Shown: piece after piece, positions 1-64,000 of the stretch
Layout: the number at the start of each line of letters is the position of its first letter
Numbering within the stretch: the stretch's first letter is position 1
Assembly: GCF_017873855.1 (NCBI RefSeq)
Contig: NZ_JAGGKR010000001.1
Span: 1,865,529 to 1,929,528, forward strand
Origin: Methanolinea mesophila
Lineage (GTDB): Archaea > Halobacteriota > Methanomicrobia > Methanomicrobiales > Methanospirillaceae
Length of the DNA stretch: 64,000 bases
Direction of reading: 5' to 3'
Position numbers and translations under genes: made by a program
The notes under the pieces: generated by a model
Seen by the model: the letters and a program-made list of their open reading frames with translations, nothing else
Databases searched by the model: none
What the model was told of the DNA's origin: nothing

Positions 1-992
1 GCGGCGGCGGTGGCGGTGTTTCGGGCGGAGACGACGATACCACCATCTCGGATTCGGAGTTCGAGCAGATCAACAGGGCGGCAGATAAGTACGGAACGGT
101 CTATTATCTCTATTCGGGAAATGACCGTATCTCGATAAGTTCCCAGGATGGAAGGGCGAGTATCTACGGGTTGGACCCGGATGTGATGCCGGAGATCCTG
201 CCTCTCGCGGAGGGTGCCTACCCGAAAAGTACCAGTTCGGTGGTAATCGGCCCGACGCTCGCGGAGCGTTACGGACTCACCCTCGGCAGCCGTCTCACCA
301 TCGGTGATGAAGATTCCGGCGAGGAAACCGTTCGCGTGGTGGGGATTCTCGAGGAACGGGGAATGTCGATGGACCTCAATTCCGATAATGCGATCATCAC
401 CACCGAAAAATGGTATACCGGAGTCTATGGAGGAGAAGGTGAATACGACCAGGTCAATGTCCTCCTCGACGACATCAATGACGCGGATGCCGCAAAGACC
501 GCGATTACCGACCAGTTGAACCGCAGGGAAAACGTGGTGAGCGTCCAGGACAGCAGCCGGATGCTCGAGAGCATCACCTCAACGCTGGGGACCCTCACCA
601 GTTTCGTGATGGCGATCGCCGGGATCTCCCTGATCGTTGCCGCGGTCTCCATCTTCAACGTCATGATGATGTCGGTCACCGAACGGGTCCGGGAGATAGG
701 GATCCTCCGGAGTATCGGGACCCAGAAGGGAGAGATCCGCAGGATGTTCATCTATGAATCGGTAATACTCGGCCTCGTAGGGGCAGGGATTGGTGCAATC
801 GTCAGTCTCGGGATGGGGTACCTCATCGTGATGGCGATGGTGGGGACGACGGAGTATTTCTTTTTCCCCCAGAGCCTGGTCTATATTCCCCTTGCGATGG
901 GAGTCGGGATCTTCACCTGCGTAATCTCGGGGGTGTACCCGGCCTGGAGAGCTTCAAACCTCGATCCCATCGAGGCATTGCGGGCTGAATAA
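1..992 (+). CDS. ABC transporter permease, MacB/FtsX type (5' end outside window)
   Basis: The reading frame is open from the first bases and ends at a TAA at 990-992, so the N-terminus lies upstream. The visible part begins with a Gly-rich stretch and an extracytoplasmic MacB-type periplasmic core domain (to about 610). Three membrane segments follow, with the conserved FtsX-family stretch 'NVMMMSVTERVREIGILRS' and the closing 'YPAWRASNLDPIEALRAE'. Such permeases work with an ABC ATPase to move or sense lipophilic substrates, or to act mechanically on the envelope. The partner ATPase is expected upstream and is not visible. The substrate cannot be inferred. Confidence 0.88.
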   Translation, partial: GGGGGVSGGDDDTTISDSEFEQINRAADKYGTVYYLYSGNDRISISSQDGRASIYGLDPDVMPEILPLAEGAYPKSTSSVVIGPTLAERYGLTLGSRLTIGDEDSGEETVRVVGILEERGMSMDLNSDNAIITTEKWYTGVYGGEGEYDQVNVLLDDINDADAAKTAITDQLNRRENVVSVQDSSRMLESITSTLGTLTSFVMAIAGISLIVAAVSIFNVMMMSVTERVREIGILRSIGTQKGEIRRMFIYESVILGLVGAGIGAIVSLGMGYLIVMAMVGTTEYFFFPQSLVYIPLAMGVGIFTCVISGVYPAWRASNLDPIEALRAE

Positions 993-1507
993 AAAACAGT
1001 GATATTATGGCGGCCGGACCCCGCCACTCAATTTAGAGTATTGCAGGTGCCGGAGCTTATCCGGAGATCCGAAGTTGTCGGACCTCTCATCTCGATCAGG
1101 CGGACTATGAATGCATATTTTTAAATTTCCTGTAAGGATTATCAATAAATTCGACTTTGCATTGTTTAACGCTCCAGGGGCTGCGCCCCGCCGCTGTGGC
1201 GTCCCGACGGGATATGCCCGGCCTGTCGAACGTCCGGACTCTTTTTATCGATTCACATTGTGCGCTATCCGCCAGGGTTAATCTGCCGGAAAAAAATCTC
1301 GCCGGTGGCTGCCCACAGTGGCCGGGAGAAGCCCGAAAGAACGTTACGAAGTAAGGAAGTCAGAAAAGCCGGAATTCCAAAAAATATTCCACGAGTTTTC
1401 CCTGATTACGGCGGTAACTCACCCTTCCGTTATTCAGGAATTCCGCAGACGGCGTACTTTGTGGCTCTGTGGGGGTAAATAGTCGATTCCGTCAAAAAGA
1501 ATGGGGG
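993..1507. other. Intergenic region, no convincing gene
   Basis: About 515 bp between the ABC permease and the convergent amtB. It contains a TATA-like run (ATTTTTAAATTT, 1117-1128) followed by a small GC hairpin (GGGGC/GCCCC, 1177-1189). Two overlapping short frames (1157-1354 and 1260-1478) have no recognisable protein features and I do not call them. A short noncoding transcript starting near 1145 is possible, but nothing else supports it. Confidence 0.5.
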
Positions 1508-2701
1508 CTAATACGCCCGCTCACCATGCTGCGAGAGGTCGAGCCCCACATACTCCTCGGTCTCCGATACCCGGAGCCCGATGAACCGGTTGATGATCCA
1601 GGCGACGAGGTAGGTGACTCCGAAGGCGAACACCATTACCACGACCGCGCCGAAGATCTGGATCCCTAGCTGGGTCACGTTGCCCTCGACAAGACCCGAG
1701 ACCCCGTTGACCGCGCTCATCGCAAAGATCCCCACGGCAATTGTGCCCCAGAGACCCCCGACCCCGTGGACCGCCCATGCATCCAGGCTCTCGTCCATCT
1801 TTTTCTGAATTCTCCAGAGCATCGCACGGTAACAAAGGAGACCCGCCACCGCACCTATCACGATAGCCGCCATGGGGGTGACGTATCCCGCCGCGGGAGT
1901 TATAGCCCCGAGCCCGGCTACCGCACCGCTTACCATGCCGAGCGAACTCGGCATCCCGCGCATCCAGGAGATACACAGCCAGGCAAGTGCCCCGGAAGCC
2001 GCAGAGATGTTGGTGACCACGATGGCATTTACCGCAAGACCGTTCGCGGCGAGTGCACTGCCGCCGTTGAACCCGAACCACCCGAACCAGAGCAGTCCGG
2101 CCCCAAGGAGCGTCATCGGGATGTTATGGGGATCGAGAGAGTACTCCCCGAACCCGGCTCGTTTGCCGATCACTATCGCAAGCGCCAGGGCAGCAAATCC
2201 TGCAGATATATGGACTACCGCTCCACCCGCAAAGTCGACAAATCCCAGCGATTGCGCCCATCCGCCTCCCCACACCCAGTGCGCCACCGGGGAATACACG
2301 AGGGTTACCCAGATAAGTGCAAAGATAAGGAATGCACTGAGCTTTATGCGTTCAGCCATGCCCGAGGTGACGATTGCGAGGGTTACCGCGGCGAAAGTGA
2401 GCTGGTACATCATGAACAGCATGGGGGGATAGGCCGCACTCGACTCGAAGGGGACGTTGTTGAGCCCGAAATACTCGAGGTTACCCACGAACCCTCCCGC
2501 ATCCCCCCCGAATGCAAGGGTGTACCCGATGAAGATCCACTGGATGCATACCAGGGCGAAGGCGATGAAGGACAGTGCGACCATCGAGATGAAGTTCTTC
2601 TTCCTGACAAGTCCTCCGTAAAAGAACCCCACACCGGGGGTCATCAGCATGACCAGCGCCGTGGCGCAGAGGAGCCAGGCGATCGTCGATCCGTCTGCCA
2701 T
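1508..2701 (-). CDS. amtB: Ammonium transporter (Amt family)
   Basis: A 397-residue polytopic membrane protein with about 11 membrane segments, the usual length for Amt/Mep/Rh channels. It begins '[20 protein letters not shown]' and carries the family hallmarks '[16 protein letters not shown]', '[18 protein letters not shown]', '[20 protein letters not shown]' and the late '[13 protein letters not shown]' with its pore histidine. It conducts NH4+/NH3 into the cell for nitrogen assimilation. No glnK (PII) gene adjoins it here, although amtB-glnK pairing is common. A palindrome next to its TATA element (separate entry) suggests NrpR control. Confidence 0.96.
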
Positions 2702-2743
2702 TATTCATCCGCTCCCGGAGACGCGGATAATTGCGAACGGTCC

Positions 2744-2762
2744 GGAAATCGATTTCTATACC
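2744..2762 (-). promoter_or_regulatory. Candidate amtB promoter with NrpR-like operator
   Basis: Upstream of amtB the sequence GAAATCGATTTC (2745-2756) is a perfect 12-bp palindrome. With its flanks it reads GGAA-N6-TTCT, one mismatch from the GGAA-N6-TTCC operator known for the nitrogen repressor NrpR in Methanococcus. On the minus strand it lies immediately downstream of a TATA-like TATAG (about 2757-2761), so a bound repressor would block the promoter. Assigning it to NrpR is inference; no nrpR gene is in the window. Confidence 0.45.
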
Positions 2763-3096
2763 ATTTTGTCCAAGAAACAGACGTCTTTTTGGGATTTTTT
2801 TGAGTTCTCATGCTACGCACACCAATGGAAAGAATTTGCCTACCATAGAATTTAAGCAATACGGTTCCCTCCGGGAAGGTATATGATCCATGAGGTGCCG
2901 TTCCCCTCTACCGGGCAGGTGTCTCGGCCGACGCTGATGGAGGGTCCGACCCGTCATAGGAGCCGGTTTCATCGGGTATCAGGTAGCTTCGGGGGTGAGA
3001 ATCGGTTTATAAGCAGGGGTAGACCGGATATGCAGGACCGGCAGAACGGAGATCCCGGATCACTGCCGGTGACCGCAATAAGGAAGTGAAAGAGAA
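2763..3096. other. Intergenic region between divergent amtB and secreted-protein gene
   Basis: This region holds an inverted repeat TTCCC-TCC-GGGAA (about 2864-2876) and a TATA-like 'ggtttataagc' near 3003-3013 that would suit the downstream secreted-protein gene. No coding frame here looks real. Confidence 0.4.
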
Positions 3097-3555
3097 ATGC
3101 TCTATCGAACATTACTGGTCTGCGGGCTCATCGCCCTCATCGTCGTTCCAGCGTCCGTTATCGCGGCAGGACCGATGGGCGGCTCCGCAGAGTCGGGAAA
3201 ACTCATGGGACAGAACCTGGTGGGATCAGGCAGCGGCCAGGGGTCCTCCGGCCAGGCAACGGCCGGCGATCAGACGATCAACCGCTTCGGGTTCACGCTC
3301 GATACCTCCGGAAAAGGAACCATGCTCCAGACAAGGATCTGTGACATGGAGTGCCTCCAGAACCAGACCGCACAGGACGGAGGATCGGATTCCGGATCCC
3401 TTAATCAGGCGAACCGTTTCGGTTTCTCATTGGAAACGGCCGGAAAAGGAACCATGCTCCAGACGAGGAGCCTTGATGCACAGTCTGCCCGTGATCTGAT
3501 CAGAAACCAGACCCGGTTACAGGACGGATCCTGTGGCAACTGCATAAATTCCTAA
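3097..3555 (+). CDS. Secreted protein with duplicated NRFGF...GKGTMLQTR motif
   Basis: A 152-residue protein of unknown function. Residues 1-24 form a clear signal peptide (hydrophobic core 'LLVCGLIALIVVPASVIAAG'). The mature chain is Gly/Ser/Gln-rich. It contains two copies of an approximately 22-residue unit, about 30 residues apart, each built as NRFGF(T/S)L(D/E)T(S/A)GKGTMLQTR. Four cysteines are present: 'ICDMEC' after the first unit and 'GNC' near the C-terminus, plus one in the signal peptide. No membrane anchor follows, so it is probably exported. The start ATG has a purine-rich leader (aggaagtgaaagagaa). I do not recognise a family. The near-identical repeats suggest a repeating ligand-binding or assembly unit. 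Confidence 0.72.
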   Translation: MLYRTLLVCGLIALIVVPASVIAAGPMGGSAESGKLMGQNLVGSGSGQGSSGQATAGDQTINRFGFTLDTSGKGTMLQTRICDMECLQNQTAQDGGSDSGSLNQANRFGFSLETAGKGTMLQTRSLDAQSARDLIRNQTRLQDGSCGNCINS

Positions 3556-3558
3556 CCC

Positions 3559-3566
3559 TTTTTTTT
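3559..3566 (+). terminator. Oligo-T terminator after secreted-protein gene
   Basis: Eight consecutive T residues begin 4 nt after the stop codon, the usual form of an archaeal intrinsic termination signal. The rest of the gap to 3877 has no gene that I can support. Confidence 0.55.
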
Positions 3567-3877
3567 ATCGCCGGCATTTATCCTTCAGGCAACCCGATGC
3601 CGCATACCTCCGACTGGTAACAACTATCATATCCGGGACCCTATGGCGGGAATAAGTACCATCTCGTAAAAAAAGGGAAGTGTGGGGCTATTTCATCTGA
3701 TGGAAGTTCCGGAACCACTGCATGTTGTCGGGTAGCGTGGCCCGGAGGGATGACCGTACAACCTCTTACGGGGGTCCCCGCGGCTCAGCTCACGAAGAAC
3801 CGGATGTTCCCCCACGTGAATGAAGGAATTCGCAGGGATGTCCCGGGTGAAACGTCTGCGGGGCCGGGGGTACTGGA

Positions 3878-4609
3878 GTGAAGATCAGGGTCCTCGGGAC
3901 CCGGGGCGAGATCGGGGAGGAATCGCCCGGTCATCGCCTGCATTCCGGTGTTCTGGTGGACAATACGCTCCTTCTCGACCTGGGAGAGAGAGAATACCTT
4001 GACCTCTCTCCCACCGCGATCCTCGTTACCCACCTTCACCCCGACCATGCATTCTTCGTGCGGGATAAGAGTGCGGTGGGAGTGCCGATTATTGCTCCCG
4101 AAGCCTATGACACCATGAATATCCGGGTGCCGGAGGAAGAATTCCGGTTGGGAGAGTACATCGTCCGGGCGATTCCCACTCATCACAGTAAACTGGTCCG
4201 GTCTCTTGCCTACCGGGTGGAAAAGGACGGGCAGGTATTCCTTTATACAGGTGACCTGATCTGGATCGATACGATGTATCATCATCTCCTCGGCGACCTT
4301 GACCTGGTTATCACCGACGGAAGTTATCTCAGGAAGGGAGGGATGGTCAGGAGAGACGAAAAAACCGGGCAGATTTTCGGTCATAACGGGATCCCGGAGC
4401 TGATCACACTATTCTCCGGTTTTACCCGGCACATACTGCTGGTTCATTTCGGCAGCTGGTTCTTTGAGGATGTCGAGGGATCGGCAGAAAAACTGCGCAA
4501 GGCGGGTGAACATATGGGGGTGGAGGTGCTTGTCGGATACGACGGGATGGAGATAGACCTCGCCGATATCCCCCGTTCAACGATTTATTCGCGAGAGCAT
4601 CTCCTTTAA
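3878..4609 (+). CDS. MBL-fold metallo-hydrolase
   Basis: A 243-residue beta-lactamase-fold protein starting at GTG. The metal-binding signature 'THLHPDHAFF' is at about residues 50-59, followed by 'THHSK' and 'YTGDLIWIDT', the latter giving the bridging Asp, and then late histidines ('LLVHFGSW'). This pattern fits a dinuclear zinc or iron hydrolase of the RNase Z/phosphodiesterase-like branch; the substrate is unknown. No signal peptide is present, so it is cytoplasmic. Its 3' end overlaps the convergent uracil-DNA glycosylase gene by 33 bp, so the two transcripts are antisense at their ends. Confidence 0.85.
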   Translation: MKIRVLGTRGEIGEESPGHRLHSGVLVDNTLLLDLGEREYLDLSPTAILVTHLHPDHAFFVRDKSAVGVPIIAPEAYDTMNIRVPEEEFRLGEYIVRAIPTHHSKLVRSLAYRVEKDGQVFLYTGDLIWIDTMYHHLLGDLDLVITDGSYLRKGGMVRRDEKTGQIFGHNGIPELITLFSGFTRHILLVHFGSWFFEDVEGSAEKLRKAGEHMGVEVLVGYDGMEIDLADIPRSTIYSREHLL

Positions 4610-5164
4610 GCGTGCGAAATCCCCGGCGAGTTCGGAACGGAGCGGCGGGTTATGGGTCACCACCGCCGGGTGGTAGACAGGGAAGATCATCACCTCGTCC
4701 CCGTCAAACGCTCCCCTGAACAGTTTCCCATGTACCTCGCTGATCTTCCCGCCCCCGATCCCGAACCGGGAGAATATTACTCCGGCGGCGAATCTCCCCA
4801 TAGGGACGATCACCCGGGGTTTTATATGGGCGATCTGGCGGTCGAGATGTCCCGAGCAGCTATGTATCTCGTCTTCTTTCGGGTCCCGGTTCTTCGGAGG
4901 GCGACACTTGACGATGCTTGTAATGAAGACTTCGTCGCGCGGAAGCCCCGTTTCCTCCAAAAACCTGTTCAGGACCGTCCCGGCCCGCCCCACGAAGGGC
5001 CTTCCCTGCTGATCCTCCTTCTCTCCGGGCGCCTCGCCGATCATCATGATCGGGCAGGGAACCGGCCCTTCGCCGGGCACCGCATTCGTCCGTGATTCGG
5101 AGAGCCTGCACCGGGTGCAGGTCATGATCTGGCTGTTGAGTGAGTCCCATTCGTCGTCGTGCAT
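4577..5164 (-). CDS. Uracil-DNA glycosylase, family 4 (Fe-S)
   Basis: A 195-residue base-excision repair enzyme that removes uracil from DNA. Family-4 hallmarks are visible: N-terminal cluster cysteines in 'CTRCRLSESR' (residues 16 and 19), the active-site block 'GEAPGEKEDQQGRPFVGRAG', 'ITSIVKCRPPKNRDP' with the third cluster cysteine, a fourth cysteine in 'HSCSGHL', and 'VYHPAVV' supplying the late His motif. Archaea need this enzyme because their family-B polymerases stall at uracil. There is no obvious Shine-Dalgarno before the ATG, so the mRNA may have a short or no leader. Confidence 0.93.
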   Translation of the reverse strand: MHDDEWDSLNSQIMTCTRCRLSESRTNAVPGEGPVPCPIMMIGEAPGEKEDQQGRPFVGRAGTVLNRFLEETGLPRDEVFITSIVKCRPPKNRDPKEDEIHSCSGHLDRQIAHIKPRVIVPMGRFAAGVIFSRFGIGGGKISEVHGKLFRGAFDGDEVMIFPVYHPAVVTHNPPLRSELAGDFARLKEMLSRINR

Positions 5165-5418
5165 CTGCAGTCTGTCAGGATATTTGCTGTTCCAAGGACT
5201 TCAGGTCTCTGCTCTTCTCCGGACTTTTCATAAGGAGTATGTTCGTCATCACCCGAAGATTGCGCGCGAGAACATCTAGAACGGGTAGGCCCGGGGAACG
5301 TCATTCACTCCCTGAAACCAGCGCTCCGGGGCGATGGATGCCTGAGAGGGGGAAGTGCCCGGGATCATCGGCAAGGGAGAATGGACTAACCCTGCGGGGA
5401 AGGGTATGATCCATCTCA
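5165..5418. other. Divergent promoter region
   Basis: About 250 bp between the divergent uracil-DNA glycosylase and GntP-type permease genes. No coding frame or strong inverted repeat was seen. Confidence 0.4.
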
Positions 5419-6765
5419 TTGGGTACGGGCGAGTTATCATTTGATAATTTCGAGCGACCAACGATCCTGGTATACATGCTGGTACCTCTCTTTGTCTCGT
5501 TCGCAATAACCCTGGCATTCATAACCGTGATCGGGATCAGGTACCGCATTTCACCTTTTTTCTCGTTGATCGGAGGGGCGATCCTGTTCGGGCTGCTCGC
5601 CGGGATGAGCCCTGAGCAGGTATTCCAGGGAATAATTACCGGGCTCGGTTCGATATTTGCAATATTCGGGATCATCATCCTCTCCGGCGCGATAATCGCC
5701 CGCCTGCTGGTCGAACAGCATCAGACCGAAGAGATCGTCTCGGACATCAGGAAAAGAATAAGAAATCCCGTCCTCCTGTCAGGGTTCGCCGGCTACATTC
5801 TCTCGGTGCCGGTCACCTGCTGCATCACGGCGTTCGTGATGCTCCAGCCGATACTCGGTCATATCGGGGAGACCAAAGAGCAGAAGAACCGGCTGCTCTA
5901 TATCGCCGCGTTGGGCAGCGTGATCTCCTACGCCCTTATCTACCCCACCCCGGTAGTCATCCCCCTGTATAATGCATTCTCCGGGACCCTCTCCCCGCTC
6001 GTTCTCGATGCGGTGACGATCCCTGTCTCCCTCCTGATACTGGGGGTACTTATCGTGTTGTTCATGAGAAAGGGGAAGATCTTCCCCGGAAATGAAGGGG
6101 ACAGGGATCATTGCACCGATGCTGCCGATACCAACCCCGCCTGCAGGACCACGGGGTTCCACATCAGGGCCTGGGCCCCCTTCATCGTGATCATCCTCGC
6201 CCTCCCGCCGGGAGTCTATCTTCTCGGTCTCACTCATACCTCCCTGATACAGTTCATCATGCTGGCCGGGGTCGTCTGTGCGATCCTCATCGCCGACCCG
6301 CAGGTAAGAAAAAGCGCGATCTCAAAGGGAACGGGGCATGCAGGGCTCATCATCTTTGACATCTGCGGGGCGGGAGCGCTGGGAGCGATAATCGTGCAGA
6401 GTGGATTTGCCCAGCAGGCAATGGAGCAGATCAGCGGTATTTTCCCGCTCCTGATGGTCCCCTTCCTCATCGCGGCGCTGATCCAGACCGCCCAGGGATC
6501 GAGGGTGGTGACCGCGGTGATCACCGCCGGGATTCTCTCCGGGACTACCCTTCCCGCGGCGGTCAACCCGATCTCGCTCATCCTGATGGTCGCGGCAGGG
6601 TCCTGCCTGGTCTCTTTCGTGACCGACCCGTTCTTCTGGCTGATACACCGTACCACCGGCGACGATATCCCCACGGTCACCCGTTCGTACACCATTCCGC
6701 TGGCCCTCGCAGGGATCGGGCTATTTCTGGTGGCACTGGTGATCCAGGGAATCACAATTCCCTAA
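5419..6765 (+). CDS. GntP-family permease
   Basis: A membrane transporter of up to 448 residues with about 12 hydrophobic segments. It resembles gluconate:H+ symporters: 'GIITGLGSIFAIFGIIILSG' in the first half, the repeat-related 'AALIQTAQGSRVVTAVITAG' in the second, and 'AAGSCLVSFVTDPFFWLIHR' near the end. GntP proteins take up sugar acids or related organic acids; the substrate here is unknown. The frame opens with a TTG at 5419. The first ATG (5476, MLVPLFVSF) gives a 429-residue product starting at membrane segment 1 and may be the true start. No catabolic gene lies next to it. Confidence 0.8.
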   Translation: MGTGELSFDNFERPTILVYMLVPLFVSFAITLAFITVIGIRYRISPFFSLIGGAILFGLLAGMSPEQVFQGIITGLGSIFAIFGIIILSGAIIARLLVEQHQTEEIVSDIRKRIRNPVLLSGFAGYILSVPVTCCITAFVMLQPILGHIGETKEQKNRLLYIAALGSVISYALIYPTPVVIPLYNAFSGTLSPLVLDAVTIPVSLLILGVLIVLFMRKGKIFPGNEGDRDHCTDAADTNPACRTTGFHIRAWAPFIVIILALPPGVYLLGLTHTSLIQFIMLAGVVCAILIADPQVRKSAISKGTGHAGLIIFDICGAGALGAIIVQSGFAQQAMEQISGIFPLLMVPFLIAALIQTAQGSRVVTAVITAGILSGTTLPAAVNPISLILMVAAGSCLVSFVTDPFFWLIHRTTGDDIPTVTRSYTIPLALAGIGLFLVALVIQGITIP

Positions 6766-6791
6766 TCACTCTACCGGAAGCGGGATCGCCT

Positions 6792-7883
6792 TCAGGGGGG
6801 CGGCATGAGAAACGATTCGGGAGGCCTCCGGAACGTGCGGGTCTTCGCGGAAGCCGCGTAACCCAGCCTGAAGAACGCCTGAACGGTGTGGGATCCCGAA
6901 ATTCCCAAAATGTCCTTCAATTCCCCGTGGAGTTCTCCGGTCCCGGGATAATCACCGAGCACATGATGGTACGGCTGTAGCCCGATACCGGCGGAAGTCG
7001 CATGAAGCCATACCCGCTCGAGTGCCCTGCCGGCATGGATAAGGTTGACCCTGCTCTTCCCTTTCGTGCTGATCCAGCCGTATCCTGCAGCCGAACGGAC
7101 CTGCTCTGCGCAACGTTCCCGGAGATAGGCGCAGAAAAGTTCCGGATCGGCCTGCACCTTCTCCCTGCTCAGCCGCTTTCCGGTGATGACGGAGAGGAGA
7201 GATTCACCTCCGCCCAACCATGAAAGACCGATCCCGTCCCCGGACAGGCGTGCCTCGTCCTCGTCGAAACGGACCATCTTGATCCATTCCATTGTCCTTT
7301 CCCTGCTTCCCAGGGCCAACGGGAGCGCCCGGGCCACCAGATCCCCGATCTCCCGGCAGACCTCCGGGTCGGTGAGGGTTACGAAGGAGGTGAACTCACT
7401 CTCAAAGGATCCCGCGACGTCCACCAGTGCATCATTATCGAGCGGTTTTTTATCGAACGGAGTCCTGCAGGTCTGCCGGGTCATCAGGAACGGAAACAGC
7501 GGATCAGCGTTCCGGTTGTCCGGGGAGGGGCTGCACTCAACCTGCGCTATCGGAAATTCATGGATCGTGGCATCGGTACCCCAACCCAGGGGAAAATAAT
7601 CTATCGAAGTGCGGTATCCAAAGTACGATGCTGCAATTTTGAAATTCTCGAGGAACGTCGCCTGGGAGATGAGGGTATGCCGGTTCACGGGGTCGAGAGC
7701 GGGAAACATCCTTTCCCTGTCGATCCACAGCCTCATCGACTGTCCTTTTACCATTTCCACGCGCCAGGGCTGGGCATTGAGCAGGCTAGGGGCATGGACG
7801 GCGTAGGGAAGGCCTTCCCTGTACACATCCCCCTGCGCGAGGGGAGGATCATGCCCGGACAAATGCGGCGATACCATGAGCAA
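6792..7883 (-). CDS. Nitroreductase-family protein, Acg-like
   Basis: A flavin-dependent oxidoreductase fold of about 363 residues. The early 'YAVHAPSLLNAQPWRVEM' and late 'AGRALERVWLHATSAGIGLQPYHH' are typical of the Acg-like subgroup, in which two nitroreductase domains sit in one chain. I chose TTG at 7883 because AGGAG lies 8 nt upstream of it; an ATG two codons later (7877) is the alternative. The frame stays open to 8018, but that extension is Pro-rich and not conserved-looking. The substrate is unknown. Members are often linked to redox stress or flavin storage. Confidence 0.78.
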   Translation of the reverse strand: MLMVSPHLSGHDPPLAQGDVYREGLPYAVHAPSLLNAQPWRVEMVKGQSMRLWIDRERMFPALDPVNRHTLISQATFLENFKIAASYFGYRTSIDYFPLGWGTDATIHEFPIAQVECSPSPDNRNADPLFPFLMTRQTCRTPFDKKPLDNDALVDVAGSFESEFTSFVTLTDPEVCREIGDLVARALPLALGSRERTMEWIKMVRFDEDEARLSGDGIGLSWLGGGESLLSVITGKRLSREKVQADPELFCAYLRERCAEQVRSAAGYGWISTKGKSRVNLIHAGRALERVWLHATSAGIGLQPYHHVLGDYPGTGELHGELKDILGISGSHTVQAFFRLGYAASAKTRTFRRPPESFLMPPP

Positions 7884-8028
7884 CCGTTTGTCTCCTGAAA
7901 ATATGAGTGTTGGGGACGGCTTCGGGAACGCAGTGAATTCCCGTTCGGGACTGGTTTTTGCCCTTCCCGAATTCGTTTCCGGTCCCACTCCCGGAAGCGG
8001 TCCCCTGCGGGTGCCCAAAGATTATCCT

Positions 8029-8451
8029 TCAGATGCTCGGGCCTTCCTTTCCGATGATCCGGGCAATATCCGCCATCTCACGGGAAAGAAGTCTGATAAG
8101 ATCGTCGACGGTGAGGAGCCCCACGAGCCTTCCCCCATTGTCGACGATGGGCATCCTGCGCACCCCTGCGTTCTTCATCTCCTGGATGGCATCAAAAATT
8201 CCCGTGTCCTTTTTAATGGTCACGAGGTCCTTCGTCATCACCGATTCTACCAGGACCTCTCCTGCCTTCCCGGAGAGTTCGGCCCACTGGAGGGCGAGGT
8301 CGCGGTCCGTCACGATCCCCACGGGCTTGTGGTCTTTTGTCACCACGACGCATCCGATGTTCTTCCCCTTCATCAGGTCCGCAACGAAACTGACGGTAGA
8401 ATCAGGTTTGACGCTCAGCACGTTGGTCTGGCAGTACTTGTAGGCGGTCAC
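8029..8451 (-). CDS. CBS-domain pair protein
   Basis: A 140-residue protein consisting of two CBS motifs: CBS1 about residues 1-60 ('GIVTDRDLALQW') and CBS2 about 75-135 ('VESVMTKDLVTI', 'RRMPIVDNGGRLVGLLTVDD'). CBS pairs bind adenine nucleotides or S-adenosyl methionine and act as energy sensors. The GTG start at 8451 has GGTG 5 nt upstream. The frame extends to 8541, but that part overlaps the neighbouring exporter gene and has no CBS character. It lies downstream of the ABC-2 exporter genes on the same strand but about 80 bp away, so its own promoter is possible. Confidence 0.88.
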   Translation of the reverse strand: MTAYKYCQTNVLSVKPDSTVSFVADLMKGKNIGCVVVTKDHKPVGIVTDRDLALQWAELSGKAGEVLVESVMTKDLVTIKKDTGIFDAIQEMKNAGVRRMPIVDNGGRLVGLLTVDDLIRLLSREMADIARIIGKEGPSI

Positions 8452-8533
8452 GATTACACCAATCCGAAGTGTAATTGTCGGTATGAGAGGGTAAATAAGT
8501 GACCGAATCGGCGGGGGAGTCCAATGATCCGGT

Positions 8534-9313
8534 TCATACAATGAGTCGTCTTCTCATCAGCCTGATGGCGAGGAAGAAGAATATGACCCCTACGACCGCG
8601 ATCCAGGCAAGACTGTAGAGCACCAGGGGCGAGTATGCGGAGAGGGTGAGCGCCCGTGCGACTATCACCAGCTGGGTGAGCGGGAGTGCGGCGAGGGCGA
8701 AGACCTGGAGAGGCACAGGGAGGACCGACAGAGGGAAAAAAGTCCCGGAAAAGAGGAACATGGGAGTGATGAAGAGGAAGGAAGGATAGTTGAGCGCATC
8801 GATCCCGGGAACTATGGCGGTGAAACACATTGCAATACCCGCAAAGAGCAGCCCGGCAAAGAACGAGAATGGTATCAGAAGGAGGGATGAAGGGAGGTCC
8901 ACCACCCCGAAGGCGATGAGGACGAGGAGCATCAGCGAGGCATAAATCAGGCTCCTGGTCGCGCCCCACAGGAGCTCGCCGGCGATGACCTCGTCGATCG
9001 AGAGCGGGGTCGCTACGATTGCATCGAAGGTCTTCTGGTAGTACATCCGGACGTACGAGGAGTAGGTGCACTCGAAGAACGCTGCGTTCATTATGGAGAT
9101 GGAGATCAGCGCCGGAGCGATGTACCTGACGTAAGGGATCCCGTCGATCTCCCCCACGAACGTGCCGAGCCCGAACCCGATTGCAAGAAGGTAGAGGATT
9201 GGCTCGATGAAAGGGGGAAGAAAATTGACCTGGTAGGTCTTGAAAAACACGTCCCAGTTCCGGCGCCAGACCTTCCAGGCCGCATTCGTGATATAGTGAC
9301 CCGTGTTCCTCAT
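8534..9313 (-). CDS. ABC-2 type transporter permease
   Basis: A 259-residue integral membrane protein with six predicted membrane segments, the NodJ/DrrB type. It shows 'YYQKTFDAIVATPLSIDEVI' (ABC-2 coupling region) and 'PMFLFSGTFFPLSVLPVPLQ' (the conserved P-loop turn of the ABC-2 family). It pairs with the ATPase encoded just upstream (9321-10238, 7 bp gap). The pair would form an exporter for a lipid, glycolipid or drug-like substrate. The divergent flippase gene hints at envelope polysaccharide or lipid export, but this is only context. Confidence 0.9.
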   Translation of the reverse strand: MRNTGHYITNAAWKVWRRNWDVFFKTYQVNFLPPFIEPILYLLAIGFGLGTFVGEIDGIPYVRYIAPALISISIMNAAFFECTYSSYVRMYYQKTFDAIVATPLSIDEVIAGELLWGATRSLIYASLMLLVLIAFGVVDLPSSLLLIPFSFFAGLLFAGIAMCFTAIVPGIDALNYPSFLFITPMFLFSGTFFPLSVLPVPLQVFALAALPLTQLVIVARALTLSAYSPLVLYSLAWIAVVGVIFFFLAIRLMRRRLIV

Positions 9314-9320
9314 CCCTCAC

Positions 9321-10238
9321 CTAATCCTTCAGCGCTCTTCCCGTGAGCGAGAGAAATACGTCCTCGAGGGTCGCCCGCCGGGCAAATACCCTGCCCGGGT
9401 TACAGTTATCGAAGAGATTCTTTGCCACTTCCCTCGGCCGGTCGGTAAACACCTGGACCATGTCGCCGAACACCTCGTACCGGGCGCCCATATGTTCCAG
9501 GCAGTCCACCACCTCGGGGGAGTTGTCCGCCTCCACGATGTCGCTCCCCACGAAATTCTTCACCAGATCCTCCGGGACACCCTCCACGAGGATCCTGCCG
9601 AGGTCCATGATGACCAGCCGGTTACACAGGCGCTCCGCCTCGTCAAGGTAGTGGGTGGTGAGCACGATGGTACTGCCTTCGTTCTGTACCGCCTTCAGTT
9701 TCTCCCAGATCAGGTGCCGGGCCTGGGGATCGAGCCCGATGGTCGGCTCGTCCATGATCAGCAGCTTCGGCTGGTTCACGAGCGACCGGGCGAGCAGGAG
9801 CCTTCTTTTCATCCCTCCCGAGAGCTTATCAATAAGCACGTCGCGTTTTTCCAGGAGTTGCATGAACTCAAGCAGGGTTTCGATCCTTTCCTGCGCCTCT
9901 TTCCGCGGGATATCGAAGTACCGGGAAAAGACCATGAGGTTCTCGAATACCGTGAACTCGGGATCGAGGTTCGTCTCCTGTGGCACCACCCCGAGCTGCC
10001 GCTTGATCTCCCGGGGGAAACGTTCCACGTCCATCCCGAAGACCTCGAGGTGACCTCCCGTGAGGGGGGAGATGCACTGGATCATCTTCATGGTCGAGGT
10101 TTTTCCCGCCCCGTTCGGCCCCAGGAACCCGAAAACTTCGCCCGTATGGACCGAGAAGTTGATCTTGTCAACTGCCCGCAGGCTCCCGAAATGCTTCTCC
10201 AGTTCGCGGGCCAGGATCACCGGGGTGCGCTCAGCCAT
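9321..10238 (-). CDS. ABC transporter ATP-binding protein (NodI/DrrA type)
   Basis: About 305 residues from the ATG at 10238. Walker A 'GFLGPNGAGKTSTMK', signature 'LSGGMKRRLLLARSLV', Walker B 'LLIMDEPTIGLDPQ' and the switch 'LTTHYLDEAERL' are intact. A C-terminal domain of about 80 residues ('VLVEGVPEDLVKNFVG' onward) is typical of DrrA/CcmA-like exporters. The open frame continues far upstream across the promoter of the divergent flippase gene, but that part reads as low-complexity charged sequence and is not coding. It forms an exporter with the permease at 8534-9313. Confidence 0.92.
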   Translation of the reverse strand: MAERTPVILARELEKHFGSLRAVDKINFSVHTGEVFGFLGPNGAGKTSTMKMIQCISPLTGGHLEVFGMDVERFPREIKRQLGVVPQETNLDPEFTVFENLMVFSRYFDIPRKEAQERIETLLEFMQLLEKRDVLIDKLSGGMKRRLLLARSLVNQPKLLIMDEPTIGLDPQARHLIWEKLKAVQNEGSTIVLTTHYLDEAERLCNRLVIMDLGRILVEGVPEDLVKNFVGSDIVEADNSPEVVDCLEHMGARYEVFGDMVQVFTDRPREVAKNLFDNCNPGRVFARRATLEDVFLSLTGRALKD

Positions 10239-10382
10239 GTCAGGAGAGATCGTCTCAACCTCAACAGTGAACACCCTTTCGATCCGGGGGGCCAGGGGCA
10301 GCCCGGGGAGTCGGGGGAAGATTTTAGCCCATACCCCGAATAGTACCGTGTGTTCTCGCCCGCCAGGTTTCTTGACCAGTTG

Positions 10383-11828
10383 ATGAACATCGGCCCGGTC
10401 AAGAGGCAGAGCATCATCGGGCTTGCCGCCAATCTCGGAATCGCAGGGATCGGGTACATCGCCACGGTGTACTTCGCCCACACCCTGGGCCCGGCTCCGC
10501 TGGGGGCGTTCTATCTGTTCCTTGCCTACCTGGGTGTCGTGAACCTCCTGGCCGACGGGGGGATGGGGGGAGCGACAGTCCAGCGGGTCAGCGAGGGAGA
10601 AGATCAGCGGGAATTCTTCTCCGCGGGAGTTGCAGTCCGTCTCGTGCTCATACCCTTCGCCCTGAGCGTCCTCTTCCTGGCGCGAACCCTTCTGATAGAC
10701 TTTTCCTCGACGGGCCTCTTCAACTGGCTGTTCCTTGCCGTCGTGGTCACCACGTCCGGGAGCATCATCGCCGCAGGCAACTATGGAAGGGGGAAAGCAG
10801 GAGTCATCCAGGTCGCGGAGCTCGGCACCACGATCGTCAAGGTCCTTGCGCAGGTCCTCGCGGTATATCTCGGCTACAGTGCGGCAGGGCTCGCCGGCGG
10901 GTTCGTCGCGGGGGCGATCGCCGGGATCGTCATCAACCTCCGCTTTCTCGACATTCGCCCCGGCCGTTTCACCAGGAAACATCTCTCGAGCATGGCTCCC
11001 TACGCGGGGTGGGTATTCCTCTCCGCTGCACTCGCCCTGGTGATCTCCTCCGCCGACACCATACTGGTGGGGTACTTCCTTACCACCGAGGAGGTGGGTT
11101 TTTACCGGACCTCGTTCCAGCTCACTACTCTTGCCCTTTTCATCGTCACCACCCTCACCACCGCACTCTATCCCAGGATCAGCCGGTGGTACAGGGAAGG
11201 CGAGCTTGCTACAATCGGGGAGTCGGTCGGCCGGGCCTATTCCTACTCCCTCCTCCTCGCTATACCTGTCAGTGCGGGCGGGATTATCCTTGCGGACCGT
11301 CTCTTATATTTCCTTTACGGGTCGCCGTTCACCGTCGCCGCCGCGGCGCTCTCTCTCCTTTTCCTGGTTCAGCTTGCGAGCATCTTCCCCCTCATCGATT
11401 CGATGTGCCTCGGGGCGCTCAACCGGCCCCGCACGGCGTTCGTGATCAACGCGATAAACGCGGTATTGGTAGTGATCCTCGAAGTAGCCCTCATTCCCCT
11501 GCTGGGGATCGCCGGAGCGGCTCTCGCAATTCTCGGCGCGATGGTCTTCCGGGCGGTGATTTCCCATCATGTTCTCGGAAAAGAGGTCAGTATCGCGATC
11601 GAAAGGGGAACGGTGGCCAGGATACTGGCGGCATCGACTGTGATGGGGATCGCGGTCGGTACGTTCCGGCTGCTCGTGCCCCTCGACTCGTTCTGGCTGC
11701 TGCTCGCCGATGTCATCCTCGGAGTGATCATCTACGGGGTCCTGATCCTCAGGCTGGACCGGGGGATTCACGACGAGTTGAAGGATCTCTCCAAAGGTAT
11801 CGGCCTTCCCTGGCCGGGATGGCTGTGA
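10383..11828 (+). CDS. Flippase, polysaccharide biosynthesis (Wzx-like, MVF/MATE superfamily)
   Basis: A 481-residue polytopic protein with about 14 membrane segments. It begins 'MNIGPVKRQSIIGLAANLGI' and has 'YFAHTLGPAPLGAFYLFLAY' near the N-terminus, the classic opening of archaeal and bacterial O-antigen/teichoic-acid flippases. It would move a lipid-linked oligosaccharide across the membrane for surface glycan or S-layer glycosylation. A GTG at 10350 could extend it by 11 residues; neither start has a clear ribosome binding site. The gene is divergent from the ABC exporter ATPase, sharing a promoter region of about 110-145 bp. No glycosyltransferases are nearby. Confidence 0.87.
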   Translation: MNIGPVKRQSIIGLAANLGIAGIGYIATVYFAHTLGPAPLGAFYLFLAYLGVVNLLADGGMGGATVQRVSEGEDQREFFSAGVAVRLVLIPFALSVLFLARTLLIDFSSTGLFNWLFLAVVVTTSGSIIAAGNYGRGKAGVIQVAELGTTIVKVLAQVLAVYLGYSAAGLAGGFVAGAIAGIVINLRFLDIRPGRFTRKHLSSMAPYAGWVFLSAALALVISSADTILVGYFLTTEEVGFYRTSFQLTTLALFIVTTLTTALYPRISRWYREGELATIGESVGRAYSYSLLLAIPVSAGGIILADRLLYFLYGSPFTVAAAALSLLFLVQLASIFPLIDSMCLGALNRPRTAFVINAINAVLVVILEVALIPLLGIAGAALAILGAMVFRAVISHHVLGKEVSIAIERGTVARILAASTVMGIAVGTFRLLVPLDSFWLLLADVILGVIIYGVLILRLDRGIHDELKDLSKGIGLPWPGWL

Positions 11829-11936
11829 GCATGACAGGCCTTTCACCGGGCGCAGCCCGCCCGGGGTCGCCGCCGGTTCGGGAATGCCCGCTATCGCAGT
11901 CCTTATGCCGTTTGATGCACTTGTTCCATGTAGGAT

Positions 11937-12698
11937 ATGAAAAGAACGGGATCGGTCCGGCGTGCGTGCGTAATGGTGATGATTGTCATCGGGATACTCG
12001 TAATAGTGCCTGTACTCGCACAGATCCCGGGAGCAACGCCCGAATCGCTGGTCGCAGCGGGTGACGAAGCCTACCGGGAAGGGAACTATACCGGAGCCGC
12101 CTTGGCGTACCGGGAGGCGACGATGCGTAATGCCACCTACGGGCCAGCCTGGCTGGGCCTCGGAAATGCACTCTACATGCAGGAAGACTACCGCCAGGCG
12201 CTGGATGCATACATCCAGGCGACGAACGTGACTCCCGGACTCTCGGACGCATGGCTGGACAAGGGCAACGCGCTACGGCAGCTGGGACGCACCGATGAGG
12301 CGATACAGGCATACGAACAGGCGATCGTGATGAACCCGGCATCCGAGAATGCGTATTACAACCTTGGACTGGCCTGGCAGGAGCTGGGGAACAACCCGGC
12401 GGCGACGGAAGCATTCGATCAGGCGACCCGGCTCTCCCCGCGCGATGCGTACGCCTGGAGAAAACTTGGGGATACGCTCTATGCCCAGCAAAAGTACCAG
12501 GAGGCGATCGACGCCTACGACCGTGCCCTGGCGATCCAACCGGGCATGCCCGAAGCGATAAAAGGAAGGGATGCGGCGCAGAAACGAGCATCGGAGGAGG
12601 GGCCGGTGCTCTCATCGATACCCCTGCCGGGATGGATCCCCCTGATCGCTGCGGGTGCGGCGGCCGCGATTCTGGCGCTCCGGAGAAAGAACGACTGA
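11937..12698 (+). CDS. Membrane-anchored TPR protein
   Basis: A 253-residue exported protein. Residues 1-28 form a signal peptide or anchor. Residues 35-205 carry about five tetratricopeptide repeats with regular 34-residue spacing ('AWLGLGNALYMQEDYRQALD', 'AWLDKGNALRQLGRTDEAIQ', 'AYYNLGLAWQELGNNPAATE', 'AWRKLGDTLYAQQKYQEAID'). The C-terminus is a tripartite tail: 'SSIPLPGWIPLIAAG', a hydrophobic stretch, then RRKND. That tail resembles a C-terminal membrane-anchor or sorting signal. TPR arrays mediate protein-protein contacts, so an extracytoplasmic scaffold is likely. The start ATG follows TAGGAT. Confidence 0.85.
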   Translation: MKRTGSVRRACVMVMIVIGILVIVPVLAQIPGATPESLVAAGDEAYREGNYTGAALAYREATMRNATYGPAWLGLGNALYMQEDYRQALDAYIQATNVTPGLSDAWLDKGNALRQLGRTDEAIQAYEQAIVMNPASENAYYNLGLAWQELGNNPAATEAFDQATRLSPRDAYAWRKLGDTLYAQQKYQEAIDAYDRALAIQPGMPEAIKGRDAAQKRASEEGPVLSSIPLPGWIPLIAAGAAAAILALRRKND

Positions 12699-12759
12699 GT
12701 TACCGGTCCTGTGAACGATCCGGCGAAGCACTTATGTAACCGCCCCTCCATCATCACCT

Positions 12760-14013
12760 ATGCCCATCCGGGAGATCGCGGTATCGAATTTCAAGAGTTT
12801 TCGTGAGATGGAGATCAGCCCCGACCGGTTCAATATCATCATCGGGTCGAACGCGTCAGGGAAGTCGAATTTTATTCAAATCTTCAAGTTTATCCGGGAT
12901 ATAGCGAAGTACGGCCTCCAGAACGCCATATCGCTGCAGGGAGGGGTGGAGTATTTCCGGAATACCCTTATCGGTCCGGTCGAAGATTTTTCCCTCAGGA
13001 TCTCCTACGTCCTGGAGACCCTGCAGGAGGATATCGTCGCGGTGCGGGACGGGCTTCCGGTGTATTTCCGGCCCGTGGAGATTACCTACCAGTTCGGGCT
13101 TAAATTTGCTGATTCCGGAAAATCCTACAGTATCGCACATGAAGACCTGCTGGTGACGGGGAACTACCTGGTATACGATGAGCAGGGAACAAGAGATCGG
13201 GGAGAAGGATCGATCAGCCTGTCAAGGAGGAACCACTCCCTCCACATAGGGGTGCATCCCCCGGATTCCCTCCGGCTGCTTGAGCATGAGATCCTCCCCC
13301 TCCTCAACCAGCTAAAAGATCTCCCGCCGTCATGGCTCATGATAAACATGCCCCCTGCAATTCCCGGGATCCCCCCGCTGGAGTGGATATTCCGGGGGAT
13401 GAAGGTCTTCGACTTCGATCCCAGGCTCCTGAAGAGCGCAGTCCCGATCATGGGAAAAAACGATCTTGAAAAGGACGGGAGAAACCTCGCCATCGTGATC
13501 CGGAATATCCTCGAAGATCCTGAGAAAAAAGCGTCTTTTTCCCGGTTACTCAACGACATGCTCCCGTTTGTGGACGAGGTTGAGGTCGAGAAGTTCATGG
13601 ACATGTCCCTGTTCCTGAAATTCCGGGAGACCTACGGTAAAGAGAGCTATTTCCCGGCATCGATGATCTCGGACGGGACCATCAATCTCTGTGCCCTGAT
13701 CATCGCCCTGTATTTCGAGGAGCGCCCGGTGACGGTAATTGAGGAGCCGGAGAGGAACATCCATCCTTACCTTATCTCCCGGCTTGTGGAGATGCTCCGT
13801 GACGCGTCCCGTACCAAGCAGGTCATCGTGACCACTCATAACCCCGAAATGGTGAGGCACGCACGCATCGAGGATATTCTCCTCATTACCCGCGACAAGG
13901 ACGGATTCTCGAGGCTGGAGCGGCCCGCAAACAAAAAGGAGGTCCGGACATTCCTTGCACATGAGATAGGGATCGAGGACCTGTTCATCCAAAACCTGCT
14001 GGGCATGGAATGA
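12760..14013 (+). CDS. AAA-family ATPase (OLD/AbiL-like, AAA_15/AAA_21)
   Basis: A 417-residue SMC/RecF-related ATPase. 'IAVSNFKSFREMEI' opens the fold; Walker A is 'GSNASGKSN' (residues 29-37), the signature-like 'SDGTIN' is at about 304, Walker B 'VTVIEEPERNIHPYL' at about 323, and the switch 'TTHNPEMVRHAR' at about 357. A long insert between Walker A and the signature replaces the coiled coil of true SMC proteins. The stop overlaps the ATG of the next gene (ATGA), so the two are translationally coupled. Such ATPase plus TOPRIM pairs include anti-phage systems (OLD/Gabija, PARIS and AbiL-like). A TATA-like element about 25 nt upstream suggests a leaderless mRNA. Confidence 0.88.
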   Translation: MPIREIAVSNFKSFREMEISPDRFNIIIGSNASGKSNFIQIFKFIRDIAKYGLQNAISLQGGVEYFRNTLIGPVEDFSLRISYVLETLQEDIVAVRDGLPVYFRPVEITYQFGLKFADSGKSYSIAHEDLLVTGNYLVYDEQGTRDRGEGSISLSRRNHSLHIGVHPPDSLRLLEHEILPLLNQLKDLPPSWLMINMPPAIPGIPPLEWIFRGMKVFDFDPRLLKSAVPIMGKNDLEKDGRNLAIVIRNILEDPEKKASFSRLLNDMLPFVDEVEVEKFMDMSLFLKFRETYGKESYFPASMISDGTINLCALIIALYFEERPVTVIEEPERNIHPYLISRLVEMLRDASRTKQVIVTTHNPEMVRHARIEDILLITRDKDGFSRLERPANKKEVRTFLAHEIGIEDLFIQNLLGME

Positions 14014-14591
14014 CCGATAAAAGGCTGTTTATTTTCGTGGAAGGGAATGATGACCAGAGGTTTTTCGCAAAAGTCATTCGTCCCGCCCTTGCATCCCGCT
14101 ACACCTCGGTCGAGCTGGTGATGTATGCCTGCATGAAGAGGGAAAAAGTGTGCCAGTTCATCAGGAGCGTGATCTCAATGAACCACGATTTCATCATGGT
14201 GGCGGATATTGACCAGGAGCCGGATGTCTGGTCAAAAAAAGAGGTGATCCAACAGCGGTTCTGCACCATCGAGCGGGACCGTATCGCGGTGATCATCATG
14301 GAGATCGAGAGCTGGTACATGGCGGGACTTGAGAACCGGACGGCAAAAGCTATGGGCGTCAGACCGATGCGGCATACCGACCACCTTACCAAGGAGATCT
14401 TCAACCGGAGGATCCCCCGTCGTTACCATTCCCGGATTACGTTCATGCAGGATATCCTGGATAATTTCTCCCCGGAAACCGCCCTGGAAAAAAACCGGTC
14501 GTTCCGGTATTTTGCAAGGAAGTACCATCTGTTCCCGAAAAATTCCGGGACGAAGGACCCCATGGCCCCCGGAACGGGGCCGACGGTCTGA
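14010..14591 (+). CDS. TOPRIM-like protein (DUF4276/RloB-like), partner of the AAA ATPase
   Basis: A 193-residue protein. It begins 'MTDKRLFIFVEGNDDQRFF', whose Glu fits the first TOPRIM acid; 'IMVADIDQEP' (about residues 62-71) supplies the DxD pair; and 'IIMEIESWYMAGL' (about 94-106) matches the E-x-E-x-W motif common in DUF4276-type proteins. This arrangement suggests a metal-dependent nuclease or nucleotidyl-transfer active site. The gene starts inside the ATPase stop codon. Known systems of this shape use the ATPase as sensor and the TOPRIM protein as effector, so this is inferred to be a toxin-like nuclease under ATPase control. No exact family can be assigned from the sequence alone. 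Confidence 0.7.
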   Translation: MTDKRLFIFVEGNDDQRFFAKVIRPALASRYTSVELVMYACMKREKVCQFIRSVISMNHDFIMVADIDQEPDVWSKKEVIQQRFCTIERDRIAVIIMEIESWYMAGLENRTAKAMGVRPMRHTDHLTKEIFNRRIPRRYHSRITFMQDILDNFSPETALEKNRSFRYFARKYHLFPKNSGTKDPMAPGTGPTV

Positions 14592-14845
14592 TAACCTGGT
14601 CTCTGAAGCAATCCGGAGAGCAATCGGGGTGTTCATCGGGGCCCTGAAGAACCCCGGCCCTCTCTGATCCCGCAGTTCTCACCAGGTGCACGGAGGATCC
14701 GATCCGGCGGAATGGTAACCGCCGGGTGATTGGATTTAAAGAGGAGAAAGGATGTGACGGGCTTTCAAATGCCTGCGTGGTATCGATACATTTTACCATA
14801 AGGAAGGCACACGCCCTAATTGGAGCGGTGGGAGTTGGTCCGGCG

Positions 14846-16903
14846 ATGAAACACTGGTATGCACAGATTCCCGCGACCCTGGGCCGGAAAAACGTGTGGA
14901 TCCTCATCCTGGCCCTCACCACGATATTTGCATTTGCATTGAATATTTACGGCCTTACGAAGGGGATCTCAAATCTTACCCCGCACCTTTTTTATCTTCC
15001 CATCGTGATCGCCGCGTACTGGTTTCCGCGGAAGGGCGTCATATTCTCGGTTGCGGTGGGGATGTCCTACCTTGCCCTGGTATACCTCTTTACCTATCCC
15101 GATATCGATTCCATCACCTCGGCGACAGCCCGGTTTTATGTCCTGGTCGCCATCGGAGTCATTGTCGCCTCCCTCTCGAACAACCTGAAAGAACAGGAAG
15201 ACCGGTATCACGGGATATTCGATAATTCGGAGGCAGGGATTTTCCTCCTTCGCCGATATCCCGAGAACGATGTCATCGACGAGGTGAACCAGCGCGGAGC
15301 AGACCTTCTCGGATACAGGATGGGAGGGTTGCTGGGCCGGCCGATACGCGAAATCTGGAATGACGACTCCGAGTACGGGGTATTCCGTGAACGGCTCGCG
15401 GGCAGACCTGTCACCGACTGGGAGACTACGCTCCGAAAGAAGACCGGTGAGAAGATCCGTGCCCTTGTCTCGGCAGGGATGCTCGAGGACGGGATGATAG
15501 TATTCACCGCTGTGGACATCAGCGCGAGGACAGCGGCCGAAGAGGCCTTAAAAGAGAGTAAAGAGCGCTACCAGGGCCTATACAACAACGCCCTCGTGGG
15601 ACTGGTCAGGACGAGGATCAAGGACGGGAAAGTCCTGGAAGCAAACGAACAGATGGCGAGGATGTTTCTCTATCCCGACGTGCAGGCGTTCATCGACGAG
15701 TTCGTGTTCAACGAGAGATACGCGGACCAGGGAACCAGGGACCGTTTGATAGAGGATCTGCTGGTCAGGGGGTCCGTATCGAATTTCGAAGCGCGTTTCA
15801 TCCGGAGGGACGGCTCGTTCATCTGGGCGCGGTACTGGGCCTCCATCTTCCTGGAAAGAGGATATATCGAGGCGGTTTTTACCGATATCACCGAAGAGAA
15901 GCTCTCCCATAAGGCCCTCGGCGAGACCGAGGAGCGGTATCGCAGGCTGATGGATAACCTTCCCGACTATGTCATCGTGCACACGGAAGGGATGATCCTC
16001 TTTGCCAATCCCTCCGCGGCAAAGGTGATGGGAAAGACCCCCGAACAGCTTGTGGGGACTCCCATCGGCGACTACATGCCTGATGCGAGCTATCGGAGGA
16101 TCGAAGAGAATTCCAGGATCCGGTCCTCGGGAGAGGTGGTCGACCCTTACGAGATTGAGCTCAGTGTTCCGGGGGGCGCACCACGGCATGTAATCGTGAA
16201 CGCTACCCCGATACATTACAGGGACCAGTATGCCATGCTCGCCGTACTGACCGACATCACTGAACGACAGCTCGCAGAAGACGAGCTCCAGGCCTCGAGG
16301 GACCAGTACCGGATCACCATCGATGCGATGAGCGACGGGATCTATCTCGTGGATGCAGGGATGAGGATCATCCTGATTAATCCCACCTTCCGGCGATGGA
16401 TGGAGAACCTGGGGCTTGACGAGGACCTGGTGGGAAAGAGGCTGCCCGAGGCGATTCCTTATTTAAAACCGGATATCTGCAGGGAGTTCTCGCAGGTGAT
16501 CTCCGAAGGGAGGATGCTCGAATCGCTCGACGAGTTCGAGCACAGGGGGCGGCATTTCTCATTTGAAACGAGAAAAATACCGGTAATGGAGGACGGAGAG
16601 GTGGTCAGGGTGGTGACCATCATGCGGGATATCACCCGGCAGAGGCACATCGAGACCGAGAAGAGACTTGCCTACGAACAGATCGAGAAAAATATCGAGC
16701 AGTTCGCCATCCTGGGCGACCATATCCGTAACCCCATGCAGGTCATCCTGGGCATCGCCGACCTTGAAGGCGGGGCAATTTTCGACCGGATAATGCAGCA
16801 GACCCAGGAGATCGACAGGACGATCACCCAGCTGGATAAAGGATGGATCGAATCGGAGAAGATCAGGGAGTTCGTCAGGAAATACTACGGGATTGGTAAA
16901 TAG
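14846..16903 (+). CDS. Membrane PAS-domain sensor lacking a kinase ATPase domain
   Basis: 685 residues from the ATG at 14846 (GGAG 11 nt upstream; the open frame extends to 14726). The N-terminus has about four membrane segments ('PHLFYLPIVIAAYWFPRKGV' is typical of Methanomicrobiales sensors). Four PAS domains follow, each ended by a D-I-(S/T) motif ('VDISART', 'TDITEEK', 'TDITERQ', 'RDITRQR'). A short DHp-like helix 'FAILGDHIRNPMQVILG' with an H-box-like His comes last. The HATPase domain of histidine kinases is missing: the chain stops about 60 residues after the DHp helix. It may signal through a partner kinase or by dimerisation. The ligand is unknown. Confidence 0.85.
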   Translation: MKHWYAQIPATLGRKNVWILILALTTIFAFALNIYGLTKGISNLTPHLFYLPIVIAAYWFPRKGVIFSVAVGMSYLALVYLFTYPDIDSITSATARFYVLVAIGVIVASLSNNLKEQEDRYHGIFDNSEAGIFLLRRYPENDVIDEVNQRGADLLGYRMGGLLGRPIREIWNDDSEYGVFRERLAGRPVTDWETTLRKKTGEKIRALVSAGMLEDGMIVFTAVDISARTAAEEALKESKERYQGLYNNALVGLVRTRIKDGKVLEANEQMARMFLYPDVQAFIDEFVFNERYADQGTRDRLIEDLLVRGSVSNFEARFIRRDGSFIWARYWASIFLERGYIEAVFTDITEEKLSHKALGETEERYRRLMDNLPDYVIVHTEGMILFANPSAAKVMGKTPEQLVGTPIGDYMPDASYRRIEENSRIRSSGEVVDPYEIELSVPGGAPRHVIVNATPIHYRDQYAMLAVLTDITERQLAEDELQASRDQYRITIDAMSDGIYLVDAGMRIILINPTFRRWMENLGLDEDLVGKRLPEAIPYLKPDICREFSQVISEGRMLESLDEFEHRGRHFSFETRKIPVMEDGEVVRVVTIMRDITRQRHIETEKRLAYEQIEKNIEQFAILGDHIRNPMQVILGIADLEGGAIFDRIMQQTQEIDRTITQLDKGWIESEKIREFVRKYYGIGK

Positions 16904-17004
16904 CGGGATCAATCCTTAAATAAATCAGGCAACGTGCGTTCAGGGGAATCCCTTGAATAATAAATTTTTTAACCCCTCAACCGCTAATGTGATCCGGGTT
17001 TTAG

Positions 17005-17544
17005 ATGGGTTATTATTCCTCACTCATACAGCGAAAATTCAAGGATCTTGTCGGGACCAGGTACGAGGAGGTACGGCTGGAATACTCGGATTTTCTCGCC
17101 AGTGAGGAAGAGATGAAATTTTCGCCGATCCGGACCGTGCTCGTCCCCGTCGACGTACTCACGACCGACATTCCCGGTGACCTGGCCGAACTCTTCCTCG
17201 CCTATGGGGCCCGGGTGCACCTGGCGTATATCATGGACGCCCAGGTGCTGTCCCTGCTCGATGAGCTTGCCGGGGAAGAAGCGGAGGAGTTCCGGAAGGT
17301 CAAGGAGGCACAGGGACGGGACACGCTGGACAGATTCACCCGTTTCCTCGAAAAAAAAGGGATAGCGGTACAGACGAGCCTGTTCTCGGGATCAAAGACC
17401 GAGGATGTGATCAGGCTCTCGCACTCGCATGATATCGTCGCCTTGTACAGAGGATTCGGGGCAGCTGCCAGCGAGATGGCCCCGCTCTCACCGGTGGTCT
17501 CGCACCTCAACCGCAGGGTGGAGCAATCGGTGATCATATTCTAG
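17005..17544 (+). CDS. Universal-stress-protein-like cytoplasmic protein
   Basis: A 179-residue protein with a 40-residue N-terminal extension, followed by a Usp-like alpha/beta core: 'IRTVLVPVDVLTTDIPGDLAE' (split strand 1), 'ARVHLAYIMD', 'GIAVQTSLFSGSKTEDVIRL', and a closing 'RRVEQSVIIF'. The usual G-x2-G-x9-G nucleotide motif is degenerate, so ATP binding is doubtful. The SLC13-type permease starts a few bases after its stop, so the two form an operon and this protein may regulate that transporter. An AT-rich promoter (ataataaattttttaa, about 16957-16972) lies upstream. Confidence 0.72.
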   Translation: MGYYSSLIQRKFKDLVGTRYEEVRLEYSDFLASEEEMKFSPIRTVLVPVDVLTTDIPGDLAELFLAYGARVHLAYIMDAQVLSLLDELAGEEAEEFRKVKEAQGRDTLDRFTRFLEKKGIAVQTSLFSGSKTEDVIRLSHSHDIVALYRGFGAAASEMAPLSPVVSHLNRRVEQSVIIF

Positions 17545-17554
17545 GGTGACTACG

Positions 17555-18829
17555 ATGTTCTGGGAGCTCGTTGCGGTATTCGTATTCCTCTTCACTTATG
17601 CCCTGATAGTCGACGAACGGATCCACCGGGCGGTGGCGGCGATGATCGGGGCCGCCATAGTAATTTTCCTTCATATCGTCCCCTGGGATTCTCTCCTGGT
17701 CTACCTTGACTTCGGAACCATCTTCCTGCTGATGGGCATGATGATCATTGTCAATACGGCCCGGACCAGCGGGCTATTCGAATATATTGCCATAAGAACT
17801 GCAAAAATGGCAAAAGGGAGCCCGATAAGGGTACTGATCCTCTTCTCCCTCGTTACGGCGCTCGCCAGCGCGTTCCTTGACAATGTCACTACGGTCCTCC
17901 TCCTCACCCCGATGCTCCTCACCATCGCCCGGCTGATGAAATTAAATCCGCTTCCCTACCTTATCGCAGAGATATTCGCCTCTAACGTCGGAGGGGCGGC
18001 GACGCTGATCGGCGACCCGCCGAATATCATGATCGCATCTGCCGCCGGGCTGACGTTCAACGAGTTCCTGATGGTCATGGCCCCCATCGCCCTGATCGAC
18101 CTCGGGATAATCATCCTGATGATGTTCCTGATCTATGGGAAGAGCATGAAAGTGGAGCCCCACGAGCGCGATGTGATGAAGAAGGCCATGGAGGGCCTGG
18201 ACGAGAATGCGGCGATCCAGGACCGGAGCCTCTTTAAGAAGTCAATCGTGACCATCCTCCTCGTGGTCGTGATGTTCTTCTTCCATTCCCTCCTGGGGCT
18301 GGAACCTGCTGAAGTCGCCCTTATAGGGGCTGCGATCATCCTCTTCTGGAGCCGGGAGCCCCCGGAGATGATCCTTGAGAAGATCGAATGGCCCGCCTTG
18401 TTCTTCTTCGGCGGGCTCTTCATCGTAGTGGGAGCGCTCGTGGAGACGGGGGTCATATCCCAGATCGCCGGCGCCATGGTGGGACTGGTGAGCACTACCG
18501 GGGAGGCGATGATACTGGTGGTCTGGTTCTCGGCCATCGCGTCTGCCCTGGTGGATAATATTCCCCTTACGGCTGCCATGATCCCCCTGATCAAGGACCT
18601 CGGGACATCAATGGAGATCTATCCTCTATGGTGGGCGCTCGCGGTCGGCGCATGCCTGGGTGGTAACGGAACGGCAATCGGTGCGTCGGCAAACGTGGTC
18701 GTGCTGGGGATATCGGAGCGCGAAGGGATCAGGATCAGCTTCCTTGACTTCATGAAACTCGGGATGGCCGTCATGGCGATTACCGTGGCAGTCGGCCTCG
18801 GAATTCTCTGGATCATGTTTATCCTTTAA
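17555..18829 (+). CDS. SLC13/ArsB-NhaD superfamily permease
   Basis: A 424-residue ion transporter with about 11 membrane segments. Hallmarks are 'SAFLDNVTTVLLLTPM' and 'VGGAATLIGDPPNIMIASA' in the first half, and the pseudo-repeat 'ALVDNIPLTAAMIPLI' and 'GGNGTAIGASANVVVLG' in the second. This is the signature of P-protein/ArsB/NhaD transporters, which export arsenite or exchange Na+/H+ or take up anions. The ATG at 17555 has GGTG 5 nt upstream; a GTG at 17546 is in frame. It is co-transcribed with the Usp-like gene. No arsenic genes are nearby, so ion transport is favoured. Confidence 0.85.
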   Translation: MFWELVAVFVFLFTYALIVDERIHRAVAAMIGAAIVIFLHIVPWDSLLVYLDFGTIFLLMGMMIIVNTARTSGLFEYIAIRTAKMAKGSPIRVLILFSLVTALASAFLDNVTTVLLLTPMLLTIARLMKLNPLPYLIAEIFASNVGGAATLIGDPPNIMIASAAGLTFNEFLMVMAPIALIDLGIIILMMFLIYGKSMKVEPHERDVMKKAMEGLDENAAIQDRSLFKKSIVTILLVVVMFFFHSLLGLEPAEVALIGAAIILFWSREPPEMILEKIEWPALFFFGGLFIVVGALVETGVISQIAGAMVGLVSTTGEAMILVVWFSAIASALVDNIPLTAAMIPLIKDLGTSMEIYPLWWALAVGACLGGNGTAIGASANVVVLGISEREGIRISFLDFMKLGMAVMAITVAVGLGILWIMFIL

Positions 18830-19079
18830 ACCTGTTTCATCCACTAGGAGTCCGCCAGGGACAAATCCTGTTTTTTCCAGGTTCCGGGGAAATAATCCCT
18901 GAATGCGAGGTCACTGACGTCGTACCGGAAAGATCGATCATCCGCCGGGATCCGGGAGTGCCCTGAGTATCGGGAGCCGGGCATTCCGGCCGGGGTGCCC
19001 GAACGGGAAAACGTACAGGGATGGAAATATCTACAAGGCTTATCATCATCCCTGCGCTAACTATTGATCAGGTGGTTTT
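18830..19079. other. Intergenic region before ACT-hom operon
   Basis: 250 bp without a credible coding frame. A TATA-like AT-rich stretch and a GATCAGGTGG ribosome binding region precede the GTG start at 19080. Confidence 0.4.
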
Positions 19080-19583
19080 GTGCAGGTCTCGATGAAGCTT
19101 GAGATGAAGGACACCCCGGGGCAGCTTGTGGCTGCACTAAAGCCCATCTCCGAGGTCGGGGGAAATATTATCGCGGTCATCCATCAGAGAGACGAAAAAA
19201 AAGACGGCGATACCCTTTCGGTCCAGATCGTTCTCGAGATCCCGGAACAGAGACTCGGGGACCTGATCTCACTGATCAAGGCGCAGGGCGTAAACATCCT
19301 GCGAATCGGAAAAGAGCACCTTCTGTACAAACAGTCGGTGATCATGATAGGACACCTGATGCACACCGACCTCGGAGATACCATCGACAAGATCGACTGT
19401 ACCGGCTTTGCCGAGGTTACCGATCTCCATATCGCCATGCCTGCCATAAACGAGCGTTCTTCTGCAAGGCTTGAGATAAAAGCGGCAAACGAAGAGAGCA
19501 TGGAGCAGGCCCTTAATATTCTCAGGGATGTCGCCCGGGAGAAGAAGCTGCTCATAGTCGAACCCCTGGAGGAATCCCTATGA
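19080..19583 (+). CDS. ACT-domain regulatory protein
   Basis: A 167-residue protein starting at GTG with GGTG 5 nt upstream. Residues 1-75 form an ACT domain ('MKLEMKDTPGQLVAALKPIS', then 'GGNIIAVIHQ'), the fold that binds amino acids to control enzymes. The second half ('MIGHLMHTDLGDTIDKIDCT') looks like a second, diverged ACT-like unit. Its stop overlaps the ATG of homoserine dehydrogenase (ATGA). A role as a separate regulatory subunit, sensing threonine, methionine or another product for the downstream dehydrogenase, is inferred; bacterial enzymes often carry the ACT domain in the same chain. Confidence 0.85.
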   Translation: MQVSMKLEMKDTPGQLVAALKPISEVGGNIIAVIHQRDEKKDGDTLSVQIVLEIPEQRLGDLISLIKAQGVNILRIGKEHLLYKQSVIMIGHLMHTDLGDTIDKIDCTGFAEVTDLHIAMPAINERSSARLEIKAANEESMEQALNILRDVAREKKLLIVEPLEESL

Positions 19584-20566
19584 AGGTGGCCCTTATTGGA
19601 ATGGGTTCCGTGGGAAAGGGAATTCTCGAGTGCCTGGGGAGAAAGGACCTGGGGATAACTATCACAGGGATCGCAGATTCAAAGAGTGGCCTGATGGATC
19701 ACGACGGCATCCCGGTCGCGGAGATTCTTGCCGCGAAGCAGGAGCGAGGGTTCGTGGGGGACAAGGGAATCTCTGCCCTGGATGTTATCGGGAGCGCCGA
19801 TTACGATGTGCTGGTTGAAGTGACCCCCACCAATGCGGATACCGGAGAGCCCGCGAGCACGTTTATACGGGCTGCACTCCGGCGGGGAAAGCACGTGGTC
19901 ACCTCGAACAAGGGCCCGATTGCACGGCATTTTTCAGAACTGGAGGCAATCGCGGCGGAACATGGTGTTACGATCCGGTACGAAGCGACCGTGGGGGGTG
20001 CGATCCCGATCATGCATACCCTGCAGCAGGGCCTGGCCGGGAACGAGGTCAGAGGCCTTTTCGGGGTGCTCAACGGGACCTCCAACTATATCCTCACCCG
20101 GATGGCTGCAGAAGGGCTGACCTACGACCAGGCGCTCCTCGAGGCCAGGGAGATGGGTTACGCGGAGGCGGACCCGACGTACGATGTCAAGGGGATAGAC
20201 GCGGCCATAAAACTGGTCATCCTCACCAATACAATCTGGAAGCAGAACGTCACCCTCGAAGACGTGGAGATCACCGGGATCGACCTCCTCACCAGCAACG
20301 CCCTCGCCCTCGCGGAAGAACAGGGGTGCACCATCAGGCTAATCGCGGAATCGGTCCCGGGTCGCGGAATTTTAAGGGTGTCACCGAGGATCATCCCCCG
20401 GGACCACCCCCTTGTGGTCGACGGAACGCTCAATGCCATAACCCTGGAGACCGACATGGCCGGGGAGATCGCCATGATCGGCAAGGGGGCCGGATCGGTC
20501 GAGACCGCGAGCGCGATCATCGGGGACCTCTTGTATATCAGGGAATGTCATGCAGGGTGTCATTAG
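19580..20566 (+). CDS. hom: Homoserine dehydrogenase
   Basis: A 328-residue enzyme that reduces aspartate-4-semialdehyde to homoserine for threonine and methionine synthesis. The dinucleotide-binding 'IGMGSVGKGI' is at residues 6-15; 'HVVTSNKGPIA', 'YEATVGGAIPI', 'GVLNGTSNYIL' and 'GYAEADPTYDVKGIDAAIKL' are the family signatures, including the catalytic Lys/Asp region. It ends without a C-terminal ACT domain; that function is probably supplied by the coupled upstream gene. Its last codons overlap the next gene (20550) by 17 bp, making a three-gene operon. Confidence 0.96.
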   Translation: MKVALIGMGSVGKGILECLGRKDLGITITGIADSKSGLMDHDGIPVAEILAAKQERGFVGDKGISALDVIGSADYDVLVEVTPTNADTGEPASTFIRAALRRGKHVVTSNKGPIARHFSELEAIAAEHGVTIRYEATVGGAIPIMHTLQQGLAGNEVRGLFGVLNGTSNYILTRMAAEGLTYDQALLEAREMGYAEADPTYDVKGIDAAIKLVILTNTIWKQNVTLEDVEITGIDLLTSNALALAEEQGCTIRLIAESVPGRGILRVSPRIIPRDHPLVVDGTLNAITLETDMAGEIAMIGKGAGSVETASAIIGDLLYIRECHAGCH

Positions 20567-21677
20567 GCGCAGGCGGGAATTCCTGCACCTGATGAGGGCC
20601 CTTACCCTCGAGTCCGGGGCTTTTACAGTGCACGATATCCAGCGGGGGGCGGATGTCCCGCGGAGTACTGCACAGGACTGGATCAACCGGCTTATCGAAG
20701 AGGGGTGCGTAACACAGAAAGAACGTAAACAGGGGAGGACTCCCGCGAGGTACGCCGCCACCAGTGCACTTCCCTCCAGTGCGTGCCGGAAGATCTTCAC
20801 CACCGTGGACGGTGACATGGTCGAGATATACCATGAATGCCTCTCCGGGGGGTGTGCCGCCTTCTGCGGGTACCATCATGGTATGGCCGGCGGAGTGGTT
20901 CGTAAGGTCCAGCGGGACGGCACGCTTCTTCGCGAATGTGCGGTACTCGGGCAGCACGAGATCGGGATTGGGTTATTTCCTGCCCCGGCGGTGGGGGTTC
21001 TCGGGGTCAGGCGGGAGGGGGACTGGATCGTGCAGAGGATCCGGTGCACCGGGGGCCCGGCCTATTCCCTTACCGATATGATGTCGCATGCCGACGGGGT
21101 ATGCCAGGTCGACGTGGAGCGCCGGGGGGACGTGGTGGAGGGGGAAGTCCGAACCCGGGCCCTTTCCTACCTCGTTCTCGGAGTCGATGATACGGATACG
21201 AGGGAAGCGGGAGCGACGTTCGCGCTCTCCCTCGCCCTTCTCCAGTATCTGGGTAACACTCCCGGGGTCATCCCCATCGGGCACCACGTCGCTATGCTCA
21301 ACCCCTCGATCCAGGAGAAAACTGCGGGGAACTCCTGCAGCTCTATCGAGCTTGCAGCCGAGCCCGGGCTTACGGGACGCCTGAGAGACAGGGCCCTGCT
21401 GTTCATGGAGGACGAGTCCTTCTCGTCGGACTGGGGGATCGCGATAAAGGAAGGCTTCAGGATCCCAAGGGCGTTACGCCTGTTCGGGGCGAGGGCACGG
21501 GAAGAACGGGTGAATGCCGACCAGGCGAGAGCACTCGCGGAAGAATACGGTGTCCTCCTCCACGGGGGACGGGGGGTCATAGGGGCACTTGCTGCCGTCG
21601 GCCTGTCCGGTCTCCCGTACGAGGTTCTTCTTAACGCCCGGGCAAAGGTCTCCGTCCCCCCGGATCACCCGGATTAA
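20550..21677 (+). CDS. HTH plus TiaS-like DDTD-domain protein; possible methanogenesis marker protein 11
   Basis: A 375-residue two-part protein. Residues 1-70 form a winged helix ('FTVHDIQRGADVPRSTAQDW'). The middle has a cysteine-bearing region ('ECLSGGCAAFCGYHHG'). The C-terminal half resembles the catalytic region of tRNA-Ile2 agmatinylcytidine synthetase: 'VLGVDDTDTREAGATFALSL', 'AMLNPSIQEKTAGNS' and 'LLHGGRGVIGALAAVGL'. It lacks the other TiaS domains. I believe it corresponds to the methanogen-restricted family called methanogenesis marker 11, but that name is from memory and should be checked. It overlaps hom and is convergent with the DUF389 gene, the two stops overlapping by 4 bp. 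Confidence 0.6.
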   Translation: MQGVIRRRREFLHLMRALTLESGAFTVHDIQRGADVPRSTAQDWINRLIEEGCVTQKERKQGRTPARYAATSALPSSACRKIFTTVDGDMVEIYHECLSGGCAAFCGYHHGMAGGVVRKVQRDGTLLRECAVLGQHEIGIGLFPAPAVGVLGVRREGDWIVQRIRCTGGPAYSLTDMMSHADGVCQVDVERRGDVVEGEVRTRALSYLVLGVDDTDTREAGATFALSLALLQYLGNTPGVIPIGHHVAMLNPSIQEKTAGNSCSSIELAAEPGLTGRLRDRALLFMEDESFSSDWGIAIKEGFRIPRALRLFGARAREERVNADQARALAEEYGVLLHGGRGVIGALAAVGLSGLPYEVLLNARAKVSVPPDHPD

Positions 21678-22660
21678 AGCGAGGTGGGGAGGAGCGAGAG
21701 GAAGAAGAGGAGCAGTACCATTACCGCGAGCAGCCACGCGATCCGGATAATTATCGTTCTGGCATTTCGTTTCTCCCCGTAAGAGCGCGGGCCGATCTGG
21801 AGGGCGATGACTCCTGCTACAGACCCTGCCATCAGTCCGAACACGTTTTGCAGGGTAAGAATCAGTGCCCCGAGGGTCCCCTGGCTGTATATCACCGGTG
21901 CGATACCGGTCACGACCGCGGGGGGGAGCAACGCGGCCGCCACGGCAACCCCGGCGATCCCTTCGGGAATCCCCTGAGAGAGGGCTACAATGGTGGCAAA
22001 ACCGAGTATAACGGCCATGACGACATAGATCGGGTTTGATACCATCCTGGAGAGAATCTCGGGTGTCAGGGGAAGGGGGATGAACAACGAGAGTATCCAG
22101 GTGGCGACAAGAGAGAAGACGATGATCCCTCCCACGAGCACAAGGAGGGTACGGAACGAGAGTAATACAACCCTGCCCCTCCCTACCGCGGTATTGAGTG
22201 CGAATGCATAGATGGGTCCGAGCAGCGGCGAAAGCAGCATGGAGCCGATGATGATGCCGATATTATTCAGAAACAGCCCAATCAGGGCAACTATGGCCGC
22301 GATGGCTGCAAGGATAAGAAGGTTCAGGTCAAGCTGCTCGTAGGTCCCCGCAGATTCGAGCAATTTTTCGATGGGAGAGCGCTCGGATTTCTTCTTCTCA
22401 CCTGTGTCGTGGTTCTTCTTCTCATCCTCTACGGGATAGATCACGAAATCCGGGGAGTAAACCTCGACCAGGGTCTTTTTATCCATGAATTTGAGGGATT
22501 GCTGGAGATTCGATATTATTCCGTCAAGCTCGTTGTCCGGGACAATGATGGTGAAACGAGTCAGATTCTCCAGATCTTCCTGGTAAAAAAATACCTTGCC
22601 GAGAACCTGAAGTATATTGGGGGCTTCTTCCCTCTTCGTGGTCACAATAATTTTTTTCAT
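21674..22660 (-). CDS. DUF389 family membrane protein
   Basis: A 328-residue protein. The N-terminal 110 residues are soluble ('MKKIIVTTKREEAPNILQVL', ferredoxin-like fold) and end in a charged linker 'EDEKKNHDTGEKKKSERS'. Six membrane segments follow, with the DUF389 hallmarks 'NNIGIIIGSMLLSPLLGPIY' and 'SQGIPEGIAGVAVAAALLPP'. The family is widespread in bacteria and archaea and has no settled function; an ion or small-molecule transporter is suspected. It is convergent with the HTH/TiaS-like gene. Confidence 0.9.
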   Translation of the reverse strand: MKKIIVTTKREEAPNILQVLGKVFFYQEDLENLTRFTIIVPDNELDGIISNLQQSLKFMDKKTLVEVYSPDFVIYPVEDEKKNHDTGEKKKSERSPIEKLLESAGTYEQLDLNLLILAAIAAIVALIGLFLNNIGIIIGSMLLSPLLGPIYAFALNTAVGRGRVVLLSFRTLLVLVGGIIVFSLVATWILSLFIPLPLTPEILSRMVSNPIYVVMAVILGFATIVALSQGIPEGIAGVAVAAALLPPAVVTGIAPVIYSQGTLGALILTLQNVFGLMAGSVAGVIALQIGPRSYGEKRNARTIIIRIAWLLAVMVLLLFFLSLLPTSL

Positions 22661-22855
22661 CGGCCGGAAACCGATATATGGTGTAAAATCGGATAAATCT
22701 TCCTCCGTCTAACAATTCAAAGAAAACTGTGGACGAGGGATCGGAACGCAGGAACAAGACGTTATGGCACCGATACCGGTTCACCGGACCCTGTCCGGCA
22801 AATAACTGAACGAAAGTTGAAAAAAAGGTGAGGGGGGGTTCGTTGCAGTGGGTGT

Positions 22856-23083
22856 TCAGGCAGTCTTTATCTGGTAGAGTGGTTTCCTTGCATCCCGGAA
22901 GTTGAACTTCGCCACAATGAGCCCGGAAGCCCTGAGCCTGTTGAGGGCATTCCGTATCGTCCTCGGAGAGAAGGAGACCTTGCCCACGAGCTCGTTCAGT
23001 GTCCGGGCTTTTCCATCGGTCAGGAGCGTAAATACCGCCCTTGCCGAGGATGGCAGAGAATCCACAGAATCATGCACCGACAT
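22856..23083 (-). CDS. Small winged-helix DNA-binding protein
   Basis: A 75-residue protein that is almost entirely a winged helix: 'LLTDGKARTLNELVGKVSFS' (helices 1-2), 'PRTIRNALNRLRASGLIVAK' (recognition helix and wing) and 'DARKPLYQIKTA'. A strong GGAGG lies 6 nt before the ATG. It starts 48 bp after the stop of the upstream fwdB on the same strand, so it is co-transcribed with that gene. It probably regulates its own operon or other methanogenesis genes. No sensor domain is present. Confidence 0.82.
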   Translation of the reverse strand: MSVHDSVDSLPSSARAVFTLLTDGKARTLNELVGKVSFSPRTIRNALNRLRASGLIVAKFNFRDARKPLYQIKTA

Positions 23084-23131
23084 TGTTGCCTCCTGTAGTC
23101 ATTTCCTCTCTGGGATCCGGACGGATCCTGA

Positions 23132-24451
23132 TCATTTCTTCGCCTCCATGAGCTCCTTGACGCGCTTGTTCACCCGTGAGAGGAACTCCTCGTCGGTGAG
23201 CATACCCTCCGGGGGATCGACGACTTTCCGCGCCTCGATGGGCACGTTATCCATACGATAGCAGTTGCCTCCGACCTCGACCCCGACGAAGGCGACCGGG
23301 ACGTGAAGTTTGGCGACCTCGGTGGTGGGGGTGATATGGGGGTCGACGGCGACGGAGGGAAGTTCGGAGAACTTCTTCACCGAGGATATGGGGAAGTGCG
23401 CCCCCGGGTCGGATCCGAGCACGAAGACGGCATCGACCTCGCCCCTGCGGAGGAGGTCGTTCGAGCTGGTCTCACCGGGGTTGTAGCGAGCGAACCCGCG
23501 GGAGAGATCGACGCAGTAGGGGAACCCGAACTGCCAGCCGAGGACCTGTCCGGACCCGGTGACGTTGTAGTGACCCCGCATGGCCATGATGCTGAACTTC
23601 GTGAACTCGTTCAAGTCCTTGGTGAGCATGATGGCGTTGTCGATGTTGTGGTTCTTGGAGAGTGACTGGGTCACGCCCATCCCGAAGAAGATGATCCCGA
23701 ACCTTCCGGACTTGAGGACCTCGGCGGCCTCGTAGATCTTCTCCTTGGGGATGCCTGCGACGGTGTCCGGCAGCCATTCGTTCCGGAGGGCGACGCGGAG
23801 CGCGGAGAGCAGTTCGTAGTCCCTGCCCTGCTCGATCTGGAAATGGTAGTCCGCCATCTTGGCGGTGTCCGTGACCCGGGGATCGATCACAAAGACCTTG
23901 CGGTTCTTGTGTCCCTTGTTCACGAAGAACCCGCGGGGGAAGATGGAGTACCGGGACATGTGCCGGGGGTGGGCGTGGCACGGGTTGCAGCCCCAGAAGA
24001 TGATCCGGTCGGCCCGGTTCTTCACCTCGCCGAGGGTGCAGCTCGGGATCCCGACGTCCTGCACGGCGATAAGCGTCGACCCGTGGCAGACCGTCGCGGT
24101 GTTGTCCACGATCGCCCCGACCTGTTCCGCGATCTCGTGGCCCACGCTCTGGGCCTCGCAGGAGGTCGAACTCCACCCGTACATCAGGGGTTTCTTCGAG
24201 CTCGCGAGCATCTTCGCGGTGTATTCCACGGCCTCGTCGTACGAGACTTCCTTGTAACTCCCGTCAGGCTGCTGCATCCGCGGGCGTTTCACCCGGTCCG
24301 ACGCCTGCGAGTGGAGGAACTTCGCCGCACCGATCACACACGCATTATACACGTCTACGATCTGCTTTCCGTCATCGGATACCTCGACCTCCAGGTCATC
24401 GCACAGTGTCCCGCAGAAAGGACAGATCACATCGGTTACTGTCTTGGTCAT
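23132..24451 (-). CDS. fwdB: Formylmethanofuran dehydrogenase subunit B (lone paralogue)
   Basis: A 439-residue molybdopterin oxidoreductase that reduces CO2 to formate in the first step of methanogenesis. The N-terminal [4Fe-4S] cysteines are in 'ICPFCGTLCDDLEVEV'. The metal-ligand Cys is in 'NTATVCHGSTLIAV' (about residue 117), so this is a cysteine and not a selenocysteine form. 'WGCNPCHAHPRHMSRYS' and 'GSDPGAHFPISSVKKF' are typical. Subunits A, C and D are not beside it; a complete D-B-A-C set lies at 37270-41402. The gene is divergent from msvR, with shared repeats between them, and is followed by a small winged-helix gene. It may be a condition-specific substitute for the operon copy. 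Confidence 0.94.
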   Translation of the reverse strand: MTKTVTDVICPFCGTLCDDLEVEVSDDGKQIVDVYNACVIGAAKFLHSQASDRVKRPRMQQPDGSYKEVSYDEAVEYTAKMLASSKKPLMYGWSSTSCEAQSVGHEIAEQVGAIVDNTATVCHGSTLIAVQDVGIPSCTLGEVKNRADRIIFWGCNPCHAHPRHMSRYSIFPRGFFVNKGHKNRKVFVIDPRVTDTAKMADYHFQIEQGRDYELLSALRVALRNEWLPDTVAGIPKEKIYEAAEVLKSGRFGIIFFGMGVTQSLSKNHNIDNAIMLTKDLNEFTKFSIMAMRGHYNVTGSGQVLGWQFGFPYCVDLSRGFARYNPGETSSNDLLRRGEVDAVFVLGSDPGAHFPISSVKKFSELPSVAVDPHITPTTEVAKLHVPVAFVGVEVGGNCYRMDNVPIEARKVVDPPEGMLTDEEFLSRVNKRVKELMEAKK

Positions 24452-24480
24452 TTCGCTTCACATTCCACGACGATTTGTTT

Positions 24481-24530
24481 TATCATATACGAACATTCTA
24501 CTGTATACGAACTAAATTTATATATAATTT
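24481..24530. promoter_or_regulatory. Shared fwdB/msvR promoter with two TATACGAAC repeats
   Basis: The 108-bp gap between fwdB and msvR has two identical 9-mers, TATACGAAC at 24486-24494 and 24504-24512. They are direct repeats 18 bp apart, close to two helical turns. On the plus strand a strong TATA box (TTTATATATAA, 24517-24527) follows for msvR. On the minus strand the fwdB promoter reads TATATGATAAAAC and overlaps the first repeat. MsvR proteins are known to bind TACGAA-containing boxes in their own promoters, so autoregulation and fwdB control are likely (inference). Confidence 0.7.
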
Positions 24531-24559
24531 TTCGTCACACGTGTGAGTGAGAACACCCC

Positions 24560-25351
24560 ATGGACCGGAATAACCTCTCGGATAAGGAATTTTATCATTT
24601 TATCGAGTTATTTTCTTCTGAAAAAGGTATCCAGGCCGTGGACAGCCCAGTCAAACTGAAGATCCTGGCGATGCTGCACACACGAGAGATGGCGTTCGAT
24701 GATATCGTGTCAGGAACGGGAAAGGCGAAATCGACGGTATCTGTACATCTCCGCGACCTCTCCGATGCCGGGCTTATTAGTTCGAGGCTCGATCCGCTGG
24801 ACGCCCGGAAGAAGCTCTTCCTTCTGGACTCGACATTCCTCGGGGGAGCCCACAGCGGAGGGAGGGACCAGTTCAACATCGACCAGTACATTCCGGGGCA
24901 CATCCCGGGGGACGGAAATCCTGCCGACTTCTACCGCATGGTGATGAGCACCATCAGGATGTCGCTCATCTCGGAAGGCATTTCTATCGAACCGGTGTTA
25001 CGGAATGCCGGGGAACGGGTGGGAAAAGCGATCTACCACACTGTCGCGGACCAGGATGTCGGGATGCTAATCACTAATATACAGGATTTTTGGGAAAGAT
25101 ACTCTTTGGGCCACCTGGAACCCGCAGGGATGGAACCGATCACCCTCATGATCTATGACTGTTTCGAATGCGTCGACCTCCCTGTCCTGGGCAGGCCCGC
25201 ATGCGCCTTCGACTCCGGAATGCTGGGAGCCATATTCTCGGGCTATTTCGGGGAGCGCAGCATTGCCGTCGAGACCGGGTGTTATGCCATGGGAGACTCG
25301 TTCTGTAGGTTCGAGGTGCGAAATCTCGATAACGGGTCGCGAACGAAATAA
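24560..25351 (+). CDS. msvR: MsvR-type redox-sensing transcription regulator (ArsR HTH plus V4R)
   Basis: A 263-residue methanogen-type regulator. The N-terminal winged helix covers about residues 25-95 ('SPVKLKILAMLHTREMAFDD', 'AKSTVSVHLRDLSDAGLISS'). The C-terminal V4R domain (about 150-255) has five cysteines in the last 70 residues ('YDCFECVDLP', 'RPACAF', 'TGCYAMGDSFCRF'). In characterised MsvR proteins, cysteine oxidation switches DNA binding and controls oxidative-stress and methanogenesis genes. Here it is divergent from a lone fwdB, suggesting that this fwdB copy is redox-controlled. Confidence 0.88.
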   Translation: MDRNNLSDKEFYHFIELFSSEKGIQAVDSPVKLKILAMLHTREMAFDDIVSGTGKAKSTVSVHLRDLSDAGLISSRLDPLDARKKLFLLDSTFLGGAHSGGRDQFNIDQYIPGHIPGDGNPADFYRMVMSTIRMSLISEGISIEPVLRNAGERVGKAIYHTVADQDVGMLITNIQDFWERYSLGHLEPAGMEPITLMIYDCFECVDLPVLGRPACAFDSGMLGAIFSGYFGERSIAVETGCYAMGDSFCRFEVRNLDNGSRTK

Positions 25352-25749
25352 TTCATCCTTTTCAGGCGATTCCTCCGGCGTCCCTTTCCAGAGGACGGTC
25401 CATTTGGTGGAGGATACGGTCCCCTTCCGGAATTAAGGGGAAACGAATAAGGTGGCCACCCGACCATCCCGCAATAGTCCAGTGCGGTGCGGAATGAGGG
25501 TTTCGTCAGGTGACCAGGCCATTCAAGGTGGCTCGGGCGGTTCCCGGAACCACTGGAGGATTACCGGTGAGCCTGAGGAACAGCGTTATGTTCACCATCT
25601 CAGCGGCAGTTTTCCTGTATTGTAGATGGCGATAAAAGTATTTCGGAACGTTCCGGGAACATTCATACAGCCCGCCACGATACATCGGCAGTGCCACTTT
25701 CCCACCGCAATACCCAGTATTTTATCAATGGAGGAAGAATTATTGTCAG
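25352..25749. other. Intergenic region with two GGAAC palindromes upstream of nreA
   Basis: About 400 bp without a supported gene. Two related palindromes are present: GGTTCC-C-GGAACC (25539-25551) and CGGAACGTTCCG (25644-25655). The second lies just after a TATA-like GATAAAAGTA (25631-25640), so it could be an operator for the nreA promoter. Confidence 0.45.
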
Positions 25750-26913
25750 GTGACACTGGGAAAAGGGGCCTACCTGAAGAAGATCACTTCACAGACCCAA
25801 ATGCGTTCGGTCGAGGTCGGAAAGCACCTGGAAGGGAGCTCGCCACCTTCGGTCTTCGTTGGCAGCTGGAACTACCCGAATGTATACGCCGGCCCCATGA
25901 TCGCTCCGGTGCACGGGGATACGGGTATCCTCGATACCCCTGAGTCCTGGATCCCGGGTCAACGGACTCAGGAAGAGATCATAAGGTTCCGGCTCTCTCT
26001 CGTGCGTGGTAAAAAGCAGGTAGACGTGCGGGATCTCGACGACCGGTTCGTCGGGAAACTGCAGGAGATCGCGATGGCCGATGCTTCGATCGAGAGCGAA
26101 GCCGATTTTTCATCGGAACCCAGGGGGGTCTCGCTCTCGGATGAACACACCCCTTATGGTCCCAGCGGCGACATTACCCGGTTCGATATAGAACACGTAC
26201 GCTGGGAGCAGCACCTCGAACGGGCCTACCATGATACCGACCTGCGGGCAAAAGACGCGGTGCTGGATCTCTACCGCCAGGGCCTGCCGTTCTCCAGCAT
26301 CCAGAAGGCGCTCTCCATAGGGACCCTCGGGGTTGAAGATTCGCGGAGAATGGTCCCCACCCGCTGGTCCATCACCGCGTGCGACACCATGATCGGCGAT
26401 TCCCTCCTGGACCAGGTGAAGAAGAACCAGGTGATCGATTCGGTCCAGGTGCGGGAGTTTTCCAGCCTTAACAACCGGTATGCGGTAATCCTGATCCCCA
26501 CACCCTGGCAGTACGAATGGACCGAGGCCTTCCTCCGCATACTCGGGAACGAGGAGATGGTCTTCTCGGACCACGAGGGGCACCGGGGAAAGAAAGAATA
26601 TTCCTCGGTCGGGGGGTGCTATTACTCGTGCAAGATGGCGGTGCTCGAGGCCCTGGCCCGGGAACAGCGGCAGGCGGGGGCGATCATACTCAGGGAGGCG
26701 AGAAGCGGGTATGTCCCGCTCGGGGTATTCAACGTCCGGGAGAACGTACGGCATGCGATGCTCTCACCTCCGAAAGAGTTCGAAGACCTCAAATCCGCGC
26801 TGGAATCAACGGCACGGGATTTCATCCTTCCTGCTGACCGGTTTGTCCGGGAGAGTCCTCTGCTCAGGTCGCTCCTTCGGGAGAAACAGGCCACACTCGC
26901 AGAATTTCTTTAA
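25750..26913 (+). CDS. nreA: NreA-type archaeal DNA repair protein
   Basis: A 387-residue protein matching the archaeal Nre family, which protects against DNA damage and binds PCNA. Core motifs are '[20 protein letters not shown]', '[20 protein letters not shown]' and '[20 protein letters not shown]'. The C-terminus 'KQATLAEFL' is a good PCNA-interacting box (Q-x2-L-x2-F-L). The start is uncertain: GTG at 25750 is used, with GGAGG 15 nt upstream. Many family members have an N-terminal cysteine zinc finger before the core; none is visible here or in the frame upstream. A single-base deletion in the G/A run near 25760 would join the core to an ATG at 25728, but still without the finger. Confidence 0.85.
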
Positions 26914-26930
26914 AACTGAAGATCGGATGA

Positions 26931-27266
26931 TCAGTCTTTGACCTCCCCGGGAAAAAGGTCCCCGGGTTCCGGTTCAGTCCGGTTCACGAAATCTTCCAGC
27001 ACCCGGAACGATTCGGACTGCCCTCCCGGGATGAGTCCCTTCCTCGCCTCGAGGATCCACTGCTGCATCACCCTGAAATGGTTCTCGCAGAGGAAATTTT
27101 TCCCCCGGGCATCTTCCCATGCGATGGGTTCCCTGCATCCCCGAAAGATGCAGCTCCCTCGCTTCGGCACCACGATACGGCGATAATGGTCGATATCGGG
27201 GATGAACGAGATCACGGTATACTTCTCGATCAGGGCTTTCAGGGATCCGGAAGGATCGTTCGTCAT
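26931..27266 (-). CDS. Small zinc-binding-like hypothetical protein
   Basis: A 111-residue protein from ATG 27266 (the frame is open to 27350). The middle shows a C-x4-C ... C-x2-H pattern ('GSCIFRGCREPIAWED' and 'NFLCENHFRVMQQW') that could bind one zinc ion. The N-terminus 'LIEKYTVISFIPDIDHYRRI' is alpha/beta-like, and the C-terminus is acidic and Pro-rich. It is convergent with nreA (17 bp between stops) and divergent from the flavodoxin gene. I do not recognise a family. Confidence 0.6.
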   Translation of the reverse strand: MTNDPSGSLKALIEKYTVISFIPDIDHYRRIVVPKRGSCIFRGCREPIAWEDARGKNFLCENHFRVMQQWILEARKGLIPGGQSESFRVLEDFVNRTEPEPGDLFPGEVKD

Positions 27267-27437
27267 AGTGCGGGTGACTATTTTTTCTTCCTCTACATAT
27301 CCCTGCCGGGCTCCATCCGGGATGAGGACGAACCATCCCGCGGGCCGCACTCCATTGATCTGTTTCCCGGGAGAGAATAGTCCCGGTTACCGGACTCCAC
27401 AAGTTCTATCAGATCGAAAGGGCAGGGAGAGATCGGG

Positions 27438-27899
27438 ATGAAGTCAGTCATTGTATACTCTTCGGTGCACCACGGCAACACCGCGAAGGTCGCACGGGCC
27501 ATGGCAGATGAACTCGGGGCGGTCCTCGTGAAAACGGGCGAGACGCCCCCCGAAGCGCTCGAGGTCTACGATCTTATCGGGTTCGGTTCGGGGATTTACT
27601 TCGGGTCTCATCACAAGGCATTGTTCGCGCTTGTAGATTCGCTTCCGGCGATGAAGGGAAAAAAAGCATTTATTTTCTCGACAAGCGGACGGGGAGGCCC
27701 GGGATTCCACAGGAGGTTGAAGGAGACGCTTCTCGCGAAGGATTTTCTTGTTGTCGGAGAGTTCTCCTGCAAGGGCTTTGACACCTACTCGTTGCTGAAG
27801 CTCTTCGGGGGAATAAACAAGGGAAGGCCGGATCAGGACGACCTCCGGGAAGCCGGGTTATTTGCACGGAGACTGGTGGAACAGAACGGGCAACGGTGA
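27438..27899 (+). CDS. Flavodoxin-like protein
   Basis: A 153-residue FMN-binding fold. It opens 'MKSVIVYSSVHHGNTAKVAR', whose S-x-x-x-GNT loop binds the FMN phosphate. 'YDLIGFGSGIYFGSHHKALF' and 'FIFSTSGRGGPGFHRRLKET' complete the isoalloxazine-binding loops. It is a cytoplasmic single-electron carrier or a small quinone-reductase-like protein. GGGAGAGATCGGG upstream of the ATG can act as ribosome binding site. It appears to be monocistronic. Confidence 0.9.
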   Translation: MKSVIVYSSVHHGNTAKVARAMADELGAVLVKTGETPPEALEVYDLIGFGSGIYFGSHHKALFALVDSLPAMKGKKAFIFSTSGRGGPGFHRRLKETLLAKDFLVVGEFSCKGFDTYSLLKLFGGINKGRPDQDDLREAGLFARRLVEQNGQR

Positions 27900-27954
27900 C
27901 TACCATATGTATTCTCCGTGTCGATGAGGCCGGAACCGGCTGGGCCGGGTAGCC

Positions 27955-28440
27955 TCACCGCCGTACCCTGTAGTTTTCACCCGTGAGAATCCGGACCACC
28001 CTCTCCTCCCAGATACCGTCGTCATCCGGTTCATCTTCCGTCCGTATCCGGCTCCGCCATAGTTCTTCAAGGCGGGCATCATCTGTGCAAAGGTGGCGGG
28101 TTCCCATGACCCTTCCCACCCTTTTCCCCCCAGGATCGGTGATGAGCATCCTGCAACAGAAGACTTCCCGGCATACGTCGGGCCTGGTCTGGTGGACGGT
28201 GCAGGAGGATTCCTCACCTTCAGGGGCCAGGTACAGGAAGGGACAGGCTTCGGGGCCCGCGCGACCGGGCATTCGCCGTTCAAAGAGTTGAATTTTGTCC
28301 CGGTCGATCCTGACCTCATAGCGTGCCCCTGTATACAGGTTCGAGACCAGGAACCCGTAATCCCCGAGGACTTCGGCTATCTGGTATACCATTCCCATAT
28401 GGCTGCAGCACTCGCCGCACCGGGAACATTCGACAGCCAT
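27955..28440 (-). CDS. YkgJ-family cysteine-cluster protein
   Basis: A 161-residue protein from ATG 28440, chosen because GAGGAG lies 7 nt upstream (the frame is open to 28500). The N-terminal 'CSRCGECCSHMG' and the later 'CPFLYL', 'SCTVHQTRPDVCREVFCCRM' give the YkgJ pattern of conserved cysteines, thought to hold a metal or Fe-S cluster. The function of the family is unknown, with a proposed link to Fe-S or metal handling. The C-terminal part is charged. Confidence 0.85.
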   Translation of the reverse strand: MAVECSRCGECCSHMGMVYQIAEVLGDYGFLVSNLYTGARYEVRIDRDKIQLFERRMPGRAGPEACPFLYLAPEGEESSCTVHQTRPDVCREVFCCRMLITDPGGKRVGRVMGTRHLCTDDARLEELWRSRIRTEDEPDDDGIWEERVVRILTGENYRVRR

Positions 28441-28500
28441 GAGTGCTCCTCTCTTATATGGAAACGGGATATCCAAAAAAGCAGCTCCACGAATGAACAA

Positions 28501-28813
28501 ACGTAAGTGAGGGGAAATGAACCGGCCGGTAAGATCCGACGAATATTGCCCGTCCTGCCCTGAATCCTCTTAAAGGAATGGGAAGTATCGGGCAACCGGT
28601 CCTCGTGGCAGCATTTACCCTCATGATGAGACCTATACCCTCAATGGAGCGGAAATATCGATGCTATTTCATTAAGGCGGAGCGCCTTTGTGAAATAAAC
28701 CGACGAGAATCCCACTTTCAGAGATCTCATAAGGCATGGCGGTATGGATATTGAAGAAGTAGCCATACGACCGGAGAGAACAGGGAAATTGTGTCAAAAA
28801 TTATCCGGAAATA
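28501..28813. other. Intergenic region containing a strong two-part hairpin
   Basis: 313 bp between two minus-strand genes without a credible coding frame. At 28665-28697 a nested inverted repeat has an outer stem TATTTCA/TGAAATA and an inner stem AAGGCG/CGCCTT, separated by a small internal loop and closed by a 3-nt loop (GAG). It sits about 120 bp downstream of the Imm5-like gene and could be its terminator or a mobile or processed RNA element. Confidence 0.55.
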
Positions 28814-29290
28814 TCAGGGGGAATTCCCGGTCTCCCGCAGTTCCCTCAGGTGCCGATATTGCCATTCCCGTTCTCGGTCTGTGGCGGATCCTGCATCGGA
28901 TGGATCCGCGGCATCCCGAACGGCGGTTGCTGCATAGAGCGCGGCACCGAGCGCATGACGGGGAACATGAGCGGTCGCAATTGCATGGCCCGCGGCCCGG
29001 GCGGCGGAACGGGCCGGGTCATACTCGTGTGCTTCACGAGCCGCGGCATGGGCCGCAAGAGCGGTCTTCCGGACGTCGGACATACGGAACACCCCGGTCC
29101 GGACCCACTCCCGTGTCGCTTCGATGGCATCCCGGGGCCGCCGGTCATCCGGAAAGTTCTGCTCAAAATATGGAAGCACACGTTCGGCACAGTCGGCCGC
29201 CCACATTGCCAGCGTGTTCTGGCCGGTCCCGGCCGCGAGTTCCTCTATCTCCTGGTCCAGGCTCGTTTTTGCGATTATCGGCTTCTTCAT
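28814..29290 (-). CDS. Imm5-like putative immunity protein
   Basis: A 158-residue all-helical protein from ATG 29290. It shows 'WAADCAERVLPYFEQNFPDD', 'RPRDAIEATREWVRTGVFRM', Ala-rich helices 'ALAAHAAAREAHEYDPARSA' and 'AGHAIATAHVPRHALGAALY', which match the Imm5-type proteins predicted as antidotes to polymorphic toxins. No toxin gene is adjacent, so the immunity role is uncertain; it may be an orphan or have another function. It is unusually Ala/Arg-rich compared with its neighbours. Confidence 0.65.
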   Translation of the reverse strand: MKKPIIAKTSLDQEIEELAAGTGQNTLAMWAADCAERVLPYFEQNFPDDRRPRDAIEATREWVRTGVFRMSDVRKTALAAHAAAREAHEYDPARSAARAAGHAIATAHVPRHALGAALYAATAVRDAADPSDAGSATDREREWQYRHLRELRETGNSP

Positions 29291-29378
29291 ATCAATTTTA
29301 TTCGGTTCTTCCTTGTCTGCAGGTAATCGGGTACCGGCCCCTGCACCCCGATCCATCATCGGGAGGATGATATGTTCA

Positions 29379-29463
29379 TGCGGGGGAAGGGATTCGAACC
29401 CTTGAACTCCTGCGAGATGGGACCCTAAATCCCACGCCTTTGACCAGGCTCGGCAACCCCCGC
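29379..29463 (-). tRNA. tRNA-Leu(TAG)
   Basis: On the minus strand the gene folds as a class II tRNA. Acceptor GCGGGGG/CCCCCGC, anticodon stem TGGGA/TCCCA with loop TTTAGGG giving anticodon TAG, a variable arm ending in GAGTTC, and T-arm AGGGTTCGAATCCCT. Discriminator A. CCA is not encoded. Confidence 0.95.
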
Positions 29464-30561
29464 GTAAGGTCGATCAATAATGGTTCTCGTATCATTTAAT
29501 AGTATAAGACTCTGAATCCGGCGGTTTTAAACGGTGCCCGATATGTTCGGACACGAGGTATACTCCTCCCGGGTACAAATTTCAACCCCTTGGTCTGACC
29601 CCGGATATTTTCGTTTCACCCGGGCGGAACGTTACCTCGGGAAACTTACCCGAGGTGTATGTTCCTTGACGCAGAATTTTTTTACGCAATATTGCGCATC
29701 GCGTTCTCCATGCCGATCTGTCCTATTCCTGAAGGGAGAAGCCATATGTCAGGATCGACATCCTTTTATCGTAGAATTATTATTCTGCGCAATCCTTATA
29801 TGCAAGGAGATTTAATAGAAATATGCCATATATGATGGCCTGGACGAGAACGAATACGGTCGCACCCTGCAATCTCAGCACCACCGGGGGCGGCCGGGCG
29901 TCGAAACCAGATTGGGACCAAATATGGTAAGTAGAAACGCCAGTGGAAATATCGGACAAAGAAGAGATCCTGACCGTTCGCCACCTTTCGATCAGGGGAT
30001 AATAATGTCCGTCAGTGACGTTTCCCTCCTACGAGCGAAAATACTTGCCAAACTGGAGATCGAAGACGTACGAACCGCGATAGCGGCAATCGGGACCAGG
30101 CAAAAGTAACATATATGGTACTCTTTTCCGTTTTTCGATGAAAAACGAGAAAGAGGAGAAAAGATAGTCTGCAGCACATGAAGGACCCTCACAAACTCCC
30201 CTGGGTTCAAAATCCCAACCAAACTGGTCCTTTTCCCTTTCCTTTCCAAAATCTCTCCTGAAAAGCCCGGGCGGACTTCGGAAACCCCGGCGCCGGAACG
30301 ATACCTGACAGAGTATGCCCCCCCGGAAATGTAATGGCATCCATCCTGAGATAATCATCCCCGGCCCCCGCCGTTCATCGCACGGGGTGTTATTATTACT
30401 CATATGCGCGTAATGATTTGCCGGGCGAGGGAACCGCATTCCGGGGGTATATTTTTCATTTACCGGGCCCATATTGAAGGGCAATTACTGGCACGATTGG
30501 TTCCAATCAGAAAAGATTATGCAGTCACTTCATGTACTTGTCTGTAGTGGAGATCAGGTGA
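29464..30561. other. 1.1-kb region without a supported gene, with hairpins
   Basis: This stretch lies between tRNA-Leu and the eha operon and is more AT-rich than its surroundings. It holds a perfect 8-bp hairpin ACCTCGGG/CCCGAGGT (29634-29656) followed 20 nt later by a T run, and a nested hairpin at 30121-30155 (outer CTCTTT/AAAGAG, inner CGTTTTTC/GAAAAACG, loop GAT). Short frames such as 29912-30109, ending 'LEIEDVRTAIAAIGTRQK', have no recognisable features. The region may encode small RNAs or be a decayed element. The eha promoter must lie near its end (TATATTTTT at about 30451; GATTGG-TT-CCAATC at 30495-30508). Confidence 0.5.
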
Positions 30562-31047
30562 ATGCTTGAGGACCTCGCCCAACTGTGTGTCGCGGCGGTA
30601 GTTTCCTGGATCCTTTTCGTTTCGGTGGATATCATATTCAGGCTCCCGTTGAAGGGAGGTGTGAGCGGAGCCACCGGGATCGCGAAGGCCGTAGAGGGGG
30701 AGGGAGGCTCTCTTTCCGGGGGCACCATGATGGGGAATATCGTCTCGTCCCCCGATGCATCTGCCGGGACGCTCCTCGCGGCGTGCGGTGTCTATATCGC
30801 CGGAATCCCGGGCGGGCTTTTTGCGGCGCTGCTGGTGTACATCGGGAACCGCATCTGTTATGACCCCGGATATGCAGGTACAACCGGTGCGGTGCTCGCC
30901 ACATTCGTTATCTATGCATTTACCCTGGCCGGGTTTTCCGCCGCATACTTCATCGCAGGGATGGTGATCGCCATTCTCACCATCCAGGGGCTCTCCCACG
31001 TGCATGCCAGCCGGCTGCTCGGGACCCTGTGGAGGTGGAGGTCATAA
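30562..31047 (+). CDS. ehaB: Energy-converting hydrogenase A subunit B
   Basis: First gene of the eha-fwd operon: a 161-residue integral membrane protein with about four hydrophobic segments ('LCVAAVVSWILFVSVDIIF', 'LLAACGVYIAGIPGGLFAAL', 'TGAVLATFVIYAFTLAGFSA'). Length and position match EhaB. Its role in the Eha membrane arm is structural or in ion translocation. The ATG has GGTG 1 nt before an A spacer (gatcaggtgaatg). ehaA, which precedes ehaB in Methanothermobacter, is not seen upstream. Confidence 0.8.
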   Translation: MLEDLAQLCVAAVVSWILFVSVDIIFRLPLKGGVSGATGIAKAVEGEGGSLSGGTMMGNIVSSPDASAGTLLAACGVYIAGIPGGLFAALLVYIGNRICYDPGYAGTTGAVLATFVIYAFTLAGFSAAYFIAGMVIAILTIQGLSHVHASRLLGTLWRWRS

Positions 31048-31298
31048 CCCCTCCTGACCTGGCACTTATTGTGTGTTCGGTCATCGCGGTGTATGCGGCG
31101 GTCCGGGTGGTCCTTGAAAAAAACACCCTCCGTAAACTGCCCTACCTGAACGTGATGTCCTTTGCAGTGGCGGGGATAATAGTCCTCATTATCCCCCACC
31201 CGCTCGCGATCCTCGCTGCCGCCGCCTATTTTGTGGGCACGACGCTCGAGTCCAATGCTATCGCAAGCACCTTCGCCGGGGGTGAAGGGGATGAATGA
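31029..31298 (+). CDS. ehaC: Energy-converting hydrogenase A subunit C (DUF2109)
   Basis: An 89-residue membrane protein with three hydrophobic segments ('LALIVCSVIAVYAAVRVVL', 'VMSFAVAGIIVLIIP', 'AILAAAAYFVGTTLE'). It overlaps ehaB by 19 bp with a GTG start; GTG codons at 31029 and 31035 are both possible. The ending 'GTTLESNAIA' is typical of the small Eha subunits. Confidence 0.78.
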   Translation: MEVEVITPPDLALIVCSVIAVYAAVRVVLEKNTLRKLPYLNVMSFAVAGIIVLIIPHPLAILAAAAYFVGTTLESNAIASTFAGGEGDE

Positions 31299-31521
31299 GT
31301 ACCTGCCGTTCGTGCTCGGGGCACTGGTCGTCATCGGTGCCCTGGCAACAATCCGGGAGAAGAGCCCCTATAACAAGCTGATATCGCTCTCCCTGATGAT
31401 CGGAGGGGCGATTCCCTTCATCGCCGACAGAGGACTGCTCGACGTCGCAGTCGCGGTAGCGCTCATCGCTCCCATTTCCACCATCTTCATCCTGATGGCA
31501 ATGAGGAGGGGACCGCAATGA
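31291..31521 (+). CDS. ehaD: Energy-converting hydrogenase A subunit D (DUF2108)
   Basis: A 76-residue membrane protein with two to three segments ('LPFVLGALVVIGALATI', 'AVAVALIAPISTIFILMAM') and the cytoplasmic loop 'REKSPYNKLISLSLMIGGAI'. The start ATG overlaps the ehaC stop (ATGAATGA). Resembles the MnhC/NuoK-like small Eha subunit. Confidence 0.78.
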   Translation: MNEYLPFVLGALVVIGALATIREKSPYNKLISLSLMIGGAIPFIADRGLLDVAVAVALIAPISTIFILMAMRRGPQ

Positions 31522-31757
31522 CCCCCGAATTTGTCCTGGGGCTGTTCCTTATCCTGGTCGGGACAATCGCCGTGGCGTTTCCGAGGGAGAAGACCTACCT
31601 CGCAAGGCTTATCAACCTGGAGATCCCCGGGTGGGGAGTGCTCCTCGTGATGCTCTCCTACAACGAAGCCCTGGCCCTCCTGACATTCGGCGGGGTGACC
31701 ACCCTTACGGTCTACCTCTTCGCCCGGGTTCTGCAGAAGAAGGAGGGGGCACTATGA
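31518..31757 (+). CDS. ehaE: Energy-converting hydrogenase A subunit E (DUF2107)
   Basis: A 79-residue membrane protein with two segments ('FVLGLFLILVGTIAVAFP', 'ALALLTFGGVTTLTVYLFAR') and the linking stretch 'REKTYLARLINLEIPGWGVL'. It starts at the ATG overlapping the ehaD stop by 4 bp, indicating coupled translation. Confidence 0.78.
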   Translation: MTPEFVLGLFLILVGTIAVAFPREKTYLARLINLEIPGWGVLLVMLSYNEALALLTFGGVTTLTVYLFARVLQKKEGAL

Positions 31758-32197
31758 TCGGGAGGATCTCACGTGTGCTCTCGAACTATGAGAACCTCCT
31801 GATGATCTTTGCCCTGGTGAGCATCGCGGTGATTATTCTCGTCCTGATCGGCCTTCCCTATACCTATGCCGAGCCCCAGCTCTACCCCAAGAGTATCAAT
31901 ACCAGCAGCCCGCTCAACCCGTACGACCGGGGCGGCCCGCCGTTCACCCAGGCCCACATCGCGCTCCAGTATCCGGAAAATTCTCCGTACGCAGGGTACG
32001 TGACCGCATATCTCACCCCGTTCTCGCAATGGCTCGCCGACACCACGATGTATCTGGGGACAACAATCGTCTCCCATCCGGGGGGGATCCTGGATGAGAT
32101 CCTCTACAATACCCGGGGGCTTGACACCGTAGTGGAAACCACCATCCTCTTCATTGCGTTCGCCATCGGGTCCTACCTCTTCCGGAGGAGGTCCTGA
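31754..32197 (+). CDS. ehaF: Energy-converting hydrogenase A subunit F
   Basis: A 147-residue membrane protein. One segment is near the N-terminus ('NLLMIFALVSIAVIILVLIG') and one at the C-terminus ('VVETTILFIAFAIGSYLFR'), with an extracytoplasmic loop of about 80 residues between them ('PQLYPKSINTSSPLNPYDRG'). Start ATG 31754 overlaps the ehaE stop by 4 bp. Confidence 0.8.
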   Translation: MIGRISRVLSNYENLLMIFALVSIAVIILVLIGLPYTYAEPQLYPKSINTSSPLNPYDRGGPPFTQAHIALQYPENSPYAGYVTAYLTPFSQWLADTTMYLGTTIVSHPGGILDEILYNTRGLDTVVETTILFIAFAIGSYLFRRRS

Positions 32198-32802
32198 TGT
32201 GGGACCAGTATTCGGTCGGGCTCGCGGTGGTTCTGGTCTCCGCCATAATCGCATTCCTGGCGCTCATAAGAGAGAAAGACGACCTTCACCGCCTCCTCAT
32301 AATCGACCTGGTGGAGATCCCGTCGCTTGCGGTGATCGCACTTCTGGGCACCGACCTTGCCGAGGCGCTCATCCTCCCCGGCCTGGTGGTCGGTATCGCA
32401 GAGCTGCTTGCGCTTTCCCAGATCTATATCACCAAAGAGGGGCTTTCCGATCGCCCGGTGAAGCGGCTGGGTGTGGAGGTCATCACCCGGTCGCATGCAC
32501 CGGCGATACTCGCCCTGTTCCTGGTAGCATACGGCCTGGTCCTATCAGGGTTCACCGGCGGGGGGATCGCAGGGCTCGGGGTGATCTTCTTTGTAATGGC
32601 CAGGGAGAAGGAGGAACGGTTTGCGCTGGTGGAGATGGCGAGCGGGATCACCTGGGCGGTGTGGATCCTCGCGTTCTTCATCTTCATGTTCTTCCCCCTG
32701 TACTGGTACCTGGCCCTGATGCTCGCAGCTATCGCAATCCTGCTCAAGGTCACCGCGAAATTGTCGCTCATGGGGAGCATGTGGGGTGGGCGTAATGAGT
32801 AA
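32197..32802 (+). CDS. ehaG: Energy-converting hydrogenase A subunit G
   Basis: A 201-residue protein with five to six membrane segments ('VGLAVVLVSAIIAFLALI', 'LAVIALLGTDLAEALILP', 'ILALFLVAYGLVLSGFTG'). 'REKDDLHRLLIIDLVEIPSL' is characteristic. The ATG uses the last base of the ehaF stop codon (TGATG). Part of the membrane arm. Confidence 0.8.
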   Translation: MWDQYSVGLAVVLVSAIIAFLALIREKDDLHRLLIIDLVEIPSLAVIALLGTDLAEALILPGLVVGIAELLALSQIYITKEGLSDRPVKRLGVEVITRSHAPAILALFLVAYGLVLSGFTGGGIAGLGVIFFVMAREKEERFALVEMASGITWAVWILAFFIFMFFPLYWYLALMLAAIAILLKVTAKLSLMGSMWGGRNE

Positions 32803-33451
32803 CCTCGGAGGCGTGCCCTATTTCCTTGTCCCGTTCGGGGACATCGTGATTTATTTCACGCCGTTCACCGCGACGCTCTTCATCCTTGCCCTGGTGTTTA
32901 CCGTGCTCGCGATCCTGGCCCGGCCTGAGCGGCAGCTCGATATCGTGTTCGGGGGGGATGCATTCGTCGCAAAGGAGACCCCCGTGCAGGAGCTGAAGTT
33001 CCGGCGGTTCATGGCGATAGCCTGCGGGCTTGCAACCATGGGTGCAATGGTAACCGGGGATATCTTCGATTTCGCCCTGTTCACCTCCCTGGTGGGGATC
33101 ACGAACGTGGGCATCGTCGGGGCGGTGAAGAACCGGCACGTCCAGGAAGCGGCCTTCCAGTATGGTATGGTGGCACTTGCCGCGACCATGCCCCTCTTTG
33201 CAGGGGCCGCGATGGTCGCCGCCACCACGGGGACGCTCTCGATGATCCAGCTCGCTTCCATGCCCGTCTCGCAGGTGCCGCTGGCGGTGAAAGCCCTGAT
33301 AACCCTCGGGGTGATGGGAGAAGGGATGGCCCCGTTCTATGCCGCGAAAGCCGAGATGTTCCGGGCACCGGGCGCCCCCTACGTGATCATGTGTTCGCTC
33401 TCTTCCCTGCTGATATTCCTGCGGGTGATAGAGATAGTCCTGACGGTGTGA
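32795..33451 (+). CDS. ehaH: Energy-converting hydrogenase A subunit H
   Basis: A 218-residue polytopic protein of the antiporter-like class (NuoL/M/N-related, shortened). Start ATG 32795 follows GGGGTGGG and overlaps ehaG by 8 bp. Segments include 'FTATLFILALVFTVLAILA', 'AIACGLATMGAMVTGDIFDF' and 'ALITLGVMGEGMAPFYAAKA'. It is a likely ion channel for the H+ or Na+ gradient that drives ferredoxin reduction. Confidence 0.82.
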   Translation: MSNLGGVPYFLVPFGDIVIYFTPFTATLFILALVFTVLAILARPERQLDIVFGGDAFVAKETPVQELKFRRFMAIACGLATMGAMVTGDIFDFALFTSLVGITNVGIVGAVKNRHVQEAAFQYGMVALAATMPLFAGAAMVAATTGTLSMIQLASMPVSQVPLAVKALITLGVMGEGMAPFYAAKAEMFRAPGAPYVIMCSLSSLLIFLRVIEIVLTV

Positions 33452-33456
33452 TAGGC

Positions 33457-33660
33457 ATGAAAAAAACGACTGCAGCTGCGATGGTCTGGATATCAGCGGG
33501 GACAGCATTCGCCGCATGGATCCTCTCGTTCCTGGAGATAATACCTCTGTGGGTATACGAAGCGGTCCTGGTGGCAGCCGTCCCCCTGTTCGTCCTTTCA
33601 CTCGGGCTGTGGTGGATGGCACGGGAGAACGAGCCTGATATTCCGTTCATAGGGTACTAG
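33457..33660 (+). CDS. ehaI: Energy-converting hydrogenase A subunit I
   Basis: A 67-residue membrane protein with two segments ('TTAAAMVWISAGTAFAAWIL' and 'VYEAVLVAAVPLFVLSLGL'). The C-terminal tail is 'ARENEPDIPFIGY'. It begins 5 bp after the ehaH stop. The assignment rests on size and position. Confidence 0.7.
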   Translation: MKKTTAAAMVWISAGTAFAAWILSFLEIIPLWVYEAVLVAAVPLFVLSLGLWWMARENEPDIPFIGY

Positions 33661-33661
33661 C

Positions 33662-34504
33662 ATGATTCCGTATCTCGTGTTTGCCATATTCTTCGGCCTG
33701 CTCCTGCTCGGCCTACACCGTAAGGTTATCGCCCGGATCCAGCAGCGCCCCGGCCCCCCGGTATGGCAGGAGATCCTCCACATGCTCAAGTTCTCTTTCA
33801 AGAGCACATGGATTCCCCGGACCGCGAGCGATACCCTGTTCGTTGCGGTGGTGCTGATCGCGATAGGGATATGGACGGCGGCGTTCTTCGTGGTGCTCGC
33901 CGGCGGGAGCCTCCTCATTCTCTTCGGGATCTATATGCTCCACAAGATCGTGGAGCACGGGTTCGGGCTCTCCTCGGGATCGCCGTACGGGAAGTTCGGA
34001 GGGGTACGCTCGGTCATCTCTGCGGCCTCGGAGATTCCCCTCTTTGTCTCGGTTGCCGGGATCGCACTCTTCACAAAGTCTCTCGACATAGCTGATATCA
34101 TCGATTACCAGGCGGTGCACGGGCCCCTCCTCTGGGTGGTCCCGCTCTCCGCGGTGGCCATGTACCTGGTCATCCTCTCCAAAATGCCGTTCGGGCCGTT
34201 CTCGATCGTGGAAAGCAAGGAACTGGTCTCGGGATACAAGACGGAACACTTCGGGGTATGGCGGGCAGGACTTGAGGTATGCAACGGGTTGAAGACCTAC
34301 GTGCTCCTGATGGCGTTCGTGATAATCTTTATCGGCGGCCTTCCGATCTGGTGGCTGCTCCTCGCAATGGTGGTGCTGATTATAACCTACTCGTTTGTCT
34401 GTGCCCTGACTCCCATGCTCGCCCCGTTTGACAGCGTGTCCATCCAGACCCTGATCACCGTGGTGATGCTCGGGTATGTAGCCTGGCTGGGGTGGTTCGC
34501 ATGA
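33662..34504 (+). CDS. ehaJ: Energy-converting hydrogenase A subunit J (NuoH-like)
   Basis: A 280-residue polytopic protein of the NuoH/EchB/MbhM class, which joins the hydrogenase module to the membrane arm. The early 'HRKVIARIQQRPGPPVWQEI' is the signature loop. The later 'SAASEIPLFVSVAGIALF' and 'KMPFGPFSIVESKELVSGYK' contain the conserved acidic residues of this family. Immediately follows ehaI. Confidence 0.88.
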   Translation: MIPYLVFAIFFGLLLLGLHRKVIARIQQRPGPPVWQEILHMLKFSFKSTWIPRTASDTLFVAVVLIAIGIWTAAFFVVLAGGSLLILFGIYMLHKIVEHGFGLSSGSPYGKFGGVRSVISAASEIPLFVSVAGIALFTKSLDIADIIDYQAVHGPLLWVVPLSAVAMYLVILSKMPFGPFSIVESKELVSGYKTEHFGVWRAGLEVCNGLKTYVLLMAFVIIFIGGLPIWWLLLAMVVLIITYSFVCALTPMLAPFDSVSIQTLITVVMLGYVAWLGWFA

Positions 34505-34743
34505 TCCGGGAGATAATCCTTGCCGGCGGGGCGTTTTACCTGCTGATCAACATCGTCCAACTGGTGCAGAACCAGTCGGTGGGAGGGGAAGGCCTGGCGG
34601 TCGGGGTGATCTACCTGATCGGCGTAGGGGCATTCTGGTCAAGAGAGGAAGAACCCCTGAAAAAATGGGAATACCTGGTGATATGGGTGGCCGTCCTGCT
34701 GTTCGTGGTATATGGGGCGCTTCATTACGGGGGGATGGTATGA
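34501..34743 (+). CDS. ehaL: Small Eha membrane subunit (EhaL/EhaK-like)
   Basis: An 80-residue protein with two to three hydrophobic segments ('GAFYLLINIVQLVQNQS', 'GLAVGVIYLIGVGAFWS', 'YLVIWVAVLLFVVYGAL'). The ATG overlaps the ehaJ stop. In the Methanothermobacter order, two small genes (K and L) occupy this place; only one is here. The letter is assigned by position and is tentative. Confidence 0.62.
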   Translation: MIREIILAGGAFYLLINIVQLVQNQSVGGEGLAVGVIYLIGVGAFWSREEEPLKKWEYLVIWVAVLLFVVYGALHYGGMV

Positions 34744-35129
34744 CCGCGTATCTCTATGAAAAAGACCTCGTGGGGATGAAATATTCCATCCTCATCAGCT
34801 GCAGGCACGACGCGATGGTACGGGCGATAGCCCTTGATCTTGGCGTGGGGGTCCAGCAGTTGCGGAAGCACCTGATCGAACATTTCGACATGATACTCCT
34901 GGAGAACCTGCCCGCCCGGTACGAGGCCGGGAAGAAGGATCCGGATGACGACGACGAGGAGGCAAAAATGCTGGGAAGAGCGCTCTATACAAAGTACATC
35001 CCCCTGTTTTCCGGGAACGAGATCAATCGCGCCCTCGACAGGATCGATACCTGGATATCGGAGGGAATACCGGCGGACGAGGCGGTAATGAAGGGAAAGA
35101 AATTCCTCGGCACGGTGATCACAGGATGA
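34740..35129 (+). CDS. ehaM: Energy-converting hydrogenase A subunit M (DUF1959)
   Basis: A 129-residue soluble protein. It has 'KYSILISCRHDAMVRAIALD', an acidic run 'KKDPDDDDEEAK', and 'NEINRALDRIDTWISEGIPA'. No membrane segment is present, so it is cytoplasmic and attached to the hydrogenase module. Matches the DUF1959/EhaM family in size and place. Coupled to both neighbours by 4-bp overlaps. Confidence 0.82.
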   Translation: MTAYLYEKDLVGMKYSILISCRHDAMVRAIALDLGVGVQQLRKHLIEHFDMILLENLPARYEAGKKDPDDDDEEAKMLGRALYTKYIPLFSGNEINRALDRIDTWISEGIPADEAVMKGKKFLGTVITG

Positions 35130-35578
35130 GCCTCCTGCAGTCGATAAAGAACTATGTCCGGTCCCGGTCGATCCACGTGAGCTACGTCGATGTCGGATCC
35201 TGCAACGGGTGCGATATCGAGGTGCTCGCCTGTCTCTCACCCCGCTACGATATCGAGCAGTACGGGATATACGTCCACAACAACCCCCGGGAAGCGGACA
35301 TTCTGCTGGTTATCGGCGCATACACCCCCGGATGGGAGGAGAAGCTCGCGACGCTCTGGGAGAAGATTCCCGAGCCCAAGGCCGCGATCGCAATAGGGAA
35401 CTGCCCGATATCGGGCTGCCTGTTCAACCGTCCCCACACGTATATCGACCCTCCCGTGGCAAAGCACATTCCCATCGCCGCAGAGGTGCCGGGGTGTCCG
35501 CCCCGCCCGACCGAGATCCTGGCCGCGGTGCTTGCGGTCGCACCCATCGTGTTCCGTGATTTCGAGGTGAAGCGATGA
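35126..35578 (+). CDS. ehaN: Eha [NiFe]-hydrogenase small subunit
   Basis: A 150-residue Fe-S subunit of the NuoB class. Four ligands of the proximal [4Fe-4S] cluster are visible: 'GSCNGCDIEVLA' (C26, C29), 'GNCPISGCLF' and 'PGCPPRP'. It lacks the additional clusters of uptake hydrogenase small subunits, as expected for energy-converting enzymes. It passes electrons between the NiFe centre in EhaO and the polyferredoxin. 4-bp overlaps on both sides. Confidence 0.92.
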   Translation: MSLLQSIKNYVRSRSIHVSYVDVGSCNGCDIEVLACLSPRYDIEQYGIYVHNNPREADILLVIGAYTPGWEEKLATLWEKIPEPKAAIAIGNCPISGCLFNRPHTYIDPPVAKHIPIAAEVPGCPPRPTEILAAVLAVAPIVFRDFEVKR

Positions 35579-36663
35579 AAAAGACCGTGGACGTATCCAT
35601 CCCCATGGGGCCCATCCACCCCTGCTTCAAGGAACCCGCCCGGATCAAGTGCCAGACCTCCGGGGAGCGGGTGCTGTCCGCCGAGATGGAACTGGGTTAC
35701 ATGAAGAAAGGGATCGAGCGGATCATGAAAGGCCGGCCCTGGCAGGAAGTGATGTTCCTTGCAGAACGGGTCTGCGGTATCTGTTCCGTGATCCACAACA
35801 TGGTCTTCATCGAGGCGCTGGAGAAGATCAGCGCGATAGAAGTTCCTGAACGAGCGGCCTTGCTCCGGGTGATCGTAAACGAACTCGACCGGATACAGAG
35901 CCATACCCTGGCGAACTTTTCCTACTGCTATACCATCGAACACGAAACCCTGGCGATGTACCTCCTGGATGTCCGGGAGAAGGTCATGGACATGCTGGAA
36001 CTGATCACCGGGGCCCGGGTGACCTGTGCCTACATAGTCCCGGGAGGGGTTAGGTTCGATCTCAGGCCTGAAGATGCCCGGCGCCTCTCCGCAACTATCG
36101 ACCGTATCGAGGCGGATGTCACCCGGTTCATGAAGATGTTCGAGGGTGGCCCTATGATCGCGACAAGGAGCAGGGGAGTGGGCATCCTGACCAGAGAAGT
36201 GGCGATCGAGGCGCATGTGGTAGGGCCGACCGCCCGTGGGAGCAATATGCCGGAGATAGACCTGAGGCTTCGCCATCCCACCTACCGGGCGCTGGAGTTC
36301 TCCCCCGAATACCGGGAAGAAGGGGACAATTATGCCCGGATCATGGTGAGGTTCCAGGAGGTGTTCCAGAGTATCCGGCTCATCCGCAGGTGCCTTGAGC
36401 GGCTCGACCCCGGCCCTGTCCGGGGAGGAGGGATACCCGGGGCCGGGGAGATTGCCTACGCAGGGGAGGCGCCCAGGGGAGAGCTCTCCTACTTCTTAAA
36501 GACCGATGCCGCGGGAAGAGTGCTGGACATCTCCATCCAGACGCCTTCCATCATGAACATCGAGGCCTGCTGCCACTACCTTATCGTGGACGTGACGTCG
36601 CTCGCCGACGTCACCTCGACCTTTGTCAGCGTGGACCCCTGCATCGCCTGCACGGAGCGTTGA
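35575..36663 (+). CDS. ehaO: Eha [NiFe]-hydrogenase large subunit
   Basis: A 362-residue catalytic subunit of the NuoD class. Both Ni-binding cysteine pairs are intact: 'ERVCGICSVIHN' (C67, C70) and 'DPCIACTER' (C356, C359) at the extreme C-terminus. Because the chain ends 3 residues after the last ligand, there is no cleavable C-terminal extension, so no maturation protease may be needed. It oxidises H2 and, driven by the ion gradient, reduces low-potential ferredoxin. HypB encoded at 60672-61319 would help load its nickel. Confidence 0.94.
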   Translation: MKKTVDVSIPMGPIHPCFKEPARIKCQTSGERVLSAEMELGYMKKGIERIMKGRPWQEVMFLAERVCGICSVIHNMVFIEALEKISAIEVPERAALLRVIVNELDRIQSHTLANFSYCYTIEHETLAMYLLDVREKVMDMLELITGARVTCAYIVPGGVRFDLRPEDARRLSATIDRIEADVTRFMKMFEGGPMIATRSRGVGILTREVAIEAHVVGPTARGSNMPEIDLRLRHPTYRALEFSPEYREEGDNYARIMVRFQEVFQSIRLIRRCLERLDPGPVRGGGIPGAGEIAYAGEAPRGELSYFLKTDAAGRVLDISIQTPSIMNIEACCHYLIVDVTSLADVTSTFVSVDPCIACTER

Positions 36664-36664
36664 C

Positions 36665-37273
36665 ATGCCGTTCTCACTGGTCTACTACCTCTCGCATTTC
36701 GCCCGCATAGAATGGGTAAAGAATTTTTTTGCAGCAAAGACCGCTCCGCTGGAGACTCCTCCGTATTTCCGCGGGTTTCCGGAACTCACCGGGGAGCTCT
36801 GCCAGCACTCGCTCTTCTGCATGATGGCGTGCCCCGCACCCGGCGCCATCGACGTGGTCCATTCGGGGAAGAAGTGGGAGCCCCGCATCCACAAGGGGCA
36901 CTGCATCCGTTGCGGGCTGTGCGTGGAGGCCTGCCCTCACGGCGTGCTGAGGAGCGGCAGGATACTGGACACGATCCACCGGGAACATACCACCCTTTCG
37001 TTCTCCTTCCGGATAGACATCGACCCTGACAAGTGCATGGGGTGCGGGAACTGTGCAGTGGCCTGCCCGGTGAACAAGGTGATCGACGCCCAGATGTCCC
37101 ATGGGGGAAAGGCTTCCACCGATCAGCTCCTGCTCCGTGTAAACGCGGGGAAGAGCGAGGTCCTGCACATGGAGAAATGCACCGGCTGCAAGACCTGCGA
37201 GAACCACTGCCCGAACGAAGCGATCAGGGTATCGCGCCTGCTCGAAGCGGTCCAGAACCCGGAGGCCCCATGA
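36665..37273 (+). CDS. Eha/Fwd polyferredoxin
   Basis: A 202-residue iron-sulfur protein. Three typical [4Fe-4S] motifs are visible: 'CIRCGLCVEACP', 'CMGCGNCAVACP' and 'CTGCKTCENHCP'. An N-terminal variant motif 'CQHSLFCMMACPAPGAI' could hold a fourth. It sits between the hydrogenase large subunit and fwdD, exactly where an electron wire from Eha to formylmethanofuran dehydrogenase would be expected. It resembles EhaP/EhaQ and may also replace the FwdF/FwdG ferredoxins, which are absent. Its stop overlaps the fwdD start by 4 bp. Confidence 0.88.
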   Translation: MPFSLVYYLSHFARIEWVKNFFAAKTAPLETPPYFRGFPELTGELCQHSLFCMMACPAPGAIDVVHSGKKWEPRIHKGHCIRCGLCVEACPHGVLRSGRILDTIHREHTTLSFSFRIDIDPDKCMGCGNCAVACPVNKVIDAQMSHGGKASTDQLLLRVNAGKSEVLHMEKCTGCKTCENHCPNEAIRVSRLLEAVQNPEAP

Positions 37274-37659
37274 AATTCCTCTTAAACACGGGCCGGACGA
37301 TTCGCCAGGGCTCGTTCGTTGAGCGGAAGAACAGCCCGGCCTACAGGAACGAAGCGTCTTCCTGCAGGATGAACCCGGTGGACATGATGGAACTTGGTAT
37401 CGAGGAAGGCGCCAACGTCATGGTGACCGGACCGGCGGGAACTGTCGTCATGAGGGGGGTGCCTGAACCGGGACTCCGGAAGGGCGAGGTCTTCGTCTGC
37501 CTCGGGCCCTTCGCAAACCACATCATAAGTACCGAGACGCATGGGACCGGGATGCCCGATTTTAAGACCACGGTGGTCGAGATAGTCCCCACCGACGAAA
37601 GGATCGCCGAGATATGGGAGCTGATGGAGTCCTGCGGAGGGTGGCGCTATGAAGGTTGA
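37270..37659 (+). CDS. fwdD: Formylmethanofuran dehydrogenase subunit D
   Basis: A 129-residue protein with the molybdopterin-dinucleotide-binding beta-barrel fold of the C-terminal domain of formate dehydrogenases. Motifs include 'FLLNTGRTIRQGSFVERKN', 'CRMNPVDMMELGIEEGANVM' and 'GPFANHIISTETHGTGMPDF'. It completes the active site of FwdB. It overlaps the polyferredoxin gene (4 bp) and fwdB (11 bp). Confidence 0.92.
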   Translation: MKFLLNTGRTIRQGSFVERKNSPAYRNEASSCRMNPVDMMELGIEEGANVMVTGPAGTVVMRGVPEPGLRKGEVFVCLGPFANHIISTETHGTGMPDFKTTVVEIVPTDERIAEIWELMESCGGWRYEG

Positions 37660-38938
37660 GGACGTGATCTGTCCGTTCTGCGGGTGCCTCTGCGACGACC
37701 TGGTGGTGGAGGTGGAGGGAGAACGTGTGATTGGCGTCGAGAACGGCTGCACCCTCGCCCAGGAGAAGTTCATGGGAGACCACCGGCTCGGACACCCTAT
37801 CCGGAGGACAGGAAAGGAATGGACGCCCGTTTCGTACGACGAGGCGATCGAGACTGCGGCGCGGGTGCTCCTTGAAGCCGACCGCCCTCTTCTCTACGGC
37901 TGGAGCGGGACGCAGGGAGAGGCGCAAAGCGTCGGGGTTCACCTGGCGGAACTCCTGGGGGCGGTGATCGACAATACCTCGACCGTTTGCCACGGCCCAT
38001 CCATCATGGCCATCCAGGAGGTGGGCCACCCGGGCTGCACCCTGGGACAGGTGAAGAACCGGGCGGATCTCCTCATCTACTGGGGGTGCAATCCTATCGA
38101 CGCCCACCCCCGTCATATGAGCCGGTATACCACCTACGCAGATGGTTTCTTCCTCAAGGACGCCTTCCGTGACCGCAAGGTGATCGTGGTCGACATCCGG
38201 GAGACGGAGTCCTCGAATATCGCGGATGAATTCATACGGATTGACCCGGGCGGAGATTACGAGGTACTCTCCGCACTCAGGGCAATCGTGAGGGGCAAGG
38301 GGGCGCTCGTCCCTGCATCGGTCTCGGGAGTTTCACGGGAACAACTCTTCAGGGTCGCGGACCTGTGTAAAGCGGCAAGGTTCGGCGCGATATTCTTCGG
38401 GCTCGGCCTGACAATGTCCCCGGGCAAACAGAAGAACATCAGGAACGCGATCGAGCTTACCGAGGAACTGAACCGGCACACGAAGTTCACCATCTCCCCC
38501 ATGCGGGGTCACTGGAACGTCTATGGTTCGAACGAAGTATTCACCTGGATATCCGGCTACCCCTACGCGGTCGATTTCGCCCGGGGAATCGCCTTTTACA
38601 ACCCCGGCGAGACCACTGCGGTGGATATCCTGAAGCGGGGGGAGTGCGACGCCTGCCTGGTCGTCGCGAGTGATCCCGGCGCACATTTTCCCCGTGATTG
38701 TTGCGCTCATCTCGCCTCTATCCCGACCATCCAGATCGATCCCCACGTAAACGCGACCACTCACTTAAGCCACCTCCAGATCCCGGTTGCGGTCACCGGA
38801 ATAGATGCGGAGGGGACTGCATATCGGATGGACGGGGTACCCATCCGGACGAGATCGCTTTTCCCGAGCAGGTACCCCACCGATACCGAAATCCTGGAGC
38901 GTATCTACGCCATCGTGGCGCGGGAGAAAGGACCATGA
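37649..38938 (+). CDS. fwdB: Formylmethanofuran dehydrogenase subunit B (operon copy)
   Basis: A 429-residue W/Mo-pterin subunit that reduces CO2 to formate. N-terminal cluster cysteines are in 'ICPFCGCLCDDLVVEV'; the metal-ligand Cys is in 'NTSTVCHGPSIMAI' (about residue 114), a cysteine form. 'WGCNPIDAHPRHMSRYT' and 'ASDPGAHFPRDCC' are typical. It differs from the lone copy at 23132-24451 throughout, for example CHGP here against CHGS there, so the two are old paralogues and not a recent duplicate. Whether it uses tungsten or molybdenum cannot be told from sequence. Confidence 0.95.
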   Translation: MKVEDVICPFCGCLCDDLVVEVEGERVIGVENGCTLAQEKFMGDHRLGHPIRRTGKEWTPVSYDEAIETAARVLLEADRPLLYGWSGTQGEAQSVGVHLAELLGAVIDNTSTVCHGPSIMAIQEVGHPGCTLGQVKNRADLLIYWGCNPIDAHPRHMSRYTTYADGFFLKDAFRDRKVIVVDIRETESSNIADEFIRIDPGGDYEVLSALRAIVRGKGALVPASVSGVSREQLFRVADLCKAARFGAIFFGLGLTMSPGKQKNIRNAIELTEELNRHTKFTISPMRGHWNVYGSNEVFTWISGYPYAVDFARGIAFYNPGETTAVDILKRGECDACLVVASDPGAHFPRDCCAHLASIPTIQIDPHVNATTHLSHLQIPVAVTGIDAEGTAYRMDGVPIRTRSLFPSRYPTDTEILERIYAIVAREKGP

Positions 38939-40635
38939 CCGAACTTCTCATCAGGAACGCCTACGTCATAGACCCGATAAACGATATCCGGGGAGAGATC
39001 ATGGATATCCCCATCCGGGAAGGAAAGATCGTGGAAGAGGTCTCGGACCGGGCCCCGGTGATTGACGCGGAGGGGTATCTCACCCTTCCCGGGGGCATCG
39101 ACTCCCATTCGCATGTTTGCGGGACGAAGGTGAACTTCGGCCGGTACATGAGCCCGGAGGATATGAGGGCAGGAAGGACCGCACGGAAAGGCCGGATGCA
39201 CGTGACTTCCGGGTACAGCGTGCCCACGACGTTCGGAAATTCCTACCGGTACAGTGCGATGGGATATACCATGGTCCTCGAGGGAGCCATGGCCCCGCTG
39301 GAAGCCCGGCACACCCACGAGGAGTTCACCGCCACTCCCCACCAGGACATGATGGCCAACACCCTCTTTGACGGGAACTGGTCGATTATGGAAGCGGTCC
39401 TCGACAAGGACGTGAAACGGGCGGCTGCGGTGGTTGCCTGGATCCTGAATGCGGTCAAGGGGTTTGCGATCAAGCTTACCAACCCCGGCGGGACCGAGGC
39501 CTGGGGGTGGGGAGAGGACCTCGCGGGGATCCACGACGAAGTCCCCCACTTCGGGGTCACCCCCGCGGAGATCATCGGGACGATGATCCGGGCGAATGAA
39601 CTGTTACACCTTCCCCACTCGGTACACCTCCACTGCAACAATCTCGGGGTGCCGGGGAATCACCGGACGACCCTGGAAACCATCGCGCTTGCCCCGGACC
39701 TCAACCCGAAGCGGCAGAGCCTGTACCTGACCCATGTGCAGTTCCATTCCTATGGGGGGACCACATGGAGGGACATCGACTCGCGGAGCGAGGAGGTCAC
39801 GAAGGCGGTGAACGCCAAACCGCAGGTGGTCATGGACATGGGGCAGATCATGTTCGGCAGGACCACCACCATGACCGCGGACGGGCCCATGGAGTTCAAG
39901 CTCTACATGCTCCACCACAACAAGTGGAGCAACCACGATGTGGAGCTGGAGACCGGGTCAGGGATCATCCCTGTGTACTACACCAGGAAGAGCCTGGTGA
40001 ACTGCATCATGTGGGCCATAGGGCTCGAACTGGCCCTCCTCACGAAAAATCCGTGGCAGTGCATTCTCGCCACGGATAATCCGAACGGGGCGCCGTTCGT
40101 TAAATATCCCGAAATCATCGCCCTGCTGATGAGTAAAAAATTCCGCGAGCAGGAAGGTGCCCTGCTCGATCCGAGGACCGAGCATCATGTCCCCCTCTTC
40201 GCGATAGACCGGGAACTCGACTGGTACGAGATCGCGGTAATGACCCGGGCGGCACAGGCGAAAGCCCTGGGAATCCAGGACCTGGGCAGAGGGCATCTCG
40301 CTCCCGGCGCACTCGCTGATGTGGCGATATATCCCATGAAGACAGACCAGCTCGATCCGGCCACCCAGTTTCAGCAGGTGATCGCAGGGTTTGCGAGGAC
40401 CCGCTACACCATCAAGCGGGGCAGGGTCGTTGCGCGGGACGGCGAGGTGGTGGTGGACGGGGCGAACAGTACTATCTGGGTAAGGCCGAAAGTCCCTCCC
40501 GAATACGACCTTTCCCGCGATCCAGAGTTTGTGAAAAAATTCGAGCAGTACTATACGGTCCGGATGCGAAACTACCCCGTGCAGGATACATATCTCCCCC
40601 GTGGGATCTGCATCGAGACCGAGGCGGACTTATGA
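38935..40635 (+). CDS. fwdA: Formylmethanofuran dehydrogenase subunit A
   Basis: A 566-residue amidohydrolase-fold subunit that condenses formate, delivered through an internal tunnel, with methanofuran. The dinuclear metal site is visible: 'GGIDSHSHVCGTKV' (about residues 53-66), the likely carboxylated lysine in 'FAIKLTNPGGTEAWGWG' (about 176-192), later histidines in 'LPHSVHLHCNNLGVPGNH', and the Asp in 'CILATDNPNGAPF'. Full length for the family. Start ATG overlaps the fwdB stop by 4 bp. Confidence 0.96.
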   Translation: MTELLIRNAYVIDPINDIRGEIMDIPIREGKIVEEVSDRAPVIDAEGYLTLPGGIDSHSHVCGTKVNFGRYMSPEDMRAGRTARKGRMHVTSGYSVPTTFGNSYRYSAMGYTMVLEGAMAPLEARHTHEEFTATPHQDMMANTLFDGNWSIMEAVLDKDVKRAAAVVAWILNAVKGFAIKLTNPGGTEAWGWGEDLAGIHDEVPHFGVTPAEIIGTMIRANELLHLPHSVHLHCNNLGVPGNHRTTLETIALAPDLNPKRQSLYLTHVQFHSYGGTTWRDIDSRSEEVTKAVNAKPQVVMDMGQIMFGRTTTMTADGPMEFKLYMLHHNKWSNHDVELETGSGIIPVYYTRKSLVNCIMWAIGLELALLTKNPWQCILATDNPNGAPFVKYPEIIALLMSKKFREQEGALLDPRTEHHVPLFAIDRELDWYEIAVMTRAAQAKALGIQDLGRGHLAPGALADVAIYPMKTDQLDPATQFQQVIAGFARTRYTIKRGRVVARDGEVVVDGANSTIWVRPKVPPEYDLSRDPEFVKKFEQYYTVRMRNYPVQDTYLPRGICIETEADL

Positions 40636-41402
40636 GGGTCACGCTTGAAACAAAACCGAGGAAAAAGCCGAAAATCCCTATCGAAGCCGAGAATATAATC
40701 CCCCAGAACTTCCTTCGCGGGATGGACATTACGGTCTACGAAGGGAACAAGGAGCGCCGACTGGAAGATCTCTTCTATATTGCAGTGGAAGGTCCTGCTG
40801 TCTCTCCAGACCAGGTCGAGGTCATCCTCAAAGGTGATACCGGGGTGATCAAAAGGGTGGGAGAATACATGAATGCAGGAAGAATCGTGGTGGAAGGCGA
40901 TATCGGAATGCATTGCGGGAATTTCATGAGCGCAGGAGAGATCCTGATCCGGGGGAATGCGGAATCGTGGCTCGGGCGCGAGATGAGGGGTGGAACGATC
41001 CGGTGCCTGGGCAATACCGGACATTATTGCGCTGCCGGGTACCGGGGAGAGAAACGAGGCATGCGCGGTGGAAAGGTTGAGGTAATGGGAAATGCCGGGG
41101 ACTATGCCGCCGAGTATCTCTCCGGGGGAGAAGTAATCATCCGGGGCTCCACGGGAGATATGCCCGGGATCGAGATGCGGGGGGGCACCCTGGTTATCGG
41201 GGGAACCTGCACCCGTCCCGGAGCCAACATGACCGGGGGGACCTGCATTGTCCTGGGAAATGCAGCCCGAATCATTCCCACGTTCGCCGCTGCAGGTATC
41301 CGGGAACTGACGTGGGAAGACAGGAGCTACGCGGTGCAGGTCTATAACGGCGACATGGCGAACCGCGGTGGGAAAGGGACCCTTTTGGTGAGACGTGAGT
41401 GA
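40632..41402 (+). CDS. fwdC: Formylmethanofuran dehydrogenase subunit C
   Basis: A 256-residue beta-helix subunit related to the glutamate synthase C-terminal domain. Regular G-x2-G-x3-G repeats run from about residue 75 to 220 ('GEYMNAGRIVVEGDIGMHCG', 'GREMRGGTIRCLGNTGHYCA', 'GIEMRGGTLVIGGTCTRPGA'). It holds FwdA and FwdB together. It is the last gene of the eha-fwd operon. FwdE, F, G and H are not in the window. Confidence 0.95.
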   Translation: MRVTLETKPRKKPKIPIEAENIIPQNFLRGMDITVYEGNKERRLEDLFYIAVEGPAVSPDQVEVILKGDTGVIKRVGEYMNAGRIVVEGDIGMHCGNFMSAGEILIRGNAESWLGREMRGGTIRCLGNTGHYCAAGYRGEKRGMRGGKVEVMGNAGDYAAEYLSGGEVIIRGSTGDMPGIEMRGGTLVIGGTCTRPGANMTGGTCIVLGNAARIIPTFAAAGIRELTWEDRSYAVQVYNGDMANRGGKGTLLVRRE

Positions 41403-41669
41403 AGCCAAAAAATTTCGCATTTCCCGGGTAATGAGGCCCCGGGACCGGTTAGAAGAGGGAATTATTCCGTTGATCGTCCGTTCATCTTACTTTTATCGTG
41501 AATTTGAGATAAAAATTCGGATCGACCCTGAATAAATTATTTCAGGCTGGAGGATGCACCTCATACTATTGAACCGGCCCGGAGACGCAGTTTCCGCACC
41601 ATACGCCCGGGGTACAATGACTTTTAACGGGCTTGATCCTGTAAATCGGAAAAAATTAGCGAGTAACGT
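41403..41669. other. Intergenic region after eha-fwd operon
   Basis: 267 bp with no credible gene. A CCTGAA...TTCAGG inverted repeat (41527-41546) with an AT-rich centre lies about 125 bp after fwdC. It could be part of the operon terminator or of the promoter for the downstream sensor gene. Confidence 0.4.
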
Positions 41670-43862
41670 ATGATCTCGGTACTACTGGTTGATGATGAGC
41701 CTGCGATCCTTGACGTTGCCCAGATCTTTCTGGAGCGGGGCGGCGGCATAAGGGTCAGCCTTTCCGAATCAGGCACGAAAGCACTGGAAATGTGTGCCCT
41801 TCACCCCTACGATATCATCGTCTCTGACTATGAGATGCCAGGGATGAACGGGATCGACCTGCTCAAGGAAGTGAAGTCCCGGAATCCCGATACCCCGTTC
41901 ATTATCTTCACCGGGAGAGGGAGGGAACACGTGGCAATCGAAGCCCTGAACCTCGGCGCTTCGTTCTATCTCCAGAAAGGGGGCGACCCGAAATCCCAGT
42001 TCGCCGAGCTCCGGAACATGATAGACCAGGCGGTCCGGCATAACAAGGCCGAAGAGGAGGTCCGATTGAACGAATCCCGCCTCGCCGCGATTATCGACCT
42101 CCACCAGATGCACGGTGCAGCCATGAAGGAGATCTGCGACTACGCACTTGAGAAGGCCATCGAGCTCACCAGGAGCAGTATCGGGTACCTTGCCTTCGTG
42201 GAGGAGGCGACCTCGATGCTCACAATGTATGCCTGGTCGCGACAGGCGCTTACCGAGTGCCTGATTGGGGAGAAACCCCTGCTCTATCCGCTTGAGTCAA
42301 CCGGATTGTGGGGAGAAGCGGTGAGGCAGCGCCGGCCGGTGATCACCAACGACTATGCGGCGGAAAACCCGGCAAATAAGGGATACCCGGAAGGACACGT
42401 CCACATCTCCCGGCATATGAACGTGCCAATCTTCGAGGGCAACCGGATCATGATGCTTGCCGGGGTGGGTAACAAGGAGACCGAGTATGACGAGTCCGAT
42501 ATACGCCAGGTGACGCTCCTTATGGGAGGATTGTGGCAGATCCTGAAACGGAAACGGGCCGAAGAAGAACTCAGGGAGAGCGAGAAGAGGCTCCGGTCGT
42601 ATTTCGACCTTCCCATGGTAGGTATGGCGATCATCTCTCCCGGGATGCGCTGGGTGCAGGTGAACGATACGCTCTGTGGGATGCTCGGGTATCCGGCAGA
42701 TGAGATGGTGGGCAGGACGTGGGCGGAATTCACCCCGGAAGAAGACGAGGAGAAGGAATTAAACAGTTATTCTGACGTTATCCAGGGATCGAGGTCTGCG
42801 GCAGTGTTTGAAAAGAGATACCGGAGAAAGGACGGTTCCCTGATCTCGGTCCGAATCTCGAGCATGCCCGTCCGGAACGAAAACGGCTCTATAGATTATT
42901 TTGTTGCCTTCTTCCAGGATATCACTCCCCTCGAAAGAACACGGCAGGAACTTACGATCTCGAACGAACGGGTGACCGCCGTTCTGGGGGAACTTAATGC
43001 CGCCCGTTCTGCCCTCGCAGAACAATGCGAGAGGCTCCTCCGCGAGGAATCCCTCCTGCACGAGAGTGAGGCAAAATACAACTCCCTGGTGGAAAAGATC
43101 GGTTCCGGCAATTTCGATGAGAATATTCCGGCGGATCCGATCGTTTCGGTTGAGGCGACATCCCCCTCAGCAGGACCGGGTCAGGGAACTGCTCCGGATG
43201 ACCCTTCACGGGACCCGGCCTGCATCGCAGACCGGAAATTCACCCTGCTGGACACGATTACCCGGCACGATACGAATAACAAACTCGCCGTCGTTTCAGG
43301 GTACATCGAACTCATGAAGGAATCTTCCGATGACCCCGCGATCCATTCCTACCTCCGCAGGCAGGAACGGGCGGTGGAAGCAATCCAGCATATCCTGACC
43401 TTTACCAAAGCCTACCGTGACCTTGGAATGAAGGAGCCGTCCTGGCAGGATGTGGCAGGGGCCGTCCGGAACTCGGCAGGGCTCCTGGAATTACAATCGG
43501 TTACCATCTACATGGATCTTGCCGGACTGTTCGTTCGTGCGGATCCGCTCTTCGAGAAGGTATTTTATAATCTTATCGAGAATGCACTTCAATACGGAAA
43601 AAAAATCACCAAAATAGAGATATCGGCAATTGCAACCGACGAAGGACTTATAATAATAATCGAGGATGACGGGACCGGTATTCCCAATGACCAGAAAGAG
43701 AGAATTTTCGAGCCTGGTGTGGGTGAAAATACAGGATACGGACTTTTCCTGGTCCGTGAGATCCTCTCGATGACAGAGTTTTCGATCCGGGAAAACGGGC
43801 ATCCGGGTGAAGGCGCCCGGTTCGAGATCGTCATCCCCCACGGGTCGTACCGGTTTGAATAG
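41670..43862 (+). CDS. Hybrid response regulator / GAF / PAS / histidine kinase
   Basis: A 730-residue cytoplasmic signalling protein. Domains in order: REC (residues 1-120, 'SVLLVDDEPAILDVAQIF', phospho-Asp in 'DIIVSDYEMPGMNG'); GAF (about 140-300, 'AFVEEATSMLTMYAWSRQ', 'HISRHMNVPIFEGNRIM'); PAS (about 310-425, ending 'FFQDITPLE'); a coiled coil and Pro/Ser-rich linker; DHp 'TRHDTNNKLAVVSGYIELM' with the phospho-His; and HATPase with 'FYNLIENALQYG' and 'EDDGTGIPNDQKERIFEP'. Its order, receiver first, is common in Methanomicrobiales. The signal is unknown. Confidence 0.92.
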   Translation: MISVLLVDDEPAILDVAQIFLERGGGIRVSLSESGTKALEMCALHPYDIIVSDYEMPGMNGIDLLKEVKSRNPDTPFIIFTGRGREHVAIEALNLGASFYLQKGGDPKSQFAELRNMIDQAVRHNKAEEEVRLNESRLAAIIDLHQMHGAAMKEICDYALEKAIELTRSSIGYLAFVEEATSMLTMYAWSRQALTECLIGEKPLLYPLESTGLWGEAVRQRRPVITNDYAAENPANKGYPEGHVHISRHMNVPIFEGNRIMMLAGVGNKETEYDESDIRQVTLLMGGLWQILKRKRAEEELRESEKRLRSYFDLPMVGMAIISPGMRWVQVNDTLCGMLGYPADEMVGRTWAEFTPEEDEEKELNSYSDVIQGSRSAAVFEKRYRRKDGSLISVRISSMPVRNENGSIDYFVAFFQDITPLERTRQELTISNERVTAVLGELNAARSALAEQCERLLREESLLHESEAKYNSLVEKIGSGNFDENIPADPIVSVEATSPSAGPGQGTAPDDPSRDPACIADRKFTLLDTITRHDTNNKLAVVSGYIELMKESSDDPAIHSYLRRQERAVEAIQHILTFTKAYRDLGMKEPSWQDVAGAVRNSAGLLELQSVTIYMDLAGLFVRADPLFEKVFYNLIENALQYGKKITKIEISAIATDEGLIIIIEDDGTGIPNDQKERIFEPGVGENTGYGLFLVREILSMTEFSIRENGHPGEGARFEIVIPHGSYRFE

Positions 43863-43968
43863 CTCGCGTATCCGAGGGTTGAGCGGTGCGACGAGGGCGG
43901 AGTCGCGCAGATCTGTACGCCACTCTGTGAGATAGTTTAATGAGAACCTGTTACTATTTTCGACTACC

Positions 43969-44163
43969 ATGAAGGAGATACTTTCAGGACTGAAGCGAGA
44001 GGACGGGATCCACGTGATGTGGCAGTCGGGTACCGAATCGAAGACCCTGTTTTTCAGCTATTCGGAACTCATCGACATGAAGATAAATGCCCTTGACCTG
44101 CTCGACAATCCAAAAAACTATGCACTCGACGTGGACGGACGCAGGATAGTCTCGAAGGTATGA
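43969..44163 (+). CDS. Small hypothetical protein
   Basis: A 64-residue protein: 'MKEILSGLKREDGIHVMWQS' then 'KTLFFSYSELIDMKINALDL'. There is no membrane segment or metal motif. A TATA-like TTTAATG (43937-43943) lies about 30 nt upstream of the ATG and no Shine-Dalgarno is visible, so the mRNA may be leaderless. I do not recognise a family. Codon use looks like the neighbours, which supports coding. Confidence 0.62.
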   Translation: MKEILSGLKREDGIHVMWQSGTESKTLFFSYSELIDMKINALDLLDNPKNYALDVDGRRIVSKV

Positions 44164-44334
44164 AATCCGTCTGATTATCCGGCGGGATACCGGAACGGAC
44201 GTTTTTTTGGGTAGGGCTATGCGGGGACCTCACGGGACCCCCGGTTTCTCCGGGGTCGCACCGGGTCGGGAAAATTCACCGCAGCGTTCTGTTATGCGAA
44301 GACCGCCCCGATCCCATTTCAGGGAAAAAGGTGC
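44164..44334. terminator. Convergent terminator region
   Basis: A seven-T run (44201-44207) follows the small hypothetical gene by about 40 bp and can end its transcript. The minus-strand lipoprotein gene ends at 44335. Confidence 0.4.
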
Positions 44335-44787
44335 TTATTTCCTGAATTCCAGCACCTGGTCGTAAATTTTGTAGGTATTACCGTCTTTCATGACCGCCCA
44401 GACCTCCACCCGGTCCTTGCCGGTGGAACCAAGCACATCGACGGAATCACCAATGTTCGGTTCGCTTAGTGCCGCAGTACCTACCGTGCCGTCCGACCTG
44501 GTGACCTTCACCTCGAGCCCCGAGAGAAGGTTGATCCCGGTCCCTCCCCGGTACACCACGGTAATTACGGGATCGAAGGAGAGCGTCCCCCGGCTTACTT
44601 CGATGAGCACGCTCTGTCCTGCGGGGACTACGTCGGTCGGTTCGGTGGTCAGCGTGACCGCCGGGGTGGGGGGAAGCGGGGTCGGAGTCGGAGTGGGCGT
44701 GGACGTCTGGGGAGGTGCCTGGGTACACCCTGCCCCCAGAAGTGCGAGGACGATCAATCCTGTCAGGATTAGTACACCGCGTTTCAT
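44335..44787 (-). CDS. Surface lipoprotein with Thr/Pro linker
   Basis: A 150-residue lipoprotein. The signal peptide ends in a lipobox ('LIVLALLGAGC'), followed by a Thr-Pro repeat linker of about 25 residues ('TSTPTPTPTPLPPTPA') and a beta-rich domain of about 100 residues ('VVPAGQSVLIEVSRGTLSFD', 'DSVDVLGSTGKDRVEVWAVM'). The architecture is common among Methanomicrobiales surface proteins. Function unknown. Confidence 0.82.
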   Translation of the reverse strand: MKRGVLILTGLIVLALLGAGCTQAPPQTSTPTPTPTPLPPTPAVTLTTEPTDVVPAGQSVLIEVSRGTLSFDPVITVVYRGGTGINLLSGLEVKVTRSDGTVGTAALSEPNIGDSVDVLGSTGKDRVEVWAVMKDGNTYKIYDQVLEFRK

Positions 44788-44946
44788 GGGAGGTGAATAG
44801 GGACTTCTTGAATATACTTTTAACGGCCCCTGGAGTTCGATGCTCTACCACGCAGGTGTAATCCGGGTATGAATGGCGGGGAGAAAAAAGACGCTCATGT
44901 CCCTGATCCATATCTCGGATGTACGCCGGAACCGGCAATAGACTCC

Positions 44947-45102
44947 TCAGACTTCTTCGACGTCTTCGGACTGGCATGAGGGGCACATCGGCCGTTTTCC
45001 CACGCCCTTGAACTTCTCTCCGCATTCCCGGCACTTGTAGTTCTTTCCCTTTACCCTCTCCGGAGGGATATCGATATCTACCGGGCCACCAACGGTGCAC
45101 AT
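44947..45102 (-). CDS. Zinc-ribbon microprotein
   Basis: A 51-residue protein, start ATG at 45102 preceded by GAGGTGAG at good distance. It reads MCTVGGPVDIDIPPERV, then 'YKCRECGEKFKGVG' and 'RPMCPSCQSEDVEEV': two CxxC pairs 14 residues apart that would bind one zinc ion, rubredoxin or rubrerythrin-like. It may interact with nucleic acid or protein. The strong ribosome binding site and conserved-looking metal knuckles support coding despite the short length. Confidence 0.78.
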   Translation of the reverse strand: MCTVGGPVDIDIPPERVKGKNYKCRECGEKFKGVGKRPMCPSCQSEDVEEV

Positions 45103-45168
45103 GTCGTACTCACCTCTATTCATCGTTTCGGGTTACCATGCCATAAGTGTATCCACCCGGTCCGGGCT

Positions 45169-45975
45169 TCATGTCTTTCCGGACGATCTTCCCAAAATAA
45201 CCAGTCCGATGGAGAGAATGGCCAGTATCCAGGGTATAGGTGCGGTTGTAGGAGAAGGAGAGGTGACGGGACTCGTGGCCGGCGGGGATGGGGTGACGGG
45301 CGTTGTTCCCGATATCGACGTGCCTGTGGTGACGATCGGTTCGAGAGACGCAGAATACGTGGCCGTCTGCCCTGCTGCAACGCTGACATCTCCCTCTGCG
45401 GACTGATATCCCTGGAGTTCGAGCAGGACCCGGTATTCCCCGGGAGCGAGATCGGTGGCTGTCAACGGGGTGTTTCCCACGTACCTCCCGTTGAGGCTCA
45501 CCTGTGCATCAACCGGTGAGGACGAGATCGCAAGACTTCCTGTGGTGACCGCCTTTTTGAGTGCGATCTGGATATCGGAGTACTTCACACCCGAGAGGTC
45601 GTTCGCCGCGGCAGGCGCCGTCGCGACATACACCGTGTAGATGCCTTCGGCGAGTCCTCCGGTAACTCTCCCTGTGTTCCACGAAAACACCCATGTATCA
45701 TCGTTTACCGGGACCTGGGTGAAGGTTGAAGGGTCACCGGTAATCACCGCGGCATTGCTGTTATCCATCCTGGCTCCGTTTGCGGGGACCCCGGGGCCGG
45801 TCATGTACATGTACACGGTATCGACCAGCAATGCAGTTCCGTTCAGGGGGATGGTGTCTCCGATGGTCGCGTAGAGGTCTGCCGCGGAGGCCGGAACCAC
45901 GAACCCCCCGGATATCAGTGCACAGACGAAGATCAGTGAAATACCAATCCTGGCCGTAATGTCGCACGATTTCAT
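45169..45975 (-). CDS. Secreted PEGA-domain protein with C-terminal anchor
   Basis: A 268-residue surface protein. Signal peptide at residues 1-31 ('ISLIFVCALISGGFVVPASA'). Residues 32-140 form a domain frequent in Methanomicrobiales surface proteins ('TVYMYMTGPGVPANGARMDN', 'AEGIYTVYVATAPA'). A PEGA domain covers about 145-215 ('ISSSPVDAQVSLNGRYVGNT', 'GEYRVLLELQGYQ'). A Pro/Thr-rich linker leads to a C-terminal membrane segment 'WILAILSIGLVILG' with a basic tail. Probably cell-envelope structural or adhesive. Confidence 0.82.
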   Translation of the reverse strand: MKSCDITARIGISLIFVCALISGGFVVPASAADLYATIGDTIPLNGTALLVDTVYMYMTGPGVPANGARMDNSNAAVITGDPSTFTQVPVNDDTWVFSWNTGRVTGGLAEGIYTVYVATAPAAANDLSGVKYSDIQIALKKAVTTGSLAISSSPVDAQVSLNGRYVGNTPLTATDLAPGEYRVLLELQGYQSAEGDVSVAAGQTATYSASLEPIVTTGTSISGTTPVTPSPPATSPVTSPSPTTAPIPWILAILSIGLVILGRSSGKT

Positions 45976-46145
45976 AGTCTCCTCTTGTACCCCCGGGGGA
46001 TAAACCTATTTCCGGGTGGATAACTGGTCTGGGAATAGTTCTCCCGGATGCCCGCGGATAGTTGAAGAAAATGAATCTGTGGTATATGATCGTGTAGACC
46101 GGACCTATACCTGTACAATATCCTCGGAGAAAAAAAAGTCCGGGG

Positions 46146-46931
46146 TTACCGGGTTATAGAACTTACCAGTATCCCGTCCGCGTTATACAGGCGGGCGGTA
46201 TCTCCGCGGTCATTCCACATCTCGTCTGGCCAGTATAACCTCGTGGAGCTGGGACTTCCGGTCTGGTTGGAATATATCGTGAGCGTTGAAAACGGCAGCA
46301 GTTCGAACCGGAAGCCGTTTTCCCATTCGATGAAAGTGATACAGCGCCCGGCCCTGTCGCAGAGCCTCCAGCCTGTCAGATCGATACGCTCATGCCCGTT
46401 ATTCCGGATCCTGACATATTCCTGCGCCAGGCTAAGGTCGGTCAGGACGACATCTCCGGAGGGGACGGAGGTCTCCGCCGGGGAGGGGGACACCGTGGGT
46501 GCCGTGGTGGGGATGCTTCCGGGGACGGGGATCGTCCAGGTCGGGAAAGGTCTTGGAGTGGGAGGTGTCTGCAGGGGAGTGACCGTCGGGGTCGGATAGG
46601 GCGATGGGAGGATAAAGCCGCTTCCATCCCGTTTAATCAGAGAATAAAATGCCGAATAATTCATCTCCGGCCTTTGCGGCAGCGGGGGGCGGGGGAACTT
46701 TTCTCCTCCCGGGAACCAGTAGGTGCCGTTCGAAGGAGTAGGTGACGGGGTTACCGGTCCGAAGATCCAGTCGGTTCCGGTGAGGGACGGAGATCCCGCT
46801 CCTGCGAAGAGGGTGTTCCATCCTGTGGATGCACCTGCGGTCTCGCCAATAGTATCCGCGGTGACGACCTCTGCGGCCGGGCAGAGGGAAAAAACCATCA
46901 GGGCGAGTACCAGGAGAATTTTATCCTTCAT
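46146..46931 (-). CDS. Secreted lamin-tail-domain protein with Pro-rich linker
   Basis: A 261-residue exported protein. Signal peptide at 1-25. The first module (to about 115) has 'GTDWIFGPVTPSPTPSNG' and 'NYSAFYSLIKRDGSGFILPS'. A Pro/Thr-rich linker follows (about 115-155). The C-terminal 100 residues are a lamin-tail (LTD) fold: 'VVLTDLSLAQEYVRIRNNGH', 'IDLTGWRLCDRAGRCITF'. LTD domains in prokaryotes are found in extracellular nucleases and surface proteins. It is a tandem paralogue of the shorter gene at 46941-47405. Confidence 0.8.
   Translation of the reverse strand: MKDKILLVLALMVFSLCPAAEVVTADTIGETAGASTGWNTLFAGAGSPSLTGTDWIFGPVTPSPTPSNGTYWFPGGEKFPRPPLPQRPEMNYSAFYSLIKRDGSGFILPSPYPTPTVTPLQTPPTPRPFPTWTIPVPGSIPTTAPTVSPSPAETSVPSGDVVLTDLSLAQEYVRIRNNGHERIDLTGWRLCDRAGRCITFIEWENGFRFELLPFSTLTIYSNQTGSPSSTRLYWPDEMWNDRGDTARLYNADGILVSSITR
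46594..46670. repeat. Copy 1 of 77-bp repeat inside tandem paralogues
   Basis: This segment is identical to 47065-47141 at 75 of 77 positions. It encodes the 'NYSAFYSLIKRDGSGFILPS' module in both genes. The flanks diverge more, so the core has been conserved or converted recently. Confidence 0.85.
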
Positions 46932-46940
46932 CGAAGGCCC

Positions 46941-47405
46941 TCACCATAACCGTCCGGTGGAGGAGGGAAGCGAAAAGGTCGGCATCGGTCTCGGCGTGGG
47001 GATCGTCCAGGTGGGCATCGGCCTCTCTGTCGGACGGGTCCATGTGGGAACGACCTTGGGAGTAGGATAGGGCGATGGGAGGATAAAGCCGCTTCCATCC
47101 CGTTTAATCAAAGAATAAAATGCCGAATAATTCATATCCGGTCTCTTCGGCAGAGGGGTGCGGTTAAACTTTTCGCCGGCCGGGAACCAGAATGAGCCGT
47201 TCGCCGGGGTCGGAGAGGGGGTTACCGGTCCGAAGATCCAGTCCGTTCCGGAGAGCAGGGAAGAACCCTGGTTCATGGAGTAGCTATTCCAATCCGCCAC
47301 AGCGCCCGCACCCTGATCCAGGGTGTCGGCGGTGACGACCTGGACCAGGGGGACGAGAGAAAATGCCGCCAGGGCGAGGATCAGGAGCAGTTTATCTTTC
47401 ATCAT
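46941..47405 (-). CDS. Secreted paralogue lacking the lamin-tail domain
   Basis: A 154-residue protein. It shares with its neighbour the signal peptide, 'GTDWIFGPVTPSPTPANG' and 'NYSAFYSLIKRDGSGFILPS', but ends in a Pro/Trp/Thr-rich tail ('PTWTRPTERPMPTWTIPTPR') instead of an LTD domain. It is 9 bp upstream of the longer gene, so the two are one operon. The stop is clean, so it is a shortened paralogue and not clearly a pseudogene. Confidence 0.75.
   Translation of the reverse strand: MMKDKLLLILALAAFSLVPLVQVVTADTLDQGAGAVADWNSYSMNQGSSLLSGTDWIFGPVTPSPTPANGSFWFPAGEKFNRTPLPKRPDMNYSAFYSLIKRDGSGFILPSPYPTPKVVPTWTRPTERPMPTWTIPTPRPMPTFSLPSSTGRLW
47065..47141. repeat. Copy 2 of 77-bp repeat inside tandem paralogues
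   Basis: Partner of 46594-46670, with two mismatches. See that entry. Confidence 0.85.
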
Positions 47406-47828
47406 TGTACCGCTAGAGTATACCCGTTTCAGGGTTTAAAAAATCACCGGATAGCCCGGGTTCAATGACCCCTGCCCTCCTTTCGAACCGGGAGCCGGCC
47501 CGGATAACACTTGGAGCCGCCATCTTCCACGGAGCTGGCGGTGGTTCCTGAACTGTTACAATAGAAAACCAGTAGGCCCACAAAGTGTGATATGCGGTAT
47601 TTATGGGTCTATATTTCGGATATGGTTCCCCTTCCCCGGCACATCCCCCGGATCCTGCCGGGGCATGGAAGGGCTTTGCCGTGTCCCTGATCGTTTCATA
47701 CCTACTACGGCGGTATCGTACCTCTGGTCTCTTGCGGCATAGATCAGGGTGAAGTACATTCCCTGTAAAATTCTCCGTATGGAATCGAGCAAATCCCCCT
47801 GTTGATCGGGATTCCCTGTCCCCAGGAG
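47406..47828. other. Intergenic region, no supported gene
   Basis: About 420 bp. A minus-strand frame spans the whole region (47413-47832), but it has no signal, domain or ribosome binding site and includes an unusual residue mix, so I leave it out. A CCCCGG...CCGGGG hairpin (about 47647-47664) is present. Confidence 0.45.
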
Positions 47829-49052
47829 TCATGCCCTGATAATTTTAGCCATGACCTTGCCCGCTATCCCCTGTTCCAGCATGATGGCGTTGTCGGTGCA
47901 CATCTCGTGACAGCAATAACATCTGATGCACCGAGAGAGATCGATCACCGCCCCCCCGCGCTCTATCCGAATGGCCCCGGCAGGACAAATGGCAGCACAT
48001 TTTCCGCAGCAGGTGCACCGGTGCCGGACCGTACGCGGTCTCATGGCATACACCCTCCCCAGCGTGTAAAGGGCCCTCAAAAACCTCTTTTCCCGGATTC
48101 CTTTCCCTTCCCCCCGGTATGTGGACGGCTTTTTGAAATTCCTGACCTTGACATGTTCCAGCGGTTCCCCGAGCACGGCGATATCAGCCCCCTTTTCATC
48201 CAACCAGCCCCGCGCAACTGCAGCACGGATAACCGGGACATCCAGAGGCTCCATTCCCAGCACACGGCACAGTACGTAGTCAACAGCAACCGCGTTGGTC
48301 CCGGCAAGGATCACCCCTACCTGGCGGGGGTCCCCTCCCGTCGGGCCGTCCCCCTCCATCCCGACCACCGCATCGACGATATGAAGGGCCGGGCGGAGAA
48401 GTGCGTGAAGGTCAAGCAGCATTCCGGCGAACCGCTCCGGTTCGGGGAAACGTGCGTGGAAGACCGGTTTTTCCAGGCCCGGAATCACGCCGAAAAGGTT
48501 TTTTGTCGCCCCGGTGAGCAGGGTGAGGATATGCCCCTTTGCCTTGGACACCGAAACGATAGTATCGGCCCCGAGTACAGGGTCTATGAGGGGAAACTGC
48601 TTCACGACCTCCCCGTCGGGATGGGACCTGACCGAATAACCCGGGGAGAAATTGAGGGTGAATCCCAGTTCCTCTGCGACGCGGGCGTAACCCGCTGCAT
48701 CGTATGCGTGACGCAGGTTTCCGGAGGTATATCGTATCCCGCCACCCGGGCTGTCGGCCAGGGTGACCGTGGCCCCCGCCTGTATAAGCAGGAGTGCTAC
48801 GGCCCTGATCACCTCCGGGTGGGTTGCAACGGCTCGCTCGGGGGGCAATCCCTGGAGCAGGTTCGGTTTTAGCATTACCTGCGACCCTGCGGGAATGAAC
48901 CGGCCGATCCCCCCGAGGAGGTCGACAGCCCGCCGGACCGCTTCAGTTACCTCCCCGGGTCGGTAGAGGGGGCAGGAAACGATGCTCACCCGATGAAGGG
49001 GGGTGTCACCGGTTGAACATGGATATCCGGATTCATCACTCGGAGGGAGCAC
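47829..49052 (-). CDS. DUF362 protein with C-terminal ferredoxin domain
   Basis: A 407-residue protein starting at GTG 49052, supported by GGAGGGG about 5 nt upstream. Residues 15-310 are DUF362 ('VMLKPNLLQGLPPERAVATH', 'DTIVSVSKAKGHILTLLTGA', 'KNLFGVIPG'). The C-terminal 70 residues have two [4Fe-4S] motifs, 'CTCCGKCAAICPAGAI' and 'CIRCYCCHEMCTDNAI'. A redox role is likely but the reaction is unknown. Its start overlaps the end of a small membrane protein gene by 17 bp. Confidence 0.88.
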   Translation of the reverse strand: MLPPSDESGYPCSTGDTPLHRVSIVSCPLYRPGEVTEAVRRAVDLLGGIGRFIPAGSQVMLKPNLLQGLPPERAVATHPEVIRAVALLLIQAGATVTLADSPGGGIRYTSGNLRHAYDAAGYARVAEELGFTLNFSPGYSVRSHPDGEVVKQFPLIDPVLGADTIVSVSKAKGHILTLLTGATKNLFGVIPGLEKPVFHARFPEPERFAGMLLDLHALLRPALHIVDAVVGMEGDGPTGGDPRQVGVILAGTNAVAVDYVLCRVLGMEPLDVPVIRAAVARGWLDEKGADIAVLGEPLEHVKVRNFKKPSTYRGEGKGIREKRFLRALYTLGRVYAMRPRTVRHRCTCCGKCAAICPAGAIRIERGGAVIDLSRCIRCYCCHEMCTDNAIMLEQGIAGKVMAKIIRA

Positions 49053-49299
49053 AATTCCCCTCCCCCGGGGTAATCAGGCAGCCTCCCGTAAAATAAGCGA
49101 GGGGCACGGCCCACAGCGGGTTGGCGACAAGGAAATAGATATCAACCGTCTGCAGTATCATCCTGCTGGCGGGGGTGTCGTTTCCAAACGCGGCCATGAA
49201 TGCAACGAATAGCAGGACCCCCGAGATAACGAGGTAAATGAGCACGCCGATAATTCCCCCCCGCAGGTTTGAAAGTGCATGGGTTACACAGGAGTGCAT
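49036..49299 (-). CDS. Small membrane protein
   Basis: An 87-residue protein from ATG 49299, with AGGA 5 nt upstream. It has two hydrophobic segments ('GGIIGVLIYLVISGVLLFVA' and 'DIYFLVANPLWAVPLAYF') and a Cys-containing tail. It overlaps the DUF362-ferredoxin gene, so it is the first gene of that operon and might anchor the redox protein at the membrane (inference). Confidence 0.68.
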   Translation of the reverse strand: MHSCVTHALSNLRGGIIGVLIYLVISGVLLFVAFMAAFGNDTPASRMILQTVDIYFLVANPLWAVPLAYFTGGCLITPGEGNCAPSE

Positions 49300-49435
49300 G
49301 AGGTTCCTATTGATCCGTGGGTACGATCGGTGATTAGCGTTATCCCTCAGACATCCCGCAGGAGCGGCGGTACTGCACCCTGCAGCGCATAGGGAGCAGA
49401 GATTTGATAACAGAGTACATAGGTAATCTCTTTTC

Positions 49436-50308
49436 ATGCGAGGTTTATTTCTGCTCGGTCTTCTTGGGATTGGAATGGTATTTTTTGCAGGATGCACCTC
49501 CCCGTCCATCCCGGGCGGTGGCATGGTTCAGGAGGAGTTCCACGGGGCATACGATCTCCCCCCCGGTGCCACCCTGGAAGTGCATAATCTCAACGGAAAT
49601 ATCGCGATCTCGGGATCCCCCGACAGGACCCTGGTGGTGGATGCGGTGAAAAGCAGCCTGTACGGGCAGGGCGAGCTCGACAGGGCAACCATCGAGGTGC
49701 AAAACGGCACCGAATCGTCTGTGATCACGAGATTTTCACCCCCGGGTGCGAGAGTGTCCGTATCCTACCGGATCCTCGTCCCCACCACAGTGTCCGTGGT
49801 AAAGGTGGATACGACCAATGGGAATATCGACGCGTCGGGTGTCACGGGAGACGGAACGGTGGGGTCTACAAACGGATACCTGTACCTCTCGGACTGGAAC
49901 GGGACAGTACGCGGGAGCACCACCAACGGCAGAATTGTGATCAATAACGTGGGGAAAATCGCGTTCCTGCACACGACCAACGGACCGATCAGCGGAACTT
50001 TGGGTGATATGAGCGGAGAACCGGTCTTGATCTCCACCACCAACGGTGCGGTGAGCCTCAGACTGGAGAAGGACCTTACATCTCCGCTCTCCATCAGTTC
50101 CTCGAACTCCCCGGTCACTATCGTGATACCTGAAATATTCAATGCCAATGTCGACCTCTCAACCACGAACGGGCAGATCCTCTTCGAAGGTGTTACCCTC
50201 TCGGGGGTATCCGGCCTGGGCAGTCATATGACCGGAGTCCTCGGAAGCGGGGGGCCGAAACTGGCCGTAAGTACCACGAACGGGAATATCATCCTACGGT
50301 CGGCCTGA
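49436..50308 (+). CDS. DUF4097-type lipoprotein
   Basis: A 290-residue lipoprotein: lipobox in 'LGIGMVFFAGC', then a repeating beta-strand domain. The motif S/T-T-x-N-G recurs about eight times at roughly 20-25-residue spacing ('VDTTNGNIDASGV', 'GSTTNGRIVI', 'LHTTNGPISG', 'ISTTNGAVSL', 'LSTTNGQILF', 'VSTTNGNIIL'). This fits a right-handed beta-solenoid surface protein. Function unknown. Confidence 0.85.
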   Translation: MRGLFLLGLLGIGMVFFAGCTSPSIPGGGMVQEEFHGAYDLPPGATLEVHNLNGNIAISGSPDRTLVVDAVKSSLYGQGELDRATIEVQNGTESSVITRFSPPGARVSVSYRILVPTTVSVVKVDTTNGNIDASGVTGDGTVGSTNGYLYLSDWNGTVRGSTTNGRIVINNVGKIAFLHTTNGPISGTLGDMSGEPVLISTTNGAVSLRLEKDLTSPLSISSSNSPVTIVIPEIFNANVDLSTTNGQILFEGVTLSGVSGLGSHMTGVLGSGGPKLAVSTTNGNIILRSA

Positions 50309-50321
50309 AGCGGTGTATACC

Positions 50322-50879
50322 ATGCAGCACAACTACCACGATGAAGAAGGCCGCCGCCGCTGGCAGAACCCGGAAGAACTGCTCGTAAGGATCGGCCTCG
50401 AAGAAGGGGATACGTTCATGGATGTGGGATGCGGCGAGGGATTCTTCGCAATCCCGGCCGCACGGATAGTCGGCCGAAAGGGGAAGGTATTCGGTATCGA
50501 TGTAAACCGGTCTGCCCTGGACCGCCTGGAGGCCCGGGCACGCTCATCCGGCCTGGACAATATAACCGTCCTTGAAGGTGAAGGAGAAGAGGTCGTACCC
50601 TGCGCAGGATGCGCAGATTTCGTGTTCTTCGGAATAGACCTCCATGACTTCAGGGATCCCGGGACAGTGATCCGGAATGCGGGAACGATGCTTATCCCGG
50701 GCAAAGGACGCCTGGTCGATCTGGACTGGAAGAAAGTGCAGATGTCGTTCGGCCCTCCGTACAAGATCCGGCTCTCCCCCGAACAGGCGAAATCCCTGAT
50801 CACCGAACAGGGGTTTGATATTATGTCCTGTGAGGATAGTGGCCCCTGGCATTACCTGATCATTGCCCGGCTTCCCTAG
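50322..50879 (+). CDS. SAM-dependent methyltransferase (class I)
   Basis: A 185-residue Rossmann-fold protein. Motif I 'FMDVGCGEGFFAIPAA', motif II 'KVFGIDVNRSALDRLE', and 'FVFFGIDLHDFRDPG' are clear. GTG at 50313 could extend it by three residues. The substrate is unknown. It follows the DUF4097 gene closely and its 3' end overlaps the convergent 2H phosphoesterase gene. Confidence 0.88.
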   Translation: MQHNYHDEEGRRRWQNPEELLVRIGLEEGDTFMDVGCGEGFFAIPAARIVGRKGKVFGIDVNRSALDRLEARARSSGLDNITVLEGEGEEVVPCAGCADFVFFGIDLHDFRDPGTVIRNAGTMLIPGKGRLVDLDWKKVQMSFGPPYKIRLSPEQAKSLITEQGFDIMSCEDSGPWHYLIIARLP

Positions 50880-51567
50880 TGCCTGAATTCGTTCCGCCAC
50901 ATTTTTCTTCGCACTTACCGGGTGTTACCGAAAGGGTCTCTCCCGAATAGCGGTGAAGCCATCTCTGCCTGGACAGGTCGAAAATCCAGGTCCGGAAAGT
51001 TCCTTTCAGGCTTACATTCGATGCGTTCGCCGTAAGTACGAGCGGCGCTATCCCCGCGTCGCCGATCAGGGCCTGCCAGATATCTTCAACCCTCGCCTGA
51101 TAATAGAGCCCGAGGATAACCGAAATATGGAGGTAACCCGGGTCCGGGTGGCGGTCCTGCCATTTGTGGGTTACCGTCAGGCCCGAGAGTTCGCGGACAA
51201 TCGCACAATAAAAATCCGCAAATCCCGGCGAAGCGATCACGTCGTGAGCGATGACCTCGGAAAGTCCGCGGCTTTTCAACCTTTTCCAGCCGGAAATAGC
51301 GAATTCGAGGGAATCGTGGCCTTTCGCCGCGGCGGCGATCCCTGCCCGGACGCGGCCCGGCGAAACACCGGCCCTGAGCGTAAAGGGCCCGTAAAGGGTT
51401 ATGTGAGGCGTTCCTACCACCTTTGATCCAAGCCCGAAACGTATTCCGACCTCCCTTGCGGTGGTGCAGAGCTGCGGCCACCAGGGCGTCTCCCTGAGAT
51501 CGAGGGAGACGGTATACCTGTCACCCGCCGGATTGGTTTTTCTCCCTGCACGGCCTGCATTACGCAT
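50860..51567 (-). CDS. 2'-5' RNA ligase family (2H phosphoesterase)
   Basis: A 235-residue protein with two H-x-T/S-x motifs: 'GTPHITLYGPF' (about residue 55) and 'PGYLHISVILG' (about 145). This is the hallmark of 2H phosphoesterases that act on 2'-5' or cyclic phosphodiesters in RNA or nucleotides. The C-terminus has a short Cys-x3-Cys tail. The start (ATG 51567) lies inside the 3' end of msrB, so the two genes are co-transcribed. Confidence 0.82.
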   Translation of the reverse strand: MRNAGRAGRKTNPAGDRYTVSLDLRETPWWPQLCTTAREVGIRFGLGSKVVGTPHITLYGPFTLRAGVSPGRVRAGIAAAAKGHDSLEFAISGWKRLKSRGLSEVIAHDVIASPGFADFYCAIVRELSGLTVTHKWQDRHPDPGYLHISVILGLYYQARVEDIWQALIGDAGIAPLVLTANASNVSLKGTFRTWIFDLSRQRWLHRYSGETLSVTPGKCEEKCGGTNSGTREAGQ

Positions 51568-52021
51568 GGTCCGGGTCAAAGTTCAGGGACGCGGAGTTCA
51601 TGCAGAACCGCTGGTGGGTCGGCGGAGGCCCGTCGTCGAAGACGTGTCCGAGGTGTGCTCCGCACCGGGCACACAAGACCTCGGTCCTTGTCATAAAAAG
51701 GCTGGTATCCGGCGCCGTACGGATGTTATGTCCGTCGATGGGGGCCCAGAAACTTGGCCATCCAGTCCCCGATTCGAACTTGGTATCGGACCTGAAGAGC
51801 GCGGTCCCGCAGCATATACACCGGTAGATCCCTTTTCCATGGAAGTTATGATATTTACCGGTAAATGGCGGTTCGGTCCCTTTTTTTCGTGCGACCCGGT
51901 AGGATTCCTCAGTGAGTACCGCCCGCCACTCTTCATCGGTTTTTACGATCCGGGGAACTTCTTCGAATTTCTCTCCTCGAGGTTCGAAAATTAACACCTT
52001 ATCTGTTCCAGACTGGGGCAT
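51560..52021 (-). CDS. msrB: Peptide-methionine (R)-S-oxide reductase
   Basis: A 153-residue repair enzyme that reduces methionine-R-sulfoxide. ATG 52021 is chosen because GAGGTG lies 5 nt upstream; the frame extends 7 codons further. Zinc cysteines are in 'YRCICCGTALF' and 'VLCARCGAHLGHVF'; the catalytic Cys is in 'HQRFCMNSASLNF'. 'ESGTGWPSFWAPI' is the family signature. It protects against oxidants. Confidence 0.95.
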   Translation of the reverse strand: MPQSGTDKVLIFEPRGEKFEEVPRIVKTDEEWRAVLTEESYRVARKKGTEPPFTGKYHNFHGKGIYRCICCGTALFRSDTKFESGTGWPSFWAPIDGHNIRTAPDTSLFMTRTEVLCARCGAHLGHVFDDGPPPTHQRFCMNSASLNFDPDHA

Positions 52022-52155
52022 ACGTACACCTCTGATGATCACTACAGGAGATCTCTTCTATATGAAATAGCTCTTCAGCCCCGGGTGTGCGATGAAAAAA
52101 CCCTGTTATTTTATGCACCGGGGTGAAGATGATGTACTGGAGGATCGGTGCATCA

Positions 52156-53454
52156 ATGGAACGGGAAACCGAGCGGATCAAAGGAGTCCTTGTGATCAGG
52201 TGCAGGGGGAGACTGGACGCATTCGGGGCCGAAAAACTTGAGGAGACCCTGAAGAGTTCACTTCAGGACGACGATACTTCGGTGGTTATCGATCTGGGAG
52301 AGGTCCCCTACCTGAGCAGCGGGGGGATCAGGATCCTGCTCGAATACAGGAAAAAACTCAAAGAAAGAGGTGGGATCCTCGCCCTTGCGAGGGTCGGGCA
52401 GTACCCCCGCCAGGTTTTGGATATGGCAGGATTTTCCTCGGTGTTCTCCCTTTACCCCACCCTGGAAGAAGCCGTGGCCTCCGCCAGGAAGACCACGGAC
52501 CGCGACGACCTGCTGATGGAACTGATGAACCCGGCCTCCGTCCGCGGAGACCTGAAACTGAGTATCGAGCCTGGGAAGCCGAACGTCGCCGGGTTAAGGG
52601 TTGTGGGCCATATCGATGATGTCCTCCGGGCAAAAATCAGAAAAGAAGACATTCATATCCTGAGTTTCTCCGAATCCGAGTATTCGCTGGGACTGGGAGC
52701 CCTGGGTGCCACGGTCGACGATGCACTCCCCCTCCTGGGCGAGATGATCACCCTTCACGGGACGATGGTCTGGCTCCCGACAGACGGGAATAATACTCCG
52801 GACTTCTTCACTCCTGTGCAGGATACGGGAAATGTAAGGCTTTATTCGGGTTTTTCGGTGATTCTGAACGGGCAGTTCCACGAGGTTATCACGATTGAGA
52901 CCGATCGGGAGGAAGGGGTCTCGATCCACGAGGTGTATCGCGAGTTATTTGAATTTGCCAGGGAACGAAAGAAGAGGGATACAGGGGTGATCGCCCTGGT
53001 GATCTGGGGTGTTCTCGCGGGGATGCAGAGTTCCGGGGTAAAGAAGGCACCGCTCGCCTCGGCGGGTTTCCCTGACGGCCATACCATCGACGAACCGGGC
53101 TTTGCGCCGGAATGGATGGACCATGATACAATTCCCAGGTGCCAGGGTGATACTCTGGTCAGTTTCGGGTTTGGCATAGACCAGGAGGCGGACCTGTCCT
53201 CATTCGACCCCCGGGCAGTTCTCGCACTCTCCCCGGTAAGGTATAGCGGGGAGCGAAGGGAGCGTCTGGCACTTCACAACCACGGGGTAGTCTTCCGGGA
53301 TATTCCCTGGGATCCGAATGCACACCTGGGAAACCAGGTGAAGAAGATCGTGAGAGAAGGAAAATTCGTTGATATGCGGCACCTCCTGGAATCTACCCGT
53401 CTCCGGAGGATGAAGGCGGGCATCGCCTACATTTCCAATATCTCCCTGGAATGA
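52156..53454 (+). CDS. STAS-domain protein with a large unrecognised C-terminal domain
   Basis: A 432-residue protein from ATG 52156 (GGTG 5 nt upstream; the frame opens at 52123). Residues 1-105 form a STAS domain of the anti-anti-sigma type ('DTSVVIDLGEVPYLSSGGIR' contains the phospho-Ser site). Residues 140-432 ('GHIDDVLRAKIRKEDIHILS', 'SLGLGALGATVDDALPLLGE', 'DTGVIALVIWGVLAGMQSSG') are a globular domain I do not recognise. Archaea lack sigma factors, so the STAS domain must act in another partner-switching pathway. Confidence 0.72.
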   Translation: MERETERIKGVLVIRCRGRLDAFGAEKLEETLKSSLQDDDTSVVIDLGEVPYLSSGGIRILLEYRKKLKERGGILALARVGQYPRQVLDMAGFSSVFSLYPTLEEAVASARKTTDRDDLLMELMNPASVRGDLKLSIEPGKPNVAGLRVVGHIDDVLRAKIRKEDIHILSFSESEYSLGLGALGATVDDALPLLGEMITLHGTMVWLPTDGNNTPDFFTPVQDTGNVRLYSGFSVILNGQFHEVITIETDREEGVSIHEVYRELFEFARERKKRDTGVIALVIWGVLAGMQSSGVKKAPLASAGFPDGHTIDEPGFAPEWMDHDTIPRCQGDTLVSFGFGIDQEADLSSFDPRAVLALSPVRYSGERRERLALHNHGVVFRDIPWDPNAHLGNQVKKIVREGKFVDMRHLLESTRLRRMKAGIAYISNISLE

Positions 53455-53629
53455 ATGAACCCTGGAAGGCCAGGGAATTCCTCCATGCCCGCTGCGAGTG
53501 GGGAGAGTGGTCAGGCCCAGACGCAGCCGCATCTCGCTGCATTCTCGGCACATGGCGGTGACGTCACCCTAACAGAAAGAAAAAGAATCGACGACCCGGG
53601 CAATCGGACAACCGGCGAAAAAATTATAT
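53455..53629. other. Intergenic region
   Basis: 175 bp between convergent genes, including an AT-rich ATTATATTTAAG near 53624-53635. No gene seen. Confidence 0.4.
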
Positions 53630-54277
53630 TTAAGTGGCTGCTCCCGCATTTGCGATCTTTTGTTTAACCACGCCGATGACCCGGTTCAGGTGGATCTTCA
53701 TCTCCTCGATGACCGCCATCTGGTCGTTGGTCGGGGTATAGGTAATCGAATCAAGTCCGGTCTGTGCGGCTTCGAACGAGGCGAGTGCTGAGTTGAAATC
53801 ATTATTTTCGGCACTCTTGGCACCATCGCGCAGGTCGGTGGCCACGTCGTTCAGCTTCGAGAGAAATCCAAGGTAAGAACTCTGGAGCCGTGTATTTGCG
53901 GGATCCTGGAAGTTTGAGTACATCGACAAATTCCTGCTGTCATTGGTGATGGCATTCGCGAGATCGCCCGACTTGGAGGAGAGTGCCGACCACGTGGGAG
54001 AAACCACGGATACCCCCTGGATCTTTGCCAGCGCAATGTCGACCTTCCCCGAGAGATCCGTGATTCTCGGCCTTGATGCCTGATAGACCAGCAGGAAATC
54101 GGCATCCTGGTAGGCAGGAGTGGGTGTTACTATCGTCGTCTGGACCTCGGTCTGGGGGGCAGAGGGTGTAGGGGTGGGGGTAGGCGTGGAATAGCCCGGC
54201 ACCCCGGTACAGCCACAGAATGCCAGCAGGATGATGAGCAGGCACGCACAGGCGCCAGCGGGTATGATCCGTATCAT
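53630..54277 (-). CDS. Surface lipoprotein with helical domain
   Basis: A 215-residue lipoprotein from ATG 54277. The signal peptide has the lipobox 'IILLAFCGC'; a Thr-Pro linker 'STPTPTPTPSAP' follows. The rest is a helical bundle ('SRPRITDLSGKVDIALAKIQ', 'DGAKSAENNDFNSALASFEA'). Function unknown. Belongs with the other Thr/Pro-linker lipoproteins in this window. Confidence 0.82.
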   Translation of the reverse strand: MIRIIPAGACACLLIILLAFCGCTGVPGYSTPTPTPTPSAPQTEVQTTIVTPTPAYQDADFLLVYQASRPRITDLSGKVDIALAKIQGVSVVSPTWSALSSKSGDLANAITNDSRNLSMYSNFQDPANTRLQSSYLGFLSKLNDVATDLRDGAKSAENNDFNSALASFEAAQTGLDSITYTPTNDQMAVIEEMKIHLNRVIGVVKQKIANAGAAT

Positions 54278-54618
54278 AAAAGAGTGAAGAATGTTGCAAC
54301 GCTTAAATCTTTCCCCGAAAGGGCAAACAAAATGCCGCTGAATGGGAAATTTATCGATATTTCCGGTTCGTATTAAGCCGCGGGGAAGACAGACAGGTAG
54401 GCATGGGGGACCGGGGTCCCCTTTGAGCCGCGTGAGAGGGTTACCCGCATGAAGAGCAGATGCACCGGCGTAGCCGCTGATGGCAGGGAGGATCGTACTT
54501 CCGGTCAGCATGCGATACCCGTTCACGATCGGAAGTCCGGTGGCCCGGTGCGCCGCAAGTATTAATTGCGGTTCTTCTCTAGGAGATAATCGATGAATAT
54601 CCCGTCGCGGGTGAACAG
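54278..54618. other. Intergenic region upstream of carbamate kinase
   Basis: About 340 bp between divergent genes. A TATA-like AGTATTAATTG (54559-54569) lies before the carbamate kinase gene. No gene or strong repeat was seen. Confidence 0.4.
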
Positions 54619-55569
54619 ATGAAAGAGAACGTACTGATCGCGCTTGGAGGGAATGCGATCCTTAAACACAGGGAAGAAGGGACCGCTGCAGAACAGTTTG
54701 AAAATGTCCGGGTGACCTGCCGTCATCTTGCGGAGATGGTCCGGGAAGGATACCGCGTTGCAGTCACTCACGGAAACGGACCCCAGGTCGGGGATATTCT
54801 CCTCGCCTACGAACTTGCGAAGGGAACGCTCCCTCCGATGCCGCTCGACGTCTGCGGAGCGCAGTCCCAGGGAATGATCGGGTATATGCTCCAGCATAGT
54901 CTGCAGAACGAACTCCATTCCCGGGATCTTCATATTCCGGTGGCAACGATTCTGACCCGGACGCAGGTAGACCGGGATGACCCGGCCTTTATCAGTCCGT
55001 CAAAGCCAATAGGACCTTTTTATACTGCAATGGAGGCCAAAAGGCTTCGTGAAGAGAATGGGTGGGCGATCGGGAATGACAGCGGCAGAGGATTCCGGCG
55101 ACTGGTCCCTTCACCAGAACCGGTCAGGATCCTCGAGGAGAAGGCGATAAAGGAGATTTACGATGAAGGAATCATCGTGATTGCGTGCGGGGGCGGGGGA
55201 ATCCCGGTGATGGACTCAGGAAAAGGGGAATACATCGGTGTCGAGGCGGTGATCGATAAGGATCACGTCGCTGCCCTCATGGGGAATCTCATCGGGGCGG
55301 ACACACTCCTTATCCTGACCGACGTCCCCTGTGTGTATCTTCATTATGGAAAACCGGACCAGGTAAGTCTTGGCCGTTTGACCCCTCATGAGGCCCGGAA
55401 ATATTTGCATGAGGGACAGTTTCCATCGGGAAGCATGGGACCGAAGATCGAGTCTGCGCTCCGGTTTATCGCGGGAGGGGGGAAACGGGTGATAATCTCA
55501 TCGCTCGAATCGGCTTCGCGGGCAATGAAGGAGGACGCCGGTACCGTGATATCAGGGGAAGATAACTAG
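54619..55569 (+). CDS. arcC: Carbamate kinase
   Basis: A 316-residue enzyme of the amino-acid kinase fold that interconverts carbamoyl phosphate plus ADP with carbamate plus ATP. It opens 'VLIALGGNAILKHREEG', with 'AVTHGNGPQVGDILLAYEL', 'IVIACGGGGIPVM', 'VEAVIDKDHVAALM' and 'DTLLILTDVPCVYLHYGKP'. GGTG lies 5 nt before the ATG. No arginine deiminase or ornithine carbamoyltransferase genes adjoin it, so it may make ATP or carbamoyl phosphate from another source. Confidence 0.94.
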   Translation: MKENVLIALGGNAILKHREEGTAAEQFENVRVTCRHLAEMVREGYRVAVTHGNGPQVGDILLAYELAKGTLPPMPLDVCGAQSQGMIGYMLQHSLQNELHSRDLHIPVATILTRTQVDRDDPAFISPSKPIGPFYTAMEAKRLREENGWAIGNDSGRGFRRLVPSPEPVRILEEKAIKEIYDEGIIVIACGGGGIPVMDSGKGEYIGVEAVIDKDHVAALMGNLIGADTLLILTDVPCVYLHYGKPDQVSLGRLTPHEARKYLHEGQFPSGSMGPKIESALRFIAGGGKRVIISSLESASRAMKEDAGTVISGEDN

Positions 55570-55578
55570 AACGTCTCT

Positions 55579-55896
55579 TTATATCATCCTGGCGCCCCAG
55601 AGGGTATGTTCGAACCTCTGGGCCTTCTCCGCGCCCCTGGTGCAGAAGTGATTGTATTTCAGGCCAAGTTGAGCGAAAACCGGGCATTTTGGGCAGATAC
55701 ATTCTTTTTCAGTATCGATGCACATGAAACTCTTTCCATTGGAGCAGAAGAGTATCTCTTTCGCCTCATTCGCGCAGCGGTTATACGTCGGGCAACCGGG
55801 GCAGTTACACGTCCTCTTCAGTTCCCCGATCTTCGCGGCCAGCTGGTCGGGGGGCATCTTCATCATCGCATGCATTATCTCTTCAAACCTGTCCAT
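55579..55896 (-). CDS. DUF2769-type cysteine-rich protein
   Basis: A 105-residue protein with about ten cysteines in three groups: 'CNCPGCPTYNRC', 'ILFCSNGKSFMC' and 'CICPKCPVFAQLG', plus 'HFCTRG'. This matches the DUF2769 pattern of archaeal metal-binding proteins. Probably binds zinc or Fe-S clusters; function unknown. Convergent with the carbamate kinase gene (9 bp gap). Confidence 0.82.
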   Translation of the reverse strand: MDRFEEIMHAMMKMPPDQLAAKIGELKRTCNCPGCPTYNRCANEAKEILFCSNGKSFMCIDTEKECICPKCPVFAQLGLKYNHFCTRGAEKAQRFEHTLWGARMI

Positions 55897-56079
55897 CCTG
55901 TCTTCACCCTGCCGAGTAATACCGCCAGTGGATATTTAGAGTTATCTCAGATTTCCCGAACATTACAAGATGGATCATTATCCGGAAATTATTTGAAAAT
56001 TCGAAAAATGCGGCAGTGGAGATTCCCGGTTTTGGGCAGGAAAACATCTTTATCTGGAAAGACCGTGGAATGGAGTTGT

Positions 56080-56253
56080 ATGAGGCCCGAAGATCCGGAA
56101 AAGAGATCCGGAATACCCCCTCCCCCCCATCAGGGGCCGGGATATCACCGGTGCAAATGCACCCGATGTGGGTTTGAAATGAAGCAGCCGCCGGAATCGC
56201 CCTGTTATCTTGTCCGCTGCCCCCGGTGCGAAGGCCCGATGGTCGACGGGTAA
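56080..56253 (+). CDS. Zinc-ribbon microprotein
   Basis: A 57-residue protein with GGAG 5 nt before ATG 56080. A Pro-rich start ('RSGIPPPPHQGPGYH') is followed by 'RCKCTRCGFEMK' and 'YLVRCPRCEGPMVDG', a C-x-C-x2-C ... C-x2-C zinc ribbon. Small size and the clear ribosome binding site support a real gene. A TATA-like TTTATCTGG is near 56049-56057. Confidence 0.7.
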   Translation: MRPEDPEKRSGIPPPPHQGPGYHRCKCTRCGFEMKQPPESPCYLVRCPRCEGPMVDG

Positions 56254-56360
56254 ACCAGACCGTACACGCCCCCGGCAGGTCCACGGATCAGCCCTGATCG
56301 CCGGATGTCGCGGACCTGAACTCGATGCCGGAGGCTTTAAATTCCGTAAAATCAGGAGAA

Positions 56361-56433
56361 GGCCAGGGCCGAGACTCGAACCCGGGTCGGGGGATCCACA
56401 GTCCCCTAGGATAACCAACTACCCCACCCTGGC
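56361..56433 (-). tRNA. tRNA-His(GTG)
   Basis: On the minus strand: acceptor GCCAGGG/CCCTGGC, anticodon stem GGGGA/TCCCC with loop CTGTGGA (anticodon GTG), T-arm CCGGGTTCGAGTCTCGG and discriminator C73, as required for histidine. The base before G1 is T, so the G-1 identity base is not encoded. CCA is not encoded. Confidence 0.94.
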
Positions 56434-56664
56434 AGATGTACCCTTTTTCATTTGACCCGTACATTCATTAATATATCTGCATTGTACGGATCCCGGGGAG
56501 ATTATTAAGACCATATCCTGCAAATAGATAGCAGAAATGGCGAATCGGATCGACGTTTGATAAATGTCATCCGCCCATCCGGGCGAACATATTCGTTCAA
56601 TATAGAAAACACGGGATTATTCCTGAGAAGAAACCTAATCGCGATGATTCCGGGGATGAAAAAA
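56434..56664. other. Intergenic region before infB
   Basis: About 230 bp with an AT-rich stretch ATTAATATATCTGC (56467-56480) that can serve as promoter. The infB frame opens at 56557, but the first credible start is 56656 or 56665. Confidence 0.4.
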
Positions 56665-58443
56665 ATGGCAAAACAGAACAATATCCGGACTCCGATCGTG
56701 TGTGTGCTTGGCCACGTGGATCACGGCAAAACGTCTCTGCTCGATCGCATCCGGGGATCATCCGTAGTGAGCACCGAGGACGGGGCGATTACCCAGCACA
56801 TCGGAGCGACCATTGTGCCGATCGACGCGATAAAACGGATGAGCGGGGGGCTCGAGAAGCTCGCGCTCTCGGTTCCCGGTCTGCTTTTTATCGACACTCC
56901 CGGACATCACGCATTTACCACGCTTCGTGCGAGAGGTGGGGCGCTTGCGGATATGGCAATCGTGGTGGTGGACATTAACCAGGGATTCCAACCCCAGACT
57001 ATCGAAGCGCTCCAGATCCTGCGTAATTATAAGACCCCCTTCGTCATCGCCGCGACCAAGATCGACAGGCTCCACGGATGGAAGGTCAACAAGGACGAAC
57101 CGTTCTTGAAATCGTTCTCGATGCAGAACGACAGGGTCAGAGATCTCCTGGAAAAGAAGGTCTATGAACTGGTCGGAAACCTCTCGGATCTCGGTTTTTC
57201 GGCCGAACGTTTCGACCGGGTGAGTGATTTCCGGAGAAATCTTGCTATCGTCCCTGTGAGCGCACATACCGGGGAGGGCATCGCAGAACTCCTCATGGTG
57301 ATGATCGGGCTGGCCCAGCGATATATGGAAGAGGCTCTTGAATTTTCGGTGGATGGGCCTGGAACCGGTACTATCCTGGAGGTAAAAGAGGAGAAGGGCC
57401 TGGGACTCACCCTTGACCTGATCCTGTACGACGGCACTATCGCCGTGGGCGACGATATCGCGGTCGCCACCCAGGGAGGCGTAGTCATCACGAAGGTGAG
57501 GGCGCTCTTAAAACCGCGGCCCATGAAGGAGATCCTCGTCGAAGACCGTTTCGAAAGGGTAAAATCGGTCGTTGCGGCTTCGGGGATCAAGGTCTCGGCG
57601 CCCAACCTTGAAGGAGCGATCGCAGGATCCCCGGTCCAGGTCGTCGCAGGAGAGCCCGGCCCGGTGATCGAAAAGATCAGGAAAGAGATGGAAGAGATCA
57701 ATGTCCACCTCTCTCCCGAAGGGCTGGTGGTAAAGGCGGACACTATCGGCGCCCTGGAGGCACTCTCCAAGGAGCTGGAGAACCTGAACATAGGTATCAT
57801 GAGGGCCGAGGTGGGTCCGCTCAGTCGCCATGACGTAATAGAGGCCGAAACAATAAAAAATCCATTTTACAGGGCTCTTCTCGCATTCAGCACCCCGGTG
57901 CTCCCCGATGCGGCCGAACTTCTCAGGGACCCCTCCTATTCAATGGTCCGGCTCTTCGAAGGCAGGGTGATCTACAAGCTGGTCGAGGATTACGTTGAAT
58001 GGCGCGACGAACTGAAACGGAAAACCGAACAGCAGAAGTTTGAACAGATCGTCATGCCTGCAAAAATACGTATCCTCCCCCATTGTGTCTTCCGTCAGAG
58101 CAACCCCGCGGTGGTGGGGGTACGGGTGCTCGGGGGGACCCTTCGCACGGGAGTGTACCTGGCGACCAGGGAAGGAAAACGGGTCGGACACCTGAAGTCG
58201 ATGCAGCAGAACCAGGAGAACATAAGAGAAGCGGACGCAGGTGCTGAGGTGGCGATCTCGATCGAAGGGGCCACCGTGGGAAGGCAGATCAATGTCGAGG
58301 ACGACCTGCTGGTAGACATTCCAGAAAAACATGTTAAGGTGCTGGAAATGGAGATGTTATCCCATCTCCCCATAAGCACCCAGGAGGTCCTTGCGGAATT
58401 TACCGCCCTGAAGAGGAAGGAGGATCCCTTCTGGGGAAAGTAG
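56665..58443 (+). CDS. infB: Translation initiation factor aIF5B
   Basis: A 592-residue GTPase that joins ribosomal subunits. The start 'MAKQNNIRTPIVCVLGHVDH' is close to the usual archaeal N-terminus; ATGs at 56644 and 56656 are alternatives. G1 'GHVDHGKTS', G2 'GAITQHIGAT', G3 'DTPGHHAF' and G4-like 'ATKIDR' are present. The long C-terminal part (domains II-IV) includes 'SVDGPGTGTILEVKEEKGLG' and 'MPAKIRILPHCVFRQSNPAV'. No intein interrupts the gene. Confidence 0.96.
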   Translation: MAKQNNIRTPIVCVLGHVDHGKTSLLDRIRGSSVVSTEDGAITQHIGATIVPIDAIKRMSGGLEKLALSVPGLLFIDTPGHHAFTTLRARGGALADMAIVVVDINQGFQPQTIEALQILRNYKTPFVIAATKIDRLHGWKVNKDEPFLKSFSMQNDRVRDLLEKKVYELVGNLSDLGFSAERFDRVSDFRRNLAIVPVSAHTGEGIAELLMVMIGLAQRYMEEALEFSVDGPGTGTILEVKEEKGLGLTLDLILYDGTIAVGDDIAVATQGGVVITKVRALLKPRPMKEILVEDRFERVKSVVAASGIKVSAPNLEGAIAGSPVQVVAGEPGPVIEKIRKEMEEINVHLSPEGLVVKADTIGALEALSKELENLNIGIMRAEVGPLSRHDVIEAETIKNPFYRALLAFSTPVLPDAAELLRDPSYSMVRLFEGRVIYKLVEDYVEWRDELKRKTEQQKFEQIVMPAKIRILPHCVFRQSNPAVVGVRVLGGTLRTGVYLATREGKRVGHLKSMQQNQENIREADAGAEVAISIEGATVGRQINVEDDLLVDIPEKHVKVLEMEMLSHLPISTQEVLAEFTALKRKEDPFWGK

Positions 58444-58575
58444 TTTTAATAGTATCCTCGTCCAATTTTATAGGTACTTCTCCAGCGATAGATCTCCCGC
58501 GATGAGGCCGCTCACGCAGCCCCCGGATAGAACGTTTCTGGAGTTATCCTTCGGGAAATCAGGAGCAACAAAGTT

Positions 58576-58980
58576 ATGGTAGAATTTAAAGTGGTCTTAT
58601 CCGACCGTAAGACGGGGCGCGCCTACAATATTGATGTGAGCGGGGGCGCTGCCGGTGGAATTATCGGGAAGAAACTCGGCGACGAGATCGATGCGGGCGC
58701 CCTGGGACTCTCGGGATACAAGATCGAGCTGACCGGTGCATCCGACAGGAACGGAACTCCCGCCAAGAAGAACCTCCCCGTGGCAGGAAGACGCAGGATC
58801 CTGCTCGCAGGAGGAGTAGGGTTCAACCCTGTCATGGACGGTCAGAGACGGAGAAAGTCCATCAGAGGGAACGAGATAACCGCGGATTTCGTGCAGATCA
58901 ATGCCAGCGTGACAAAATACGGCGAAAAGCCCCTTGAAGAACACTTCGCGAAACCTGTCGAAGAACCGAAGAAAGAATAG
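58576..58980 (+). CDS. rps6e: 30S ribosomal protein S6e
   Basis: A 134-residue ribosomal protein. It begins 'MVEFKVVLSDRKTGRAYNID' with the typical 'GKKLGDEIDAGALGLSGYKI' and 'RRRILLAGGVGFNPVMDGQR' blocks. It follows infB by 130 bp on the same strand, a pairing common in euryarchaea. Confidence 0.96.
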   Translation: MVEFKVVLSDRKTGRAYNIDVSGGAAGGIIGKKLGDEIDAGALGLSGYKIELTGASDRNGTPAKKNLPVAGRRRILLAGGVGFNPVMDGQRRRKSIRGNEITADFVQINASVTKYGEKPLEEHFAKPVEEPKKE

Positions 58981-58991
58981 AAATATTTCCA

Positions 58992-59459
58992 CTAACTCTC
59001 GTTTTTCAGCATTTGTTCACGAAGTGCGGGGAGGAGGTCTTCGAAGGGTATGTCGTACTTCCTCGCAAGGATTACGATCGCTGCCTGGGGTCTCAATTTG
59101 CCGTCGAACTGCTGGTGAATGAGATCGTTCATCTGGGAGACGACACCGGTGACCGGCTGGCCCGTGCCCGCGGCCATACGTTTCAGTAACTCCTGCAGTG
59201 CATCCGACCGGCTGAACATGGAGGAAGACGGCTTGAATCCCAATGGGATGTCCACCTGATCCACCACGAAAAGCGGGACTATCATTTCGCCCTCGAAGGC
59301 GATAAGGCCCTCTTCGAGGGCTTTCTGGATGACCTGGTTTGCCTGGTCTATGCTCATCCATTTCCTGTCGAATGCGAGATAATACACGATCTCATTCTTT
59401 TTCAGCCTCTCTTTTCTCGTGTGGCGGAAGGGTGCAGCGATAGTGATTGAAAGGCTCAT
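58992..59459 (-). CDS. DUF2240 family protein
   Basis: A 155-residue archaeal protein with 'MSLSITIAAPFRHTRKERLK', 'YYLAFDRKWMSIDQANQVIQ', 'RPQAAIVILARKYDIPFEDL'. The layout suggests two small helical DNA- or RNA-binding-like units. Family function is unknown. It is convergent with rps6e (11 bp gap). Confidence 0.82.
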   Translation of the reverse strand: MSLSITIAAPFRHTRKERLKKNEIVYYLAFDRKWMSIDQANQVIQKALEEGLIAFEGEMIVPLFVVDQVDIPLGFKPSSSMFSRSDALQELLKRMAAGTGQPVTGVVSQMNDLIHQQFDGKLRPQAAIVILARKYDIPFEDLLPALREQMLKNES

Positions 59460-60198
59460 ATCTGCTCCTCGAAGAAGACGCCCCGGGCTGTCACGGGATT
59501 AAGGGCGAAATTTCAGTATGGTATAATTCTCACGTTCCCTCATCATAATCATTCACTAATTTTTCAAAACAGGGGGTGAGGCACCCCTGATTGCCAGGTG
59601 ACCTGCAACGGGACCAGAGAATAGTATCGCGACGGTCCCGTGCCGGACTAATCTCTGAAATACGGCAGGATTGCGGTTGCGGAGAATCGTTACCCTCGTA
59701 GTAATGGACCTCTTGGAATGCATGTAGGGAGAATCCCGGAAGGCCGGGTGTTATTGAACCCGAGGCATAAAGGGTGCGTGGTTCTCCCGGGTATACCCGG
59801 GGCAATAATTTCCGTCTCATTACCCAGGCCAATATAACCCCTATCTCCGGCAATCAGCGAATTTGTGGTACCGGCTCCCAGGAAAAAGAAATACAACTGA
59901 ATCAGAATATAAAAATCTTTATTTTAAACTCGTTCAATTCGAAAATAATCCCTTTTTTATCCGGATTCGCTCCCTGTACGGGGAACGATATTTGGTATTG
60001 ACCGTAACTTATTTACCATTGACATGTAATAAGTAATTTCGACAAAAGCCGTATCCGGTGTATCCTCCTCCTACTAAAAAAGGATACGGCTTTTGATAAT
60101 AGTTTTTAGGGAATGAACGTCTGAAAACGTTCCATATCATAAATAAAAGTGAAGAAACAGGATCTTCACAATTTTTAAAAAGGAATATTTTGCAGAAC
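59460..60198. other. 740-bp region with AT-rich core and long inverted repeat
   Basis: No coding frame is convincing. From about 59880 to 60180 the DNA is strongly AT-rich. At 60043-60056 and 60082-60095 there is a perfect 14-bp inverted repeat (CAAAAGCCGTATCC / GGATACGGCTTTTG) with a 25-nt loop containing 'tcctcctcc'. The loop could pair with ribosomal RNA or mRNA. Candidates are a small RNA, a terminator for rps8e, or a mobile-element end. Confidence 0.55.
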
Positions 60199-60576
60199 TT
60201 ATTCCAGGAGAACCGCGTTTATCACGCCATCCTGTCCGGGCCTGCTCACGATGCGGGCCCTTCCGAGCTCCGTCCTGATTATTGCTCCCTTGGTAAGAAG
60301 ATTTCTCCTCACATAGTTGGGATTGGCCCCGTTCTGTTCTACAGTTTCGATCTTTGCCCGCTTTATGGTCCCGGATTTGGGGTCCGCCACACTTGCGATG
60401 TTTTCCCGGACAACGCGGATTTTACGATTGCCGCCGAAGGTTTTGACGATCCGTATCCGCTCGTCTCCGATGTGCGTGTCCGTTGGCGCGGATCCGATCT
60501 CCGCACGCCGCTTGCCCCTGAAGGGCCTGTAACGCCCTCCTGTTGACTGTCTTACCGATCTTCCCTGCCAAAGCAT
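60199..60576 (-). CDS. rps8e: 30S ribosomal protein S8e
   Basis: A 125-residue archaeal/eukaryal-type ribosomal protein. 'MLWQGRSVRQSTGGRYRPFR' and 'GKRRAEIGSAPTDTHIGDER' are the family opening; 'NPNYVRRNLLTKGAIIRTEL' is near the end. GGGGAT lies upstream of the ATG. Monocistronic. Confidence 0.95.
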   Translation of the reverse strand: MLWQGRSVRQSTGGRYRPFRGKRRAEIGSAPTDTHIGDERIRIVKTFGGNRKIRVVRENIASVADPKSGTIKRAKIETVEQNGANPNYVRRNLLTKGAIIRTELGRARIVSRPGQDGVINAVLLE

Positions 60577-60671
60577 CTTTTATCCCCTTTCACTGAAGTA
60601 TTCTGCCGGGAGTGTTCCCCATCAGAGTGCTCTTAATATTGGATCCCACGCTTTAAATAACCCTCGCCTTT

Positions 60672-61319
60672 TCATGACAGAATGGCATCGAGCAGCGGGG
60701 ACACTCCTTCGCCGGTTTTGAGATTCGTCCTGAAGATCTTCATGGAAGGGTTGTATCTGCGCATATCCGCTTCCATCCTGGAGAGATCCGCACCGACAAG
60801 AGGGGCAAGGTCCACTTTATTGATAACTCCGATGTGGCATTCCCGGAACATCATGGGGTGCTTGTTCACCACGTCGTCCCCTTCGGTGGAGCTGACTACT
60901 ACGATCCTTTTCTCTGCACCAAGCCGGAAATCGGTCGGGCACACCATATTCCCTACATTTTCGATGAAGACCAGGTCCAGATCATCGAGCGGGAGCGATT
61001 CCAGCGCATGTTCCACCAGGTGAGCGTCGAGATGACATTCTTTTCCCGTATTGGCATTCACCGCGGGGATGCCCATTGCAACGATCCGCTTGAAGTCGTC
61101 GTCTCCGTACACATCCCCTGCGATAGCCCCGGCCCGCACGCCGCGCGCTGACAGAAGGGGGGCGAGACGCTCGATGAGTGCCGTCTTTCCCGACCCGATG
61201 GCTCCAAGGAGATCGAACGCCCTGACCCCGTGTTCTTTCAATAGTCTCGCATTTTCATCTGCGATCCGGTTATTGACGTCGTATATGTCTTTCTCTATCC
61301 TGACGTCGACATGATGCAT
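60672..61319 (-). CDS. hypB: Hydrogenase nickel-incorporation GTPase HypB
   Basis: A 215-residue SIMIBI-class GTPase. P-loop 'LLGAIGSGKTALIERL' (about residue 37), 'GDVYGDDDFKRIVAMGIPAV', zinc/nickel site 'TGKECHLDAHLV', 'VFIENVGNMVCPTDFRLG' and G4 'VINKVDLA'. It lacks the His-rich nickel-storage N-terminus. It works with HypA to insert nickel into [NiFe] hydrogenases such as Eha. hypA is not adjacent. Divergent from srp19. Confidence 0.94.
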   Translation of the reverse strand: MHHVDVRIEKDIYDVNNRIADENARLLKEHGVRAFDLLGAIGSGKTALIERLAPLLSARGVRAGAIAGDVYGDDDFKRIVAMGIPAVNANTGKECHLDAHLVEHALESLPLDDLDLVFIENVGNMVCPTDFRLGAEKRIVVVSSTEGDDVVNKHPMMFRECHIGVINKVDLAPLVGADLSRMEADMRRYNPSMKIFRTNLKTGEGVSPLLDAILS

Positions 61320-61373
61320 ACGTACTACTTCGATGCTACACTGTTTATAGATTCACCATCAAACATTACTCCG

Positions 61374-61643
61374 ATGAAGAACGAGCGTATTCTCTATCCC
61401 TGTTATTTTAACGCAGCGTTGATGCGGCAGGAAGGGAGAAGAGTCTCCCGCGGAAGAGCGGTAAAAGAGCCCACTCTTGCGGATCTCGAGAAGGCGGCAA
61501 AGAAGAGCGGGCTTGTGTGCCGTCCCGAACAGAAACATCACCCTTCCTACTGGTGGAAAAAAGAAGGAAGGCTCGTGGTGACATGGGACAAGAGCAAGGA
61601 GCAGCTGTTGAAGACCGTTGCATCGAGGCTGGAAAGGAAATGA
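61374..61643 (+). CDS. srp19: Signal recognition particle 19 kDa protein
   Basis: An 89-residue protein that binds 7S RNA and helps SRP54 assembly. It shows the family opening 'RILYPCYFNAALMRQEGRRV', 'AVKEPTLADLEKAAKKSGL' and 'HHPSYWWKKEGRLVV'. A TATA-like TTTATAG (61342-61348) lies about 30 nt upstream, consistent with a short leader. The stop overlaps the next start (ATGA). Confidence 0.93.
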   Translation: MKNERILYPCYFNAALMRQEGRRVSRGRAVKEPTLADLEKAAKKSGLVCRPEQKHHPSYWWKKEGRLVVTWDKSKEQLLKTVASRLERK

Positions 61644-62293
61644 CTGTCCAGTACGATCTCCATACCCACACGACACTCACCGACGGGGAACTTCTACCCA
61701 CCGAACTGATCCGTCGTATGGCGGTACTTGGGTACACCACGGTCGCTATCACGGATCATGCGGATCGTTCCAATATCGACACGCTGGTATCGACGATTGA
61801 AAAGATCAGGGAATCTGCGGAGCATTTCGGGGTGAGGCTCCTGACCGGCGTGGAACTTACTCATGTCCCGCCCCGGGAGATCTCCCTCCTTGCCGGGATG
61901 GCAAGGAAGGCGGGAGCCCAGGTGGTGGTGGTCCATGGCGAAACTACCGTCGAACCCGTGGCGGAAGGGACCAATCTCGCGGCCTGCGGGTGCAGTGAGG
62001 TTGATATCCTTGCGCATCCCGGTCTTCTTACCTCCGAGGAGGCTGAACTTGCGAAGGAAAACGGTGTCATGGTCGAGCTGACCTCCCGCGGAGGGCACAA
62101 CAGGACCAACGGCCACGTGGCCCGGGTCGCACGTGAAGCAGGGTGCACGCTCGTGGTGAACTCGGACGCGCATGCTCCACATGATCTCCTCGACAAGCGC
62201 GCGAAATTCATCATAGCCACCGGATCGGGACTTAAGAATGAAGAGGCCTCCCGCGCAATCTCTTTAAATATTGAGAAAATTTTCCCGGAGTAA
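61640..62293 (+). CDS. PHP-domain phosphoesterase (histidinol-phosphatase-like)
   Basis: A 217-residue metal-dependent hydrolase coupled to srp19. PHP motifs: 'YDLHTHTTLTDGELLP' (motif 1), 'AITDHADRSN' (motif 2), 'GVELTH', 'DILAHPG', and 'VNSDAHAPHDL' (motif 4). Such stand-alone PHP proteins are phosphoesterases with varied substrates. RNase P protein component p30 shares this fold, but the intact metal site argues for an enzyme. Confidence 0.85.
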   Translation: MTVQYDLHTHTTLTDGELLPTELIRRMAVLGYTTVAITDHADRSNIDTLVSTIEKIRESAEHFGVRLLTGVELTHVPPREISLLAGMARKAGAQVVVVHGETTVEPVAEGTNLAACGCSEVDILAHPGLLTSEEAELAKENGVMVELTSRGGHNRTNGHVARVAREAGCTLVVNSDAHAPHDLLDKRAKFIIATGSGLKNEEASRAISLNIEKIFPE

Positions 62294-62411
62294 AAATAAT
62301 ATTTATACCTTATCGATATCTTTTTATAGACTTATCAACAATATATATAGATTACTAAACATCTCACTCTGCCTGTTCCTCAGGTGAGAGGTTTGTTGAC
62401 GGGGTTATCTT
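62294..62411 (+). promoter_or_regulatory. Promoter of the gar1-tfb operon
   Basis: A very AT-rich stretch with TATATATAG (62341-62349) acts as a strong TATA box. The leader then holds 'cctcaggtgagagg' and runs about 40 nt to the GTG start of gar1. Confidence 0.55.
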
Positions 62412-62636
62412 GTGAAGGTAATTGGTAATACACTTCATACTGTCGGGTCACGCATCCTTGTTGTGCGGTGCGATCCTGCACAACTACCCAAATTGTATGG
62501 CGAGGTTATCGACCGCCGCATGAAACCCGTGGGGAAGATCATCGAGATCTTCGGGAACGTATCCGCCCCTTATGCTGCCGTGCTCTGCAGGGGTCAGTGC
62601 GAGAGGCTGGAAGGCGAGAAACTGTTCATAAAATAA
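62412..62636 (+). CDS. gar1: H/ACA ribonucleoprotein Gar1-like protein
   Basis: A 74-residue beta-barrel protein starting at GTG. 'GNTLHTVGSRILVVRCDPAQ', 'GEVIDRRMKPVGKIIEIFGN' and 'VSAPYAAVLCRG' fit archaeal Gar1, a component of pseudouridylation guide RNPs. Directly followed by tfb, the usual euryarchaeal arrangement. Confidence 0.92.
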   Translation: MKVIGNTLHTVGSRILVVRCDPAQLPKLYGEVIDRRMKPVGKIIEIFGNVSAPYAAVLCRGQCERLEGEKLFIK

Positions 62637-62648
62637 GGAGAATCAACC

Positions 62649-63659
62649 ATGCAGGAAGTCGAAAAACTCAAAATCCTCCAGACTGAGAGAGAGGCACTCA
62701 AAGCCCGGCTCAAAGAGAGGGTAAAAGAGCACGAGAAGAAGGCGGAAGATCACACCGAGACCGTCTGCCCCGAGTGCGGCAGCAGGCAGCTGGTGCATGA
62801 CTACGAGAGGGCCGAACTGGTGTGCCAGAGCTGCGGCCTTGTCATAGACGACGATTTCATCGACCGCGGGCCCGAGTGGAGGGCATTCGATCACGATCAG
62901 CGCATGAAGCGTTCCAGGGTGGGCGCTCCCATGACCTTCACCATCCATGACAAAGGGCTTTCGACCATGATCGACTGGAGGAACCGGGACTCGTATGGTC
63001 GGGCAATCTCCAGCAAAAACCGTGCCCAGCTCTACCGGCTGCGGAAGTGGCAGCGCAGGATCCGGGTAAGCAACGCAACGGAGCGGAACCTTGCATTCGC
63101 TCTGAGCGAGCTGGACCGGATGGCATCGGCGCTCGGTCTTCCCCGGAACGTCAGGGAAACTGCCGCGGTGGTCTACCGCGATGCAGTGGACAAGAACCTG
63201 ATCCGTGGAAGGAGTATCGAGGGGGTCGCTGCCGCCGCCCTTTACGCCGCATGCCGCCAGTGCAGCGTGCCCCGGACCCTTGACGAGATTGCCGAGGTAT
63301 CGCGGGTATCCCGGAAAGAGATCGGAAGGACCTACCGGTTCATATCCCGCGAGCTGGGACTCAAACTCCTGCCCACCTCGCCTATCGATTACGTGCCCCG
63401 TTTCTGCTCCGGTCTAAACCTCAAGGGGGAGGTGCAGAGCCGGGCGGTGGAGATCCTCCGCCAGGCCGGCGAGCGCGAACTGACCAGCGGGCGCGGCCCC
63501 ACCGGTGTCGCTGCGGCGGCGATCTATATCTCGTCAATTCTCGGCGGAGAACGGCGTACCCAGCGGGAAGTCGCCGAGGTAGCAGGGGTGACCGAGGTCA
63601 CAATAAGGAACAGATATAAGGAACTGGCAGAGAAATTAGATATCGAGATCATTCTCTGA
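62649..63659 (+). CDS. tfb: Transcription initiation factor TFB
   Basis: A 336-residue general factor that bridges TBP and RNA polymerase. An N-terminal coiled coil is followed by a zinc ribbon ('[20 protein letters not shown]', '[11 protein letters not shown]'), a B-finger/linker ('[19 protein letters not shown]') and two cyclin folds ('[17 protein letters not shown]', '[20 protein letters not shown]'). The C-terminal HTH '[20 protein letters not shown]' reads BRE DNA. Full length. Confidence 0.97.
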
Positions 63660-63669
63660 TCTCGTTTTC

Positions 63670-63741
63670 GGGCTTGTAGATCAGGGGTAGATCGTTACGT
63701 TCGCAACGTAAAGGCCGCGGGTTCGAATCCCGCCAAGTCCA
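63670..63741 (+). tRNA. tRNA-Ala(CGC)
   Basis: 72 nt. Acceptor GGGCTTG/CAAGTCC contains the G3-U70 wobble that identifies alanine tRNA. Anticodon stem TTACG/CGTAA with loop TTCGCAA gives CGC. T-arm CGGGTTCGAATCCCG. Discriminator A; no encoded CCA. Confidence 0.95.
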
Positions 63742-63863
63742 TCGTTTTTATCTTAAAACTTTTTTCACGGTCTGGTATCCAAATTCTTTCATATTCTTAC
63801 CTCTGCATAACACCGATCCATTCAGCAAGAGATATATCGTCACGGAAAAAATTAGATAGGAGA

Positions 63864-63935
63864 GGGCTCGTAGATCAGGGGTAGATCGTCACGTTTGCAA
63901 CGTGAAGGCCACGGGTTCGAATCCCGTCGAGTCCA
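63864..63935 (+). tRNA. tRNA-Ala(TGC)
   Basis: 72 nt. Acceptor GGGCTCG/CGAGTCC with the G3-U70 pair. Anticodon stem TCACG/CGTGA with loop TTTGCAA gives TGC. Similar to the Ala(CGC) gene 122 bp upstream, which suggests an old duplication. Discriminator A; no encoded CCA. Confidence 0.95.
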
Positions 63936-64000
63936 TCGTTTCTCATGATTTTCATGGTTTTCACGGTTTTCACTTCATCCGAATGTGTGCTTTTTTCGGT

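Follow-up and report, generated by a model that had tools for sequence, protein, structure and literature searches.

Among the systems closest to the one described here, the Methanothermobacter eha operon (PMC3087415) encodes homologous hydrogenase subunits B to O together with a 6[4Fe-4S] EhaP and a 10[4Fe-4S] EhaQ, and is separate from fwdHFGDACB. In the Methanomicrobiales, Anderson et al. 2009 (PMC2686161) described the adjacency of Eha and Fmd genes in Methanocorpusculum labreanum, Methanoculleus marisnigri and Methanospirillum hungatei, and put forward ferredoxin as the intermediate through which Eha would supply Fwd. Gilmore et al. 2017 (PMC5563889) found the adjacency in Methanocorpusculum parvum, again assuming a ferredoxin intermediate, and it was repeated in two papers from 2024. 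The first-pass annotation considered eha and fwd to be usually separate, which holds for Class I methanogens only; for the Methanomicrobiales, Anderson et al. 2009 (PMC2686161) already gave both the adjacency and the idea of coupling. The adjacency is therefore not new, and any claim of novelty for it was rejected.

Two other kinds of Fwd assembly are relevant. In the Fdh-Hdr-Fmd (7BKB, M. hungatei) and Mvh-Hdr-Fwd (9SW6) supercomplexes, Fwd is fed within a complex and not by free ferredoxin, and the wiring runs via FmdF/MvhB to HdrA with flavin bifurcation. In the F420-reducing Fwd of Ca. Ethanoperedens (8RJA, PMC11493965), the FwdF polyferredoxin is swapped for another redox module, an F420 reductase (FwdI), alongside a separate FwdG. 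By analogy, this replacement is a precedent for module exchange.

The window (the whole 64,000-nucleotide stretch of Methanolinea mesophila DNA analysed) carries 18 genes from ehaB (30562) to fwdC (41402), all on the + strand, as the first-pass annotation had stated. The largest gap is 5 nt; the 17 junctions range from -19 to +5 nt, varying with start choice, and up to ten of them are ATGA-type 4-nt overlaps. The eha order and the adjacent fwd/fmd genes are the same as in the parts of the 2009 and 2017 papers that treat this neighbourhood, where coupling was already proposed (PMC2686161, PMC5563889). A comparison across Methanomicrobiales, suggested in the first-pass annotation, showed that the order recurs in most named loci; on this sequence comparison, the arrangement is not due to chance. 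By gene layout the eha and fwd genes form one operon, and they are predicted to be co-transcribed.

The hydrogenase part begins with ehaB (30562-31047), a membrane subunit gene, and no ehaA was recognised upstream of it. It is followed by ehaC (DUF2109; 31035-31298, GTG start, with an earlier GTG at 31029 possible; PF09882, 5e-32), ehaD (DUF2108, MbhD-like; 31291-31521; PF09881, 3.9e-20), ehaE (DUF2107; 31518-31757; PF09880, 8e-24), ehaF (DUF2106; 31754-32197, ATG start at 31754; PF09879, 1.3e-58, scanned from 31751), ehaG (DUF2105; 32197-32802; PF09878, 1.7e-66) and ehaH, encoding a NuoN-related antiporter-like subunit (32795-33451; PF10125, 9.6e-89). Next come a small membrane subunit gene, ehaI (33448-33660, alternative ATG at 33457), the NuoH-like ehaJ (33662-34504; PF00146, 2.2e-33) and another small membrane subunit gene at the ehaK/L position (34501-34743). 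EhaB, EhaI and EhaK had no specific Pfam match; ehaB was assigned from its ORF and its position, which is clearly conserved in relatives, and the other two from position and from orthologs in 54 (ehaI) and 60 (ehaK) of the named loci. EhaM (34740-35129, divergent DUF1959) matched PF09218 weakly, yet 14 of 16 orthologs matched it (best 1.3e-7), so a subunit reported absent in the passage of the 2009 paper on Eha (PMC2686161) is detectable here. The NuoB-like hydrogenase small subunit EhaN (35126-35578; PF01058, 1.4e-26) precedes the [NiFe] large subunit EhaO (35575-36663; PF00374, 1.5e-14, and PF00346, 3.8e-48). EhaO keeps both nickel-binding CxxC pairs (RVCGIC and DPCIAC), and its best PDB match is MBH alpha, 6cfw_L. 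With these motifs and with the Eha-specific membrane subunits DUF2105-2109 and PF10125 in their usual order, the encoded enzyme is predicted to be Eha, a group 4 energy-converting [NiFe] hydrogenase.

The gene between ehaO and fwdD (36665-37273) had been annotated as a polyferredoxin, and its position was borne out. The encoded protein of 202 aa is, on its sequence matches, a fusion of a hydrogenase-type half (residues ~1-110, 36665-36994) and a FwdG-type half (residues ~112-194, 36998-37246). Its 15 Cys in four motifs rule out a Methanothermobacter-type EhaP/EhaQ polyferredoxin with 6 or 10 [4Fe-4S]. The N-domain, with a helical stretch at the N-terminus and two [4Fe-4S] motifs, has the features of a NuoI/EchF/HycF-type hydrogenase Fe-S subunit. 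It resembles the NuoI/HycF/MbhN subunit of energy-converting hydrogenases, matching HycF and the MBS and MBH NuoI-type subunits, and its best single-pair matches were NuoI/HycF/MbhN. The second Cys of its first motif is Ser in the Methanolinea mesophila lineage and Cys in Methanoculleus; in the structure model of the protein, the confidence of this domain was low (pLDDT about 50).

Two CxxCxxCxxxC motifs, separated by a long linker, are present in the C-domain, which matches FwdG/FmdG over nearly its full length, with 59.5, 50.9 and 44.4 bits for 9sfi_U, 5t5i_G and 7bkb_L, respectively. In a fold search of the PDB the best 15 matches all came from Fwd/Fmd, and those to FwdG/FmdG chains extended across the whole target (TM 0.86 for 5t5i_G). 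Its nearest relative in its own genome, by profile and reciprocal searches, is the Hdr-linked FmdG (51.1 bits); other domains in the loci tested reached at most 22.6 bits, orthologs and the two-domain homolog of genome G244 set aside. NCBIfam alone does not identify the domain as FwdG, because FwdF and generic ferredoxins were on top and no FwdG model was among its matches. Since dicluster ferredoxins resemble each other, the assignment rests on ranking and fold and not on interface residues. By sequence and fold, the C-domain is of the type of FwdG, the 2[4Fe-4S] subunit of Fwd, placed within a longer protein and not a free subunit. Whereas Ca. Ethanoperedens combines an F420 reductase with a separate FwdG (PMC11493965), here the FwdG domain forms one chain with a NuoI-type hydrogenase domain. 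In the literature search, including the available portions of Anderson et al. 2009 and Gilmore et al. 2017, no description of this fusion was found, nor of the joint loss and the fwdF/fwdG absence presented below. What this analysis adds concerns the domain make-up of the 202-aa protein, the adjacency being already known.

Downstream, fwdD (37270-37659), fwdB (37649-38938), fwdA (38935-40635) and fwdC (40632-41402) encode predicted formylmethanofuran dehydrogenase subunits D, B, A and C. The catalytic subunit FwdB, of an Eha-type clade, the amidohydrolase module FwdA and FwdC were above the cut-off for TIGR03129 (2.8e-180), TIGR03121 (9.2e-233) and TIGR03122 (6.3e-73), respectively. FwdD scored 100 bits against the narrow model NF042908 (9.2e-29; cut-off 175, not reached) and was above the cut-off for Pfam Molydop_binding (PF01568, 1.9e-13). 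The closest solved chain to this FwdB is 8rja_B, from Ca. Ethanoperedens (PMC11493965). No fwdG or fwdF was found beside this fwdDBAC, and the only other FwdG-like gene of the genome lies with fmdF in a second cluster, fmdG-fmdF-hdrCBA-mvhD-fmdDBAC-mcr. The FwdF polyferredoxin and hdr genes are absent from 30562-41402 and present in that cluster, so the operon does not encode an Hdr-linked Fwd/Fmd supercomplex. Given this second cluster, Eha-Fwd does not replace the Hdr route.

We propose that the operon encodes a dedicated Fwd isoenzyme, probably hard-wired to Eha through the fused NuoI-FwdG subunit, for H2- and ion-gradient-driven formylmethanofuran synthesis. EhaO would split H2, and the Eha membrane subunits would make the electrons more strongly reducing at the expense of a Na+ or H+ gradient. 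From the EhaN cluster the electrons would pass to the NuoI-like N-domain, then to the FwdG-like C-domain and on to FwdB, which would reduce CO2 to formate, and FwdA would condense formate with methanofuran. The 202-aa protein thus looks like a built-in wire between Eha and Fwd. Its FwdG domain would stand in for the separate FwdG and FwdF subunits, and the proposed pair would therefore need neither free ferredoxin nor heterodisulfide reductase. A membrane-bound Eha-Fwd holoenzyme acting across the Methanomicrobiales as a gradient-driven, H2-dependent CO2 reductase is favoured by a slight lean. Like the 7BKB and 9SW6 supercomplexes, it would feed Fwd within a complex, one only proposed here, and no experimental Eha-Fwd complex was found in the literature search. 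The single coupled operon and direct electron path proposed in the first-pass annotation are well supported, and better than was known at that stage, because the protein between Eha and Fwd is, by sequence, a hydrogenase/FwdG fusion.

According to the published view, Eha and Fwd are co-regulated neighbours and the 36665-37273 protein is a terminal Eha Fe-S subunit reducing soluble ferredoxin, as in the ferredoxin intermediate assumed in the relevant passages of Anderson et al. 2009 (PMC2686161) and Gilmore et al. 2017 (PMC5563889). The fused gene directly follows ehaO in 100/100 genomes with Eha, even where fwd has moved away, which fits this view and led us to reject an origin of the whole gene from the Fwd side. 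We consider the view rather unlikely, since the C-domain is FwdG-type and not a generic ferredoxin and no other FwdG/FwdF lies beside the Eha-linked Fwd. A role of the fused subunit in serving soluble ferredoxin is still conceivable, and the Eha-linked Fwd could borrow FmdG/FmdF from the Hdr cluster.

FwdB lies 0-1000 nt downstream of the fused gene, with fwdDB following, in 71 of these 100 genomes. In the other 29, fwdB does not follow directly because it has moved, is split or lies at a contig end, and co-transcription is therefore not required. With five exceptions among ~60 named Methanomicrobiales loci, fwdD starts 4 nt ahead of the stop of the ferredoxin gene. A T7 run at 36724-36730, inside the fused gene, was rejected as an internal transcription stop because it is not conserved: in 48 of 66 relatives the longest T run is only 2 or 3. 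A search of 29001-42500 for an internal promoter gave no 7-of-8 match to TTTATATA, which is weak evidence either way.

Among 98 genomes of at least 90% completeness, EhaO and the fused gene were found in the same 86, all with a FwdB at E <= 1e-163. In the 12 without Eha, the fused gene and the matching FwdB clade were also gone, and only the ~50%-identical FwdB was present (E >= 1e-145). These 12 are spread over three families, so that several separate losses probably occurred. G191, from a different Halobacteriota lineage, has its Fwd linked to Hdr and encodes a 103-aa version with the N-domain only; G244 combines the two-domain form with a single fwdDBAC that has no fwdG/F beside it. The adjacency might be an ancestral gene-order relic with an incidental fused domain and no special physical coupling, given that the genes have kept this arrangement by vertical descent in a single taxonomic order and that co-regulation can keep operons together. 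The fusion itself, the fact that Eha, the fused subunit and the matching Fwd clade are inherited and lost together in near-complete genomes, and the single-domain form where Fwd is coupled to Hdr make a relic very improbable.

Both Eha and Fwd are chemically reversible, and on that ground the pair could run mainly in reverse, oxidising formylmethanofuran to H2 with ion pumping. The genome has FrhA and the complete Hdr-linked Fmd-Mcr cluster, typical of CO2-reducing methanogenesis, and we judge such a direction extremely improbable. For the hard-wired Eha-Fwd, the likeliest job would be to prime methanogenesis, or to let CO2 enter it anaplerotically, at the cost of the gradient and alongside the bifurcating Hdr-MvhD-Fmd set; its Fwd is probably anaplerotic next to the main Hdr-linked Fwd.

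These findings bear on how the methanogenesis cycle is primed and topped up once CO2 reduction and heterodisulfide reduction no longer keep pace with each other. In Methanococcus, Eha is known to be essential for this priming and topping up, presumably by way of ferredoxin. A hard-wired Eha-Fwd, if true, would give one large order a direct molecular solution to this problem, and the Fwd family a third kind of electron module besides polyferredoxin/Hdr and F420 reductase. The fused subunit offers a single protein with separately testable domains, and joint loss in Methanoregula-like genomes marks the methanogens that do without Eha-Fwd.

Eha uses an ion gradient to drive the H2-dependent reduction of low-potential acceptors, and FwdG is the link between FwdB and its redox partner. 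The co-directional run from ehaB to fwdC described in the first-pass annotation was borne out in M. mesophila: 18 reading frames were found at 30562-41402, all on the + strand, with junctions of -19 to +5 nt and 4-nt overlaps at up to ten of them. The genome comprises 2.66 Mb in two contigs (the window is G000:C1:1865529-1929528), and among named genomes it lies closest to Methanolinea and other Methanoregulaceae. Pfam and NCBIfam matches identified ehaC-H, J, M, N and O and fwdD, B, A and C, while ehaB, ehaI and ehaK were assigned from position and orthologs. EhaO retained the nickel ligands in RVCGIC and DPCIAC. EhaM (34740-35129) was a divergent DUF1959 protein; the match was weak in the window, but 14 of 16 orthologs hit DUF1959, whereas a 2009 paper gives subunit M as missing from Methanomicrobiales (PMC2686161).

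Gene order was compared across 120 genomes of Methanomicrobiales. EhaO orthologs (at least 58% identity) were present in 100, and in all 100 a ferredoxin-type gene (36665-37273 in the window) started directly downstream of ehaO; among the named loci the gap was 1-9 nt with six exceptions. FwdB followed 0-1000 nt further on in 71 of the 100, a space fitting fwdD only, and among the named loci fwdD started 4 nt ahead of the ferredoxin-type stop with five exceptions. Where the fwd genes had moved elsewhere, the ferredoxin-type gene was still next to ehaO. In G007, G001 and G025, fwdDBAC and the mvhD-fmdDBAC end of the Hdr cluster lay tail-to-tail, and no separate fwdG stood beside the relocated genes in the two inspected, G007 and G025. 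The Methanocorpusculum-like G070 had the order eha-ferredoxin-fwdA-fwdC plus a divergent fwdD-fwdB fusion.

The ferredoxin-type product has 202 aa and 15 conserved Cys in four motifs, and its two halves, searched separately, had unlike relatives. Residues 1-110 matched HycF (7z0s_F), MBS (6u8y_N), MBH (6cfw_N) and NuoI, and also polyferredoxin repeats. Residues 111-202 matched the Fwd subunits 9sfi_U (80 aa), FwdG 5t5i_G and FmdG 7bkb_L at 59.5, 50.9 and 44.4 bits, respectively, in single-stretch alignments spanning the whole dicluster domain; FwdF chains reached equal or higher totals, but only summed over several repeats. In an AlphaFold2 model (55 orthologs) the N-domain was poor and the C-domain confident (pLDDT about 80-92), and the 15 best Foldseek matches of the latter in the whole PDB were all Fwd/Fmd chains, led by FwdG 5t5i_G (target TM 0.86). 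Among the loci tested, setting apart orthologs and a two-domain homolog in G244, the C-domain profile scored 51.1 bits against the genome's own FmdG and at most 22.6 against any other domain. Reciprocally, the best non-self match of FmdG in the genome was this C-domain (43.5 bits), with a 439-aa protein a close second (37.9). The one other FwdG-like gene found in the genome lies in the Hdr cluster, next to fmdF.

The first Cys motif of the ferredoxin-type protein (36800-36835) reads CxxSxxCxxxCP in the M. mesophila lineage and the canonical CxxCxxCxxxCP in Methanoculleus; an unusual first cluster is possible. In a Methanolinea MAG (L113, G101:C43:104649-105171) the frame of this gene was interrupted at the domain boundary (between residues 83 and 100), by either an assembly error or a genuine split.

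Joint loss was counted in the 98 genomes with a completeness of 90% or more, per genome and not on a tree. EhaO and the ferredoxin-type gene occurred in the same 86 and were both missing in 12. All 86 had an Eha-type FwdB or an FwdD-B fusion relative (E 1e-163 or better); the 12 had only Hdr-type FwdB, about 50% identical (best E 1e-145 or weaker). The losses were spread over three families and therefore probably represent at least three events. Same-family relatives missing Eha, the fused subunit and Eha-type Fwd were G017, G059, G064, G069, G085, G093, G097, G109, G113 and G117.

Beyond Methanomicrobiales, Eha was present in three genomes of the phylum (L118/L119 in G142 and G191; L120 in G244:C7), with one- and two-domain ferredoxin subunits. 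That of G191 was the N-domain alone (103 aa), and Fwd lay in an Hdr cluster in both G191 and G142. That of G244 was two-domain; its single fwdDBAC was about 21 kb off, with no fwdG or fwdF beside it. With one lineage each way in a tiny sample, this fits a FwdG half that goes along with Eha-Fwd coupling.

A solitary second copy of the Hdr-cluster fmdB (G000:C1:1100967-1102286, +) was located at 23132-24451 (-), adjoined by an ArsR/V4R-type regulator. The copies are 99.0% identical over 1318 nt (13 differences) and encode identical proteins. Similarity ends at the gene boundaries and the flanks are unrelated; either recent gene-length duplication or gene conversion would account for it.

Adjacency of eha and fwd, and the coupling idea, were known before. 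The view that they are usually separate in characterised methanogens holds for Class I only (PMC3087415) and fails for Methanomicrobiales: Anderson et al. 2009 (PMC2686161) placed eha beside formylmethanofuran dehydrogenase genes in three of them and proposed that ferredoxin carries the Eha supply to Fmd, and Gilmore et al. 2017 (PMC5563889) reported the adjacency again in Methanocorpusculum parvum, proposing separate ferredoxin pools. It was interpreted as anaplerotic in a 2024 Methanospirillum paper (PMC11346949), and in a 2024 metatranscriptome Fwd loci adjoin Eha and Ech in a Methanoculleus, both hydrogenases being expressed (PMC11201294). The redox partner on the FwdG side can be FwdF/Hdr, or an F420 reductase in place of FwdF in Ca. 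Ethanoperedens (PMC11493965); the electron-module section of a 2024 Fwd review has no energy-converting hydrogenase among its entries (PMC11656701).

The fused subunit would accept electrons from EhaN and pass them to FwdB. Because the M. mesophila genome has a complete Hdr-linked Fmd cluster, and the only hydrogenases found in it were FrhA and three group-4 enzymes, with no MvhA/VhuA, the most likely role of Eha-Fwd is to prime or top up CO2 reduction, paid for by the ion gradient, and not to carry the bulk flux. As far as the literature searched shows, no description exists of the fused NuoI-FwdG subunit, of its universal position directly behind ehaO or of the joint loss, and together these turn direct Eha-Fwd wiring into a testable claim.
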